Positions 1-45,175 of a stretch of 45,175 bases of DNA are shown here, piece after piece. This stretch comes from Salinicola acroporae. GTDB taxonomy: Bacteria; Pseudomonadota; Gammaproteobacteria; Pseudomonadales; Halomonadaceae. The notes beneath the pieces were generated by a model. The model did not search any database. It was given only the letters and a program-made list of their open reading frames with translations, and was not told the origin of the DNA. The position numbers and the translations under genes were made by a program. How positions within the stretch are numbered: position 1 is the stretch's first letter; every line of letters starts with the position of its first letter. The stretch spans positions 1 through 45,175 of the forward strand of contig NZ_PZJW01000019.1 in the NCBI RefSeq assembly GCF_003206615.1, given 5' to 3'.

Positions 1-1
1 T

Positions 2-466
2 TGCTGGGTAAGATCACCATTGACAGACAATATTAAAGACCCTGACGGCTATCGCTTCCATGATGTGCTGCATCTTGCTCATGCGGCAATTCTTCATTGG
101 TCACCTACTTTTAGGGCTTTGATCAAGCAAAAAAGAAAAAGTGACCGTATGTTTGATGAAGCCCAGGATGGCGGTAGGGCCATTGTTGTTGAAGAAGGTT
201 TAACAGCATGGCTCTATTCTTGTTCAAAAAGGTTAGATTATTTCGAAGGGCATGATGGCATTTCTTATGATATACTTAAAACCATCCAGAGGTTTGTTCA
301 AGGCTATGAGGTGGAGAAATGCCCATTAAAGCTATGGGAAGATGCCATTCTTCAAGGTTATGCTGTTTTTAGAAAAGTTAGAGAAAATGATGGTGGTATT
401 GTGATAGGTGACAGAGAGAAAAGAACTCTCCTGTACCGCTCTTTTGGAGATGCTTGTGAGCGCTGA
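2..466 (+). CDS. MazG-like nucleotide pyrophosphohydrolase family protein, C-terminal part (5' end outside window)
   Basis: The reading frame is open to the left edge of the window, so this is the 3' part of a longer gene; the TTG at 20 is probably internal. The visible part has the motif DGYRFHDVLHLAHAA followed by an ILHWSP stretch and a VVEEGLTAWLYS helix. I associate this with a MazG-like family found in accessory islands. MazG-type enzymes hydrolyse NTPs to NMP plus pyrophosphate, but the catalytic N-terminal helices are not visible, so activity cannot be judged. The 3' end overlaps the next gene, and the pair looks translationally coupled. Base composition is AT-rich compared with the genes right of 1620, which fits island origin. 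The family assignment is from recollection of related sequences, hence moderate confidence. Confidence 0.5.
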   Translation, partial: CWVRSPLTDNIKDPDGYRFHDVLHLAHAAILHWSPTFRALIKQKRKSDRMFDEAQDGGRAIVVEEGLTAWLYSCSKRLDYFEGHDGISYDILKTIQRFVQGYEVEKCPLKLWEDAILQGYAVFRKVRENDGGIVIGDREKRTLLYRSFGDACER

Positions 467-1124
467 TAAGTTCGTTAAGGAATTATCCGGTTTATCATTT
501 GATAACACCTTTAATCCTTATGTGGAAAAGTGCGAAGTATATGATTATTTTGATGCGCCACAAAAACGCAGGAAGATGTTAAGAGGAATGTTGGAAGCTG
601 CTGATAAAGTAGAGGTTGATGCTATTTGGATTGGTAGAGATTTAGGTTATAGAGGTGGTAGGCGGACTGGCTTGGCACTTACTGATGATGTACATTTGTC
701 TCATCACGTTAACAGATGGTCGGTTGAATGTGATCGTCCTACCAAAGGGGATGCTATGCCGGAGAGAACTGCTTCTGTCATTTGGGGCGTTTTGGAGAAA
801 ATCACTTTACCTGTTTTTTTGTGGAATGTTTTCCCACTACACCCATTTGAGCCAGGGGCCAAATTCAGTAATCGAAACCATAACGCTAAAGAAAGGCAGG
901 CAGGAGAAGAGCTTCTATCAATGCTCATTGATAATCTGAGGCCGAAAAGGTTAATTGCAGTTGGAAATGATGCTTCGAGTGCTGCTAATAAGTTTCGAAA
1001 TACTTGTGAGGTTTTTAAAGTTCGCCATCCAAGCTATGGTGGGAAGAATGTGTTTTTAAATCAAGTTGAGTCTCTATATGGAATTGATGTCCTTGCGTCA
1101 CCTAATATGAAGTTGTTTGGTTAG
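450..1124 (+). CDS. Uracil-DNA glycosylase-like protein
   Basis: About 224 residues from the ATG at 450, which overlaps the upstream gene by 17 bases; a GTG at 408 would add 14 residues and is the alternative start. Features of the UDG superfamily fold are visible: a glycine-rich loop IGRDLGYRGGRRTG near residue 55, a WNVFPLHPFEPG block in the middle, an AVGNDASSAA strand-helix, and a late VRHPSYGG motif resembling the HPS loop that grips the DNA minor groove. Members excise uracil or related bases from DNA; the exact substrate is not predictable. Pairing with a MazG-like gene suggests a nucleotide-pool or DNA-quality function carried on mobile islands (inference). AT-rich composition, unlike the backbone to the right. 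Confidence 0.6.
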   Translation: MLVSADKFVKELSGLSFDNTFNPYVEKCEVYDYFDAPQKRRKMLRGMLEAADKVEVDAIWIGRDLGYRGGRRTGLALTDDVHLSHHVNRWSVECDRPTKGDAMPERTASVIWGVLEKITLPVFLWNVFPLHPFEPGAKFSNRNHNAKERQAGEELLSMLIDNLRPKRLIAVGNDASSAANKFRNTCEVFKVRHPSYGGKNVFLNQVESLYGIDVLASPNMKLFG

Positions 1125-1436
1125 CGCTTGGCTGATTAGTGCTAGATTGTATAGTGATTGTATTCGCCTAACACATGCCCCCGTGGGCTCCCTATAGTTA
1201 AGCAGTGTTTTCTGCCGTTTCCCTACAGTCCACGGGGAGCGCTATGCCAACTCGCTTTCAGTGGTCAACTGTCAGGTAAATACCATCACATCTCAATCAG
1301 TACATTATCGGTACACACACCAGCTTCGTGTGCTATCCTTAACTTCCGCTAAGTTACTGATTACAAAGAACTGTACCTTACGCTAGATTTCGGTCAGTTT
1401 TCCTTTTGTGTCAGTAACTTATTGTTTTAAAAGCAA

Positions 1437-1482
1437 ACTCATAATCCCTTGGTCGTAGGTTCAAGTCCTACTGGGCCCACCA
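1437..1482 (+). repeat. 3' half of a tRNA gene (CAT anticodon), probable island attachment site
   Basis: The stretch reads as a tRNA from the anticodon loop (CTCATAA, anticodon CAT) through the variable loop, a perfect T-arm (GTAGG / CCTAC around TTCAAGT) and a TGGGCCC acceptor strand to ACCA. The 5' half is missing: the bases before 1437 do not pair with the TCCCT anticodon stem strand. The sequence is closest to tRNA-Ile2 (CAT, lysidine type) with elongator tRNA-Met as the alternative. Tyrosine integrases commonly leave exactly such a 3'-half copy as the distal att site, so this is read as the boundary between the island (left) and backbone (right). The rest of 1125-1619 shows no gene; an inverted repeat (CCCCGTGG at 1179-1186, CCACGGGG at 1230-1237) could be a stem-loop. 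Confidence 0.75.
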
Positions 1483-1619
1483 TATTCGAAGTCTTCTCCG
1501 TCATAACGAGTCCTTTGACCAAAGACTGCCGGATTAATGTTAGCCGCTCGACATGACGCCGAACCTGTCGAAAACTTAGGTTGTGACCTCAACAAAGAGA
1601 TGAGGGGGGATACCCACCA

Positions 1620-2228
1620 TCAATTCGCATCCAATTGCGCCTTCAGTCCCGCAACGGCGGTGCGTGCCACATCGAGTAACCGGGACTCGTCCATCCCTTC
1701 CCGCGCACTGGCTGAGAGCCCGGACATCGTGCTGTCCATGAAGTCGGTCACCGCGGATGCGCGCTCCGGATGGGTGCGGGCGACGAACTCGCGAATTCGG
1801 TCGCGGCGCTGATTGGCCATCCGGCGTGCGTGAATGACGCTGTCATCTCCGTCAGGGCCTCGCGCGGCCTCGAGTACAAGGCAACCCCGCCGCTGCGGAT
1901 CTCGCGCATAGGTTCGTGCGGCGCTCTCCAGCAATTCCGCCAGTGCGTCGACCGGCGCCCGACCGGGCAGCAGAATCTCGTCCAGCGCGAGGGCCGCTTG
2001 CGCGTAGCGCTCGATGACCTGTTCGAAAAACTCGGACTTGCTACCAAACGCCTTGTAGAAACTGGGCGGTTTCACTCCCAGTGCGTCGGTCAGTGCTGCC
2101 AATCCCACCGCCTCGTAGCTACTGGCATGAAATAACCGCTGGCCCGTATCCAGTGCGGTTTCCATGTCGAAGGCACGGGGTCGGCCTCGAGGCCTCGGCG
2201 TTGATTTGGTATTTTCTTTAGTGGTCAC
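1620..2228 (-). CDS. TetR/AcrR family transcriptional regulator
   Basis: A 202-residue repressor-type protein. After a basic start (RPRGRPRAFD) it has the TetR helix-turn-helix: FHASSYEAVGLAALTDALGV followed by KPPSFYKAFGSKSEFF. The rest is a helical ligand-binding and dimerisation domain with a CLVLEAARG segment typical of a TetR subgroup. The GTG at 2228 is chosen because AAGGG lies 8 bases upstream on the coding strand; the longer frame to a TTG at 2282 would swallow two operator-like palindromes. It is divergent from the SDR gene at 2305, and the usual arrangement is that the regulator represses itself and the divergent enzyme gene (inference). The ligand is unknown. Confidence 0.85.
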   Translation of the reverse strand: MTTKENTKSTPRPRGRPRAFDMETALDTGQRLFHASSYEAVGLAALTDALGVKPPSFYKAFGSKSEFFEQVIERYAQAALALDEILLPGRAPVDALAELLESAARTYARDPQRRGCLVLEAARGPDGDDSVIHARRMANQRRDRIREFVARTHPERASAVTDFMDSTMSGLSASAREGMDESRLLDVARTAVAGLKAQLDAN

Positions 2229-2278
2229 TACAAAAACCCTTGCGCAGGCGTCTGGCCTAATTCTATAGTGATCGCTAT
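2219..2278. promoter_or_regulatory. Paired palindromic operators for the divergent TetR regulator
   Basis: Two related near-palindromes lie between the divergent genes: TAGTGGTCACTA at 2219-2230 and ATAGTGATCGCTAT at 2265-2278, both built on outward TAGTG half-sites, with centres about 47 bases apart. The spacing and symmetry fit dimeric TetR binding. The first overlaps the regulator start codon, the second sits just upstream of the SDR gene. Confidence 0.6.
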
Positions 2279-2304
2279 CCAATTTGCTACCCGAGGTGCC
2301 CTAC

Positions 2305-3015
2305 ATGGATTTCATGGACAAGCGTGTATTGGTCGTTGGGGGAAGCCGTGGCATTGGCGCCGCCATCGTGGCTCTCTTTGCCGATAGCGGGGCGCGGGTG
2401 AGTTTTACCTACTCCGGATCGCGAGAAGCGGCGCAAAGCCTCGCGACGAAGACCGGGGCGACAGCAGTCCAGACCGATGCGGCCGACCGCGACGCGATGA
2501 TGGCGACCGTGCGTGAGGCGGGGCCTCTGGACATCATGGTATTCAACGCCGGTGTACTGGTAGCGGGTGATCCGCTGACGCTGGATCCGGATGCGGTCGA
2601 TCATCTGATCGACGTCAATGTGCGAGCGCCGTACCACTCATCAGTGGAGGCTGCCCGGAGCATGAAGGAAGGTGGGCGCATCATCGTGATCGGGTCGGTC
2701 AACGGCGATCGGATGCCGTTTCCGGGCCTTGCCGCCTATGCGCTGAGCAAGTCGGCGCTGCAGGGTATGGCACGCGGGCTAGCCCGGGATCTTGGGCCGC
2801 GCGGCATCACGATCAATATCGTGCAGCCGGGGCCAACGGATACCGACATGAATCCCGCCGACGGCGAACTTGCCGAGCAGATGCACAGCGTCATGGCGAT
2901 TAAGCGTCACGGCACCGCCCAGGACGTGGCCCATCTGACCGCCTATCTGGCCGGACCACACGCGCGCGGCATTACCGGTGCCATGCACACGATCGATGGC
3001 GGCTTCGGCGCTTGA
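2305..3015 (+). CDS. SDR family NAD(P)-dependent oxidoreductase
   Basis: A 236-residue classical short-chain dehydrogenase. Visible: the GGSRGIG cofactor loop at residues 12-18, NAG at 81-83, Asn105, Ser131, and the YxxxK pair Tyr145/Lys149 (AYALSKS), then a QPGPTDTDMN loop and an IDGG end typical of the FabG-like group. The arginine after GGS suggests NADP(H) preference (family knowledge). ATG at 2305 is chosen because GAGG lies 8 bases upstream; a TTG at 2284 would add seven residues. It is divergent from a TetR gene with operators between, so expression is probably inducible by an unknown, perhaps substrate-like, compound. The substrate cannot be predicted. Confidence 0.88.
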   Translation: MDFMDKRVLVVGGSRGIGAAIVALFADSGARVSFTYSGSREAAQSLATKTGATAVQTDAADRDAMMATVREAGPLDIMVFNAGVLVAGDPLTLDPDAVDHLIDVNVRAPYHSSVEAARSMKEGGRIIVIGSVNGDRMPFPGLAAYALSKSALQGMARGLARDLGPRGITINIVQPGPTDTDMNPADGELAEQMHSVMAIKRHGTAQDVAHLTAYLAGPHARGITGAMHTIDGGFGA

Positions 3016-3242
3016 GCCGTGAATGATCGGCAAGGAGAGTCTGCATGACAGCTACGTAAAGAGAGACAGCCGTCACGGTCTATGTCACGTCCGCCGCGGA
3101 CATTCTTGGCTGCCTGGCGAACGCATGAGCTTGGTCGGCCATACCTATCAGTCCGGCCCCATCTCGGGGGCCGGGCGACCGTAACGCCAGCCGCTATGAA
3201 CGGACTGCACAGATTTTTGCATAAGACATCGAGGAGAGCGTC

Positions 3243-3299
3243 ATGAACAAGACTTGGCTCATTACCGGCTGCTCAAGCGGTCTCGGTAAACATCAATAG
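3243..3299 (+). pseudogene. Truncated start of a second SDR gene (fossil)
   Basis: After a good ribosome site (GAGGAGAG) an ATG opens a frame encoding MNKTWLITGCSSGLGKHQ and then a TAG. This is the conserved beginning of an SDR enzyme (WLITGCSSGLG cofactor loop) cut off after about 16 codons; nothing SDR-like follows. It sits just upstream of the oxidoreductase at 3341, so a deletion probably removed the body of the gene. No other gene is seen in 3016-3340. Confidence 0.7.
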
Positions 3300-3340
3300 A
3301 AGGCTGGTGCCGAAAACCTTCAGACAACAGGAGTAGCGCA

Positions 3341-4195
3341 ATGGATATTGGCGTTATTGGATTGGGGGCGATGGGGCGCGCCATGGCGAGCAATCTCGTT
3401 GCGGCTGGGCACACGGTCAAGGCCTGGAACCGCTCCGGTGGCGAGCTCGACGGCGTGACCATGGTGGCTTCGCCACAGGAGGCGTTCCAGAGTGACGCGG
3501 TGCTGACCATGCTCCCCGACGATGCGGCGATTCGGGAGGCGCTGCTGGAAGCCGGTGTCCTGGAAAATGCTGCAGCAGGCACGGTACATATCGTGGCCTC
3601 GACCATCTCGCTGGCGTTCTCGCACGAGCTGGTGGCCCTGCATGCCAACGCCGGGGTGGATTACGTCGCGGCGCCGGTGTTGGGCAGGCCGGATGTCGCT
3701 GCCAAGGGTGAACTCAACATCCTCGCAGGGGGAAGCGTCGCGGCGGTTGATCGGGTACAACCGGTGTTCGAGGCCATTGGCAAGCAGGTATGGCTCATGG
3801 GCGACCGGCCGCTCGCTGCCAATGCGGCCAAGATCGCTTGCAACATGATGATTGCCATGGCGATCGAGGCAATGGCGGAAGCGGTCTCGCTGACCGAGGG
3901 CAACGGTGTGCAGCGTGATCGTTTCTTCGAATTGATCCTTGGCACGTTGTTCGGCAGTCGCTCCTACCAGGTCTACTCGGCCAACATCTCTGCGGGTAAC
4001 TACGAACCGGGATTCAAGGCGACTTTGGGGCTCAAGGATCTGCGCCTGGCTACTGAGGCCGCCGAGGAAACCGGAGGTTCGCTACCGATGCTGGCGGCGG
4101 TCTATCAAAGAATGGCCGAAACGGTCGATTCGGGTCTCGGTGAGCGCGACTGGTCGGTGGTGGCGGACTACACGATCCGGTGGCCGAAGGGCTAG
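3341..4195 (+). CDS. NAD(P)-dependent oxidoreductase, 3-hydroxyisobutyrate dehydrogenase family
   Basis: 284 residues, full length for the beta-hydroxyacid dehydrogenase family. The N-terminal Rossmann domain opens with MDIGVIGLGAMGRAMA (GxGxxG at 7-12) followed by an arginine-bearing second strand (AWNRS), which favours NADP(H). The helical C-terminal domain has the catalytic lysine context AAKIACNMM (Lys164, Asn168). The substrate-side motif of true 3-hydroxyisobutyrate dehydrogenases is changed here to STISLAFSHELV, so the substrate is open; NDMA-type or imine-reductase-like members are possible. AGGAG lies 8 bases before the ATG. It may share the regulation of the upstream TetR/SDR locus, but a 325-base gap with a gene fossil separates them. 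Confidence 0.87.
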   Translation: MDIGVIGLGAMGRAMASNLVAAGHTVKAWNRSGGELDGVTMVASPQEAFQSDAVLTMLPDDAAIREALLEAGVLENAAAGTVHIVASTISLAFSHELVALHANAGVDYVAAPVLGRPDVAAKGELNILAGGSVAAVDRVQPVFEAIGKQVWLMGDRPLAANAAKIACNMMIAMAIEAMAEAVSLTEGNGVQRDRFFELILGTLFGSRSYQVYSANISAGNYEPGFKATLGLKDLRLATEAAEETGGSLPMLAAVYQRMAETVDSGLGERDWSVVADYTIRWPKG

Positions 4196-4984
4196 AGTTA
4201 ACAAGTAACCATACCGTTGATGAAGCAACCCCCCGGAACGACGTTTGATCCAGGGTTGCTGCCCTTATAGCAGAGTTCGTGATCCATGGAGTGGCTATTG
4301 GGCATTGTGGACAGGTAAGTACGCGACTGGAGTGGTCGCTTACCTTGCCGATTCCGAAGTGGAATGCATCACTGGTGCCGAATAAAAGGTCGAGGAGCAT
4401 GAGCGACTTTCGCCGTTAATGTATCTTGGCTTGATAATAATGTGTGATGCAGGATCCTCGTCGCTTTACTGACCGTGTATCTCGGAATTCGCACCTCTCG
4501 GAAAAGTGCTTTTTGCCAGTGATTGTCCGCAGTGGCTGTCCGGCGCGAGAGGGAAGCGGATGGTAAAAATAACCCGGCTATGGGAAAGAGTCAGCGGAGA
4601 CCGTTTTGCCATACCGGGTCGAAGCGGCCGCAGGGATGCTAGCCAGAACAGTAAATTTCGGCGGAGTTGCCCTTGCAGTGCTTTTATCGAAAAGCGCTGA
4701 ACGTGTAATTTTTCAGGTCGATTTTTCCCGTTTATTTGTTGCCGATTGTAATGTGCTCCCCCAGCTTTAGAATCATTAATTTAACTTGGGTTCGAGGCGT
4801 CGACAGAGCGTCGAGCGCTTTATGGTGAGGTGGCAAGATTCAGTCATCCTTGTCGCAGGCGTTATCTATCAATGAGGGCTTTTAGGGTGAAAACGGCATG
4901 GCACTCGCTGATTCAATGATTTCCACCTTAAGTATGGAAACATTTTGAAACAAAAAGGTTCGACGTTCTTGATAGGGATCAATT

Positions 4985-5150
4985 CATCTAATGGCTGAAG
5001 GGTTCACAGTGTGTAGAGGCAGGGAAGCCTGACTGTACAAGGATGATGTCGCAGGACGCGTGGGCAGGGACTGCCGTCGGTAGCAGCCATGGATGGCTTC
5101 AGGGACGAGCAGCGCTAGGGGGAGCCGGTTTGCCGGCTCCCCACTTTATT
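4985..5150 (+). ncRNA. Candidate CsrB/RsmZ-type regulatory RNA (A)
   Basis: This gene-free stretch has repeated GGA motifs displayed in small hairpin loops: AGGC-AGGGAA-GCCT (5017-5030), CGC-AGGAC-GCG around 5050, GGCA-GGGAC-TGCC (5063-5075) and AGCC-ATGGAT-GGCT (5085-5098), with further AGGA and AGGGA copies at about 5040 and 5101. It ends in a strong intrinsic terminator. This is the architecture of RNAs that sequester CsrA/RsmA. The 5' end is estimated from a weak promoter (TTGAAA at 4945 and a GATAGG region near 4971). No GacA upstream box was recognised. The rest of 4196-4980 shows nothing I can support. Confidence 0.6.
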
Positions 5151-5154
5151 TTAT
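5119..5154 (+). terminator. Rho-independent terminator of candidate RNA A
   Basis: Perfect 10-base-pair stem (GGGGAGCCGG / CCGGCTCCCC) with a four-base loop at 5119-5142, followed by ACTTTATTTTAT. No protein gene ends here, which supports an RNA gene upstream. Confidence 0.85.
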
Positions 5155-5320
5155 GGAAGATTCTCCCCTTTCATTATCCGGGGCATTGCGGACGCTGGCG
5201 CCATGGGGCAACGTGATCGTTCCAGCGTGATTTCAGCCGCGTATCGTTCGAGAGCGGGATCGTTTCTCTACTGCGGCCGGCAGCGATGCCTGGAGGGAAG
5301 AGGTTGCGAGCATCGATATA

Positions 5321-5956
5321 ATGGATTGGATCTCCCAAAACAGCTCGGCCATTACGGCATTGACGAGTGTGTGTACGCTCTTCGTCTGGCTATTCTATGC
5401 GCAACTGCTGTACCTGAATTTTAGACGCCAACGTCAACCCAAGATCATCATCAATCGCGGGTTCGGCCGCACGCTGCAGGCCCGTTGCGTCATCAGCAAC
5501 ATGAGCCCCGAGCCGATCTTCATCGAGCACATCATCGCGATCCTTCATTCGGACCGGGAGGCGATCTCCAAGGACCTGATCGATTTCGAGGCGTCGCCTG
5601 ACGAGCAGGGCGAGGCCGGGCGCTTGATCGAAACGACCCGGCAGGGGCCGATGCTCTCGGGTAGCTACAATCATATCGGCACCTTTCATGACATCGTCGG
5701 CCGGGTGCTTCGTGCCAACGGCCTTCCCTCCGATGACTTTCAGTCAACCGATGGGCGCACGCTCCAGTCGATAGAGCTGCGGGTCATCGCCGTTTACGGC
5801 AGCGAGGATTCGCCCGTGGGGGCCGCCAGAACGTTCTCGCTGACCATGGGCGAGTCCGGCGAAGCGCTGGTGCCGACGCGGCTCGTCACTCGACGATATG
5901 CGTCGCGCCTGAGGCGTCACCGGGTACGTCAGTGGATCCGCGAACTGGACGACTAG
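5321..5956 (+). CDS. Hypothetical membrane-anchored protein
   Basis: 211 residues. An N-terminal hydrophobic segment (residues about 9-32, SAITALTSVCTLFVWLFYAQLLYL) is followed by basic residues (RRQRQPK), giving one membrane anchor with the remainder probably cytoplasmic. The soluble part begins with a beta-rich stretch (IIINRGFGRTLQARCVISNMSPEPIFIEHI) and ends in an arginine-rich tail. I do not recognise a family. The start is the ATG at 5321; the ribosome site is weak. It stands alone between candidate regulatory RNAs, and whether they are functionally linked is unknown. GC-rich like the backbone. Confidence 0.65.
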   Translation: MDWISQNSSAITALTSVCTLFVWLFYAQLLYLNFRRQRQPKIIINRGFGRTLQARCVISNMSPEPIFIEHIIAILHSDREAISKDLIDFEASPDEQGEAGRLIETTRQGPMLSGSYNHIGTFHDIVGRVLRANGLPSDDFQSTDGRTLQSIELRVIAVYGSEDSPVGAARTFSLTMGESGEALVPTRLVTRRYASRLRRHRVRQWIRELDD

Positions 5957-6114
5957 ACGCCTCTCGTCTCGAGACATCTCTTTTTCCAGTAGCGCGCGAG
6001 TGGCTTGACTCCGGTCAAGCGCATGATTAATGGACCATTGTGAGTGGCCCGGGCCACATTGATAGCGCTCGCTTTCGCTATCCGCGTTGGCGTGATCGGG
6101 CTTTCTGCACCACA

Positions 6115-6255
6115 GTGAGCCTTGCGTCAGGGATGATGCGGGGTCCACATATCCAAACATGCCGCCAGGGACGCTAGGCAAGGAAGCCTCGGGAGGCTTG
6201 GTGTGGATGCGGCCGGCTGGCGACAGCCGGATTCTCGAGCATCGCATTTTATTTC
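6115..6255 (+). ncRNA. Possible third GGA-loop RNA (C)
   Basis: Hairpins with GGA in the loop: GCGTC-AGGGAT-GATGC (6124-6139) and AGGC-AAGGAA-GCCT (6176-6189), plus CAGGGAC at about 6167. A 7-base-pair stem with a GCGA loop (CCGGCTG / CAGCCGG, 6214-6231) follows, then a delayed T-rich stretch at about 6246. It could be a separate Rsm-type RNA or the 5' half of a longer CsrB-like RNA that includes RNA B. Boundaries are uncertain. Confidence 0.35.
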
Positions 6256-6294
6256 GCGTTAGATGATCTGGATCAACTTATTCACCGAATAACC

Positions 6295-6446
6295 CGTCTA
6301 CTGTGGGGGTCGGTACCAGGGAGGTACCGAATCAACGGAAGGAAACCGCAGGAAGCGGTTCTCACAGGGACGCACGGCAGGATGCCGTGGAGCTGATTGG
6401 CAAGGAACAGCAGCGTATCTGAGGCCTGTCACGACAGGGTCTCTTA
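6295..6446 (+). ncRNA. Candidate CsrB/RsmZ-type regulatory RNA (B)
   Basis: Three consecutive perfect hairpins each present a five-base GGA loop: CGGTACC-AGGGA-GGTACCG (6311-6329), AACCGC-AGGAA-GCGGTT (6344-6360) and CACGGC-AGGAT-GCCGTG (6373-6389). Unpaired AAGGA and CAGGGA copies lie at about 6340, 6365 and 6402. This matches the known optimal CsrA/RsmA target, AGGA or ANGGA in a hairpin loop, and is hard to explain by chance. A 9-base-pair stem with one bulge (6421-6443) followed by TTAT may be a weak terminator. The gap 5957-6493 holds no protein gene. Confidence 0.65.
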
Positions 6447-6493
6447 TCCGCTGTGCTGATTGCCTGAGCCGGATCGCCCATCGATCTTGCTCG

Positions 6494-7573
6494 CTATCCG
6501 AACCGATGACCGCCGGCTGAAGCCGCCGCCCGTCGCTCTTCTTCCAGCTTTAGAATCAGTTCTCCCGCCGGGAGGCTGTCGTCCCGCGCTTTGCCGATAC
6601 CAGCCCATTGTGCTCCGAAGCCCGTTTCGCCTCGTTCCTTGGCCGCGGCATTCAGCGCCTTTCCGAGATCGTAGGTACTCGGATAGGCCGGAATATCCTT
6701 GCAGTCCGCATCTTCGGCCCAAGCGGTAAACCGATTGACCAGGCAGCGGGCCGGGCGACCGGAAATCGCACGCGTCATCACGGTGCCCGCGCCGGAGACC
6801 AGGTGAGCCCGGTAAGCGTCGTCGGCCGCACTTTCCGGGCAGCGGATGAACGCCGTCCCCAGTTGCGCCGCTACCGCTCCCCAGGAGAGGGCGCGCTCGA
6901 TATCGGCGCCGTTCATCAAGCCCCCGGCCGCTATGATCGGCAAGGGGAGCTCCTGGGCGAGCTGGCGGGTCAGTGCCTGGGTCGCTCGCCGCTCGTCCGT
7001 GGCATCGGTGTCGAACACGCCGCGATGACCGCCCGCACCCCAACCCTGGGCGATGATCGCATCGAGCCCGCGTCCGGCGATCTGCCGGGCCTCGGCAAGG
7101 CACGTCGCGGTCGCCATCAGCCGGCAGCCCGCCAGGCGCAGCGCCTCGATCTGGTCGGGTCGGGGAAGGCCGAAATGGAAGCTGACCACGGCAGGGCGGG
7201 TCTCGAGCAGGACTTCGAGCATCGCGTCGCTCGCCTGGAAGGACGCATAGATCTCCCTCAACCGTGCCGGTGGGGTCGCGCCGAACGATTCGAACAGCGG
7301 ACGGGCGCGCTCGATCCAGCGCCGTTCGCGGTCGCTGTCAGGGAGCGCCGGCGCGTGGCAGAAGACGTTGGCGTTGAACGGCCGAGCGGTCAGCGCGCGG
7401 GTTTCCTGAATGGTCCTGCGCGCGATATCCGGCGTCGCCGCCCCCACTCCCAGCGCACCCAGTCCTCCGGCATTGGAGACCGCCGCCGCCATGGCCGGTG
7501 TCGAGACGCCCGCCATGGGTGCCTGGAAAATCGGGGCATCCAACCCCAGGTCATTGATGAATTCGCAGGTCAT
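6494..7573 (-). CDS. Nitronate monooxygenase (2-nitropropane dioxygenase family)
   Basis: 359 residues forming an FMN-dependent TIM barrel. Visible: the N-terminal APIFQAPMAGVSTPAMAAAVSNAGGLGALG phosphate-loop region, AQGWGAGGHRG in the middle (the conserved active-site histidine region), IAAGGLMNGADIERAL and GAVAAQLGTAFIRCPES, typical of class I nitronate monooxygenases. They oxidise alkyl nitronates (for example propionate 3-nitronate) to aldehydes and nitrite with O2. GGGAG lies upstream of the ATG. It is followed on the same strand, upstream in transcription, by the flavohaemoglobin gene only 21 bases away, so the two probably form an NsrR-controlled operon dealing with nitro compounds and nitrosative stress (inference). 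Confidence 0.88.
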   Translation of the reverse strand: MTCEFINDLGLDAPIFQAPMAGVSTPAMAAAVSNAGGLGALGVGAATPDIARRTIQETRALTARPFNANVFCHAPALPDSDRERRWIERARPLFESFGATPPARLREIYASFQASDAMLEVLLETRPAVVSFHFGLPRPDQIEALRLAGCRLMATATCLAEARQIAGRGLDAIIAQGWGAGGHRGVFDTDATDERRATQALTRQLAQELPLPIIAAGGLMNGADIERALSWGAVAAQLGTAFIRCPESAADDAYRAHLVSGAGTVMTRAISGRPARCLVNRFTAWAEDADCKDIPAYPSTYDLGKALNAAAKERGETGFGAQWAGIGKARDDSLPAGELILKLEEERRAAASAGGHRFG

Positions 7574-7594
7574 GGCGCTATCTCCCGGTGGGTG

Positions 7595-8866
7595 TCAGGC
7601 CAGGGTCGGTTCATGGTGCATTTCCAGCGTTCCCTCATCATCCGCTCGGGCGGCCAGCGGCTGTGCGGGGCCGAAGCACTCGTAGCGGCGATCATCAATC
7701 GCCACGCCGTGGGTTTCCAGCATTCGGTCGACCCGGCTCATCATCGGTAGCGGCCCGCAGAAATAGTAGGTCGCCTCCCAACCGCCGATCCAGCGTTGTA
7801 GATCTGCCGGTTCCAGCTCGCCGCGCTTGGCTCTTGGGTCGCCGACGCCGTCCGTTTCTCGAGGCTGGGTGAAGCAGACGTGCAGGCTGAAGCTCGGGTA
7901 ACGGCCGGCCAGTGTCTCCAGTTCGCAGGTGAAGGGTCGCAGCCCGCCGTGGCGCACGGCCTGGATGAAGATCACCCGCCGCGACGGGGAAGCTTGCAGT
8001 GCTGCGTGGGCCATGGAGATCAGCGGTGTGATACCGATTCCTCCGGCGATGAACACCAGTGGCCGGTCGTCAGGCTCCGGCAGCTCGAGCGTGAACGCAC
8101 CGCACGGTGGGGAAAGCTCGAGTCGATCCCCCTGGTCCAGGCCGTCGTGGATACGGTTCGAGACATCGCCGCCCGGCACCTCGCCATCCCCGACCTCACG
8201 TTTGACACTGATCCGATAAGCCGCAGCGCCCGGCGCATTGGAAAGGCTGTAGTTGCGCATGGCGGTATGGCCATCGGCATCCTGCACGCGAATCGAGACA
8301 TACTGCCCCGGTAGATGCGCGGGCGGCTCGCTGCCGTCCGCCGGCACCAGATAGAGGGAGACGGTGTTGTCGCTCTCGCGTTCGCGCTGCACGATCGTGA
8401 ACGGCTTGAATCCCGCCCAGCCCTGATGCGCGCGCTGTTCGGCGTAGATCGTCCGTTCCCGCTCGATGAATACCCCCGCCAGCTCGTCGTAGGCAGCCGC
8501 CCAGGCATCGAGCACGTCGGCGGTGGCGGCATCGCCCAGCACCTCCCGGATCGACGCCAGCAAGTGCTCGCCGACGATCGGGTAGTGTTCCGGCTGGATT
8601 GTCAGCGAGGCGTGCTTCTGCGCGATCACCTCGATGGCGTCACTAAGCGCCGCCGGATCGTCGATATGCTGGGCGTAGGCGAGAATGGCGCCGGCCAGGG
8701 CGCGCTGTTGACCGCCGGAGCGCTGATGCGCGGGATTGAAGTAGCGCCGGACGTCGGGTGCGTGCTCGAACAGGCGGGCGTAGAAGTGGCGGGTCAGCGT
8801 CTCGCCATGTTGTCTCAGCACCGGGATGGTCCGTTTGACGATCTCGATCTGGGCGGCGGTTGGCAT
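7595..8866 (-). CDS. hmp: Flavohaemoprotein, nitric oxide dioxygenase
   Basis: 423 residues. The N-terminal globin domain has all canonical residues at the standard positions: Tyr29 (B10), Gln53 (E7), proximal His85 (QKHASLTI), Tyr95 and Glu135. The C-terminal reductase has the FAD motif RNYSLSNAPG and the NAD-binding GGIGITPLISM, ending with CFGPAQPL. It converts NO plus O2 to nitrate using NAD(P)H in the cytoplasm. GGAG is 6-7 bases before the ATG. It is divergent from nsrR with an NsrR-type operator between, so NO sensing by NsrR should derepress it. Confidence 0.96.
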   Translation of the reverse strand: MPTAAQIEIVKRTIPVLRQHGETLTRHFYARLFEHAPDVRRYFNPAHQRSGGQQRALAGAILAYAQHIDDPAALSDAIEVIAQKHASLTIQPEHYPIVGEHLLASIREVLGDAATADVLDAWAAAYDELAGVFIERERTIYAEQRAHQGWAGFKPFTIVQRERESDNTVSLYLVPADGSEPPAHLPGQYVSIRVQDADGHTAMRNYSLSNAPGAAAYRISVKREVGDGEVPGGDVSNRIHDGLDQGDRLELSPPCGAFTLELPEPDDRPLVFIAGGIGITPLISMAHAALQASPSRRVIFIQAVRHGGLRPFTCELETLAGRYPSFSLHVCFTQPRETDGVGDPRAKRGELEPADLQRWIGGWEATYYFCGPLPMMSRVDRMLETHGVAIDDRRYECFGPAQPLAARADDEGTLEMHHEPTLA

Positions 8867-8889
8867 ATCGACTCCTGTGGCAGGTTTTT

Positions 8890-8912
8890 AATCGGTATTT
8901 TAAATACCTATT
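8890..8912. promoter_or_regulatory. NsrR-type operator
   Basis: An 11-1-11 inverted repeat, AATCGGTATTT, T, AAATACCTATT, with 10 of 11 positions symmetric. This is the arrangement known for NsrR sites. It lies between the divergent hmp and nsrR genes, 24 bases from hmp and 44 from nsrR. Confidence 0.8.
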
Positions 8913-8955
8913 TAAACAGGAGTATTATTTACCAAATTATAACTGTCAAGCGCTG

Positions 8956-9390
8956 ATGAAACTGACGACGCACACCGATTACGCCCTGAGACTGCTGATC
9001 TACCTGGCGGTGAGAAGCGATGAGATGCCGGCCACGGTACAGGCGGCAGCGGCACACTACGGCATCTCCGCCCATCATTTGGCCAAGGTGGCCCAGACTT
9101 TGGTGCAACTGGGATACGTGGCCAGCCTGCGCGGGCGGGGAGGCGGCCTGCGGCTTCAACAGCCCGCCGAGGAGATCGGCATCGGCGCGCTGGTAAGGCA
9201 AACTGAAAACCTGGAACTGCTGGAGTGCTTCGGGCCGGAATCGACCTGTCCGATCGAACCGGGCTGCCGCTTGAAGGGCGTGCTAGCCAAGGCCCAGCAG
9301 GCTTTTCTGGCCGTGCTCGACGGCTATGTGCTGGCCGATCTGGTCGAGAATCGTCAGCAACTGCGCGTACTGCTGGGTCATTCGGCCTGA
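8956..9390 (+). CDS. nsrR: Rrf2-family NO-sensing repressor NsrR
   Basis: 144 residues. It starts with the Rrf2 signature MKLTTHTDYALRLLIYLA, followed by the winged helix (YGISAHHLAKVAQTLVQLGYV, then SLRGRGGGLRL). Cysteines 91, 98 and 104 (CFGPESTC and EPGC) are placed to bind the iron-sulfur cluster that reacts with NO. The ATG at 8956 is chosen because it begins at the conserved family start and leaves the operator intact; the Shine-Dalgarno is weak. Expected targets are hmp and probably the nitronate monooxygenase gene. Confidence 0.92.
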   Translation: MKLTTHTDYALRLLIYLAVRSDEMPATVQAAAAHYGISAHHLAKVAQTLVQLGYVASLRGRGGGLRLQQPAEEIGIGALVRQTENLELLECFGPESTCPIEPGCRLKGVLAKAQQAFLAVLDGYVLADLVENRQQLRVLLGHSA

Positions 9391-9491
9391 ACGGCCCGCG
9401 CCTGACCGGGGCGAGCCGTATCGTTCATCGCTTGACATCCTCCTCGGTCGGGGATGGGCATCGCGGTAACCGCTAGCGGTGTGTGGCCGGA

Positions 9492-10628
9492 TCAGCGCCG
9501 GTCGAGCGTCGGCGCGAAGATGACGATAAAGCATGCCAGGATGCCCAGCAGGCAGAAGGCGTAGTGCAGGGTGATGAAGTGGGCGGTAAAACCGATCGCC
9601 GGTGGGCCGACCAGCATCGCCCCGTAACCCAGCGTCGAGACGCTGGCGATCGCCACGCCCGGCGGCGTATCCGGATCGTTGGCGGCACGGGTGATCGCCA
9701 ACGGCATGATCAGGGCGTAGCCCACGCCAAGCAGCACGAAGCCCGCCAGCGCGGTATAGAGATTAGCGAACAGCACCGCCAGCAGCACGCCGGCCAGCGC
9801 CGAGATTCCGGCAAAGCGCGCCGCCTTTGTCGGGCCAAAGGCCGATATCAGGCGATCTCCCATGAGCCGCATGACCACCATGGCTACCGAAAACACGGTA
9901 TAGCCCAGCGCCGCCTGCGCTTCGCTGGCCGACGTCACGGCCACCAGGAACAGCGCACTCCAGTCCGCCATGGCGCCTTCGCCGATCGAGGCGCACATGG
10001 CAATGATACCCACCCATAGCAGGCCACCCCTGGGCAGCGGAAACAGGCTGCCGCCGGGAGCGCGTGGGCGGGTTTCGGAGTGCCAGCGAGGAGAGGCGAT
10101 ACAGCTCGTGACGGCGTAGAGCGACAAGGCGAAGACGGTGAAATGGACCACCAGTCCCAGCTCCAGCTTGACCGCCAGGTAGCCGGCGGCGGCACCGAGG
10201 CCGGCGCCCAGGCTCCACATCGCATGGAGTGACGACATCACTCGCTTGCCGATGTGTCGCTCCGCCTCGCCGGCCCAACTGTTCATGGCCACGTCCATGG
10301 CACCGTGGGCGCCGCCGAACAGGAACAGTGCGGGTGCCAGCACCCAAAGCCCCGGGGCCAGCGCGATCAGGATCAGCGTCAGCGTGTAGAAGATCGCGAT
10401 GGCGCGTGTCGTTCTTGCCGCGCCAAAAGCATCCGACGCACGGCCGGCGAGCGGGAAGGAGACGATGGCGCCCAACGCAAGCAGCAGCAATAACAGCCCC
10501 AACTGGCCGCCATCGATCCCGTTGCGCTGCACGACGGTGGGGATCCGCGATGCCCAGGCGCCGAACAGGCCCCCGTTGAGGACAAAAGCGGCGGCAACGG
10601 CGAGCCAGATCCGGCGTGCACTAGGCAT
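9492..10628 (-). CDS. MFS transporter
   Basis: 378 residues with about twelve hydrophobic segments, from AVAAAFVLNGGLFGAWASRIP near the start to the final HYAFCLLGILACFIVIFAP. The loop FPLAGRASDAFGAARTTRAI is the MFS signature between helices 2 and 3; HGAMDVAMNSWAGEAERH resembles fucose/sugar-type or FsrR-like MFS members. The substrate is not predictable. ATG at 10628 overlaps the end of the DeoR regulator gene by 8 bases, so the two are translationally coupled and the DeoR protein probably controls the transporter. No terminator is obvious downstream. Confidence 0.85.
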   Translation of the reverse strand: MPSARRIWLAVAAAFVLNGGLFGAWASRIPTVVQRNGIDGGQLGLLLLLLALGAIVSFPLAGRASDAFGAARTTRAIAIFYTLTLILIALAPGLWVLAPALFLFGGAHGAMDVAMNSWAGEAERHIGKRVMSSLHAMWSLGAGLGAAAGYLAVKLELGLVVHFTVFALSLYAVTSCIASPRWHSETRPRAPGGSLFPLPRGGLLWVGIIAMCASIGEGAMADWSALFLVAVTSASEAQAALGYTVFSVAMVVMRLMGDRLISAFGPTKAARFAGISALAGVLLAVLFANLYTALAGFVLLGVGYALIMPLAITRAANDPDTPPGVAIASVSTLGYGAMLVGPPAIGFTAHFITLHYAFCLLGILACFIVIFAPTLDRR

Positions 10629-11373
10629 GAATGATTTCCATCCCATCCTGATTGAAGTCCATGACGGCGCTGGCGTCGGCGTCGGTGATGAGGCAGTCCA
10701 GATACTCAGGCGCGACCGCGCGATAGCGTGCGCGGCGACCGATTTTCTCGCGCGAGGCCAGGGCGATCGTTCTGGCCGAGGCCCGTGTCATCGCGAGCTT
10801 GAGTTGCGCCTCGTGCAGGTCATCGGCGCTGAGGCCGAAGGCAGGGTCGATTCCGCAGACGCCGAGCACGGCGATGTCGACATGGACATCCGTCGTGGCC
10901 AGCAGCGCGGCATCGCCGACGTTGATGCCGCCGCTGGGGCTCAATTTTCCCCCCAGCATGAACACCTCGACCCCGTTTTTCTGACAGGCCACGGCAATCC
11001 ACGGCGATGGGGTCATGACCAGCAAGCCCGGCTTCGGCTGCAACCGCTCGGCCACCGCCAGCAGGGTAGTGCCGCCATCCAGCAGCAGCGTCGACGCGCC
11101 CTCGATTTCGCGCAGCGTGCGGGAGGCAATCGCCGCGACCGCAGGATTCTGGTTCGAGGTTCGATACTGCATCGGCGGTGACGGAGGCGCGGCGGAGACC
11201 GCACCGCCGCGAACCCGTTGCACTTCGCCCCGCTGCTCCAGGGCGATGATGTCGCGGCGGATGGTGTCCAGCGATACCTCGAACTCCACGGCGAGCTCCT
11301 GGGCGATCAGCTCATCGCCGTTGGCGAGCCGTGCCAGGAGTTTCTGTTGCCGGGTCTGGGGGACATTGAGCAT
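10621..11373 (-). CDS. DeoR/GlpR family transcriptional regulator
   Basis: 250 residues. N-terminal DeoR helix-turn-helix: RQQKLLARLANGDELIAQELAVEFEVSLDTIRRDIIALEQRGEVQRVRGGAV. The C-terminal sugar-phosphate-sensing domain has LLLDGGTTLLAVAERL and VFMLGGKLSPSGGINVGDAA, and ends with a TDADAS segment typical of DeoRC. The effector is normally a sugar phosphate or similar intermediate. ATG at 11373 has AGGGA 8 bases upstream; a longer frame to 11412 is rejected. It is upstream of and coupled to the MFS gene, and a strikingly regular repeat array lies over its promoter. Confidence 0.9.
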   Translation of the reverse strand: MLNVPQTRQQKLLARLANGDELIAQELAVEFEVSLDTIRRDIIALEQRGEVQRVRGGAVSAAPPSPPMQYRTSNQNPAVAAIASRTLREIEGASTLLLDGGTTLLAVAERLQPKPGLLVMTPSPWIAVACQKNGVEVFMLGGKLSPSGGINVGDAALLATTDVHVDIAVLGVCGIDPAFGLSADDLHEAQLKLAMTRASARTIALASREKIGRRARYRAVAPEYLDCLITDADASAVMDFNQDGMEIIHA

Positions 11374-11384
11374 GACGACTTCCC

Positions 11385-11428
11385 TGCATGATTTTGCGTA
11401 AATCTGCATCAATATGCATTTTTATGCA
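11385..11428. promoter_or_regulatory. Five TGCA repeats at exact 10-base period (DeoR-type operator)
   Basis: TGCA or TGCG occurs at 11385, 11395, 11405, 11415 and 11425, each 10 bases apart, so all five lie on one face of the helix. Located directly upstream of the DeoR-type gene. DeoR-family proteins bind arrays of short repeats; this is the likely autoregulatory operator. The rest of 11429-11557 shows nothing else. Confidence 0.6.
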
Positions 11429-11557
11429 ACCAAGCCAAGGCCTGTCTGGCGTCGACCTGACCCTGGGCAGGGAGCGTGGCCAGGTGAATGAGGCTGGCCA
11501 AGCGCTCGAGCGCCCCGTGATCAATTTTGCCTATGCCATCCAATCGCTAATTATTAT

Positions 11558-11584
11558 TAAGTTCTCGTGAGAGGGTGCCGATAT
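11558..11584 (+). promoter_or_regulatory. Sigma-28 (FliA)-like promoter of the chemoreceptor gene
   Basis: TAAG, 15 bases, GCCGATAT; the FliA consensus is TAAA-N15-GCCGATAA. Correct spacing and 10 of 12 bases match. It is 105 bases upstream of the chemoreceptor start. Confidence 0.65.
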
Positions 11585-11688
11585 CGCAAGCGAGGTGGCT
11601 GGCCTATGGGACGCACTCCCGGGTCTCCAGCTGCATTGATGGGTATCGCCCACCGCAGGAAGCGAAGGGCCTCACGGAGAGAAGATGG

Positions 11689-13377
11689 ATGTTGTTACTC
11701 AATCGAAGTGTCAAATTGCGTCTCGGTGCGAGCCTAGGGCTGTGCATCGCGATGGTGATCGTGATCGGTCTGTTCGCGCTATGGGGTCTGAGCACCGGCA
11801 ATCAGAAAATGCGGGGAACCTACGACAGAAACGTCGTGACCATGGAGGATTTGGGGCGGGTCAGCAATCTTCTTCTACGCAACCGGGTGCTGACGCTTCA
11901 AGCGCAGAGGGATAAGAACGTCGAAACCCTCGGCCAGCTCCATCAGGTCCTGGCCGAGAACGATGCCGAGGCTGACGAAGCCTGGGCCGACTACTACCCC
12001 GAGCGAGTCGATAGCGATGCCGAGAAACAGTTGGCGACGCAATTCCAGACCGCGCTGAGTTCACTGCGCGCCGATCTGGACGAGCAGTACGAGGCGATGA
12101 TGCGGGGGGACTTCCAGCGTGCCCAGGAGATTTCCAGCGCTCGCCTCAATAGTGGATACACCCGGGTTCTGGACACGATCAATCAAGTGGTCGAACTCAA
12201 TCGCCAGCAGGCCGGCACCGCGTATGTGAGTTCCACGGCGGACTATGAGCGGGCGCGTGCCTTGACGCTTGGCGCTATCGCTCTGGCTATCGTCATCGGG
12301 GTTGGGCTTTCCATCTGGCTGACACGCGGCATCATGACGCCACTGGGCAAGGCGCGTGCGCTCGCCGACGCGCTGGCCGAAGGCAAGCTCGGCAACGACA
12401 TCAACATTACCTGCAAGGATGAGTTCGGCGACATGCTTCGCTCCCTCCAAACGATGGAGGAGCGCTTCTCCAGCGTGGTCCTGACCGTTCGAAGAAATGC
12501 AGAGTCCGTGGATCTCGCGGCGAATGAAATCGCCCAAGGCACCGACGATCTGAGTCGCCGCACCCAGGAACAGGCCGCGAGCCTGGAGCAGACAGCCGCG
12601 TCCATGGATGAGATCACGTCAACGGTCCGGCAGAACGCCGAGAATGCCCTGGCGGCCGATCGTCTGGTCAATGACCTCAGCCAACAGGCCAGCTCGGGTG
12701 GAGAAGTCGCCCAGAAGGCGGTCGAGGCCATGGGGGGCATCAACGCTTCCAGTCGGGAAATCGCTGGCATCGTGGGGCTGATCGACGAAATCGCCTTCCA
12801 GACCAATCTGCTGGCGCTCAATGCCTCGGTGGAAGCCGCGCGCGCGGGCGAACAGGGGCGCGGCTTTGCCGTCGTGGCGAGCGAAGTCCGCAACCTCGCC
12901 AGCCGGAGCGCTGAGGCCGCCAAGGATATCAAGAGACTCGTCGAAGAGAGCATCGCACAAGTGGATGCCGGCTCTGCGCTGGTCGACCAGGCCGGGAATG
13001 CACTCGCGGAGATCGTCGAGGGTATCCATCGCGTCACCACCCTGGCTGGAGAGATTGCCGTGGCCAGCCGTGAGCAGTCCCAGGGCATCGATCAGGTGAA
13101 TACCGCCGTTTCGCAGATGGACGGTGTCACCCAGCAGAATGCCAGCCTGGTCGAGGAGTCCAGCGCGGCGAGCCGGTCGTTGCAGAAGCAAGCGGCCGAG
13201 CTGTTGAGAGAGGTCTCTTTTTTCAAGGGGGCCGAAGACACCGACGGTTCCCCGTCACGGGCGACCAGCAACCACCCCAATGCCAATCCGCCCAGGGATC
13301 GACAGCTGGCGTCGAGGCAGCTCAAGCCGAGGGCTCTCGAGCCGGCGAGGGAAAGCGCCGATTGGGAGGCCTTCTGA
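11689..13377 (+). CDS. Methyl-accepting chemotaxis protein
   Basis: 562 residues in the classical Tar/Tsr layout: membrane segment 1 (about 12-35), a periplasmic four-helix-bundle sensor (about 36-200), membrane segment 2 ([21 protein letters not shown]), HAMP (about 217-270), and the cytoplasmic signalling hairpin with the invariant tip [35 protein letters not shown]. It ends in DWEAF, which resembles the NWETF pentapeptide that tethers CheR and CheB. The ATG at 11689 gives a direct run into the first membrane segment; a longer frame from 11575 would overlap the promoter. The ligand is unknown. A FliA-type promoter and a perfect stem-loop terminator bracket it as a single-gene transcript. 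Confidence 0.93.
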
Positions 13378-13388
13378 TCGAATCGCTC

Positions 13389-13410
13389 AGCGCCCCGTCA
13401 ACGGGGCGCT
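13389..13410 (+). terminator. Stem-loop terminator after the chemoreceptor gene
   Basis: Perfect 10-base-pair stem AGCGCCCCGT / ACGGGGCGCT with a two-base spacer, 11 bases after the stop codon; only a short T-rich tail (CTGATTTCG) follows. Confidence 0.65.
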
Positions 13411-13426
13411 CTGATTTCGTATCGAT

Positions 13427-13453
13427 TGAATTTGTGCTCGTTAAAGCCGATAA
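13427..13453 (+). promoter_or_regulatory. Sigma-28 (FliA)-like promoter of the GAF-EAL gene
   Basis: TGAA, 15 bases, then an exact GCCGATAA -10 element at 13446-13453. It lies 46 bases before the TTG start of the GAF-EAL gene. Confidence 0.7.
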
Positions 13454-13499
13454 GGAAGACAGATCTGTTCCGATGTTGCTCATCATTCGGGAGTAAGGC

Positions 13500-15290
13500 T
13501 TGGGCGTCGATAGAAATCTTACCCAGAGCGAACGCCAGAAGCTCGCGACGCTGGAGGCCCAGCGACTCGCGCAGCTTGGGCCGGACCGTTCGCTGGACAA
13601 TATCACCAGGCTCGTCACGCAACTCCTCGGTGTACCGACAAGCCTGGTGACGTTGATCGGTGAGGAGCGCCAGTGGATCAAGGCGAAGCAGAACTTCCCG
13701 GTGAGCGAAACGCCTGCCAACCTGGCCATCTGCCAGCGAACCATCGAGCGCAATGCGCTGACGGTGATCGAAGACACGACGCTCGATGAAGAGTATCGGA
13801 ACAATCCTCTCGTCGTGGCCGAACCCCGGATTCGCTTCTACGCCGGGGCGCCGGTGTTCTCCAGCGAGGGGCAGGCCATGGGTTGTGTCTGTGCCATCGA
13901 CTACCAGCCACGCTCGCTCAGCGAGCGTGACCGCGGCATCCTCGTCACCCTTGCCGAGCTGGCCAAGGGCATCTTCGAGACCAGCAATACCGTTGGGTTT
14001 ATCGACTCCGTGACGATGTTACCTAACCGGCAGAAATTGATCAGAGATCTGAACACGCTCAATGAAAGAGCGCCCGACCAGGCGGCTCTGCCGGCCACAT
14101 TGATCTTTGTCGAAACCACCAGGCCGGGTTACTACAACGAACTGATGCACGGGTTTGGCATCGATGCGGTCGAGAGCCAGTCGCGGGACGTCGCCAATCT
14201 ATTGAGAATCTCATTACCCTCGAGTCAGATTCTCTATGCGGTAACGCTTTCAAGATTCGCCATTTTGATAAAGCAGGCAGATAAACAGATCGCCTTCACG
14301 GCACTGAAGGCATTGGCCGCCAGGGTGTCCAGCGGTGAATATGAAACGAATCTGCCAACCCGATTGAACCTCCGCACTGGCTATTACGACTTCGACCCCG
14401 GACTCACCAGGCCCGTCGATGCTTTTGGCCGGGCGCTAAGCGCGCTGCATGAGGCGTTGAGCAAAAGAAAACCCGTGATGCCCTACTGCGTGGAGTTCGA
14501 CCAGGCGCAGCGCCGCCAGCTTGAACTCACGACGGGGTTCCTGGAGGCGCTTCAGGCATCCGACCAGCTGCACCTGGTCTATCAGCCGAGAGTGAGCCTG
14601 CGATCGGGCGAGGTAGTGGGGGTCGAAGCACTACTGCGGTGGAATCATCCGAAGTATGGCAATGTGCCGCCCCTGGATTTCATCCCGCTGATCAGCCAGA
14701 CCACGTTGATCAGTCCCCTGACCCAGTGGGTCGTCTGCGAGGCGATTCACGCGATCAAGCGATTCGAACGCGAAGGCGTGCCCTTGGTCGTGTCCGTCAA
14801 TGTCACGACCACGAACTTGCTCGAGGAATCCTTCGCGCTGGATATTCTCGACATGCTGGACGAGCATGGTGTCAGCCCCAGCTATCTGGAAGTTGAGTGC
14901 CTGGAAATGGAGGAGCTGCTCCAGGATCCCCGCGCGGTCGAAACCATCCAGGTCTTTCGAGATGCCGGGGTCAGGGTGGCGCTGGATGACTTCGGGAGTG
15001 GTTACAGCAATCTCAACTACCTCCGGCGCATTCCCGCGGACGTCATCAAGCTGGACAGGAGCCTGGTCAGCGACATCGACAACAACGCCGGCAGTAGAGC
15101 CATCGTTTTCCGCCTGATCCAGATGCTGCAGCACTTTGGCTTCGAGATCGTCGCAGAGGGGATCGAAGATCAGGCGACTGTAGATCGGCTACGGGATTTT
15201 CGATGTGACGCGGGGCAGGGATACTTCTTCCATCCTCCTTTGAGCCTGGAGGCTGCTCTGGAAGCCACCCGGCAACGCTCGAGCGCTTGA
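13500..15290 (+). CDS. GAF-(degenerate GGDEF)-EAL cyclic-di-GMP phosphodiesterase
   Basis: 596 residues. GAF sensor domain about 15-165 (ITRLVTQLLGVPTSLVTLIGEERQW through GAPVFSSEGQAMGCVCAID). About 170-330 follows the GGDEF fold (FIDSVTMLPNRQKLIRDL) but has no GGDEF signature, so no cyclase activity is expected. The EAL domain (about 345-590) keeps the catalytic set: EALLRWNHP, SVNVT, a LEVECLE strand, ALDDFGSGYSNL, VIKLDRSLV, IVAEGIE and QGYFF. It should hydrolyse cyclic-di-GMP and so favour motility. TTG start with GGGAG upstream. The FliA-like promoter ties it to the flagellar regulon. Confidence 0.9.
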   Translation: MGVDRNLTQSERQKLATLEAQRLAQLGPDRSLDNITRLVTQLLGVPTSLVTLIGEERQWIKAKQNFPVSETPANLAICQRTIERNALTVIEDTTLDEEYRNNPLVVAEPRIRFYAGAPVFSSEGQAMGCVCAIDYQPRSLSERDRGILVTLAELAKGIFETSNTVGFIDSVTMLPNRQKLIRDLNTLNERAPDQAALPATLIFVETTRPGYYNELMHGFGIDAVESQSRDVANLLRISLPSSQILYAVTLSRFAILIKQADKQIAFTALKALAARVSSGEYETNLPTRLNLRTGYYDFDPGLTRPVDAFGRALSALHEALSKRKPVMPYCVEFDQAQRRQLELTTGFLEALQASDQLHLVYQPRVSLRSGEVVGVEALLRWNHPKYGNVPPLDFIPLISQTTLISPLTQWVVCEAIHAIKRFEREGVPLVVSVNVTTTNLLEESFALDILDMLDEHGVSPSYLEVECLEMEELLQDPRAVETIQVFRDAGVRVALDDFGSGYSNLNYLRRIPADVIKLDRSLVSDIDNNAGSRAIVFRLIQMLQHFGFEIVAEGIEDQATVDRLRDFRCDAGQGYFFHPPLSLEAALEATRQRSSA

Positions 15291-15364
15291 CGACCCAGGT
15301 GCAACGATGGCTCGCATCGATCGTGGATGGCACCCGGCAGGTACGCTGCTGGGTGGCAGTTGAT

Positions 15365-15412
15365 CGACGCTAGCTGGCCTGGCTGTTTCCGTCTTGGTAA
15401 GGACAAGCGCAC
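15365..15412 (-). pseudogene. Fossil of an integrase gene start
   Basis: Reading minus from GTG at 15412, the frame gives VRLSLPRRKQPGQ, resembling the start of the intact integrase at 28827 (MPLTSRKIETTKPGP). DNA similarity continues upstream: both loci share GTGACAATCGAA shortly before the start, and both reach a TTGGTGCC att sequence about 140-150 bases further on. Only the first dozen or so codons are recognisable before decay. Nothing else is seen in 15291-15364. Confidence 0.4.
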
Positions 15413-15564
15413 GTCGGTCTACAAGTGACAATCGAATAGGGGATTGGCCATTGATCCTGCCGTCCGTATACCTGTCTCTTCAGGGAGGGGCCAATCGATG
15501 GCAATTGCAAGCCTGTGATCAACAGCGCTTTTATAGGTCTCTGGGCAACAGCGGAAGAGACTAC

Positions 15565-15584
15565 TTGGTGCCCCATCAGGATTC
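15565..15584. repeat. att-like copy of the tRNA-Arg(CCT) 3' end
   Basis: TTGGTGCCCCATCAGGATTC matches the 3' end of the tRNA-Arg gene at 28992-29012 except for one missing C. It is in the same orientation, as expected for the distal att site of an element inserted at that tRNA. Confidence 0.55.
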
Positions 15585-15808
15585 TATAATTAGAGGTATC
15601 TATATGTTTTTGCGAGCAATTATCCAGGTTGGATAATTCAGATATACCACGCGATATACCTCTCAGCCTCAAAAGCTGACCCTATGGTTGTCCATCGCAT
15701 AACTACGCCGCTACGGCTCCAGGCCGCCCAGCAAGCTCGTCTGTGGGCACAGTGTGCCCCACAATGATCGCCCATGGGCTTGTCAATCACTGCCAAGCGT
15801 ATCGATTC

Positions 15809-16033
15809 ATGTCAATTCAAGTGAGAGAAGCGAGAGAGACAGACATTGGGGAGATCTTCGCCATTCGCACCAGCGTGGCCGAGAACCATCTTTCGCTCGA
15901 GCAGCTCGCCGAAATGGGCGTCACACCCGATACCATTGCCGCCGAGATCGCCCAGGGCCCTTGTGTGTGGGTTGCGGAGATTGACCGCTCACACGCGGCG
16001 CATCTTTGGGGTGGAGCCGAAGGCGCAATCTAA
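15809..16033 (+). pseudogene. Truncated GNAT-family N-acetyltransferase
   Basis: The first ~58 residues follow the GNAT start (IQVREARETDIGEIFAIRTSVAENHLS, then GVTPDTIAAEI and CVWVAEID). The frame then enters unrelated sequence (RSHAAHLWGGAEGAI) that belongs to the attC-like site at about 15986-16063 and stops. A complete GNAT protein would continue for about another 90 residues with the acetyl-CoA-binding core, which is absent. The cassette array therefore abuts a broken acetyltransferase gene. 15585-15808 shows no other gene. Confidence 0.65.
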
Positions 16034-16063
16034 AGGACGTCTCTCTGCCTGCAATTGTTATGT
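15986..16063 (-). repeat. attC-like site 5 (truncated)
   Basis: On the minus strand it begins ACATAACAATTGCAGG just after the stop of the cassette gene and shares the block GCCGAAGGCGCAAT (plus sense) with attC-like site 2. The opposite core end (GCGTTA) is missing at the junction with the GNAT fragment. Confidence 0.5.
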
Positions 16064-16666
16064 AACGTTGCCATAGGCAACTCTTAAAACATCGTCGACA
16101 CTTCCACTGTGGCACCCTATCTCGCCAGTAACGAAATGAGAGTGCCCCCATTCATTTTCATAGGCGTATGAAGCCTTGAACTCTTCAAATTCTTCACCTG
16201 ATACGTCCATGCCCAAATCACATATCTTCTCAAACACTTTCACAGAGAAATTGAAGATGCAGGGGTTGATGTTCACTACCTCACCATGCCAACCCAAAAT
16301 TGATCGAATCATCTTCTCTTGGTCTTTACGGTAGCGCGCGCTGATATTTTCTATAGAGGCCTCGATTAGGGCTCTTGGAACCAAGCAGAGATACAATAGG
16401 TCTGTTGTTATCGGAGGCAGTTCTTGAACAGGTATGATTTTGAGCTCGTTGATCAACTCTTCCTGGTGATGATAGAGGTTTCTCAATGCTTTTAAAGCAA
16501 CAAACTCTTCAATTTCAAAGAAGTTTTCTTGATGATTTAAATTCAGCTTGTCATTCAGGCTATGAACGCTATTCAGATAGTTAAACAGTGTGTCCCGGTC
16601 CGGTGAGACACAATGCTTGTGGTACAGCCTAAAGAACCTTTCGCAAGCAGCAGCGGTTCCGTTCAA
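16058..16666 (-). CDS. Cassette protein of unknown function, possible HEPN-like
   Basis: 202 residues from a TTG start; GGAGG lies 6 bases before it, which decides the start. The protein is largely helical and acidic-basic mixed, with no membrane segment. A segment FVALKALRNLYHHQEELI contains R-x4-H with Asn after the Arg, as in the catalytic motif of HEPN ribonucleases, but one such motif is weak evidence. A second half (RALIEASIENISARYRKDQEKMIRSILGWHGEV) is helical. I do not recognise a family. It is the last cassette in the array, and gene expression would depend on read-through from upstream. Confidence 0.6.
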   Translation of the reverse strand: MNGTAAACERFFRLYHKHCVSPDRDTLFNYLNSVHSLNDKLNLNHQENFFEIEEFVALKALRNLYHHQEELINELKIIPVQELPPITTDLLYLCLVPRALIEASIENISARYRKDQEKMIRSILGWHGEVVNINPCIFNFSVKVFEKICDLGMDVSGEEFEEFKASYAYENEWGHSHFVTGEIGCHSGSVDDVLRVAYGNVT

Positions 16667-16685
16667 AGTGGACCTCCATTAATTA

Positions 16686-16747
16686 CATAACGCTTGCAGT
16701 TGCGGCTGGAGCGCGGGACAGTATCTATCTGATAATCCACGCTATTC
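16686..16747 (-). repeat. attC-like site 4
   Basis: Minus strand ends CTGCAAGCGTTATG, the right-hand attC core, just before the next gene; the left core (AATAGCG) is degenerate. Confidence 0.5.
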
Positions 16748-17597
16748 AGCCATTTTTTAACTGCTTTGCTAAATCATTGACGGCAGCCTGCACTACTAGC
16801 CACGAGATCCCGCATGTATCAGCATCAGGATTCATACGGGTTGCCATCTGCTCGTATGGATGAATAAGATTTCTGAACTCCCGCAGAGAATGAGAGAACT
16901 TCTTAACATCCAGGTCAAGCCATCCAACGTGATGGGCAACATCTATCATCTCGGCCAGCTTCCAGTTAGCGAAATTTTTCACCTTCCCTGTCTTATGATC
17001 CATTGGTGCACTCGGGCATCTATTTACAAATGCAGGATTTCTCTGGAATACTCCTAGCAACAAACCTTCCAACATACTACCCATAACAATGGTAGCGGAT
17101 AGAAAGGCTCCAGCGTCAACACAGCGCTGAGACTCCTCCCAGCGATTCTTCAGGACCTCTCCAACCCCGTACTCTAGACCTAGAGCAAGGAAATCAGGAG
17201 CCGACAATGGTTGTAGTTCGTATTCATTCTCACCCACATTGGAAAAATCTACTGTAATCTTTTCAAACTTAGGCTCCGTCTCCACGAGTTTTATCTTGAA
17301 GCCCTCAACATAGAGAATGTTATTCAGTTGAAGCAATGCGGATTTTGTCTTTTCTCTATCTCCTGCGTACTCCCTTGGCGATGCCAGCCTTTTCAGCACT
17401 CCAGCCAGTTGCTCCCGGTTACACTCTTTAAGCCGTTCCAAAACCCACCACTGACGAGTGGAACCATCATGGACGAACTGAGGTAAGCCAGCCCTCTGAA
17501 AGAACGCTGTTATCTTCGAGCCAGATCGGTATTCAGGGTTTTCCTCATCGTTACCGCATATGAACCCAGCAAGTTTTTCCAAGGTACTTTCGTCCAT
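16746..17597 (-). CDS. AbiJ-like abortive-infection protein with C-terminal HEPN-type motif
   Basis: 283 residues. The N-terminal part (LEKLAGFICGNDEENPEYRSGSKITAFFQRAGL, then DGSTRQWWVLERLKE) resembles AbiJ N-terminal domains found in phage-defence proteins. The C-terminal part has SATIVMGSMLEGLLLG and LREFRNLIHPYEQ, the RN-xx-HP type motif of HEPN/DUF4145-like ribonucleases, then a SWLVVQAAVNDLAKQL helix. The likely role is an RNase effector that stops growth on infection (inference from family). ATG with GGGAG upstream. Flanked on both sides by attC-like repeats, so it behaves as a self-contained cassette. Confidence 0.65.
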   Translation of the reverse strand: MDESTLEKLAGFICGNDEENPEYRSGSKITAFFQRAGLPQFVHDGSTRQWWVLERLKECNREQLAGVLKRLASPREYAGDREKTKSALLQLNNILYVEGFKIKLVETEPKFEKITVDFSNVGENEYELQPLSAPDFLALGLEYGVGEVLKNRWEESQRCVDAGAFLSATIVMGSMLEGLLLGVFQRNPAFVNRCPSAPMDHKTGKVKNFANWKLAEMIDVAHHVGWLDLDVKKFSHSLREFRNLIHPYEQMATRMNPDADTCGISWLVVQAAVNDLAKQLKNG

Positions 17598-17612
17598 CTA
17601 ACTCCCTATATG

Positions 17613-17682
17613 GCTAACGCCGTTCTCTGCGGAAAATTTGGAGCGTAGCGGGAAATTGGTCCGATAACAGCGCCTTGTTAGC
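17613..17682 (-). repeat. attC-like site 3 (best preserved)
   Basis: On the minus strand it runs from GCTAACAAGGCGC to GAACGGCGTTAGCC, about 70 bases, with fully complementary GCTAAC / GTTAGC outer cores and an imperfect central hairpin (CCAATTT, CGCTACGCTC, AAATT). The cassette stop codon lies inside the first core. Confidence 0.8.
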
Positions 17683-18433
17683 TTTTATACTCATTTAACC
17701 AGTTAAGTAGCTGTTCTCTATCTACCAAAGATAAATCCCAGCTGCTCGACGCCTCATTTTCTACAAACTTTCTCGCATCGCTAGTAAAAGTCGAAGTAGT
17801 CACTACGATTGTTTTGTTCGGGCCATCTTTCGTGTTTTTAACTCCATATATTTCTCGCACTACGCCAACACTGACTTTGTTGCTTTCCAAGTAATACTTG
17901 CACTCAATAAAATATTTATTTTTTATTCCTAATGCATCTGTATGAATGGCAATGATATCTTTTCCGCCATCTCTTGTTTTTTTGGTCAAATCGACTTCAT
18001 AGCCTTTATGGTTAAAAACTTCAGCAACAATCTCCTCGAACTGACGAGATGTTAATTCACTAAGAAACCGATTGTCTGCTTTTAAAGCTGTGATCAGTTC
18101 TGATATTGATTCATGTAGTTCAAACAAGTCTCTTGCGTTGTAAATTTCTCTAACATACTCAAACTCCGGCTCGCCCTCAGTCTGTGCTCCAGTTGAGTTG
18201 TTTAGTGTAAAGTTTAGTGCTCCTGTTGGGTATTCAGAGACCTGAAAATTAAGAGAGATGCCTGCACCACAGCCAGTGCACTCGAACTCATGAATCACAT
18301 CATATAAGTTTTCCTCCCCCATTTGGCGATCACCACCACCCACACATTCGACAGAGAAATCTGCTATGGAAATCTCATCCTTAGATTCGCAGCTATTACA
18401 CACGTATTCAACTGAACCAGAAAATTCCCACAT
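17678..18433 (-). CDS. Restriction endonuclease, Mrr-type, with zinc-ribbon-like N-terminus
   Basis: 251 residues. Two Cys-x2-Cys pairs near the start (CNSC and CTGC) suggest a zinc ribbon. The C-terminal Mrr-like nuclease domain starts at LTSRQFEEIVAEVFNHKGYEVDL and has the PD-(D/E)xK core as GGKDIIAI and FIECKYY, followed by VGVVREIYGV. Mrr-type enzymes cut modified or foreign DNA. ATG at 18433 with GGAAAAGAG upstream is chosen over an upstream in-frame extension that would run through the attC-like site. Standalone, without a methyltransferase, as expected of a type IV enzyme. AT-rich cassette. Confidence 0.8.
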   Translation of the reverse strand: MWEFSGSVEYVCNSCESKDEISIADFSVECVGGGDRQMGEENLYDVIHEFECTGCGAGISLNFQVSEYPTGALNFTLNNSTGAQTEGEPEFEYVREIYNARDLFELHESISELITALKADNRFLSELTSRQFEEIVAEVFNHKGYEVDLTKKTRDGGKDIIAIHTDALGIKNKYFIECKYYLESNKVSVGVVREIYGVKNTKDGPNKTIVVTTSTFTSDARKFVENEASSSWDLSLVDREQLLNWLNEYKS

Positions 18434-18454
18434 AATTCTCTTTTCCTTCGAAGA

Positions 18455-18536
18455 GCTAACGCCTGCAGCATGCGCGCCTATGAGATGGGGCCGAAGACGC
18501 AATGTAATGGGCTTCACTGTGTCTGCGCTGATTATG
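18455..18536 (-). repeat. attC-like site 2
   Basis: Minus strand from CATAATCAGCGCAG to GCTGCAGGCGTTAGC. Inner boxes GCAG / CTGC are complementary; the left outer core is imperfect. The central block GCCGAAGACGCAAT (plus sense) is shared with site 5. Confidence 0.65.
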
Positions 18537-19233
18537 AGTCAGCTTTCTGTTCTAAAACAGGATTGTTGGTGCCGCTGGGTAATTCTTCTGTCCGTGCCTG
18601 TGTTTTCCACACAATTTCTGCAACTTCTCTTATTCTGTCTACGATTGGCTTTGCGTCTTTGCCAAGCTTTCCAAGAACTACTCCTGCGTCGCCTACCAAC
18701 CCCCAGAACCTATCAAGATCCGAGACACGTTTGTGCAACTCAGCCTGTAAACTCTCTAGCCTTTTTAAAAGACGTTGCTTGTGCCCCGAATCTAAATTAT
18801 CAACCCTTGAAAGATGCGTTCTGATCTCATTGATGAGTAATTGCACACGGTCAAGATCACCTTGAGTAAATTCATAGGCGAATGATGACTTAAGCACGTT
18901 TTCATATTGCTTTTTAAAAGAATTTATTTTTAACTTTGTAGCTTCCCCTTGAAGAGTTTTTTCAACCTCCTCAAGATATTTTCTAAGAGTATTGCAGTTC
19001 TCGTGAATATTTATCGATGGCTCAGGGAGCTCTAAATCCAAATCTATTTCTTTAGCTTTTATTATTAAATCCACGAATATCGACGCCTCCCACAGTAGTT
19101 CATGCTCCTGAGCAGTCCATTCTTCTCTATTGTCTAGTTCATCTTGTGCAGCCATTGCCCTCTTGCATGCCTTGACTAGCCCTTCGATAGGCTCCTCTTC
19201 CACCTTCGCGATAAATTCCGGCTCAAAGAACAT
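18532..19233 (-). CDS. Cassette-encoded coiled-coil protein of unknown function
   Basis: 233 residues, highly charged and mostly helical, with a long coiled-coil-like stretch (about 75-185). The C-terminal region (RFWGLVGDAGVVLGKLGKDAKPIVDRIREVAEIVWKTQARTEELPSG) is the most distinctive part and looks like a conserved family block, but I cannot name a function. There are no membrane segments or catalytic motifs. It follows the deoxyribosyltransferase-like gene in the array with an attC-like site between, so joint function is not implied. Confidence 0.65.
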   Translation of the reverse strand: MFFEPEFIAKVEEEPIEGLVKACKRAMAAQDELDNREEWTAQEHELLWEASIFVDLIIKAKEIDLDLELPEPSINIHENCNTLRKYLEEVEKTLQGEATKLKINSFKKQYENVLKSSFAYEFTQGDLDRVQLLINEIRTHLSRVDNLDSGHKQRLLKRLESLQAELHKRVSDLDRFWGLVGDAGVVLGKLGKDAKPIVDRIREVAEIVWKTQARTEELPSGTNNPVLEQKADS

Positions 19234-19250
19234 TTAAATCCCTCTATATG

Positions 19251-19319
19251 AATAACGCCTTGCTCACCGGAAAATTATGAGCGCAGCGAGTAATTTTCCG
19301 AGTGTGGCAACTGGTTATA
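19251..19319 (-). repeat. attC-like site 1
   Basis: Minus strand from TATAACCAGTTGCC to GAGCAAGGCGTTATTC, 69 bases. Outer TAAC / GTTA and inner TTGC / GCAA boxes are complementary, and the centre forms a long stem (GGAAAATTA / TAATTTTCC) with an unpaired base, as in true attC hairpins. The centre shares CGCTGCGCTC with site 3 (CGCTACGCTC). Confidence 0.8.
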
Positions 19320-20079
19320 CCCAGCCTGAACTCGACCGCCTCGTGGCCAACGTTAAAAAGCGACTGGCCAAATCCTCCTTCAGCCTTTCCAAGCCTTCAC
19401 CGTTGTTCAGATATTTGGCAAAGCGATGATGCCTTAAGTCAAACGGCACGTCCTGCTCTGATTGAGTAATTGGCACCACATGTTTTCCCAATGCATGTGC
19501 GATACCAGCTTCGTAAAATACGTTCGGATTCTTACCTGTGAAGTCGCATACAACAATGTAAGACTTAAAAATGAGTGTGAAAACATCTTGGATTACGGTC
19601 GAGTGGTCCCAGATATTGTCCGCTCTTTGGCACTCGAAACCTGCTTGCTGGGCAGCTAATACAATAGCGTTATAGATACCGCTCATTGAGGCGTCGAAAG
19701 GCATCATTACCGAGATCAGGTCTGTATCGATAGAATCGCTGGGAACGTCAAAGATGGTCGGAGAAAACACTATTTTCCGCCCTTGGGCTACCTCACTAGA
19801 AACGTTCTCCCCAGCATTGCCGCAGGTTTTGTGAATATATTTCATGACAATATCAAGATTCTCGTCTTCTTGACCTATCATTTTTCGCAGAAAGGTCAAT
19901 GCCAACCCGTCATAATCGGGGTCGCCAAAAGAGAGGCTCCGCAATAGTCGGGGGTGTCTCTCAACCTCATCAATCATATTTGTGAGGGCACCAAGCTCGC
20001 GCCAATTTGACGAATCGAAATCCTGGACGACAGCGTCCTTGATCTGGATCAAATCTTGTCCAGAGATACGCGAGGGCAT
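19315..20079 (-). CDS. Nucleoside 2-deoxyribosyltransferase/TIR-like protein with helical N-terminal domain
   Basis: 254 residues. Residues about 115-225 form a Rossmann-like domain: DLISVMMPFDASMSGIYNAIVLAAQQAG, then WDHSTVIQDVFTLIFKSYIVVCDFTGKNPNVFYEAGIAHALGK. This matches the nucleoside 2-deoxyribosyltransferase and TIR-related superfamily, whose defence members cleave NAD or nucleosides. Glu in FYEAGIAHALG is the likely catalytic residue. The N-terminal ~80 residues (IKDAVVQDFDSSNWRELGALTNMI, then LRSLSFGDPDYDGLALTFLRKM) look like a small helical adaptor of the effector-associated type (inference). First gene of the array; the ATG has AAGGAG upstream. Confidence 0.7.
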   Translation of the reverse strand: MPSRISGQDLIQIKDAVVQDFDSSNWRELGALTNMIDEVERHPRLLRSLSFGDPDYDGLALTFLRKMIGQEDENLDIVMKYIHKTCGNAGENVSSEVAQGRKIVFSPTIFDVPSDSIDTDLISVMMPFDASMSGIYNAIVLAAQQAGFECQRADNIWDHSTVIQDVFTLIFKSYIVVCDFTGKNPNVFYEAGIAHALGKHVVPITQSEQDVPFDLRHHRFAKYLNNGEGLERLKEDLASRFLTLATRRSSSGWV

Positions 20080-20132
20080 CCGAGTGTCTCCTTAGATATA
20101 ACAGGTATTAGGCAGCATGCTCGTCTATTGAC

Positions 20133-20154
20133 TTGAACGCGCATGCGCGTTCAA
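20133..20154. repeat. Perfect 22-base palindrome upstream of the cassette array
   Basis: TTGAACGCGCATGCGCGTTCAA is self-complementary over its full length and borders a TAATATTATTAT stretch. It lies 54 bases upstream of the first cassette gene, so it could be an operator, part of a cassette promoter or an intrastrand structure; its role is not decided. Confidence 0.6.
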
Positions 20155-20410
20155 TAATATTATTATGCATTGCAAAAAAGCCCTTAACCTATTGAAATCG
20201 ATCGCCATTAAATATGGCTTGGCAGTGTAGAACTAATGATCATGATTGTTGAAGAACGCTCTTGAACTTGCTTGCGGCGGTCCTCGGACCACCCGATTTG
20301 GGTCGTAACCCATCAGCCTTCTCAAAACCTGTCAGGAATACATTTACTATCAATCTGCCACTTCCGTTTCACTTCTCTATCAAATTTCCCCCGCCTCTCG
20401 TCGGGTAGTC

Positions 20411-20895
20411 TGCAAAACGCATCATTTCGCACTATTTTCTCGGGCCCCTAATCGGTCCGCTGCCTCAGTACCGGTGCGACTTGGCGCCCCCTGCAACGCT
20501 GCATCGAAACCGACCCCTTTAGCGCGCAGGGGAGGAGGGGAGTCGACAGCGCGCCGGTGGTGCCGGCATAGATCCCCCTGTAATCCGAGCCCCTGCAACA
20601 GCAAAGGCTACTTTCCTATTACTGTTAGTAACACTTTGGCCCAATCAGGCTCTCTCAGGAATCCACCTTTTGTCTATCTGACGTCGCACAGACAGACTTG
20701 AGCGTTTTCACTCTCTACTAACCGTTGGGAGTGGGTAAAACTGCATAAATCCGCATAATTTTTCCGCACCTTCTACCCCTCATCCGCGCCAGCAGTGGCG
20801 CGGCTCGAGGCCGTTTCTGCACCTGCGTAATTTTCGACCCATTTAGTGCGCGGGCGGGGCGGGGTGCTGATCGCGCGGCGCGGGGGCGCACTGCC
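20411..20895. repeat. Large imperfect direct repeat, possible satellite replication or cos region
   Basis: Two units of about 155 bases (20411-20570 and 20742-20895) share ordered blocks: GCAT-ATTT-GCAC-TTCT-CCCCT-ATC at the left and CGACCC-TTTAG-GCGC followed by G-rich runs at the right. The second unit ends in CGAGGCGGGG, reminiscent of P2-type cos ends. No gene is supported in 20080-21589; this repeat, the iteron cluster and a terminator are what it holds. Confidence 0.5.
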
Positions 20896-21135
20896 GAGGC
20901 GGGGTCATAGCGCCGCTGTAGGCAACATGGCGGCCAATCTCGGTCCATCCCGTCGGGTCGATGCACCACGACGCTCTCGCGGGTTCTGGTGCTCCCTCGA
21001 GCAGTTTCTATTGCCCTGGATCGAGTGACAGACCCAACCCCATCGCTCGCCAGGGGGTGAAGGGGTCAATGCGTCGCCGTGGGTGTCGTGTATCCCAGAT
21101 CCCCCCAATATTCCCCTGACTGTTTTCAAAAATCG

Positions 21136-21343
21136 TGGCAACGCGGCAACAGTGGTAACAGCCTTTATTTTCAATGGCTTATAAGTGGCAACGCGTTGCC
21201 ACCCCTTTTCAAAATGGCAACAGCGTCAGAGGGGGATTACTGATACAAGGAGATGTGTTGCCATTGTTGCCATTCCCTTATTCCTATAGGCAACGCTACA
21301 GCCCCCGTCATTGCTGGGCGTTGCCTTGTTGCCACTGTTGCCA
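21136..21343. repeat. TGGCAAC / GTTGCCA iteron cluster
   Basis: About eleven copies of GGCAAC or its complement lie within 210 bases, at about 21136, 21145, 21185, 21195, 21215, 21257, 21266, 21289, 21320, 21328 and 21337, with a TGGTAAC variant at 21153. Two copies form the perfect 18-base palindrome GTGGCAACGCGTTGCCAC (21185-21202). The density and mixed orientation suggest a binding array for the element's replication protein, that is, an origin or cis-replication region. Confidence 0.6.
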
Positions 21344-21524
21344 CAAAAACTAGGTTCCTGTGAAAAACTCCTTTCTCGGTGGCCGGGCCGGTCGCCATGG
21401 TGTCGGCGGGTCGCCGTCCAGGTGCAGCAACTCCCTCTCTGGCGAGCGATGGGGTTAGGTGGGGTTACGATTTCGGCTGGCCGGCTGTTGTGTCGCCCTG
21501 TGGGGAGAGCCGTTCGTCGCGCAC

Positions 21525-21552
21525 AAAAAAGGCCTCCGCATGGGAGGCCTTT
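21525..21552 (-). terminator. Rho-independent terminator of the satellite operon
   Basis: Minus strand: 10-base-pair stem AAAGGCCTCC / GGAGGCCTTT with a five-base loop, followed by TTT. It lies 38 bases after the stop of the last gene of the replication operon. Confidence 0.85.
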
Positions 21553-21589
21553 CGGATGTCACCGATAGCTAGGCGGCAGGATCAGGGCA

Positions 21590-22558
21590 TCAGCGTTGAA
21601 CTCGGCCGGTGCGCTGCTCTTCCAACACACGGCGACGGCGTCTCATTTCAAGTTGCAGCGCGTTAGTTGGACCTTTGTACTCCCGTTCGCAGTCGAGCTG
21701 GGGAATCGTCTTCAAGGTTTCGAGGGGATCGTCTTCGGCCACTACTGGGCGCAACGCTTCATCCTGACCTTTTCGTAGACGCGTGGACAGCAACACGGGC
21801 AGGCGGTTCTTCGCTTCCGCCTGGATCGCCGCATGGTAGGAATCGCTGACGACACCAGCTTGGTACAGCCCCTGGTAGCTGTCACGGGTATCCCGCTCGA
21901 GCATCTCCTGCATGGGGCGCATGACATCGATCAGGGCCTGTCCTTCCGGTGTCGCGATGACCGCCGCCAGGGCACGGTCGAATTTCTTACGCAGTTCGAT
22001 CCGTTTGGCCTTGTATGCGGCCGAACCGTAGGCGGTGCGCGCCTCGATCACATCGATGTTGCGGGTTTCGTACTCCTTCTCGAGCTCGGCCGCCAACGCT
22101 TCCAACTCCTCGGCGGTCTCTCTGTTATCGGTGACGGCTCGCTTGAGCTGCCTCACTTCGCGGGTCACCTCCCCGTCGTTCTCACGCAGCAGCTCGCGCC
22201 AGCGGGTATCGCTGGTTTCCGCTTCTTCGCGAGCGGCGGCGGCGCCCTTTTGATTGCGGCGCAGTCGGTCGACGTAAGTCTGTAGATCCCTGCGCTTGGC
22301 GAGGTAGACATCGCGCAACTGGGCTTGAGTGGCCATGTGCTCGGGCACGGCGTCGGTTTCCTGGGCGTTGCTGGTGTCGTTGGCGTCGATAGTCACGTTT
22401 TCGGTTCCTTGCGTCGTTGCATTGGCGTCGATCATGGTCTCGGTCTCTCCGGGCGCTGGGGTTGCATTGTCGGCGTTGTGGGTCGTGTGGTTCATGCGGG
22501 TGTCGCTCCTGGTCTCGGTGGCTGGCTGGGGTGGATTGGCCGGGCGCGGGTCGGTCAT
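21590..22558 (-). CDS. Coiled-coil satellite protein, possibly Psu-like
   Basis: 322 residues. The first ~75 are low-complexity and Asn/Thr/Ala-rich, followed by a long charged helical region (QLRDVYLAKRRDLQTYVDRL to AAELEKEYETRN) and a basic C-terminus. In position (last gene after the helicase) and general shape it recalls P4 Psu, the capsid-decorating Rho inhibitor, but similarity is weak and this is only a suggestion. Its ATG overlaps the stop of the helicase gene (ATGA), so it is translationally coupled. A strong terminator follows. Alternative in-frame starts at the internal Met residues are possible. Confidence 0.6.
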   Translation of the reverse strand: MTDPRPANPPQPATETRSDTRMNHTTHNADNATPAPGETETMIDANATTQGTENVTIDANDTSNAQETDAVPEHMATQAQLRDVYLAKRRDLQTYVDRLRRNQKGAAAAREEAETSDTRWRELLRENDGEVTREVRQLKRAVTDNRETAEELEALAAELEKEYETRNIDVIEARTAYGSAAYKAKRIELRKKFDRALAAVIATPEGQALIDVMRPMQEMLERDTRDSYQGLYQAGVVSDSYHAAIQAEAKNRLPVLLSTRLRKGQDEALRPVVAEDDPLETLKTIPQLDCEREYKGPTNALQLEMRRRRRVLEEQRTGRVQR

Positions 22559-24333
22559 GCCGCGCCCCGGTCGCTGTCGAGCTTGTCGGGATCGATGACG
22601 AAGAACCGTGCCGAGCCGCCCCCTGGCAGGCGGTAGTTCTTCTGGTGCCGGTTGCCGTCGGTCTTGGCCAGCACGCCGCTGGTCTCGAGCGTGCGGATGA
22701 TGCGAGCCCGCCCGTAGCCGTCAGCCGCTTCGGCCAGCGAGGCGCGGTTGAACAGATAAAGGCGCTTGCCGTTGTCGATCTCGAAGTACCCGGCACGGTG
22801 GCGCACGTTGGGATTGGGCAGCGTGGCGGCGATGTCGGAGAACCGGCTGTCGCCGTGCAGGGCGATGAAGTCCGAGAGGGCGGCCAGGATCTGGCGATCC
22901 TCGGCGTTGCCGTCGCCGACGCTGGCCAGCCACTCAAGGAACAGTTGGCGGCAGGCCCGGGCGGCACTGGTGGGCGGCCACGGCAGCAGGCCGTATTCGA
23001 TGGCCAGCTCGCCGGCGAGACCGATGACGGCGAAGCGGTCGGCGACCCGGCCCGCCTGGGGGCTCGACGTCTCGAAGCGCTGGCGCACCTCCTTGAAGCG
23101 ACGATGGAAGTGGTCCGGATCGTTCTCCGTCACCAGCCGCTCGACGAACGCCGGGCCGATCTGGCCGAAGTGCTGCGACGCCGCCGTGGTCAGCCGACGG
23201 TGGAACGACGCGCCATCGCTGCCGTGCACGTCATCGAAGGCGCGATAGGTGCGGGTGCCGGCGTTGACGTCGACCATGCGCAGCTCCGCCCCGGCGTGAG
23301 CGCTGTTACCCGAGATGGCGGCATGCTCGGAGAGCGAGCGCTCGCCGCTGGAGAGGGCCAGCACGCGCCAGTAGAGCTTGGGCCGTCCTTCCCGCTCCCG
23401 GGTCATGGTGCCCTTGCCGGTCCCGTTGGCGATGGCGTAGGCCATCTCCTGCACCCGCTTGGGATCGGCGCGCTTGATCTCGTCGAGGATCAGCACCGTG
23501 TCGTTGCGCGAGGAGGCCTCGATCTCGATGCCGCCCTTGGACATGTCCCAGGAGGCGGCGAAGACGCCGGGATTGCCCCACACCGACGCGGCCAGCGACT
23601 GCGCCAGCGATTTACCGCTCGAGGAGTCGCCGACCAGATGGACGCCACCGCCGTTGACGCCGACGCGGGAGAGTAGCGGCCCGGCCAGCGCGCAGCCCAC
23701 CGCCAGGATCAGCACCGGGTTACCCTGGCAGTAATGGGCCACCTCGGCCTGCCACGCCTCGAGCGTGCCGCGCTCGGAGAAGAGGTGGGCGGCCTTGCCG
23801 CTGTCCTGAAAGCGCACGTCGGCATCGCCCATGATCCGGTTCGGCAGCACGAACGCGCCGCTGGTGTCGTGCCAGCCCGGGCGGGTGGTGGTGGCCAGGA
23901 TGCGGTCGAGGCCGTGGTGGCTGGCGATGTAGGCCGGGACGTGGCGGCGCTGGTTGTACTCGATCTCGAGGCCCTGGCGCATGAGCGCCTTCAACACTTC
24001 CTCGCCCTTGCCGGCGAGCGCTTCCATCGGCATGACGTGTTCCACCGAGCGGCCCCGATGGCGAAAGCGCAGCAGACGCCCCACGCTGCCGTCGTCGCTG
24101 TTGACGGTCTCGGCGTCGACGTGGAGTGGCGCGCAGATCCAGACGTCGTAAGGCTGGCCGGCCTCGTCGCCGTTGGAGTGTTTGATGCCGTGGAACCACG
24201 TCCCGGCGCGAAACGTCTTGCCATCGGCGCTGATCGGCCCCTCGTAGACCGCGAAGGCGGGCCGCTCGAGACGGTCGAGGTTCGGGGCCGTGGGCTCGCC
24301 GACCAGCGAGAGGGTGGGTTGCGATTCACTCAT
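22555..24333 (-). CDS. DUF927-family helicase/ATPase of a phage satellite
   Basis: 592 residues. The central DUF927 domain has a Walker A variant VHLVGDSSSGKSLAQSLAASVWGNPG, then SWDMSKGGIEIEASSRNDTVLILDEIKRADPKRVQEMAYAIANGTGKGTM, carrying the Walker B LILDEI. The C-terminus (GVLAKTDGNRHQKNYRLPGGGSARFFVI) resembles a winged helix. Such proteins act as replicative helicases together with a TOPRIM primase in P4-like satellites and integrative elements. ATG at 24333 has GGAGG 6 bases upstream; it overlaps the primase gene by 8 bases. The iteron cluster at 21136-21343 is a candidate target for the replication proteins. Confidence 0.88.
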   Translation of the reverse strand: MSESQPTLSLVGEPTAPNLDRLERPAFAVYEGPISADGKTFRAGTWFHGIKHSNGDEAGQPYDVWICAPLHVDAETVNSDDGSVGRLLRFRHRGRSVEHVMPMEALAGKGEEVLKALMRQGLEIEYNQRRHVPAYIASHHGLDRILATTTRPGWHDTSGAFVLPNRIMGDADVRFQDSGKAAHLFSERGTLEAWQAEVAHYCQGNPVLILAVGCALAGPLLSRVGVNGGGVHLVGDSSSGKSLAQSLAASVWGNPGVFAASWDMSKGGIEIEASSRNDTVLILDEIKRADPKRVQEMAYAIANGTGKGTMTREREGRPKLYWRVLALSSGERSLSEHAAISGNSAHAGAELRMVDVNAGTRTYRAFDDVHGSDGASFHRRLTTAASQHFGQIGPAFVERLVTENDPDHFHRRFKEVRQRFETSSPQAGRVADRFAVIGLAGELAIEYGLLPWPPTSAARACRQLFLEWLASVGDGNAEDRQILAALSDFIALHGDSRFSDIAATLPNPNVRHRAGYFEIDNGKRLYLFNRASLAEAADGYGRARIIRTLETSGVLAKTDGNRHQKNYRLPGGGSARFFVIDPDKLDSDRGAA

Positions 24334-25378
24334 GGTCACCTCCCGTCATGTCAGTGCTGCCAGCCTGTCTCTGGTCGTCTTGGGACGCGTCATCGAGTCG
24401 GGCCCGATGCCAGCGATACAGGTCGTTGAAGTCGGTCAGGTCGTCGGGGCAGCCGTCCGGCCACTTGGGATAGAGCACCATCGCGCCGACGGCTAGCGCG
24501 GCGTCGTTGGCCGCCTGTCGTCCGGGATTGCCCTGGGTTTGGCGGTCGTCGTCGCCGGCGATAACGAGATCCAGCGAACCGTTCAGCGCCTTGCGCAGCT
24601 TTTCGGCGACGGCGCGCAGGTTGCCGGCGTGCATGGCGCAGACGGCGGGATCCCCGGTGAGGCGATGCAGCGTCGCCCCGGTCGCCCAGCCTTCGCAGAC
24701 GTACACCCGGCCACCCGGAACGATTTCGCCGATTACGGCGTAAGCGCCCTGGACCTGTCCGCCCTTGAGAAAGCGTTTCTGGCCGTTGGGGGTGATCCAC
24801 TGCAGATTGACCAGCTCACCGCCGGAATGGAGCGGCACCAGCAGCCAGCCCCGGCGGCACTGGCGCAGGTGGTAGGCCGGAATGCCCTTGGTCATCAGGT
24901 AGGGATGCGTCGACGGCGCGGGCCGCGCGGCACGCCATGCCGACCGCGCCCGGTCCGCCGCTTCCTGGCGAGCGAGTTCCCGCTCGGCGGCGTCGTCCTC
25001 GAGACGCTGACGATAGGCCACCATCGCGGCGGCCTCGGCGGCGTCGTTCACCGGTGGCGTGACGCCACGGCGAAACACGCCCAGCCCCAGCCGGCGATCG
25101 ATCGCCATGGCGGCGTCGACCTGCCGGCAGGCGTTGAGGTAGCTGTAGAGCGAGACCAGATCGCCGCCGTGGGCGCTGTTGTCGGCAAAGTCGTTCCACT
25201 TGCCACTGACCAGCGACACGCCGAACGAGCCGCTGGCGCGGTCGCCCCGGGCGACGTTGCGGGCCACCCACTCGCTGCCCTGACGGCTGCCCTGAGGCAG
25301 CCATTCGCGGGTGAGGGTCTCGGCGTGGGCCAGCGAGGCGCGGGACACGCGCTGGATCTTGGCGATGACCTCAGACAT
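24326..25378 (-). CDS. TOPRIM-domain DNA primase of a phage satellite
   Basis: 350 residues. The N-terminal half has DUF7146-like features (ARGDRASGSFGVSLVSGKWNDFADNSAHGGDLVSLYSYL). The TOPRIM domain near 235-300 shows RVYVCEGWATGATLHRLTG (catalytic Glu) and LVIAGDDDRQTQGNPGRQAA (the acidic triad). No N-terminal zinc ribbon is evident. It should synthesise primers for the element's own replication. ATG at 25378 with GGAGG upstream; an 8-base overlap with the preceding small gene indicates tight coupling. Confidence 0.88.
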   Translation of the reverse strand: MSEVIAKIQRVSRASLAHAETLTREWLPQGSRQGSEWVARNVARGDRASGSFGVSLVSGKWNDFADNSAHGGDLVSLYSYLNACRQVDAAMAIDRRLGLGVFRRGVTPPVNDAAEAAAMVAYRQRLEDDAAERELARQEAADRARSAWRAARPAPSTHPYLMTKGIPAYHLRQCRRGWLLVPLHSGGELVNLQWITPNGQKRFLKGGQVQGAYAVIGEIVPGGRVYVCEGWATGATLHRLTGDPAVCAMHAGNLRAVAEKLRKALNGSLDLVIAGDDDRQTQGNPGRQAANDAALAVGAMVLYPKWPDGCPDDLTDFNDLYRWHRARLDDASQDDQRQAGSTDMTGGDHE

Positions 25379-25676
25379 GGCCACCTCCCGCGTTCTGACG
25401 CCGGGCGGTGACAGGCGTTTGATAGCCGCGAGCGGCGACCAGCAAATCGCTGGCGTCGCCGATCAGGAGCCGCGACACCATGGCCAGATTGGAGAGATCC
25501 ACCGACGTCAGATCGCGGTCCTGTCCGTTCATGGTCGAGAGCGTGAACATCAGATCCTTGATCGCGTCGAGGCGCATCTCCGCATTGTCCAGCAGGGTCT
25601 CGCGGTCGGTGCGCGGATCGATCAACAGGCACTCGGTTTCGGTCAGGCAATTGGCGTCCTCGAGGCGCTTATCCAT
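25371..25676 (-). CDS. Small hypothetical satellite protein
   Basis: 101 residues, helical and acidic in the N-terminal half (CLTETECLLIDPRTDRETLLDNAEMRLDAIKDLM), with LSNLAMVSRLLIGDASDLLVAA near the C-terminus. No family recognised. It overlaps both neighbours in the replication operon, which supports it as a real gene. Confidence 0.7.
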   Translation of the reverse strand: MDKRLEDANCLTETECLLIDPRTDRETLLDNAEMRLDAIKDLMFTLSTMNGQDRDLTSVDLSNLAMVSRLLIGDASDLLVAARGYQTPVTARRQNAGGGHV

Positions 25677-25908
25677 GGTTCACCCCCTCGGCCATCAGGG
25701 TGTCGAGGTCGGCCAGGAACTGCTGGCGCTCTTCCTGGGTGATCGCGCCCAGCTCGGCGGCCATGCGGGTCATGCCCAGCAGGTGAGCGAGCTGTTCGGG
25801 ACGACGATTGACGCGAAAGGCAATCAGCTTGGCGCCGATGACGGCGGTAGCGATTTGATGCGGGGGAATAACGGATCGTGCGGACGCACGGGGGGCGTGT
25901 TCTGCCAT
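25669..25908 (-). CDS. Small hypothetical satellite protein, first gene of the replication operon
   Basis: 79 residues from the ATG at 25908, which has AAGGAG nine bases upstream; a much longer upstream frame is rejected because it runs through the structured leader. The N-terminus is basic, then IATAVIGAKLIAFRVNRRPEQLAHLLG and an acidic ITQEERQQFLADLDTLM helix. No family recognised. It overlaps the next gene by 8 bases. The 520-base leader before it contains competing hairpins and an intrinsic terminator. Confidence 0.7.
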   Translation of the reverse strand: MAEHAPRASARSVIPPHQIATAVIGAKLIAFRVNRRPEQLAHLLGMTRMAAELGAITQEERQQFLADLDTLMAEGVNHG

Positions 25909-26061
25909 GGGGCCAGCTCCTTGAGTAGTTCCGGAGCCGCCACCCTTCGTTCTCACGCGAATGGGGGCGACTGTACGCAGGGTGAGAAACCGGCACTCAA
26001 GGAAACCGGCCGGGCCGAAGCCCGCCCACGCACAGCCGCCATAACGACGCATTGCGGGCAC

Positions 26062-26099
26062 AAAAAAAGCGCCTGCAAAGGTAGGGGCGCTGTAGCGCC
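26062..26099 (-). promoter_or_regulatory. Attenuator-like competing hairpins in the leader of the replication operon
   Basis: On the minus strand three complementary segments follow one another: GGCGCT, AGCGCC, GGCGCT, then TTTTTTT. Pairing of segments 2 and 3 gives an intrinsic terminator (26062-26091); pairing of 1 and 2 (26086-26099) would prevent it. A further 7-base-pair stem (GTCACGG / CCGTGAC) sits upstream at 26126-26145. The leader 25909-26434 has no supported protein gene. P4 controls its replication operon by premature termination, so this is a plausible equivalent. Confidence 0.6.
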
Positions 26100-26434
26100 T
26101 TGAGTAGCTCGGGTTCTCACGCCCGGTCACGGATTTTGCCGTGACGCGAGCATCGTAGCCGGACCCGTTGGGAAGGTGCAAGCCTTCCCCGGCCAAAGGA
26201 TGATGAATGGCCAGCGCCAGCCCCCGGACCATCGGCGTGTGCCGGGGCGTGACACCGCGCCGGAATTTGCTAGGATCGTCGTTGCAAAGAGTGTCTTCGA
26301 GAGCCCCGGCAGCCCCACGCTGACCGGGGTTTTCGCGTTTATTGGGCACAAAGCCTCCCTGTTCCCCTCGGCGCGGACGCCGAGCGGCTGGCTGATTCGC
26401 TGTCGTTGAGTGGTGCGAGCGTGCGGCGGGCGGC

Positions 26435-26698
26435 CTAGCAGTCCGTCTGCTCGTAACTGAGATCGCAGTTGAGGTCGCGCATCAGCACCGTGTTGGGATC
26501 GCGGGGCAGCGTGGAATGCTTGCCTTCACCGCCATTGCGGTGCATCAACACGGTGATGCGCTCGCCGCTGGCGCTGTGGCGCACCACTTCCCGCCCGGCG
26601 CTATTGATCGCAACGTTCAGGGCCTCATCCAGCGCCGGGACATCCTGGTCGGTGAAATCGAGCGTCTGTCCGCCTACCGTCAACGTGAAGCATTTCAT
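26435..26698 (-). CDS. Small hypothetical satellite protein
   Basis: 87 residues. It begins MKCFTLTVGGQTLDFTDQDVPALDEALN, predicted alpha/beta, with RITVLMHRNGGEGKHSTLPRD in the second half. No family recognised. Its start overlaps the stop of the AlpA gene (ATGA type), so the two are co-translated and it is probably part of the element's control module. Confidence 0.65.
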   Translation of the reverse strand: MKCFTLTVGGQTLDFTDQDVPALDEALNVAINSAGREVVRHSASGERITVLMHRNGGEGKHSTLPRDPNTVLMRDLNCDLSYEQTDC

Positions 26699-26994
26699 GC
26701 GCGAGCCTCCTGGGCGTGGGAGCCGAAGTGTTGGATCTGGCGACCGGCCAGCGTGCGGTTACGCTCGGCGAGTCGGTTGGCGATCCAGCTATCCACCTCC
26801 TCCTCGAGCCAGGCGACGCTCTTGTCGCCGATGGGCAGCGGAGCCGGAAAGGTGCCGTTGCTGACGCCGGCATAGATCGCGGATCGGCTCTTTCCGGTCT
26901 TGAGCTCCACGTCGCGGCGTCGAAGGAGACGATTGCCGAGCTGCAGGCGCTCGACTGTCTCGTACGGGGCGGCTGTCGATGTGACGTTGGCCAT
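26695..26994 (-). CDS. AlpA-family DNA-binding regulator
   Basis: 99 residues. The AlpA/MerR-like helix-turn-helix is visible as NRLLRRRDVELKTGKSRSAIYAGVSNGTFPAPLPIGDKSVAWLEEEVDSWI, with the characteristic SxxxxY recognition helix, F-P wing and W-x-x-x-E-V-x-x-W end. In P4-like satellites and other integrative elements such proteins regulate excision or the integrase promoter. ATG at 26994 with AGGAA just upstream; a longer frame is not needed. An inverted repeat at 27128-27142 lies in its upstream region. Confidence 0.85.
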   Translation of the reverse strand: MANVTSTAAPYETVERLQLGNRLLRRRDVELKTGKSRSAIYAGVSNGTFPAPLPIGDKSVAWLEEEVDSWIANRLAERNRTLAGRQIQHFGSHAQEARA

Positions 26995-27127
26995 GTTGGT
27001 TCCTCGGTGGCTGTCAGGGCGTGCCCGGGCCAGTCGGCGGCGGGACATGCACAGAATGCCGAGGAGAAAAGAGGACTTCGAGCGGTTCGAGCTGTAAGTC
27101 AGCTATCTACAACTCCATACACCTTTT

Positions 27128-27142
27128 GATCAAAAATTGATC
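27128..27142. promoter_or_regulatory. Inverted repeat operator candidate upstream of alpA-like gene
   Basis: GATCAAAAATTGATC is a perfect inverted repeat (GATCAA, three bases, TTGATC) in the AT-rich gap between the Delta-like and AlpA-like genes, 134 bases before the AlpA start. Confidence 0.45.
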
Positions 27143-27178
27143 GACTTTGATACCGCTGAAACCGTCGTCGGAGACGAT

Positions 27179-27640
27179 TCAATCGAGGTTGGGAGCCAGA
27201 TAGATATGGTCGGAGATGGTCAGCTCGGCTTTCAGCCGACAGCCGCACTTGGCGTAGCGGCACTGGAGGTAGATCAACTTCAGATTCGGGCTCAATTCCC
27301 GACTATTGCGAATCCGCATGGCCGTGCCGCACTTAGGGCAGCTCTGGTGAAGCCCCTGGATATCATCGACCGGATATCCGAAATAGTCGCTTTCGCGACC
27401 CGGGCGACTACTCAGCTTCGTCTCGAGCGGGAACTCGTTGAGAGGATCAGCGGCGGCATCTTGTCGCCTGCGAGTGTAAGAGCGGGTGGGGGATAAACGG
27501 ATCGTCGCCGTCTGGTGCATGCCACAGGAACTCATGATGCATCCGAGCGCGACCCATATAGTCCCGTCGGCTCTGTTTTCCCAGATCAGGGTCCGCATCG
27601 GCAACCCGTGAACCGGGCATTTTTGCCCCAGCGCTCTCAT
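27179..27640 (-). CDS. Tandem Ogr/Delta-like zinc-finger transcriptional activator
   Basis: 153 residues. The C-terminal half is a clear Ogr/Delta domain: CPKCGTAMRIRNSRELSPNLKL, then YLQCRYAKCGCRLKAEL, with Cys-x2-Cys and Cys-x4-Cys pairs. The N-terminal half repeats the pattern in degenerate form (CPVH, then CIMSSCGMH). P4 Delta is likewise a double Ogr domain of about 166 residues and activates late promoters of its P2-like helper. ATG at 27640 overlaps the stop of the integrase gene (ATGA), so it is translationally coupled to it. It implies dependence on, or interference with, a P2-type phage. Confidence 0.8.
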   Translation of the reverse strand: MRALGQKCPVHGLPMRTLIWENRADGTIWVALGCIMSSCGMHQTATIRLSPTRSYTRRRQDAAADPLNEFPLETKLSSRPGRESDYFGYPVDDIQGLHQSCPKCGTAMRIRNSRELSPNLKLIYLQCRYAKCGCRLKAELTISDHIYLAPNLD

Positions 27641-28827
27641 CGTGCATCGACCGGATAAAGCCTGTCGGCCCAAAACTGCATCATCGCCGGCCGCTGTTCA
27701 GGGGCCATGTGCTCGGCATGGGTATAGATTCCCTCGACGCCTGGCAGCTTGTGCGAGAGCTGCATCTCGATCCACTCGCGGGGGTAGCCGTACTCCTTGA
27801 GCCCGGTGGCGACCATGTGGCGCAAGCCATGGGGCACCAAGCGGCCCTCGTACCCCATGCGCTTGAACGCCATGTTGAACGTCGCGTTCGAGAGCGGTTG
27901 GCGAGGGTTGTTCCTGCCCGGAAAAAGCCAGCCGAAAGGGTGGGTCATCCTATGGAGTTCGCGAAGCTCGAGAATGGCCTGAGAGGGCAGTGGGACCTTG
28001 TGCTCGCGGCCCATTTTCATTCGCTCGGCGGGAATCACCCAAACGCCAGCCTGAAGATCGAATTCATTCCATCTGGACAGACGAAGCTCACCGGGACGAA
28101 CGGCGGTCAAGGTGAGCAATTTCAGGCCAATGCGAACGATGGGGCTGTTGGTGTACCCCTCGATGGCCTCGGCGAGAGCCGGGAATTCGTCTTGAGGAAG
28201 GAATGGGTAATGCTTTTTCTTCTGAGGCAGAAGCGCTGCGCCAAGGTCCGTTAACGGATTGTAGGTGGCGCGCCCGGTAATGATGGCAAAGCGGTAGATG
28301 TCTCGACAGAAGGCATGAACGCGCCGGCGTTGCTCCCCCTTGCCCGCTGACTCGAGCCGACGCAGCAGCTCTAGCCATTCGAGCGGCTTGATTCCCTCTA
28401 AGGGGCGGGAACCCACATAGGGGAAAACGTGACGCTCCAGTGCTCCCCAGCTTTGCTTGTCTCTGCCTGAGCCGGCTTTCCAGCGATGGCTCATGGTGTC
28501 GTGCCACTCCTTGGCCATGGCTCGAACGGTATGAGTGTTAGCCAACTCCTTCTCCAGCTTTTCCTCCTTGCGCTGTTCGACCGGATCGATGCCTTTAGCG
28601 ATGAGGCGTCGCGCGTCCGTTCGCCTTTCTCTGGCTTCGGCGAGCGTGATCTCGGGATATGGGCCGAGGCTCATCATGTTGCGCTTGCCGTTGGGTCGGG
28701 TGTAACGCAAACGCCAGCCCCGGTGGCCATTGGGCGAAATCCTGAGTTCCAATCCCAAGCCGTCTGATAGGGCGATGGTTTTGGGACCTGGTTTGGTTGT
28801 TTCGATCTTGCGGGAGGTTAGCGGCAT
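27637..28827 (-). CDS. P4-type tyrosine integrase
   Basis: 396 residues. The N-terminal DUF4102 arm-binding domain (LTSRKIETTKPGPKTIALSDGLGLELRISPNG, then GWRLRYTRPNGKRNMMSLGPYPEITLAEAR) is followed by a core-binding domain and the catalytic domain: Arg in TAVRPGELRLSRW, His-Gly-Leu-Arg in VPHGLRHMVAT, LSHKL, and the nucleophile Tyr in VEGIYTHAEH. All key residues are present, so it should be active. It lies 166 bases from the tRNA-Arg(CCT) gene, which is its presumed attachment site. It is the first gene of an operon with the Delta-like activator. Confidence 0.95.
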   Translation of the reverse strand: MPLTSRKIETTKPGPKTIALSDGLGLELRISPNGHRGWRLRYTRPNGKRNMMSLGPYPEITLAEARERRTDARRLIAKGIDPVEQRKEEKLEKELANTHTVRAMAKEWHDTMSHRWKAGSGRDKQSWGALERHVFPYVGSRPLEGIKPLEWLELLRRLESAGKGEQRRRVHAFCRDIYRFAIITGRATYNPLTDLGAALLPQKKKHYPFLPQDEFPALAEAIEGYTNSPIVRIGLKLLTLTAVRPGELRLSRWNEFDLQAGVWVIPAERMKMGREHKVPLPSQAILELRELHRMTHPFGWLFPGRNNPRQPLSNATFNMAFKRMGYEGRLVPHGLRHMVATGLKEYGYPREWIEMQLSHKLPGVEGIYTHAEHMAPEQRPAMMQFWADRLYPVDAR

Positions 28828-28992
28828 AGTGGCATACGAGTGACAATCGAACAGAGGGTTACTCCGATGAGTATGCCATCTGTATGCCGGATTTGGGAGG
28901 AAGAACTGGGAACGCTGAGGACTGAATTGTAGTGTAAAGCTATGAATTTTATTTGTTTTTTGGAACTTCTCGGAACGTTAAGGAATGTAATT

Positions 28993-29069
28993 TGGTGCCC
29001 CCATCAGGATTCGAACCTGAGACCTTCCCCTTAGGAGGGGGACGCTCTATCCAGCTGAGCTATGGGGGC
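28993..29069 (-). tRNA. tRNA-Arg (anticodon CCT)
   Basis: 77 bases on the minus strand, from GCCCCCATAGCTC to TGGGGGCACCA, with encoded CCA. Acceptor, D-arm, anticodon arm (TCCCC, CTCCTAA, GGGGA) and T-arm (TTCGAAT loop) are all intact; the anticodon is CCT. It is the attachment site of the adjacent integrase, with the element lying beyond its 3' end and leaving the tRNA functional. Confidence 0.95.
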
Positions 29070-29131
29070 GAGATCGGTAGGCAGTGACGACCGCCATGGA
29101 ATGGACGGTGCATGCGTCTCTGGCGGCGCAT

Positions 29132-29160
29132 AGTATAAGCGCCGGATTCGCCAAGATAAA
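29132..29160 (-). promoter_or_regulatory. Probable promoter of tRNA-Arg
   Basis: Minus strand TTTATC, 17 bases, TATACT, about 63 bases upstream of the tRNA 5' end. The -10 is good, the -35 weak. On the plus strand a TGGTACAAT extended -10 at 29201-29209 probably serves cmoM. Confidence 0.5.
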
Positions 29161-29241
29161 CCCGCGGTCGCCATTGCGCCGGGACGCTCCGCGTTGGCAT
29201 TGGTACAATGCCGCCTTTCCGATTCGAGCCATCGCTATCTC

Positions 29242-30078
29242 ATGCCTTGTTCTGATGACACCGCCTCGCGCACGCGGCACGGCAACGATATTCCCGTGGG
29301 ACAGGACCGGATCTTCGACGGCCTGGCCGATAAGTTCGCCAACAGCCTTTATGCCACGGCGCGCGGCCAGATCCGTCTGGCGGTGCTCGACGACGTGCTG
29401 TCCCGCGCCCTGCCGCCGGAGGGTGGGCCGGCGCTGGATGTCGGCGGCGGCCTTGGCCAGATGAGCGGCTGGCTGGCCGAGCGGGGCCATCACGTCACCC
29501 TGGCGGAACCCTCGGCGGACATGCTGGCAGGGGCGCGGGCCCGCTTCGGCGGGCTGCCTATCCAGACGTTGCAGGCGCCGATCCAGGCGTTGCCTGAGCT
29601 GGCGCCGGGGCCATGGCCATTGATCGTCTGTCATGCGGTGCTGGAGTGGCTGGCGCAGCCGCGCGAAGCGTTTTCCCTCCTGAACGCGTTGCTGGCACCG
29701 GGCGGTCGGCTCTCCTTGATGGTGTTCAACCGCGATGCGCTGCGTTTCTCCAACGTGGTCAAGGGCAATCTCGATAAAGCGCTGGAGGATCGGCTGTCGG
29801 GCACCGGCCGGCGCCAACGCCTGACGCCGATCTCGCCGTTGACGCATGCCGATATCGAGCGCTGGTGCCGGGAGGAAGGGCTGGTGATCGAGAGTGTCGC
29901 CGGCATCCGGATTTTCCACGACTACTTGCGTGAGCGCTCGCCGAGCGAGGCGCAGCTCGAGACGATCATCGAACTCGAGAAGCGTTACTGTCGGGTCGAG
30001 CCGCACTGGCGGCTGGGGCGTTACCTTCACTATCTGATTCGACGTGCCGACGGCACCGACCCCGAGGAGATGTCTTGA
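29242..30078 (+). CDS. cmoM: tRNA 5-carboxymethoxyuridine methyltransferase CmoM
   Basis: 278 residues. The N-terminal signature DRIFDGLADKFANSLYATARGQIRLAVL is typical of CmoM (SmtA). The class I methyltransferase fold follows: ALDVGGGLGQMSGWLAERGHHVTLAEPS (SAM loop) and WPLIVCHAVLEWL. It methylates cmo5U at tRNA wobble position 34 to form the methyl ester. ATG at 29242 is chosen over a longer frame because the N-terminal family motif follows shortly after. An extended -10 promoter lies 33 bases upstream. It is coupled to rsmC by an overlapping stop and start. Confidence 0.88.
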   Translation: MPCSDDTASRTRHGNDIPVGQDRIFDGLADKFANSLYATARGQIRLAVLDDVLSRALPPEGGPALDVGGGLGQMSGWLAERGHHVTLAEPSADMLAGARARFGGLPIQTLQAPIQALPELAPGPWPLIVCHAVLEWLAQPREAFSLLNALLAPGGRLSLMVFNRDALRFSNVVKGNLDKALEDRLSGTGRRQRLTPISPLTHADIERWCREEGLVIESVAGIRIFHDYLRERSPSEAQLETIIELEKRYCRVEPHWRLGRYLHYLIRRADGTDPEEMS

Positions 30079-31085
30079 TGGCGACGCAGTCCCCCGCCTG
30101 CCAGTTGCTGGCCCGCCAGGATGCCGATTATCGCGGCTGGCTATGGGTGGCGCCGCCACGTGACGGCTGGCTGGAGTCGGGTGAAGGGGTGGTCTGGAGC
30201 GCGGACCTGGATGTTTGCTCGGCGTGGCAGCGGGCGGGGCGCCCGGCCTATGGCGCCTTGACGCCGCTACCCACCGAGGTGCCGGGTGCGGTGCTGTTCT
30301 GGCCCAAGAGTCATGCGTTGGGGGAATGGTGGTTGACGGCGCTGAATGCGGCGCTGCCAGCCGGCACGCCGCTGCAGATCGTGGGGGAGAACCAGGGGGG
30401 CATCAAGCGGGTTCCCAAGGTGCTGGCGGGGCTGGACCAGGCGTGTCGAAAACTGGATACGGCGCGCCGCTGCACCTTGTTTGCCACCCGGACGGCGGAA
30501 GATGCTGGCGACACAGAGTCCGTCTGGCACACCTTGACGGTGGATGGCCTGACCCTGGCGACACATCCGGGCGTCTTCGGCCATGGCAAGCTGGATGACG
30601 GCACTCGGCTGCTGATGGAGGCCGTGACCCGGTCACCGCTGCCGGCCTCCGGCCAGTCAGCGATCAGGGCCCTGGACGTGGGCTGCGGTGACGGCATCCT
30701 GGCGGCCTGGCTGGCTCGAAAGGGGTGCGAGGTCACGGCGGGAGACATCAATGCATTCGCAGTCGAGGCGACCCGCCGCAGCCTGGCGGCCAACCGGCTG
30801 AGCGGCCACGTCGTCCAGAGCGATGTCTACGAACAGATCGACGCCACCTTCGATGCCATCGTCAGCAACCCGCCGTTCCACCAGGAGCGCGCCATCGATT
30901 ATGGGCCCGCCGAGAGATTGATCAGGGAGGCACCGGCGCATCTCTTCGGCGGTGGCAGTCTGACCCTGGTCGCCAACGCGTTCCTGCCGTACCCCGAGTG
31001 GCTGCGGGCTGCCTTTGGCGATTTCGAGGTACTGGCTGACGATCGGCGGTTCCGGGTTTATCGGGCGATCAAAGCCTGGCGCTAG
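30078..31085 (+). CDS. rsmC: 16S rRNA (guanine1207-N2)-methyltransferase RsmC
   Basis: 335 residues with the duplicated methyltransferase layout of RsmC: a degenerate N-terminal domain and a catalytic C-terminal domain with ALDVGCGDGILAAWLARKGCEVTAGDINAFA and the N2-guanine motif SNPPFHQ. GENQGGIKRVPKVL in the middle is also typical. It modifies G1207 of 16S rRNA. The ATG overlaps the cmoM stop by one base. The 3' end overlaps that of the convergent EAL-HDOD gene by 17 bases. Confidence 0.9.
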   Translation: MATQSPACQLLARQDADYRGWLWVAPPRDGWLESGEGVVWSADLDVCSAWQRAGRPAYGALTPLPTEVPGAVLFWPKSHALGEWWLTALNAALPAGTPLQIVGENQGGIKRVPKVLAGLDQACRKLDTARRCTLFATRTAEDAGDTESVWHTLTVDGLTLATHPGVFGHGKLDDGTRLLMEAVTRSPLPASGQSAIRALDVGCGDGILAAWLARKGCEVTAGDINAFAVEATRRSLAANRLSGHVVQSDVYEQIDATFDAIVSNPPFHQERAIDYGPAERLIREAPAHLFGGGSLTLVANAFLPYPEWLRAAFGDFEVLADDRRFRVYRAIKAWR

Positions 31086-32313
31086 TCTGCAGCTCCCTCA
31101 TGGATTGCATGGCGCGTTGATTCGCCTCGCCAATGTTCGAGGGCTTGATGCCCAGTGATTTCAGGCGTGCCCAGGGAATTTCGTTCCACTCGCCGCTCTC
31201 CAGCCGAGTCGCGGTCTCGAGCAGCGTGCCGACCGGCCCATCATGATGCAGCAGTGCAGCCGTGATCGAGGCGTGCAGGGGGAGCGATTCGACCAGCTCC
31301 TCCAGGGGGCGATTGAAAAAGGCTTCCAGGTAGGAGAACAGGCCCGCGATAAAGGCCTTTTCGGCCAGGTCCGGGTCTCCGAACGCCAGTTCCCGGCAAA
31401 GACAGGCGCGTGACAGCGCCAGCTGCTGCAGGGATTCCGGCTTGTCTTCCATCTCCGAAAGCGCCAGCAACGTCGCCAGGCTGCGGATACGCTGGGTACC
31501 GATCAGGGCCACGGCCTGATGCAGCGAGGTGATGTCGACCTGGCGCTGATACTGCGCCGTATTCACCAGCCGCAGCAGTCGTACGCCCAGCGTCGGATCG
31601 CGCTCGATCGCCGACGAGATTTCGCCCACGCTGACTTTCGGTTTGTTGAGCGTCGCGATGAGCTTGAGGATGGCGAGGCGGTCGGTGGTGACCGCAGCGC
31701 CATGAACAAGCTGGGGGCGAGCGAGGAAGTAGCCCTGGAACAGATCGCAGCCGGCCTGCTGGCACCGCCTGAGATCCTCCTCCGTCTCCAGTTTTTCCGC
31801 CAGGATCCTGAGCTTTGGATAGTGCCGGCGTAATTGCTGGACGATGTGATCGAACCCTGCCGCGTTGTAGTGCGGGTACTCGAGCTTGACGATATCCACG
31901 AGTGGCAGGCAGGGATGAGTGGCATCGGCCTCGACATAGTCGTCCAGCGCGAGCGTGAACCCTCGCTGTCGCAGCGCTTCCAGCTGGGCACGGATGGCGT
32001 CGTCGAACGGGATGTCTTCCAGGAGCTCGACGACCAGTCGGGATGCGTCGAACGGCAGGTCGTCGCTGAGCGTTTCGGAGGTGAAGTTCACGTACAGCGG
32101 CTTGCCCTGGCTGACCGCGTTCAGATCGCCCTGGGTAAAGGCATTCAGCAAGACGGTACTGGTCGCCCGGTTGCCATCGAATGGCATCGGCATCGGGCCG
32201 CCATCGGTGGGGCGGAACAGCAGCTCGAATGCGACGATGTCCAGGGAGGCGTCGAAAATCGGCTGCCGCGCGAACAGGACTGCCGGTGCTGCGTGTTCGG
32301 TGGCCTCCTGCAT
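31069..32313 (-). CDS. EAL-HDOD signalling protein (YuxH-like)
   Basis: 414 residues from the ATG at 32313, which has GAGG seven to eight bases upstream; an ATG at 32340 without a ribosome site is the alternative. The N-terminal EAL-like domain (about 10-205) is degenerate: EAL is replaced by FELLFR and the DDFG loop by ALDDYVEAD, so phosphodiesterase activity is doubtful. The C-terminal HDOD domain (about 205-405) has KPKVSVGEISSAIERDPTLGVRLLRLVNTAQY and VALIGTQRIRSLATLLALSEM. Such proteins act in cyclic-di-GMP-linked signalling or motility control. It overlaps rsmC tail to tail. Confidence 0.87.
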   Translation of the reverse strand: MQEATEHAAPAVLFARQPIFDASLDIVAFELLFRPTDGGPMPMPFDGNRATSTVLLNAFTQGDLNAVSQGKPLYVNFTSETLSDDLPFDASRLVVELLEDIPFDDAIRAQLEALRQRGFTLALDDYVEADATHPCLPLVDIVKLEYPHYNAAGFDHIVQQLRRHYPKLRILAEKLETEEDLRRCQQAGCDLFQGYFLARPQLVHGAAVTTDRLAILKLIATLNKPKVSVGEISSAIERDPTLGVRLLRLVNTAQYQRQVDITSLHQAVALIGTQRIRSLATLLALSEMEDKPESLQQLALSRACLCRELAFGDPDLAEKAFIAGLFSYLEAFFNRPLEELVESLPLHASITAALLHHDGPVGTLLETATRLESGEWNEIPWARLKSLGIKPSNIGEANQRAMQSMRELQTSARL

Positions 32314-32435
32314 GGGCTGTCCTCGGTGGGTCTCGTTCATCTAGATTCGTCGACGCTAATGCTGTCGAGTTTGTCTATCGACCGTTACGCCGCTTTCTGA
32401 ATCTCCGCTGATTCATTCAAAAGTCGGGTGGTCCT

Positions 32436-32963
32436 TCACTGGCTATCGCCGTCCGTATAGTGAATATCGGTGACGATATAATGGGTCTCGCCGCCGGGTG
32501 CCGCGACCACGACGTCGTCGTCCAGCGCCTTCCCCAGTAGTGCCCGAGCCAGGGGGGCATCGACGCTGATCCAGTGCTTGCCGGTGTCGGTTTCGTCATG
32601 GCCGACCAGGCGCACGCAAAGTTCCTCCCCGTTGTCGTCTTCCAGCGTGACATAGGCGCCGAAATAGACCTTTCCCGTATCCGCCGGCAAGCGATCGACG
32701 ACCTGGAGCTCGTCCAGGCGCTTGCGCAGATAGCGGATTCGCGCGATGACCCGGTTGAGCTCCTTCTTATTGTAGGTGTAGTCCGCATTTTCGCTGCGGT
32801 CACCCAGTGCGGCGGCTTCACCGACCTTGGTCGACAATTGCGGTCGTTTGACGCGGGAGAGATGATCGTGAATGCCTTGGAGCCGATCGAAACCCTGTGG
32901 CGTGATCAGATTGCTTTTCTTCTCCTGGCGCGGATCCTTCTTGGGATCGCGCCAGCGAGTCAT
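32436..32963 (-). CDS. greB: Transcription elongation factor GreB
   Basis: 175 residues. N-terminal coiled coil with LITPQGFDRLQGIHDHL, then GEAAALGDRSENADYTYNKKELNRVIARIRYLRKRLDEL, the basic-patch and acidic-tip arrangement of GreB. The C-terminal FKBP-like domain has VRLVGHDETDTGKHWISVDAPLARALLGKALDD. It rescues backtracked RNA polymerase by stimulating transcript cleavage. ATG at 32963 with AAGGA upstream. Confidence 0.95.
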   Translation of the reverse strand: MTRWRDPKKDPRQEKKSNLITPQGFDRLQGIHDHLSRVKRPQLSTKVGEAAALGDRSENADYTYNKKELNRVIARIRYLRKRLDELQVVDRLPADTGKVYFGAYVTLEDDNGEELCVRLVGHDETDTGKHWISVDAPLARALLGKALDDDVVVAAPGGETHYIVTDIHYTDGDSQ

Positions 32964-33051
32964 GTTCCGTCCTTGCATCGAGGTGGCGTCTCCAACGGCC
33001 TGGGGATGGCGGTAGCCTAACGCGAATGCCACGGCGCCTGCCATTGGCGCT

Positions 33052-33699
33052 CTACTCGAGCGACTGCAGTAATGTTCCCAGCCCTCCCGGCGCCCGGCCT
33101 GCCCGGCGCGAACTCGTTTTGACCCGCATCTCCTGCAACCAGTCGATGGTGAATCCCCGCTGCCGGAGCGCCTCCACCAGCACGACATCCTCGTGAGTGG
33201 TCAATGGCGAAAAGCCCCCCACCGCGAGATAGGCAGCGACACTCACTCCGAGATTGGCGCCATGGATATGCCTTCCGGCCGTCACGGATTGACGGTGGGA
33301 GAGGTATCGCCGGCGAAGGTCCGTCGAGAGCGTCGCCCAATCGAGCAGATGGACGCTGCCGCACACCACATCGGCGGCGCTGGCGATCTGGCGCGCCAGC
33401 CAGTCGGCCTCGACGACCGTGTCGGCGTCGGTGAAGGCCAGCCACCGCGCACCCTGGTCGATCGACCAGCACGCTCCGTGATGTCTGGCTCGGCCGACAT
33501 TGGTAAAGGCGACCTCGAGCCGTTCGACGCCGGCCTGGCGGGCGATTGTCGCAGAGCCATCCCGGCAGGCGTCCAGCACGATCACGATCCGGACGGGTTC
33601 GGACTGCAAGGCCGGATGCGCGGCAGCGATCTGCAGCGAGGCGATACAGGCGCCGAGTGTTTCCTCCTCGTCATGCGCGGGCACCACGATACCGATCAA
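33052..33699 (-). CDS. Family 2 glycosyltransferase
   Basis: 215 residues. GT-A fold start IGIVVPAHDEEETLGACIASL, IVIVLDACRDGSATIARQAG, then FTDADTVVEADWLARQI, which carries the metal-binding DxD. GANLGVSVAAYLAVGGFSPLTTHEDVVLVEAL is the acceptor-side ED motif region. No membrane segments, so it is cytoplasmic. The last gene of a four-gene cluster with a methyltransferase, PIG-L deacetylase and acyl-CoA dehydrogenase-like gene; the product of this cluster is unknown to me. Confidence 0.85.
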   Translation of the reverse strand: MIGIVVPAHDEEETLGACIASLQIAAAHPALQSEPVRIVIVLDACRDGSATIARQAGVERLEVAFTNVGRARHHGACWSIDQGARWLAFTDADTVVEADWLARQIASAADVVCGSVHLLDWATLSTDLRRRYLSHRQSVTAGRHIHGANLGVSVAAYLAVGGFSPLTTHEDVVLVEALRQRGFTIDWLQEMRVKTSSRRAGRAPGGLGTLLQSLE

Positions 33700-33745
33700 G
33701 GCGCGGGACTCCGCCTGGGCGAGGATCCCCTGATTGTCACCAGCA

Positions 33746-34351
33746 TCATCTCGATTCTCCCTTCGGCGCGACCTCGGGGGCCAGCCCGGACCACAGCTCG
33801 AGGCGAAAGTCCGGCTCGATCAGGCTCGATACAGCGGTCAGCCCCAGTTGCTCGTGCAGATGCTGGTGGACGGCATCGCCGGAGCGGTAGCCGTCGGCCA
33901 GGGGGGGGCGCCAGTGGCAGGCGATGAAATCGCCGGCGGGCACCAGGGCTCGCTGTAGCGACTGCAGCGTGGCCACCAGCGCTGTCTCGTCCAGGTAGTA
34001 ACCTATCTCGCTGAAGACGATCAGGTCGAAGGTGGCCATGGGCAGAGTGGTGGGGAGCTTCTGCTGTTCGAAGCGTATATGGTCGAGATGCCCAAGCCGT
34101 TTTCTGGCGCGAGCCACGGCGCTGGCGCTGGCATCCCAACCGGTGAAGCTGTCGCAGCGCCGGGCCAGCGCCGCGCTCAGGGCGCCGACCGAACAGCCTG
34201 GCTCGAAGCCGTGGCGATAGCGCTCCCGGCGCAGCATGGCGAGGGTCAGGGCGCGCTTGCGAGCCTCGTACCAGCCTGTGTCGCATCCCCACGGGTCGGG
34301 GGAGCCGGCATGGAGCCGCTCGAAATGGGCCATCAGCGGGGCGTCGCTCAT
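33746..34351 (-). CDS. NodS-like SAM-dependent methyltransferase
   Basis: 201 residues. HAGSPDPWGCDTGWYEARKRALTLAML near the start is typical of NodS-type N-methyltransferases; the SAM site is GFEPGCSVGALSAALARRCDSFTGWDAS, followed by FDLIVFSEIGYYLD. NodS itself methylates a deacetylated amino sugar, which fits an adjacent PIG-L-type deacetylase (inference). ATG at 34351 overlaps the upstream stop (ATGA). Confidence 0.82.
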   Translation of the reverse strand: MSDAPLMAHFERLHAGSPDPWGCDTGWYEARKRALTLAMLRRERYRHGFEPGCSVGALSAALARRCDSFTGWDASASAVARARKRLGHLDHIRFEQQKLPTTLPMATFDLIVFSEIGYYLDETALVATLQSLQRALVPAGDFIACHWRPPLADGYRSGDAVHQHLHEQLGLTAVSSLIEPDFRLELWSGLAPEVAPKGESR

Positions 34352-35139
34352 GCCTGCACCATCTCGTGGTCCTGCATGAGACGGGCAAGCGTGGGCAACG
34401 ACAGGACGGCGGGCCGACCCATCGACGGGTCGGGCTCGCACTGGCTGGCATGTTCGGTCATCGCCGCTCGCTTGCGCGCGAGTTGATCGTCATCGACGGC
34501 AACGCGCCGGGCCCGGTGCCAGGGGACACGACGGTCCCCTGGCTCGGCCCAGTGCCACATCCAGATCGGCAGTTCGATCAGCGCCAGCCCGCGGTCGTCG
34601 GCAAGCTGGGCGCAGACGCGCCCCGTGGCCTCATGGTCCGGGTGGCCGTCACCTCGCCAGGTGGTGACGAGCACGTCGTTGGGCCGCAGGAGTCGATGCA
34701 GGCGATAGGCCAATTCATGGCTCTCCTCGCCGACCCGGGTATCGGTGAGATGCAGCCGGATGACGTCCACGCCCTCGAGACCGAGCCGCGACAACGCCCG
34801 CCGGCTCTCCTCGGGGCGCAGCTGGCCCAGCCGCTCCGGCGGCCAGGCGGAAGAGCCTGGGTGGCTGCCGGTTCCCTCCGTGACCGACACGATCAACAAC
34901 TCGCGATCCAGCGCCGACCACTGCTGCAGCAGCGCGCCGCAGCCGAGAATCTCGTCGTCGGGATGCGGGGCAACGACCACGGCGCGGGCGCCGGCGAGCA
35001 CCAGCGTCCCGGCGTCGATCGCGGGAAGCGCCGAGAGACCTGGCCATTGCCGCCACTCGGCGAGCGGCGTACCCGCGCCGACGATCTGGCGGTCATCGGC
35101 GATCGTGGTCGCTTCGGATCCCGTGGCTTCGTCATTCAT
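34348..35139 (-). CDS. PIG-L family deacetylase
   Basis: 263 residues. The zinc motif AVVVAPHPDDEILGCGALL and the later TTWRGDGHPDHEATGRVC supply the metal-binding His and Asp residues of LmbE/PIG-L enzymes, which remove N-acetyl groups from amino sugars. ATG at 35139 is preferred because GGAG is nine bases upstream and it overlaps the previous stop; ATG at 35154 is possible. Adjacent to a NodS-like methyltransferase and a glycosyltransferase, suggesting modification of a sugar-containing small molecule. Confidence 0.86.
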   Translation of the reverse strand: MNDEATGSEATTIADDRQIVGAGTPLAEWRQWPGLSALPAIDAGTLVLAGARAVVVAPHPDDEILGCGALLQQWSALDRELLIVSVTEGTGSHPGSSAWPPERLGQLRPEESRRALSRLGLEGVDVIRLHLTDTRVGEESHELAYRLHRLLRPNDVLVTTWRGDGHPDHEATGRVCAQLADDRGLALIELPIWMWHWAEPGDRRVPWHRARRVAVDDDQLARKRAAMTEHASQCEPDPSMGRPAVLSLPTLARLMQDHEMVQA

Positions 35140-36263
35140 GACATCAATCTCCATCCATGGTGAGGCAGGGCGTTACTGGGTGCCTTGTCGTCCTGGCGCC
35201 GTTGCAGCAAGTCGCGGCCTATCGACTCGAGATCCCGCTCGGCATGGGTCTGGCGCACGAAGACCGGCAGGTCCGCCATCATCCGGGAGAAGGCCGCATC
35301 GCGGCAGTAGGGCGCGGCGCCCAGCGCCCGCCCGGCGTGCTCGATGATCGTCGCGACCATGTCGTCGATCGCGGCCCTGACCGAGAGAGCGATAAACCGG
35401 GCGTCCTCTTGCGGATGAGCATCGATCCAGGCGGCGGCCTCGCGCAGCCTCGAAGCGCCGTTGTGCAGGGCGAGATCCACCATGCCTAGGTGGACCAGGC
35501 GATGGGGATCTTCCGGGGTGGCCTCAGCCAGCAAGGTCTCTCCGATCCGTCGTGCGCCGCCCCACCAGCAAGCCGCAACGCCGATACCGCCCTGCCAGAA
35601 GCCGGGGCGTCGAAGGTAGGCTTCGGGGTCGCCAACCAGGGTGGCCTCGACGTTCTCGAACTCGACCTCGACGCTGGCAGTCGCTGCCATGCCGATCGCC
35701 GACCAGCCACGCGTGGTCACCTGGACTCCGGACTGGGACAGGTCCACGGCGGCGAGGCAGGGGGTCTTCTCGAACCAGGCGGTGACCAGCGCGTGGGTCA
35801 CGGCATGCGCCCCGGAACACCACGCCTTGGTGCCGCCGAGAACGACCTCGTCGCCATCGACCAGCGCTCCCGGTCGTCCGGAGGCCGGCCGCAGCATCAG
35901 GCGGGCGAAAGGAGGCTCCGCCGCCCAGACACCCCAGTGCGCCGCGGCGGGATAGCGCTCGAGACTGGATATCTCGGCCAGAATCGCCAGGGCGTCGGTG
36001 TGCCCCTCGAACAGTTTGGCCAGGCCGAGGTCGAGCGCGGCGATATCCGATAGATGTTGCCATCGGACCCGCGTGCTTCCCCGCGCGGGGAGGTCAAGCC
36101 GGTCGAGTCGCGATGCCACGAGATGCCGAAAACGTCGGGCCAGCGACTCGGGATCGGCAGCGGGATGGGGCCAATCGGCGGTAAGCCGGTGCAGCGACGC
36201 GGCAAACTCGGAGGCCGATAAAGCCGATAGACAGGGGGGAACCGACTCCATGACATCTGTCAC
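35136..36263 (-). CDS. Acyl-CoA dehydrogenase-like flavoprotein
   Basis: 375 residues, similar in layout to acyl-CoA dehydrogenases: helical N-terminal domain, beta domain with VVLGGTKAWCSGAHAVTHALVTAW (the flavin-facing region) and a C-terminal four-helix bundle (DMVATIIEHAGRALGAAPYCRDAAFSRMMADLPVFVRQTHAERDLESIGRDLL). The usual catalytic Glu is not obvious, so it may act on an unusual substrate. The alternative start is ATG at 36251. First gene of a coupled four-gene cluster. 36264-36437 upstream shows no gene. Confidence 0.8.
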   Translation of the reverse strand: MTDVMESVPPCLSALSASEFAASLHRLTADWPHPAADPESLARRFRHLVASRLDRLDLPARGSTRVRWQHLSDIAALDLGLAKLFEGHTDALAILAEISSLERYPAAAHWGVWAAEPPFARLMLRPASGRPGALVDGDEVVLGGTKAWCSGAHAVTHALVTAWFEKTPCLAAVDLSQSGVQVTTRGWSAIGMAATASVEVEFENVEATLVGDPEAYLRRPGFWQGGIGVAACWWGGARRIGETLLAEATPEDPHRLVHLGMVDLALHNGASRLREAAAWIDAHPQEDARFIALSVRAAIDDMVATIIEHAGRALGAAPYCRDAAFSRMMADLPVFVRQTHAERDLESIGRDLLQRRQDDKAPSNALPHHGWRLMS

Positions 36264-36437
36264 GACTATCTACCTCGCCAGGTGGCACGTCGGTGCCTCT
36301 CACCCATGAGCGTAGACGTTATTCAGTTTTCGACTGTCATTTCGAGACCGGGGCCCAGAGCTTGCGACTAAAACCCTATAGTGGTGAATTCAAACGATCG
36401 TTAGATTGCAACGATGGCTCGTTCAGGAGTGGCACCG

Positions 36438-37139
36438 ATGGCTCTTTCAGGTATTGCGGCAGTGCAAGGACAATGGCGGCAGCGTTTTCCCTCTTACCGC
36501 CCCTGGAGGCGGCCGGTGCTGCGGATCGGCGTGGTAGTGGGGCTTCTGTTCGCGGCGGCTGCCGCCGTGGCGCAGACGCCGGACCCGACCCTGTTTTCCC
36601 TCATGCAGCGGTGGGGCAATGTCGAATACCAGATGCAGGGCGACGCCCGCATGAAGGCGTTCGAGGACCTGGCCAACGAGGCCGATGCGCTGGCCAGGAA
36701 TCAGCCGGACAACCCTCATGTGCTGACGGCCCAGGGGGTCGTGCTGGCGTCCTACGCCAAGGCGAAGGGCGGCCTGGGGGCGCTGGACCTGGCCAAGCGG
36801 GCGCGCACGGCGCTGGAGAAGGCGATCGCCATCGATCCCCAGGGCGAGAACGGTTCGGCCTACGTGACATTGGGGGCGCTCTACCAGCACGCGCCGGGCT
36901 GGCCGATCGCGTTCGGCGATTCGGACAAGGCGCGGGAGCTGCTGCGGAAGGCAGTGGATATCCGGCCCGACGGCATCGATACCAACTTCTACTATGCCCA
37001 ATATCTGGAAGATGAAGGCGAGCATGCCCAGGCCCTCGACTACGCACAGCGGGCGGTGGCGGGGCAGGCGCGAGCGGATCGCAGCTCCGACGAAGCGCTG
37101 CGCCAGCAGGCCGAGCGCTGGCTCGCCGAACATCGATAG
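36438..37139 (+). CDS. Periplasmic TPR-type protein
   Basis: 233 residues from the ATG at 36438, which has AGGAG eight bases upstream (an ATG at 36414 is possible). The N-terminal signal segment PVLRIGVVVGLLFAAAAAVAQ has a likely cleavage near AVAQ, so the protein is probably periplasmic. TPR-like helices follow: NPHVLTAQGVVLASYAKAKGGLGALDLAKRARTALEKAIAIDPQ, then HAPGWPIAFGDSDKARELLRKAVDIRPDGIDTNFYYAQYLEDEGEHAQALDYAQRAV. Its partner is unknown. A strong stem-loop separates it from the convergent secretion operon. Confidence 0.8.
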   Translation: MALSGIAAVQGQWRQRFPSYRPWRRPVLRIGVVVGLLFAAAAAVAQTPDPTLFSLMQRWGNVEYQMQGDARMKAFEDLANEADALARNQPDNPHVLTAQGVVLASYAKAKGGLGALDLAKRARTALEKAIAIDPQGENGSAYVTLGALYQHAPGWPIAFGDSDKARELLRKAVDIRPDGIDTNFYYAQYLEDEGEHAQALDYAQRAVAGQARADRSSDEALRQQAERWLAEHR

Positions 37140-37147
37140 GCCAATGC

Positions 37148-37174
37148 TGCCAGCGCCGTCGAACGGCGCTGGCA
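37148..37174. terminator. Stem-loop between convergent genes, probable bidirectional terminator
   Basis: Perfect 12-base-pair stem (TGCCAGCGCCGT / ACGGCGCTGGCA) with a three-base loop, in the 39-base gap between the TPR gene and the HlyD-like gene. No long T tract. Confidence 0.65.
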
Positions 37175-37178
37175 AGCC

Positions 37179-38366
37179 TCAATAGAGTTTCGCTTTCAGC
37201 AGCGGCTTGAGCAGATAGTCCAGCACGCTGCGCTCACCGGTCTGGATATCGACCTGGGCGATCATGTCGGGGATGATCGGCAGCTCCTTGCCGTTGTGGG
37301 TCAACGAGCCGCTGTCGGTACGGGTGTAGACCTTGTAGTAGGACTCCGTGCCCCACGGCGTCTCCTCTTCTATGGTATCGGCGCTGATCTGCTCGACCGT
37401 GCCTTCGAGATCGCCGTAGATCGTGTAATCGTAGGCGGTGATCTTGACGCTAGCCGGCATGCCGGGCGCCAGGAAAGCAACATCCTGCGGCTTGATCTTG
37501 GCCTCGAGCAGCAACTGGTCTTCCAGCGGAATCACTTCCATGATGGTCTCGCCCGGCGGCACCACGCCACCCCGGGTGGTGTAGTTGATCGCGTTGACCC
37601 TGCCATGCACCGGCGAGTGCAGCTCGGTACGCTGGTACTGATCCTGGCGCTGCACCAGGACCTGCTCCAGCGACGACAGCTCGCCTTTCTTGTCCGTCAG
37701 TTCGGTGTAGGCGTCCTGCACGTAACTGTTCTGGATCTCGGCGCGCTTGCCACGCAGCGAGGCGATATCCTGCTGCAGCTGCAGCGCCTCCATCTGGCTG
37801 ACGGCCTTGCGCTCGACCAGCGGCTGGATCAGGTTCAGCCGTCGGCTGGCCATCTGGATCTCGTGATCCAAGGAGTGGGTGGCCTCGCGCAGCTTCTCCC
37901 GGCGGGCGTGGAACAGCTCGCGCTCGGACCGGGCCAGCGAGCTCTGGGCATCGACATCCGCGGGGAAGTCGATGTTATCCGCCTCGAGCACTTCGGCCTG
38001 CAGTCTGGCAATGGCGGCTTTCAGCGCCTGCACCTGGTTTTCCGTCTCCTGGTAGGCACTGCGGAAGCGGGTGCCGCTGAGCTTGACCAGCAACTGGCCC
38101 TTGTCGACGATATCGCCTTCGCGCACCTTGAGTTCATCGATGATCCCGCCTTCCAGGCTCTGGATCGACTGGATGCGACTGACCGGGATCACGCGGCCCT
38201 CGCCGTGTGTCACCACGGCGATGTGCGCCCAGGCGGACCAGCCGATGAAACTGAGCAGGCAGACCAAGACGGCCCATACCACGGGGCGGGCGAGTGGATG
38301 ACGCAGGTTGGCCCGTGGGTCGCCAAGCTGCCGCTGAAGCTGCTGGTCGCTGAGTGTGGTGGCCAT
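37179..38366 (-). CDS. HlyD-family type I secretion membrane fusion protein (LapC-like)
   Basis: 395 residues. One membrane anchor near the start (VVWAVLVCLLSFIGWSAWAHIAVV), a lipoyl-like half (SIQSLEGGIIDELKVREGDIVDKGQLLVKLSGTRF), a long coiled-coil hairpin (about 95-240) and the C-terminal beta domain (YTTRGGVVPPGETIMEVIPLEDQLLLEAKIKPQDVAFLAPGMPASVKITAYD). It bridges the inner-membrane ABC transporter to the outer-membrane channel. It directly abuts the ATPase gene upstream. Confidence 0.92.
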   Translation of the reverse strand: MATTLSDQQLQRQLGDPRANLRHPLARPVVWAVLVCLLSFIGWSAWAHIAVVTHGEGRVIPVSRIQSIQSLEGGIIDELKVREGDIVDKGQLLVKLSGTRFRSAYQETENQVQALKAAIARLQAEVLEADNIDFPADVDAQSSLARSERELFHARREKLREATHSLDHEIQMASRRLNLIQPLVERKAVSQMEALQLQQDIASLRGKRAEIQNSYVQDAYTELTDKKGELSSLEQVLVQRQDQYQRTELHSPVHGRVNAINYTTRGGVVPPGETIMEVIPLEDQLLLEAKIKPQDVAFLAPGMPASVKITAYDYTIYGDLEGTVEQISADTIEEETPWGTESYYKVYTRTDSGSLTHNGKELPIIPDMIAQVDIQTGERSVLDYLLKPLLKAKLY

Positions 38367-40466
38367 CTAGCGTCCCTCCCGCTGGGTCGGATTGCTCGAA
38401 GCGACCCGATTGCCCTGCACGACCTGGTCGAGGCTACCCTGCATTGCCAGCTTGCCGTCGCGCAGCACGATGGCGCGATCGGTCAGGTCCAGCAGTGGTT
38501 TCTTGTGGGTCGAGACGATCAGCGTGCGGCCCTCCATCCACCGTTTGAGGAATGCCACGGCGCGCTTCTCGTTGTTCTGGTCGAAGGCGGCCGTGGGCTC
38601 GTCCAGCAGCACGACGCGGGGGTCCTGCAGCACCAGCCGGGCGAGGCCGATGGCCTGACGCTGCCCGCCGGAGACGCCGCCGCTGGAGGCGATCGGCAGC
38701 TCCAGCCCCTGGGGGTGACTGCGCACGAAGCGGCCCAGGCCGACGCCGTCCAGCGCCTGGAAGATCTCCTCGTCCTCGTAGGCCGCTCCATCCAGGGTCA
38801 GGTTGTCCCGCAGGGTGCCGTAGAACAGCGCGATGTCCGGGGGGGGATAGCCGATCGCCCGACGCCGGTCGGCGGATTCGATCTGGGTGATATTGATGTC
38901 GTCTAGCATCACCCGGCCGGCGGTCGGCTCGACGAAGCCCGAAAGCAGCCGCAGCAGGGTCGATTTCCCGGCGCCATTGCCGCCCAGCAGCGCGATCCGC
39001 GAGCCCGCCTCGATCGTCAGTTCGTCGATCTTCAGCGCGGCCGGCCCCTCTTCGTGATGGCGGACCACGACCTCTTCCAGGCGATAGTCGCCGTGAAGCC
39101 GGGGCTTGCGGACTTTCTGGCCGGTGCCGCTTTCGTTGGGGGCCTGCATCAGTTCGTCCAACCCTTCGACTGCTGCCTTGACGTGCTGCCAGCGGGCGAT
39201 CAGCGCGCCGATGGTCATGTCGCCGGCGCTGATGCGGTAGACGCCGACGATGACGATGCCGACATACCCCAGTTGCTGTAGCAGCGAGGCCGAATGCGTC
39301 AGCATGCTGGTGACGGCTCTCAGCCGGATCGAGGCGTTGGAGAGCTGTGCCGAGAGCGACTCCCACAGCGCCAGGTTTCTGCCCTCGGCCCGTGTTGCCT
39401 TGACGGTCTCGAGCTGGTCCAGCGACTCCAGCAGCACCCCGTTCTTGACCGCGCCCTCGCGCAGATTCTCGCGCGCCAGCCTGGCCAGATAGCGCTGCAG
39501 CAGCAGCCCGGGGAGGATCATGCCGGCGATGGCGGCTACCGGTACCCAGGCCACCGGGCCGCCGATCCAGGCGATGATCAGCACGAACAGCGCCACGAAG
39601 GGCAGGTCGCTGATGGCGCCGGCGGTGGCGGAAGTAAAGAATTCGCGCACCGATTCGAACTCGCGCACCTGGCTGGTGAAGGCGCCGGTGGAGGAGGGCT
39701 TGGCGTTGAGGCGCAGGCGAACCGCCTGCTCGAAAAGTTTCGATGAGAGTTCGAGATCCAGGCGCTTGCCGATCACCTCGAGCAGGTGTGCCCTGAGCCC
39801 CTTGAGCAGGAACTCCAGCAGTACCGCCAGCGCTACGCCGCTGGCCAGCACCCACAGCGTATCGAAGGCGGCGTTGGGAACGACGCGATCGTAGACCTGC
39901 ATCGCGAACAGGGCGGTGGATATCGCCAGGACGTTGGCTGCCAGGGCGGCGACGCCGACTTCGGCATAGGCGGGCCAGCAGGCTCTCAGCGGCTCCTTTA
40001 GCCAGTGTTTGGGCGCAGCCCGGGCGAAGTTGCCGGCGCGGTCGTCGCTGCGGGCGGCCGGCCGGGCGAAAATTGCCGTGCCGCTGTAAAGAGAGTCCAG
40101 TGCTTCCGGCGTCAGCGTCTCCTCGCCGCCGTCGGCTTCGGGGAGGGCGATGCGGGCTTCCTCGCCGTCCAGCGATTCCAGCAGTGCCGTCTCGTCGTTC
40201 TCGAGAATCAGTAGCGCCGGCAGCAATCGTGGCGAGATATCCTTCAGCGAGCGTCGGCTCACCCGGGCGCTGACCCCGGCCCGGCGCAGGGCGCGGGAGA
40301 CTTCCCTCAGCGGCAGCCGTCCCTGCTCCAATGGCAGCCCGTCGCCGAGCTCTGCCAGGGAGGTGGGCCGGCCGAGGCGACGGCATAGAAGTACCATGCC
40401 CTCCCGCAGCGGGTCGCTGCTCTCGTCGATCGGATCCGTGAAGCGTTCGGAGGCGGAAAGGCTCAT
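38367..40466 (-). CDS. Type I secretion permease/ATPase (LapB-like)
   Basis: 699 residues. The N-terminal C39-like domain (about 20-140) lacks an obvious catalytic Cys, so it is probably the non-proteolytic form used by adhesin and RTX exporters. The transmembrane region is about 165-430 (VGVAALAANVLAISTALFAMQVYDRVVPNAAFDTLWVLASG). The nucleotide-binding domain has Walker A GGNGAGKSTLLRLL, signature SGGVSGGQRQAIGLARLVL and Walker B RVVLLDEPTAAFD. It should export the neighbouring BapA/LapA-like adhesin. Start overlaps the end of the TolC-like remnant (ATGA). Confidence 0.93.
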   Translation of the reverse strand: MSLSASERFTDPIDESSDPLREGMVLLCRRLGRPTSLAELGDGLPLEQGRLPLREVSRALRRAGVSARVSRRSLKDISPRLLPALLILENDETALLESLDGEEARIALPEADGGEETLTPEALDSLYSGTAIFARPAARSDDRAGNFARAAPKHWLKEPLRACWPAYAEVGVAALAANVLAISTALFAMQVYDRVVPNAAFDTLWVLASGVALAVLLEFLLKGLRAHLLEVIGKRLDLELSSKLFEQAVRLRLNAKPSSTGAFTSQVREFESVREFFTSATAGAISDLPFVALFVLIIAWIGGPVAWVPVAAIAGMILPGLLLQRYLARLARENLREGAVKNGVLLESLDQLETVKATRAEGRNLALWESLSAQLSNASIRLRAVTSMLTHSASLLQQLGYVGIVIVGVYRISAGDMTIGALIARWQHVKAAVEGLDELMQAPNESGTGQKVRKPRLHGDYRLEEVVVRHHEEGPAALKIDELTIEAGSRIALLGGNGAGKSTLLRLLSGFVEPTAGRVMLDDINITQIESADRRRAIGYPPPDIALFYGTLRDNLTLDGAAYEDEEIFQALDGVGLGRFVRSHPQGLELPIASSGGVSGGQRQAIGLARLVLQDPRVVLLDEPTAAFDQNNEKRAVAFLKRWMEGRTLIVSTHKKPLLDLTDRAIVLRDGKLAMQGSLDQVVQGNRVASSNPTQREGR

Positions 40467-40785
40467 GAGTCGTCACCTCCCAGGCGGCCGGTGATCAACG
40501 GATTGATCAGTCCCAGTTGCGAGGCGGCGCGATACTGGATGCGCTTCTGCTGACTCTCCAGATCGATCAACTGGCGGCGAGCCGAGAACGCTTCCTGCCG
40601 GATCGTCAGCAGGTCGTTGACGTCGCGCAGCCCTACTGAGAACTGGTCGTCGTAGAGACCGCCCACGGACCGGGCCTCTTCGACCTGCTCGGTCAGCGCT
40701 TGCTGGCGCTGACGGTAGACCTCGGCATTCTCGATCAAGGTCAGCACGCTGCGACGGATTTCGCGGCGCTGGTCGTTGGCGACAG
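40463..40785 (-). pseudogene. 3' remnant of a TolC/LapE-type outer-membrane channel gene
   Basis: Only the last ~105 codons remain: NDQRREIRRSVLTLIENAEVYRQRQQALTEQVEEARSVGGLYDDQFSVGLRDVNDLLTIRQEAFSARRQLIDLESQQKRIQYRAASQLGLINPLI. This is the closing helical part of a type I secretion outer-membrane factor, normally about 430-450 residues. It is joined in frame to an Ig-like repeat of the adhesin just upstream (GNVSVA). As it stands this operon has no complete outer-membrane component. Confidence 0.8.
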
Positions 40786-42554
40786 ACACGTTGCCAGCGC
40801 TGTCGGTGGCAGTCGCGGTGAAGTCGTAGTCGCCGTCATCGAGTGCCTCTGGCGTGAACGACCACTCTCCCGCCGCATTGGCGATGGTCGTGCCGAGTTC
40901 GGTCTCGCCGGAATAGATCGTGACGATACTATTGGCTTCGGCAGTGCCGCTGAGAATGGGACGATCGCGTCGCCAGATGTCAGGTTCCCGGTGACAAGAG
41001 AAGCATCGTCGGTTGCACTGTCGACCGTAGGGGGAGCCGGGGCTGTAATATCGACGGTTACCGTATCTGCGTCGCTTGCTTCGTTGCCGGCGAGATCGAT
41101 AGCGAGCACGGAAATATCATGATCTCTTTCGTTCAGCACGATGTCTTCTTGGTCTATTATCCAAGTGCCATCGCCATTGTTGGTTGCGTTATGACCTTCT
41201 CCGTCTATGGTGACGACGAGATCGGCATTGGCATCTTCCACCTTGCCGGTGATCGGCACGTGCGTGTCATCGGTATCGGGGACATCGACGCTAACGGTTG
41301 GGGCGTGGGTGTCCAGTGTGGACGAATCGGTGACACGGATCGTGTTGCCGGCTATGTCTTCCACGGTCAGCGTCACCGTGAGCATGCCATCTTGCAATTC
41401 GCTCAAGTCTTGCGGCGTTACATGGAGGTTCTCATCCTGGCTGGAGGAGTCCTGCTGGTCGGTTCTGGAGTCGCTCATTAGGCTGAACAAAGCTCGCGGC
41501 GTGACTCTGAAACTACCCTCTCTGTCGACCGTGATGTCGTCGCCACTGGCGGTTATCGTCTCTCCATTGGCATCGCTGATGACGATCGAGTCCACGGTAT
41601 CGCCAGGCTCGACGTGTCCGGTAAATCCGGTGCTGCCGACCTCTTCGGCGGAAAGCCTTCCATCCCCACCGTCCTCAAAGGCAATGGAGTCGATCTGTGG
41701 TGAGGGAGGTTGGGTGTCGATGGTCAGTGCAAAGGGATCGCTGGTCTCGGAAACATTGCCGGCCGCATCGGTGGCGGTGGCGGTAAAGCTGTAGTCTCCA
41801 TCGTCGAGATTGTCGGTGGTGAATGCCCAGTTGCCCTGATTGTCGGCCATCATGGTGCCGATCTCGTTACCATTGGCGAAGATCGTGACGATACTTCCGG
41901 CCTCAGCCTGGCCGTCCAGTGTCGGCGTATCGTCGTTGGTGATATCTCCGCTGTCGAGATCTCCGCTGTCGAGATCTCCGGTTTGTTGATCGATATCGTC
42001 GGCGCGTCCGGGGGGGGTTGTCGGTCTCACCGTCTCCGTCATCGGGGGGGGGCCGCGTCGTCATCATCGCTTCCGCCACCACCACCACCACCACCACCTG
42101 CTGCAAGCGCACCGGCTGCCAGTGCGCCACCCCCGATGGCGGCCCAGCCCAACGGAGTGACAAAGGCGCCACCGGTACCTTCGCTGGCAATGGCCGCAGG
42201 CTCGAATACGCCGAACTCTCCTTGGGGTAGATAATCCGCCAAGACGATTCCGTCACCGGAAGAAGGGCCAAGGTTTGCCCATATCAGTTCTTGATCGTCG
42301 CCGGTCAGGTAGAGCTGGCTCGTTATGGCCGGGTCCGTGCCGTAAAAATTTTCGATACGGATGACTTGCCCGTCCGTGGTCCGAAGCAGGAGGTCATTGC
42401 CGTCGCGCTGCAGTTCCTGCACGTCGTCCGGGGAGAGGCTCAGCAGCACCTTCTTGGGTTGGTCGAGGGCGATCGTCCCGCTGTCTCCGACCGTAGTGAC
42501 GGGCGCTGCAGCAACATCTTCATTGAGCTGGCTGATTTTCGCTGAAATGGGCAT
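40779..42554 (-). pseudogene. BapA/LapA-like surface adhesin, N-terminal part, broken frames and lost C-terminus
   Basis: The first ~160 codons (42554-42050) are a BapA/LapA prefix domain: MPISAKISQLNEDVA, LLLRTTDGQVIRIENFYGTDP, a glycine run and then an acidic stretch. A nine-C tract (coding sense, plus 42044-42052) then throws the frame into a stop, and an eight-C tract follows at 42010-42017. Beyond them the other frame gives Ig-like repeats (GDLDSGDLDSGDITNDDTPTLDGQAEAGSIVTIFANGN, DDGDYSFTATATDAAGNVSETSDPF) to about 40965, where a further one-base loss moves to a third frame (ILSGTAEANSIVTIYSGETELG). That frame runs straight into the TolC remnant. No central repeat block, RTX region or C-terminal secretion signal is present. 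Confidence 0.8.
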
Positions 42555-43062
42555 GGGGCTCTCCCTGCTGAATCACTTGAAACGCATAAGCGTCAGCTTT
42601 TTTAGTCAACATGGACGGCTTTTCTGGTTTTTAAGTAGGGATAGGAGAGAACTTAGTTCATTGCAAACTGTTAAAATTGTTGTTTGTTGTAATTTTTTGA
42701 TACTCATTAATTTATCTTTAAAATCAAGTAATTGAGTATTTTTAGGGTGTTAATAATTATGATTTTTATTGCAAATCCTAAGTATTTTTATGCTTTCTTG
42801 GTGAGATTTAATTAACCTTTATCCGCGATTTTTTTCATCGTTAATCGGGCAGGATATAAATGTTTAGGCGAATTATATTGCGCTCTAACTATTGTTTATT
42901 ATCTTCAAAATTTACTTTGGCTATCTTGGGCATTCTTTGGCGTGAAGATGAGCAGCCTTGCCGGAACCTGGAAGGCCTTTCCGTGGCGGGAATCTGTCAA
43001 CGCCGGTTGGAATCGCTGACGGCTGCCGCAATAATGAGCCTTCAGTTCCAAGGAGCCACCCC
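42555..43062. other. AT-rich intergenic region upstream of adhesin operon
   Basis: About 500 bases between the divergent adhesin and nudF genes. The part from about 42600 to 42920 is strikingly AT-rich with many short A/T runs, against a GC-rich surround. A short open frame from 42860 is not supported by codon pattern or ribosome site. It probably carries the adhesin promoter and silencer-type binding sites, but I see no specific motif. The nudF end has GGAG upstream of its ATG. Confidence 0.5.
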
Positions 43063-43689
43063 ATGGGTCACGAGATCGTCCCGCTTAACCGCTTCGGCAC
43101 CAAGGATGTCGAGCGAATAGAGGATCAGCGGCTCTACACGGGGTTTTTCGATCTCGAGAAGCGTCGCTTGCGTCACCGGAAATTCAATGGCGGATGGAGC
43201 GAGATTCTCGATCGGGAGGTTCACGTTCGCCGTGACGCGGTGGGCGTACTACTCTACGACCCGACTCGAGACGAGGTGGTGCTGGTCGAGCAGATTCGAG
43301 CCGGTGCCCTGGATGACGATACGTCGCCGTGGAAGCTGGAACCGGTGGCGGGCCTGGTCGAGCAGGGAGAGTCTCCTGCCGATGTCGCCCGGCGTGAAGC
43401 CCGGGAGGAAGCCGGTTGCGAGGTCCGCGAGCTGATCGAACTCCATCGTTATTACCCCAGTCCCGGCGCGTGTACCGAACGAGTCACCCTGTTTTGCGGT
43501 TTGATCGATAGCCAGGACATCGGTGGTGTGCATGGCTTGGAAGACGAACACGAGGATATTCTGGTTCATGTCATGTCGTTCCTGGATGCCTGGGACCGAT
43601 TAATGGCGGGCCAATTGGACAATGCCATGGCGTTGATTGGCTTTCACTGGCTGGCGCGCGAGCGTGCCACGTTGAGAGTCATGGCCTAG
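43063..43689 (+). CDS. nudF: ADP-ribose pyrophosphatase (Nudix)
   Basis: 208 residues. Nudix box GLVEQGESPADVARREAREEAGCEV is complete (G-x5-E-x7-RE-x2-EE-x-G). YPSPGACTERVTLFCGLID downstream is typical of ADP-ribose pyrophosphatases of the NudF type, which convert ADP-ribose to AMP and ribose 5-phosphate. ATG at 43063 with GGAG eight bases upstream. First of a nudF-DUF1249-cpdA group, the same order as in many gammaproteobacteria. Confidence 0.93.
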   Translation: MGHEIVPLNRFGTKDVERIEDQRLYTGFFDLEKRRLRHRKFNGGWSEILDREVHVRRDAVGVLLYDPTRDEVVLVEQIRAGALDDDTSPWKLEPVAGLVEQGESPADVARREAREEAGCEVRELIELHRYYPSPGACTERVTLFCGLIDSQDIGGVHGLEDEHEDILVHVMSFLDAWDRLMAGQLDNAMALIGFHWLARERATLRVMA

Positions 43690-43776
43690 CGCGAGGGGCA
43701 GCGGCGATGAATGCGGGTCAGCGTGAGCTGTCCGCGTTCGCGCCCTTCACAGGCCGTCAGGCGCCAGGAGAACTGC

Positions 43777-44223
43777 ATGAGAAAGACTGCTTACGTTACG
43801 GATCTCAAGACGCTCCAGGCCGAGTGCAGCAGCAATTATCTGCGGCTCTGCCGTCTGGTCATGGATATGGAGCCCGGTGAGGTCAAGGAAGTACCGCTCT
43901 CGGGGGAGCATGCCCGTTTTGGCACGCTGTGGTTCGAGGTACTCGAACAGGCGCCCTACACCACGGTCGCTCGGGTATCCCAGACCGGCGTGCTCGACAG
44001 TTTCGTCGACTCGCCGCGGATGACGGTGCATCTCTATCACGACGCCGATATGGCGGAAGTGACCGATTTTCAGCGTCAACGCCATTTCCAGGGGCGCTAC
44101 CGCTACCCGAACCCCCAGATGCATCAGCCCGACGAGAAGCTGCAGATCAATCGCTTTCTGGGCGAGTGGTTGCAGCACGGGCTGGCACATGGCCACGCCG
44201 CTGACGTGCCGGAAACGCCTTGA
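43777..44223 (+). CDS. DUF1249 domain-containing protein (YqiB-like)
   Basis: 148 residues. YVTDLKTLQAECSSNYLRLCRLVMDMEPG is the characteristic opening of the family, and PRMTVHLYHDADMAEVTDFQRQRHFQGRYRYPNPQMHQPDEKLQINRFLGEWL is its conserved C-terminal part. Function unknown; always found next to cpdA/nudF in enteric-like genomes (family knowledge). ATG at 43777 has AGGAG seven bases upstream; its stop overlaps the cpdA start. Confidence 0.9.
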   Translation: MRKTAYVTDLKTLQAECSSNYLRLCRLVMDMEPGEVKEVPLSGEHARFGTLWFEVLEQAPYTTVARVSQTGVLDSFVDSPRMTVHLYHDADMAEVTDFQRQRHFQGRYRYPNPQMHQPDEKLQINRFLGEWLQHGLAHGHAADVPETP

Positions 44224-44945
44224 TGCGTCTGGTCCAGATTACCGACTGCCACCTGCTGGCCGATCCTAAGGGAACTTCGCGAAAAGGGTTGCCGCTGCGT
44301 CAACTTGAGGCGGTGCTCGAACGCGTCCGGGCACTGGGGCCCGATGCGCTGTTGGTTACCGGCGATGTGGCTCAGGACGAGACTTCTGCGGCCTATCGTC
44401 ATGCCTGCCGGGCGTTCGCGGCCCTGGGCTGTCCGTGGTTCTGGATCCCCGGCAACCATGATCAGCCGGAGTTGATGGAAGAGTGCCATCCTTTTCACGA
44501 GCAACTCGACTTCGGCAAGTGGCAGGTACTGCTGTTGAACTCGCGGGTCAGCGGCCAACCCGGTGGGGAGCTGGGCCAGGAGCAGTTGCAGCGTCTTGCG
44601 CTGCAGCTCGAGGCCGACGACCGGCCGGCACTGATTGCTCTGCATCATCCTCCGCTGGATATCGGTTCGGTATGGATGGATGCGATCGGATTGAAGGACC
44701 GGGACGCCCTGTGGCAGACGCTTTCCCCCTATCCTCAGGTCAGGGCGTTGATCTGTGGTCATATCCATCAGGCGTTCGCGGCTTGGCAGGACGTCGTGGC
44801 CGTCTATGGTTGCCCGTCGACATCGGATCAGTTCCTGCCGAAGAGCCACGAATTCACGATCGATGAGGCGGCGCGTCCCGGTCTGCGTGTGCTCGAGCTC
44901 CGTGGCGAGACGCTGTCGACCTGGGTCGAGCGGGTCGAGCTCTGA
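44223..44945 (+). CDS. cpdA: 3',5'-cyclic-AMP phosphodiesterase CpdA
   Basis: 240 residues of the class III calcineurin-like fold: ITDCH at 6-10, VTGDVAQDE, WIPGNHDQ, ALHHPPL and ICGHIHQ provide the two-metal site. It hydrolyses cAMP to AMP and so tunes Crp-type regulation. ATG at 44223 overlaps the DUF1249 stop by one base, and a TTG one codon earlier is not needed. Confidence 0.93.
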   Translation: MRLVQITDCHLLADPKGTSRKGLPLRQLEAVLERVRALGPDALLVTGDVAQDETSAAYRHACRAFAALGCPWFWIPGNHDQPELMEECHPFHEQLDFGKWQVLLLNSRVSGQPGGELGQEQLQRLALQLEADDRPALIALHHPPLDIGSVWMDAIGLKDRDALWQTLSPYPQVRALICGHIHQAFAAWQDVVAVYGCPSTSDQFLPKSHEFTIDEAARPGLRVLELRGETLSTWVERVEL

Positions 44946-44974
44946 GTGTTTATAACTAAAAACGCTTTTTGGAT

Positions 44975-45010
44975 CATTTTTGATTCTTTGACGTTATTAC
45001 CAATGTCTCG
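44975..45010 (+). promoter_or_regulatory. Candidate promoter of cysD
   Basis: In 44946-45091 a TTGACG at about 44988, 17-18 bases, then CTAGGGT, forms a plausible sigma-70 promoter. An AT-rich stretch with GATCA-TTTT-TGATT just upstream could be an activator site (CysB expected from family knowledge, not shown). Confidence 0.4.
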
Positions 45011-45091
45011 CTAGGGTTTGCCTCCCAGGAAGCCCATATTCTTATTCCGTCCTGCCATCTTCGTGTTGATGGCGACCGTGAGACATCGACC

Positions 45092-45175
45092 ATGACAGCT
45101 CCTATCGTCAGCGCTCAGCGCCAAACCCATCTCAAGCAGCTCGAAGCCGAGTCCATCCATATCATCCGCGAGGTC
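45092..45175 (+). CDS. cysD: Sulfate adenylyltransferase subunit 2, N-terminal part (3' end outside window)
   Basis: The first 28 codons read MTAPIVSAQRQTHLKQLEAES, then IHIIREV, the well-conserved CysD opening. CysD with CysN makes adenosine 5'-phosphosulfate from ATP and sulfate. The gene runs off the right edge; the P-loop lies beyond the window. Confidence 0.85.
   Translation, partial: MTAPIVSAQRQTHLKQLEAESIHIIREV

Follow-up and report, generated by a model that had tools for sequence, protein, structure and literature searches.

How the defence hotspots of phage satellites swap their cargo is, to our knowledge, an open question. A locus in Salinicola, contained in the 45,175-nucleotide stretch of DNA analysed here (hereafter the window), raises it in a concrete form: are the cargo genes of a satellite integron cassettes and, if so, how might they come and go?

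A cassette array inside a P4-like satellite

By its predicted genes and RNAs, the element is a P4-like satellite of 13 kb integrated at tRNA-Arg(CCT), combining a tyrosine integrase at the tRNA and att repeats with an alpha-type primase-helicase, Psu, AlpA/Delta regulators and a C4 RNA. Its borders and backbone are as follows.

15565-15584, minus strand: attR, an imperfect repeat of the 3' end of tRNA-Arg, shorter by one base
15743-16033, plus strand: 5' part of a GNAT acetyltransferase gene at the satellite right end, broken at half attC site 5
20171-21589, no strand: backbone from head site to psu, no gene recognised; 20560-20100 is common to short tRNA-Arg islands
21590-22558, minus strand: Psu-like protein (phrog_6165, 1.7e-12)
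22555-24339, minus strand: DUF927 helicase part of a P4 alpha-like replication protein (PF06048, 5.1e-71; phrog_1139, 3.5e-84)
24326-25384, minus strand: Toprim primase part of the alpha-like replication protein (PF13362, 3.1e-11; phrog_2249, 2e-57)
25960-26046, minus strand: C4 antisense RNA (Rfam RF01695, 76.2 bits)
26106-26158, minus strand: a1/b1 target of C4 RNA (Rfam RF03163, 47.1 bits)
26695-27048, minus strand: AlpA/excisionase-like regulator (phrog_2790, 9.9e-11)
27179-27673, minus strand: zinc-finger regulator, Ogr/Delta-like (phrog_603, 9.3e-13; NF007241 below cut-off)
27637-28827, minus strand: satellite tyrosine integrase (PF13356, PF22022, PF00589)
28993-29069, minus strand: tRNA-Arg(CCT), whose 3' end (28993-29012) is the other att copy

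The alpha-like primase-helicase is split into two ORFs, and we take the regulators matching phrog_2790 and phrog_603 to be AlpA and Ogr/Delta, respectively. The attR core also terminates four related satellites. At the right end, DNA homology to four other loci (L071, L073, L083 and L087) resumes at 15984-15987 by blastn. The GNAT assignment is based on blastn and on two complete relatives, in L164 and L166, that match Pfam GNAT domains; tblastn matches of this region denote DNA homology only, and the fragment in the window gave no Pfam family above cut-off.

The initial annotation had placed a cassette array beside, and perhaps inside, a P4-like satellite. We find it inside, flanked by the Psu-like gene and the right att copy; its five genes at 15986..20110 all lie on one strand. 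GC is 0.42-0.46 in 16001-20000 versus about 0.6 in most of the sequence elsewhere, and the description of five AT-rich, same-strand genes thus agrees with both the low-GC stretch and the gene calls. The search for attC used a covariance model whose training sites came from intI-bearing loci in other genomes and were chosen with a script and by eye. There were 59 candidates (54-90 bases), of which seven were removed by eye as poor; of the remaining 52, one came from the same family (L037). Over the full 45-kb window, the model returned four matches at E<=10, all on the minus strand and all in the array (two strong at E 1e-7, one good at 0.007 and one half site). From the head of the array, the cassettes and attC sites are:

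19315-20079, minus strand: ORF of cassette A (20101-19256), 254 aa, with AbiJ N-terminal domain 5 followed by a TIR-like C-terminal part
19250-19320, minus strand: attC site 1, full site (40.3 bits, E 9.9e-8 over the whole window)
18532-19233, minus strand: ORF of cassette B (19255-18460), 233 aa, no family
18454-18537, minus strand: attC site 2 (20.5 bits, E 0.0073)
17678-18433, minus strand: ORF of cassette C (18459-17618), Mrr-type restriction endonuclease (PF04471, 2.2e-26, Pfam query 17678-18451)
17612-17683, minus strand: attC site 3, full site (40.1 bits, E 1.2e-7 over the whole window)
16746-17597, minus strand: ORF of cassette D (17617-16691), 283 aa, no family
16685-16762, minus strand: attC site 4, good right half only (7.8 bits, E 1.7 in 8 kb, filters off)
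16058-16666, minus strand: ORF of cassette E (about 16690 to 15985), 202 aa, no family
15985-16063, minus strand: attC site 5, reduced to its left half, with R'' (ACATAAC) at 16057-16063

Sites 1, 2 and 3 bring the search to at least three significant attC, the level that the initial annotation had named as support for its cassette claim. Its picture of palindromes ending in TAAC and GTTA holds for sites 1 and 3, but not for site 2 (left core TAAT, not TAAC), site 4 (right half) or site 5 (left half), and the central motifs it described as common to sites 1 and 3, and to sites 2 and 5, are found in the sequence. Site 2 is 82% identical over 78 bp to attC of another genome (L206), as is site 5 over 49 bp. 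The left core of site 4 has decayed, reading GGCTGAAT versus GGCTAAC in a relative (L203), and site 5, truncated by the GNAT fragment, matches the model at 16012-16053 (10.8 bits, E 1.7 in the window, model positions 11-56). Each cassette opens with bases that match its own terminal R'' core, at 27 of 32 positions in all (n = 8 cassettes, permutation mean 17.25, p = 0.0009), with the window cassettes alone giving 17/20 (p = 0.025). Its attC sites (three significant, one half and one decayed) all point one way and are spaced about a gene apart, above the minimum of two such sites, and by these features the array in Salinicola is an integron-type cassette array. The present copy is partly decayed as judged from its sites: 2 and 4 are mutated, site 5 lacks its right half and the GNAT gene its end.

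Two of the cargo genes, encoding the AbiJ/TIR protein (cassette A: PF18865, 2e-31; PADLOC TIR effector, 1.3e-9) and the Mrr nuclease, look defence-like, and because the cargo includes both, its likely benefit would be anti-phage defence. Cassette A had no match among solved structures at E 0.01, and neither B, D and E nor the three cassette genes of L071, a sister satellite, matched any PADLOC model at E 1e-3.

For A, B, D and E, relatives were searched in samples of 234-244 genomes of the order per query. Independent occurrence beside other attC sites, which had been proposed as a check for each cassette, was seen for D at three of seven loci and for B at its single locus, but not for A or E. 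The B relative (51% identical) has attC on both sides, and a relative of D, 90% identical, lies in another family, with attC sites to either side and other neighbours. No significant attC adjoins the three relatives of A (best 15.4 bits, E 0.052) or the one relative of E found among 234 genomes (32% identity). Nor do the genes behave as the fixed operon that had been set against the cassette claim: in the order samples (234-244 genomes), G126 alone combines relatives of two of the four genes A, B, D and E, namely those of A and D, which are on separate contigs. An ordinary satellite cargo operon, its palindromes being terminators or chance hairpins, would suit the variable defence cargo between psu and int that P4-like satellites are known to carry, as parts of PMC9122126 describe, but we consider it hardly tenable. 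It is refuted by the attC matches, and the register test, the attC-flanked relatives of B and D, and the lack of co-occurrence of A, B, D and E relatives in the sampled genomes also speak against it.

The array was further claimed to lack an integrase, and no integron integrase over the TIGR02249 cut-off is found genome-wide: the whole genome gave six weak matches, the best with 80.5 of 265 bits, and the two best places are, we presume, XerD/XerC. Of the parts of a complete integron, a probable attI at the array head is present as judged by sequence, and a divergent intI over cut-off is absent. An integron integrase match at E<=1e-30 occurs in 1/18 genomes of the genus, and 34-43 of 151 genomes of the family carry an integron integrase.

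The site at the head of the array

The array begins at the end of a conserved site.

20170-20100, minus strand: attI-like head site (about 75 bp), junction CTAATACCTG|TT at 20102|20101 (E 5.1e-20)

This head site is very probably an integron attI. Among 20 family intI loci checked, taken from a larger number of matches listed, it occurs in nine, the count we regard as the fair one, and always head-to-head with intI, at a distance of 155-202 bp in eight and 1,024 bp in one. At least 12 close pairs of head site and intI, picked by eye among the matches listed, lie within 1.1 kb (10 at 156-183 bp, one at 308 and one at 1,025), two of them with intI below cut-off. Since the remaining 11 of the 20 loci have no head site within 1.5 kb (8 of the 11 with at least 350 bp of upstream sequence), not every family integron would use it as attI. 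In 20 longer head-site loci, hand-picked from the matches listed, 45/45 attC matches at E<=0.1 lie downstream on the same strand (17/20 loci), as do 109/109 at E<=0.05 in an overlapping set of 57 head-site loci of named genomes (44/57 loci). The window copy aligns at its end with a published Shewanella attI, beating 2,000 of 2,000 shuffles; the head-site consensus aligns with it in a different register from the window copy, and 1 of 2,000 shuffles was as good. L168 and L167 contain a second head site within an array.

The head site is present in 88 of 151 Halomonadaceae genomes, 64 of them without intI at E 1e-40, and across the family intI and head site are not associated (24/43 versus 64/108, Fisher p = 0.72). 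A single genome may contain several copies, the maximum being 7 matches; often no intI adjoins them, and groups of copies have sequence in common for 200-420 bp upstream. Together with the 11 intI loci lacking the site, this would fit a dispersed repeat or promoter element that is not attI, a reading we find quite improbable: the conserved end is the exact cassette crossover, the nine head-to-head loci and the likeness of the window copy to Shewanella attI argue for attI, and so do the 12 of 57 named loci with intI or a remnant in the fetched stretch (E 1e-10, some stretches being short on one side).

The head site had no match in phage and plasmid collections, and a consensus scan of 19900-21600 for a promoter directed into the array, as Pc is in a complete integron, returned no minus-strand sigma-70 site. 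In viral contigs, five matches to a 17-base pattern were chance-like by nhmmer (E 0.03-0.5), with no attC at E<=0.05, and were discarded. We also dropped a chance insertion site (attG-type) as an account of the left border, as the same 75-bp site occurs genus-wide and beside intI. That all head-site copies are decapitated integrons was likewise rejected, since only a minority have intI or a remnant in the stretch fetched and window-type copies share upstream sequence other than intI. The head site, the array of the sister satellite and the family-wide distribution are points absent from the initial annotation.

Possible routes of cargo exchange

At this very junction the sister satellite L071, with a helicase 99% identical to that of the window, has other cassettes. 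Its homology to the window runs up to 20099 and again from 15984; between lie two attC of 53 and 44 bits, and cassettes A-E were not found in L071. In 41 related satellite loci (681 kb), two attC matches at E<0.1 were obtained, both in L071, the one locus of the 41 with significant attC; L074 is borderline (E 0.024). The head site occurs at E<1e-4 in 3/41 of these other satellite loci, and L081 and L082 keep a head site with no attC match at E<=10. Two short tRNA-Arg islands that lack the satellite integrase contain the same unit as the window. Positions 20560-20100 align at 71-77% to L164, L166, L167, L171, L173 and L178, and GNAT-region homology is found in L164, L166 and L171.

We consider it likely that the cargo of this P4-like satellite is an integron cassette array headed by attI and lacking an integrase, the attI being its cargo loading dock. 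The sequence holds attC sites, an attI-like head, a location within the satellite, no intI over cut-off and a sister with other cassettes, and we infer from these that the attI would act as loading dock of the cargo region. Cassettes may move through an integrase in trans or by exchange of whole arrays. By the former route, the satellite would enter a host carrying an integron integrase, and the host IntI, acting in trans, would recombine attC with attI to insert cassettes there and would remove others; helper-phage transfer of the satellite would then spread the array. Tentatively, we extend this to Halomonadaceae satellites and to the short integrase-less tRNA-Arg islands whose ends are like theirs, which might load cargo at an integron attI; host or other integron integrases might exchange defence cassettes there in trans and satellite packaging spread them, coupling cassette mobility and phage-mediated transfer in one element. 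If true, unlinked attI, which 64 of 151 family genomes have in the absence of an intI match at E 1e-40, would serve as a public docking site in dispersed form.

The array might instead move only as a block, homologous recombination swapping whole arrays. Satellites and islands have in common some 460 bp ahead of the head site as well as the GNAT gene beyond the array, which would allow such swaps, and no integrase would be needed in satellites. Both these flanks, shared by window and islands, and the 17/18 genus genomes without an integron integrase match at E<=1e-30 are consistent with block movement. Against it, window and L071 diverge from the cassette crossover, G|TT, onwards, although swaps between sites first loaded by IntI would give the same picture, and cassette D occurs in another family with different neighbours. 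We judge this account somewhat unlikely. The lack of intI over cut-off, the decay of sites 2, 4 and 5, and the attC-free head sites of L081 and L082 would also agree with a piece of a chromosomal integron captured once and inert since. This we regard as unlikely, as two attC sites are intact in the window and L071, so close in its helicase, has other cassettes with strong attC.

For the loading-dock reading, cargo bounded by integron sites would provide a concrete, testable route for cargo swapping. The arrangement suggests a way for satellites to exchange anti-virus genes, and it links integrons with phage satellites, mobile systems that are usually considered separately.

Relation to known systems

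Like a CALIN, the present array has several attC and cassettes and no intI over cut-off genome-wide; unlike a CALIN, it has an attI-like head and sits in a phage satellite, and the same backbone elsewhere holds a second, different array. A cryptic 40-kb prophage resembles the present satellite in having an attI-headed, integrase-less array in a phage-type element, with a similar attI sequence. That prophage also has a complete integron, whereas the 13-kb satellite is without intI and its arrangement recurs in the sister. The P4-like satellites with a psu-int defence hotspot, as parts of PMC9122126 present them, share with ours the backbone genes, the cargo position and defence-like genes; the main text of that paper contains neither the word integron nor attC, whereas the cargo here takes the form of integron cassettes that follow an attI-like site. 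As PMC12901181 describes them, the Delta-attI-type gene cassettes of mobile integrons likewise have attI away from its usual intI-adjacent place, comparable to the second head site within an array in L168 and L167. They are resistance cassettes studied with IntI1, whereas in the present case entire arrays begin at an attI-like site that stands alone.

Among the loci looked at, three contain Lamassu-like, PsyrTA-like and AbiV genes. The family-wide occurrence of unlinked attI-headed arrays, with such genes among them, suggests that Halomonadaceae scatter integron docking sites over the genome rather than keep one integron.

attC sites and the attI-like head of the array

Cassettes A to E of the array (15986-20110, minus strand; A nearest the head) were examined with an attC covariance model, R1, which was trained on other genomes to avoid circularity. 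Its 52 training sites came from regions beside integron integrases over the TIGR02249 cut-off; such integrases are present in 127 of the 293 genomes of the order, and a whole-genome search of Salinicola acroporae found none over this cut-off. R1 returned four matches in the window at E ≤ 10, all within the array and on the minus strand, and site 4 appeared with filters off.

19250-19320, minus strand: attC site 1, R1 40.3 bits
18454-18537, minus strand: attC site 2, R1 20.5 bits, E 0.0073
17612-17683, minus strand: attC site 3, R1 40.1 bits
16685-16762: decayed attC site 4, R1 7.8 bits (filters off over 14-22 kb, other weak matches alongside)
16012-16053, minus strand: attC half site (site 5), R1 10.8 bits, E 1.7

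Site 5 and the neighbouring GNAT gene are each truncated on the side facing the other, a pattern that a deletion would leave. Because sites 2, 4 and 5 are decayed, this copy of the array is probably not fully active. Independently of R1, we examined the register of the cassettes, whose first bases are expected to complement the R'' core at their own end. Across the five window cassettes and three from a sister satellite, this complementarity held at 27 of 32 variable positions vs 17.25 expected by permutation (p = 0.0009), and the window cassettes alone gave 17/20 (p = 0.025).

The head site comprises the last 65-75 bp ahead of the junction CTAATACCTG/TT (20102/20101). It occurs in 16 of 18 genomes of the genus and 88 of 151 of the family Halomonadaceae (16/24 genera), and in the printed genus-search sequences the DNA past the junction varies from locus to locus. 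At nine of 20 family loci of the integron integrase gene (intI), the head site lies head-to-head with intI, 155-202 bp away in eight and 1,024 bp in one; among the matches listed there are at least 12 close pairs, ten of them 156-183 bp apart. It is absent from the other 11 intI loci, eight of which extend upstream by 350 bp or more, so other integrons of the family have another attI or have lost it.

In 20 longer head-site loci, R1 (E ≤ 0.1) found 45 attC matches in 17 loci, all 45 downstream and on the head-site strand. A scan for a 25-base core of the site in one genome per species (84,980 species) gave 57 loci titled Halomonas, Onishia, Salinicola, Chromohalobacter, Modicisalibacter and Kushneria, all of which we take to be Halomonadaceae. 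These held 109 attC matches (R1, E ≤ 0.05) in 44 loci, 109/109 downstream on the head-site strand, with similar lengths searched on the two sides (219,513 and 195,753 bases). The window head site gave a better alignment to the Shewanella attI sequence printed in PMC9892861 than any of 2,000 shuffles. The consensus for the family aligned to that sequence in another register, and one of 2,000 shuffles scored as well. Taken together as sequence comparisons, these results indicate that the head site is very probably the attI of a group of the family's integrons, here without its integrase.

A P4-like satellite and its sister

The window (bases 1-45175 of one contig, in a 4.37-Mb genome of 32 contigs) contains a 13.4-kb P4-like satellite running from 28993 down to 15565. 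It encodes a tyrosine integrase, Ogr/Delta-like and AlpA-like regulators and a Psu-like protein, with a C4 antisense RNA and its target, and it starts at a tRNA gene.

28993-29069: tRNA-Arg(CCT)

Its primase and DUF927 helicase ORFs jointly look like P4 alpha; at 22555-25384 this replication protein is split, the two ORFs overlapping by 14 bases. The tRNA 3' end GAATCCTGATGGGGGCACCA is repeated, one base shorter, at 15565-15584, and the core of this copy also terminates four related satellites, which places the cassette region inside the satellite, at its psu-to-att end. Variable defence cargo is described at this end in E. coli P4-like satellites (PMC9122126). Between psu and the head site, a stretch repeated at 20413-20555 and 20737-20884 has matches in many related satellites and is a candidate packaging or replication site.

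Relatives of the satellite helicase (E ≤ 1e-60) occur in 39 of 151 family genomes. We compared 41 satellite loci (681 kb), namely 40 of the 43 other helicase matches listed and one viral contig. Strong attC sites were found in a single locus, the sister satellite L071 (53.1 and 43.9 bits, R1 over the 681 kb), and L074 was borderline (19.2 bits, E 0.024). The head site was present at E < 1e-4 in L071, L082 and L081 and weakly in L088 and L074. The L071 helicase is 98.9% identical to that of the window, and DNA homology extends from 21585 to 20099, where it breaks off at the cassette junction, and reappears in the GNAT region from 15984 (window coordinates), with none of cassettes A-E found in L071. 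Thus, at one and the same nucleotide of a common backbone, the two satellites carry different arrays.

The main rival explanation for this difference is that whole arrays may have been exchanged by homologous recombination in the shared flanks. The array structure, its place in the satellite, the lack of intI over the cut-off and the difference between sisters are established at the level of sequence; we infer that cassettes would have been loaded at attI by IntI acting in trans, and that the array would then have spread by satellite transfer. An integron integrase match is present too in nine of the 39 genomes that carry the satellite, which makes the meetings needed for loading in trans plausible.

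CALINs are an established class (as described in PMC11389934). Reports of integrons or CALINs in phage genomes include a cryptic Shewanella prophage whose CALIN is headed by attI (PMC9892861). The main text of PMC9892861 does not contain the word "satellite", nor do the main texts of the P4 papers PMC9122126 and PMC8628076 contain "integron". Judged by titles and abstract openings, none of the papers listed by searches of an open-access library describes integron cassettes arrayed in a P4-like satellite.

Head sites apart from integrases

Integron integrase matches at E ≤ 1e-40 occur in 43 of 151 family genomes (34 over the cut-off) and, at E ≤ 1e-30, in one of 18 genus genomes. The head site coincides with an intI match (E ≤ 1e-40) in 24 family genomes and is found without one in 64, with no association between the two across the 151 (Fisher p = 0.72), indicating that unlinked putative attI sites are common in the family. 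Copies group by upstream sequence: those adjacent to intI are alike, and those of the window type share a different stretch. Two window-type loci are short islands running from tRNA-Arg to a copy of the tRNA end.

L164, 2889-8597: short tRNA-Arg island
L166, 8260-12377: short tRNA-Arg island

Both contain most of the shared 460-bp stretch that leads up to the head site, followed by this site, cassettes and a GNAT gene that is complete; searches for relatives of the satellite integrase and helicase found none in either island. They resemble either deletion derivatives of the satellite or minimal relatives of it, and could possibly be minimal satellites mobilised in trans.

On another contig of the window genome (L162, bases 62000-76000 of that contig), a second attI-like copy lies at 8500-8430 of the locus, near a tRNA-Arg(TCG) (11747-11823) and 1.75 kb upstream of a SieB-like gene (6009-6680), with no attC match at E ≤ 0.1 (R1). 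Two loci (L168, 2171-3627; L167, 7594-11036) have two attI-like sites in one array with attC sites between, and attI itself may travel within cassettes there.

Recurrence and cargo of the cassettes

Relatives were searched for cassettes A, B, D and E. A genome of another family contains a relative of cassette D with 90% identity, and the DNA match there covers window 17636-16739; this relative begins with the same bases after G/TT, follows a different attC and is flanked by attC sites on both sides. D relatives adjoin attC in three of seven loci tested (L203, L206, L207), and an attC in L206 is 82% identical to site 2 over 78 bp. A B relative (51%) sits between attC sites, and the relatives of A (68, 61 and 53%) and E (32%) have no significant attC alongside. 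Among the genomes sampled, G126 is the only one other than that of the window in which two cassettes (A and D) have relatives, located on separate contigs. Another satellite (L087) contains a distant relative of D (32%) at 11924-12754, and R1 gave no attC match there at E ≤ 10.

Recent reports describe integron cassettes that encode phage defence. Cassette A combines AbiJ N-terminal domain 5 with a TIR-like part and cassette C is an Mrr nuclease; no family was found for B, D and E, and the three cassette genes of L071 all stayed below the Pfam cut-offs and matched no PADLOC model at 1e-3. At another head-site locus (L178, 6285-10225), a Lamassu-like LmuA/LmuB pair directly follows the attI-like site and precedes an attC, a predicted defence system of ~3.8 kb in cassette position. 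A PsyrT/PsyrA pair (L181) and AbiV (L166) each lie between attC sites. PADLOC matched five of ten hand-picked proteins from other head-site loci and not the other five, a selection that gives no estimate of the defence fraction.

Elsewhere in the window, ABC transporter and HlyD-type genes recognised by eye (37179-42554) adjoin a small outer-membrane-channel-like ORF and a short repeat-bearing adhesin-like ORF, the latter of which may have collapsed in assembly. The contig start (1-1000) has a low GC content (0.41) and two ORFs, and may mark the border of a further mobile region.
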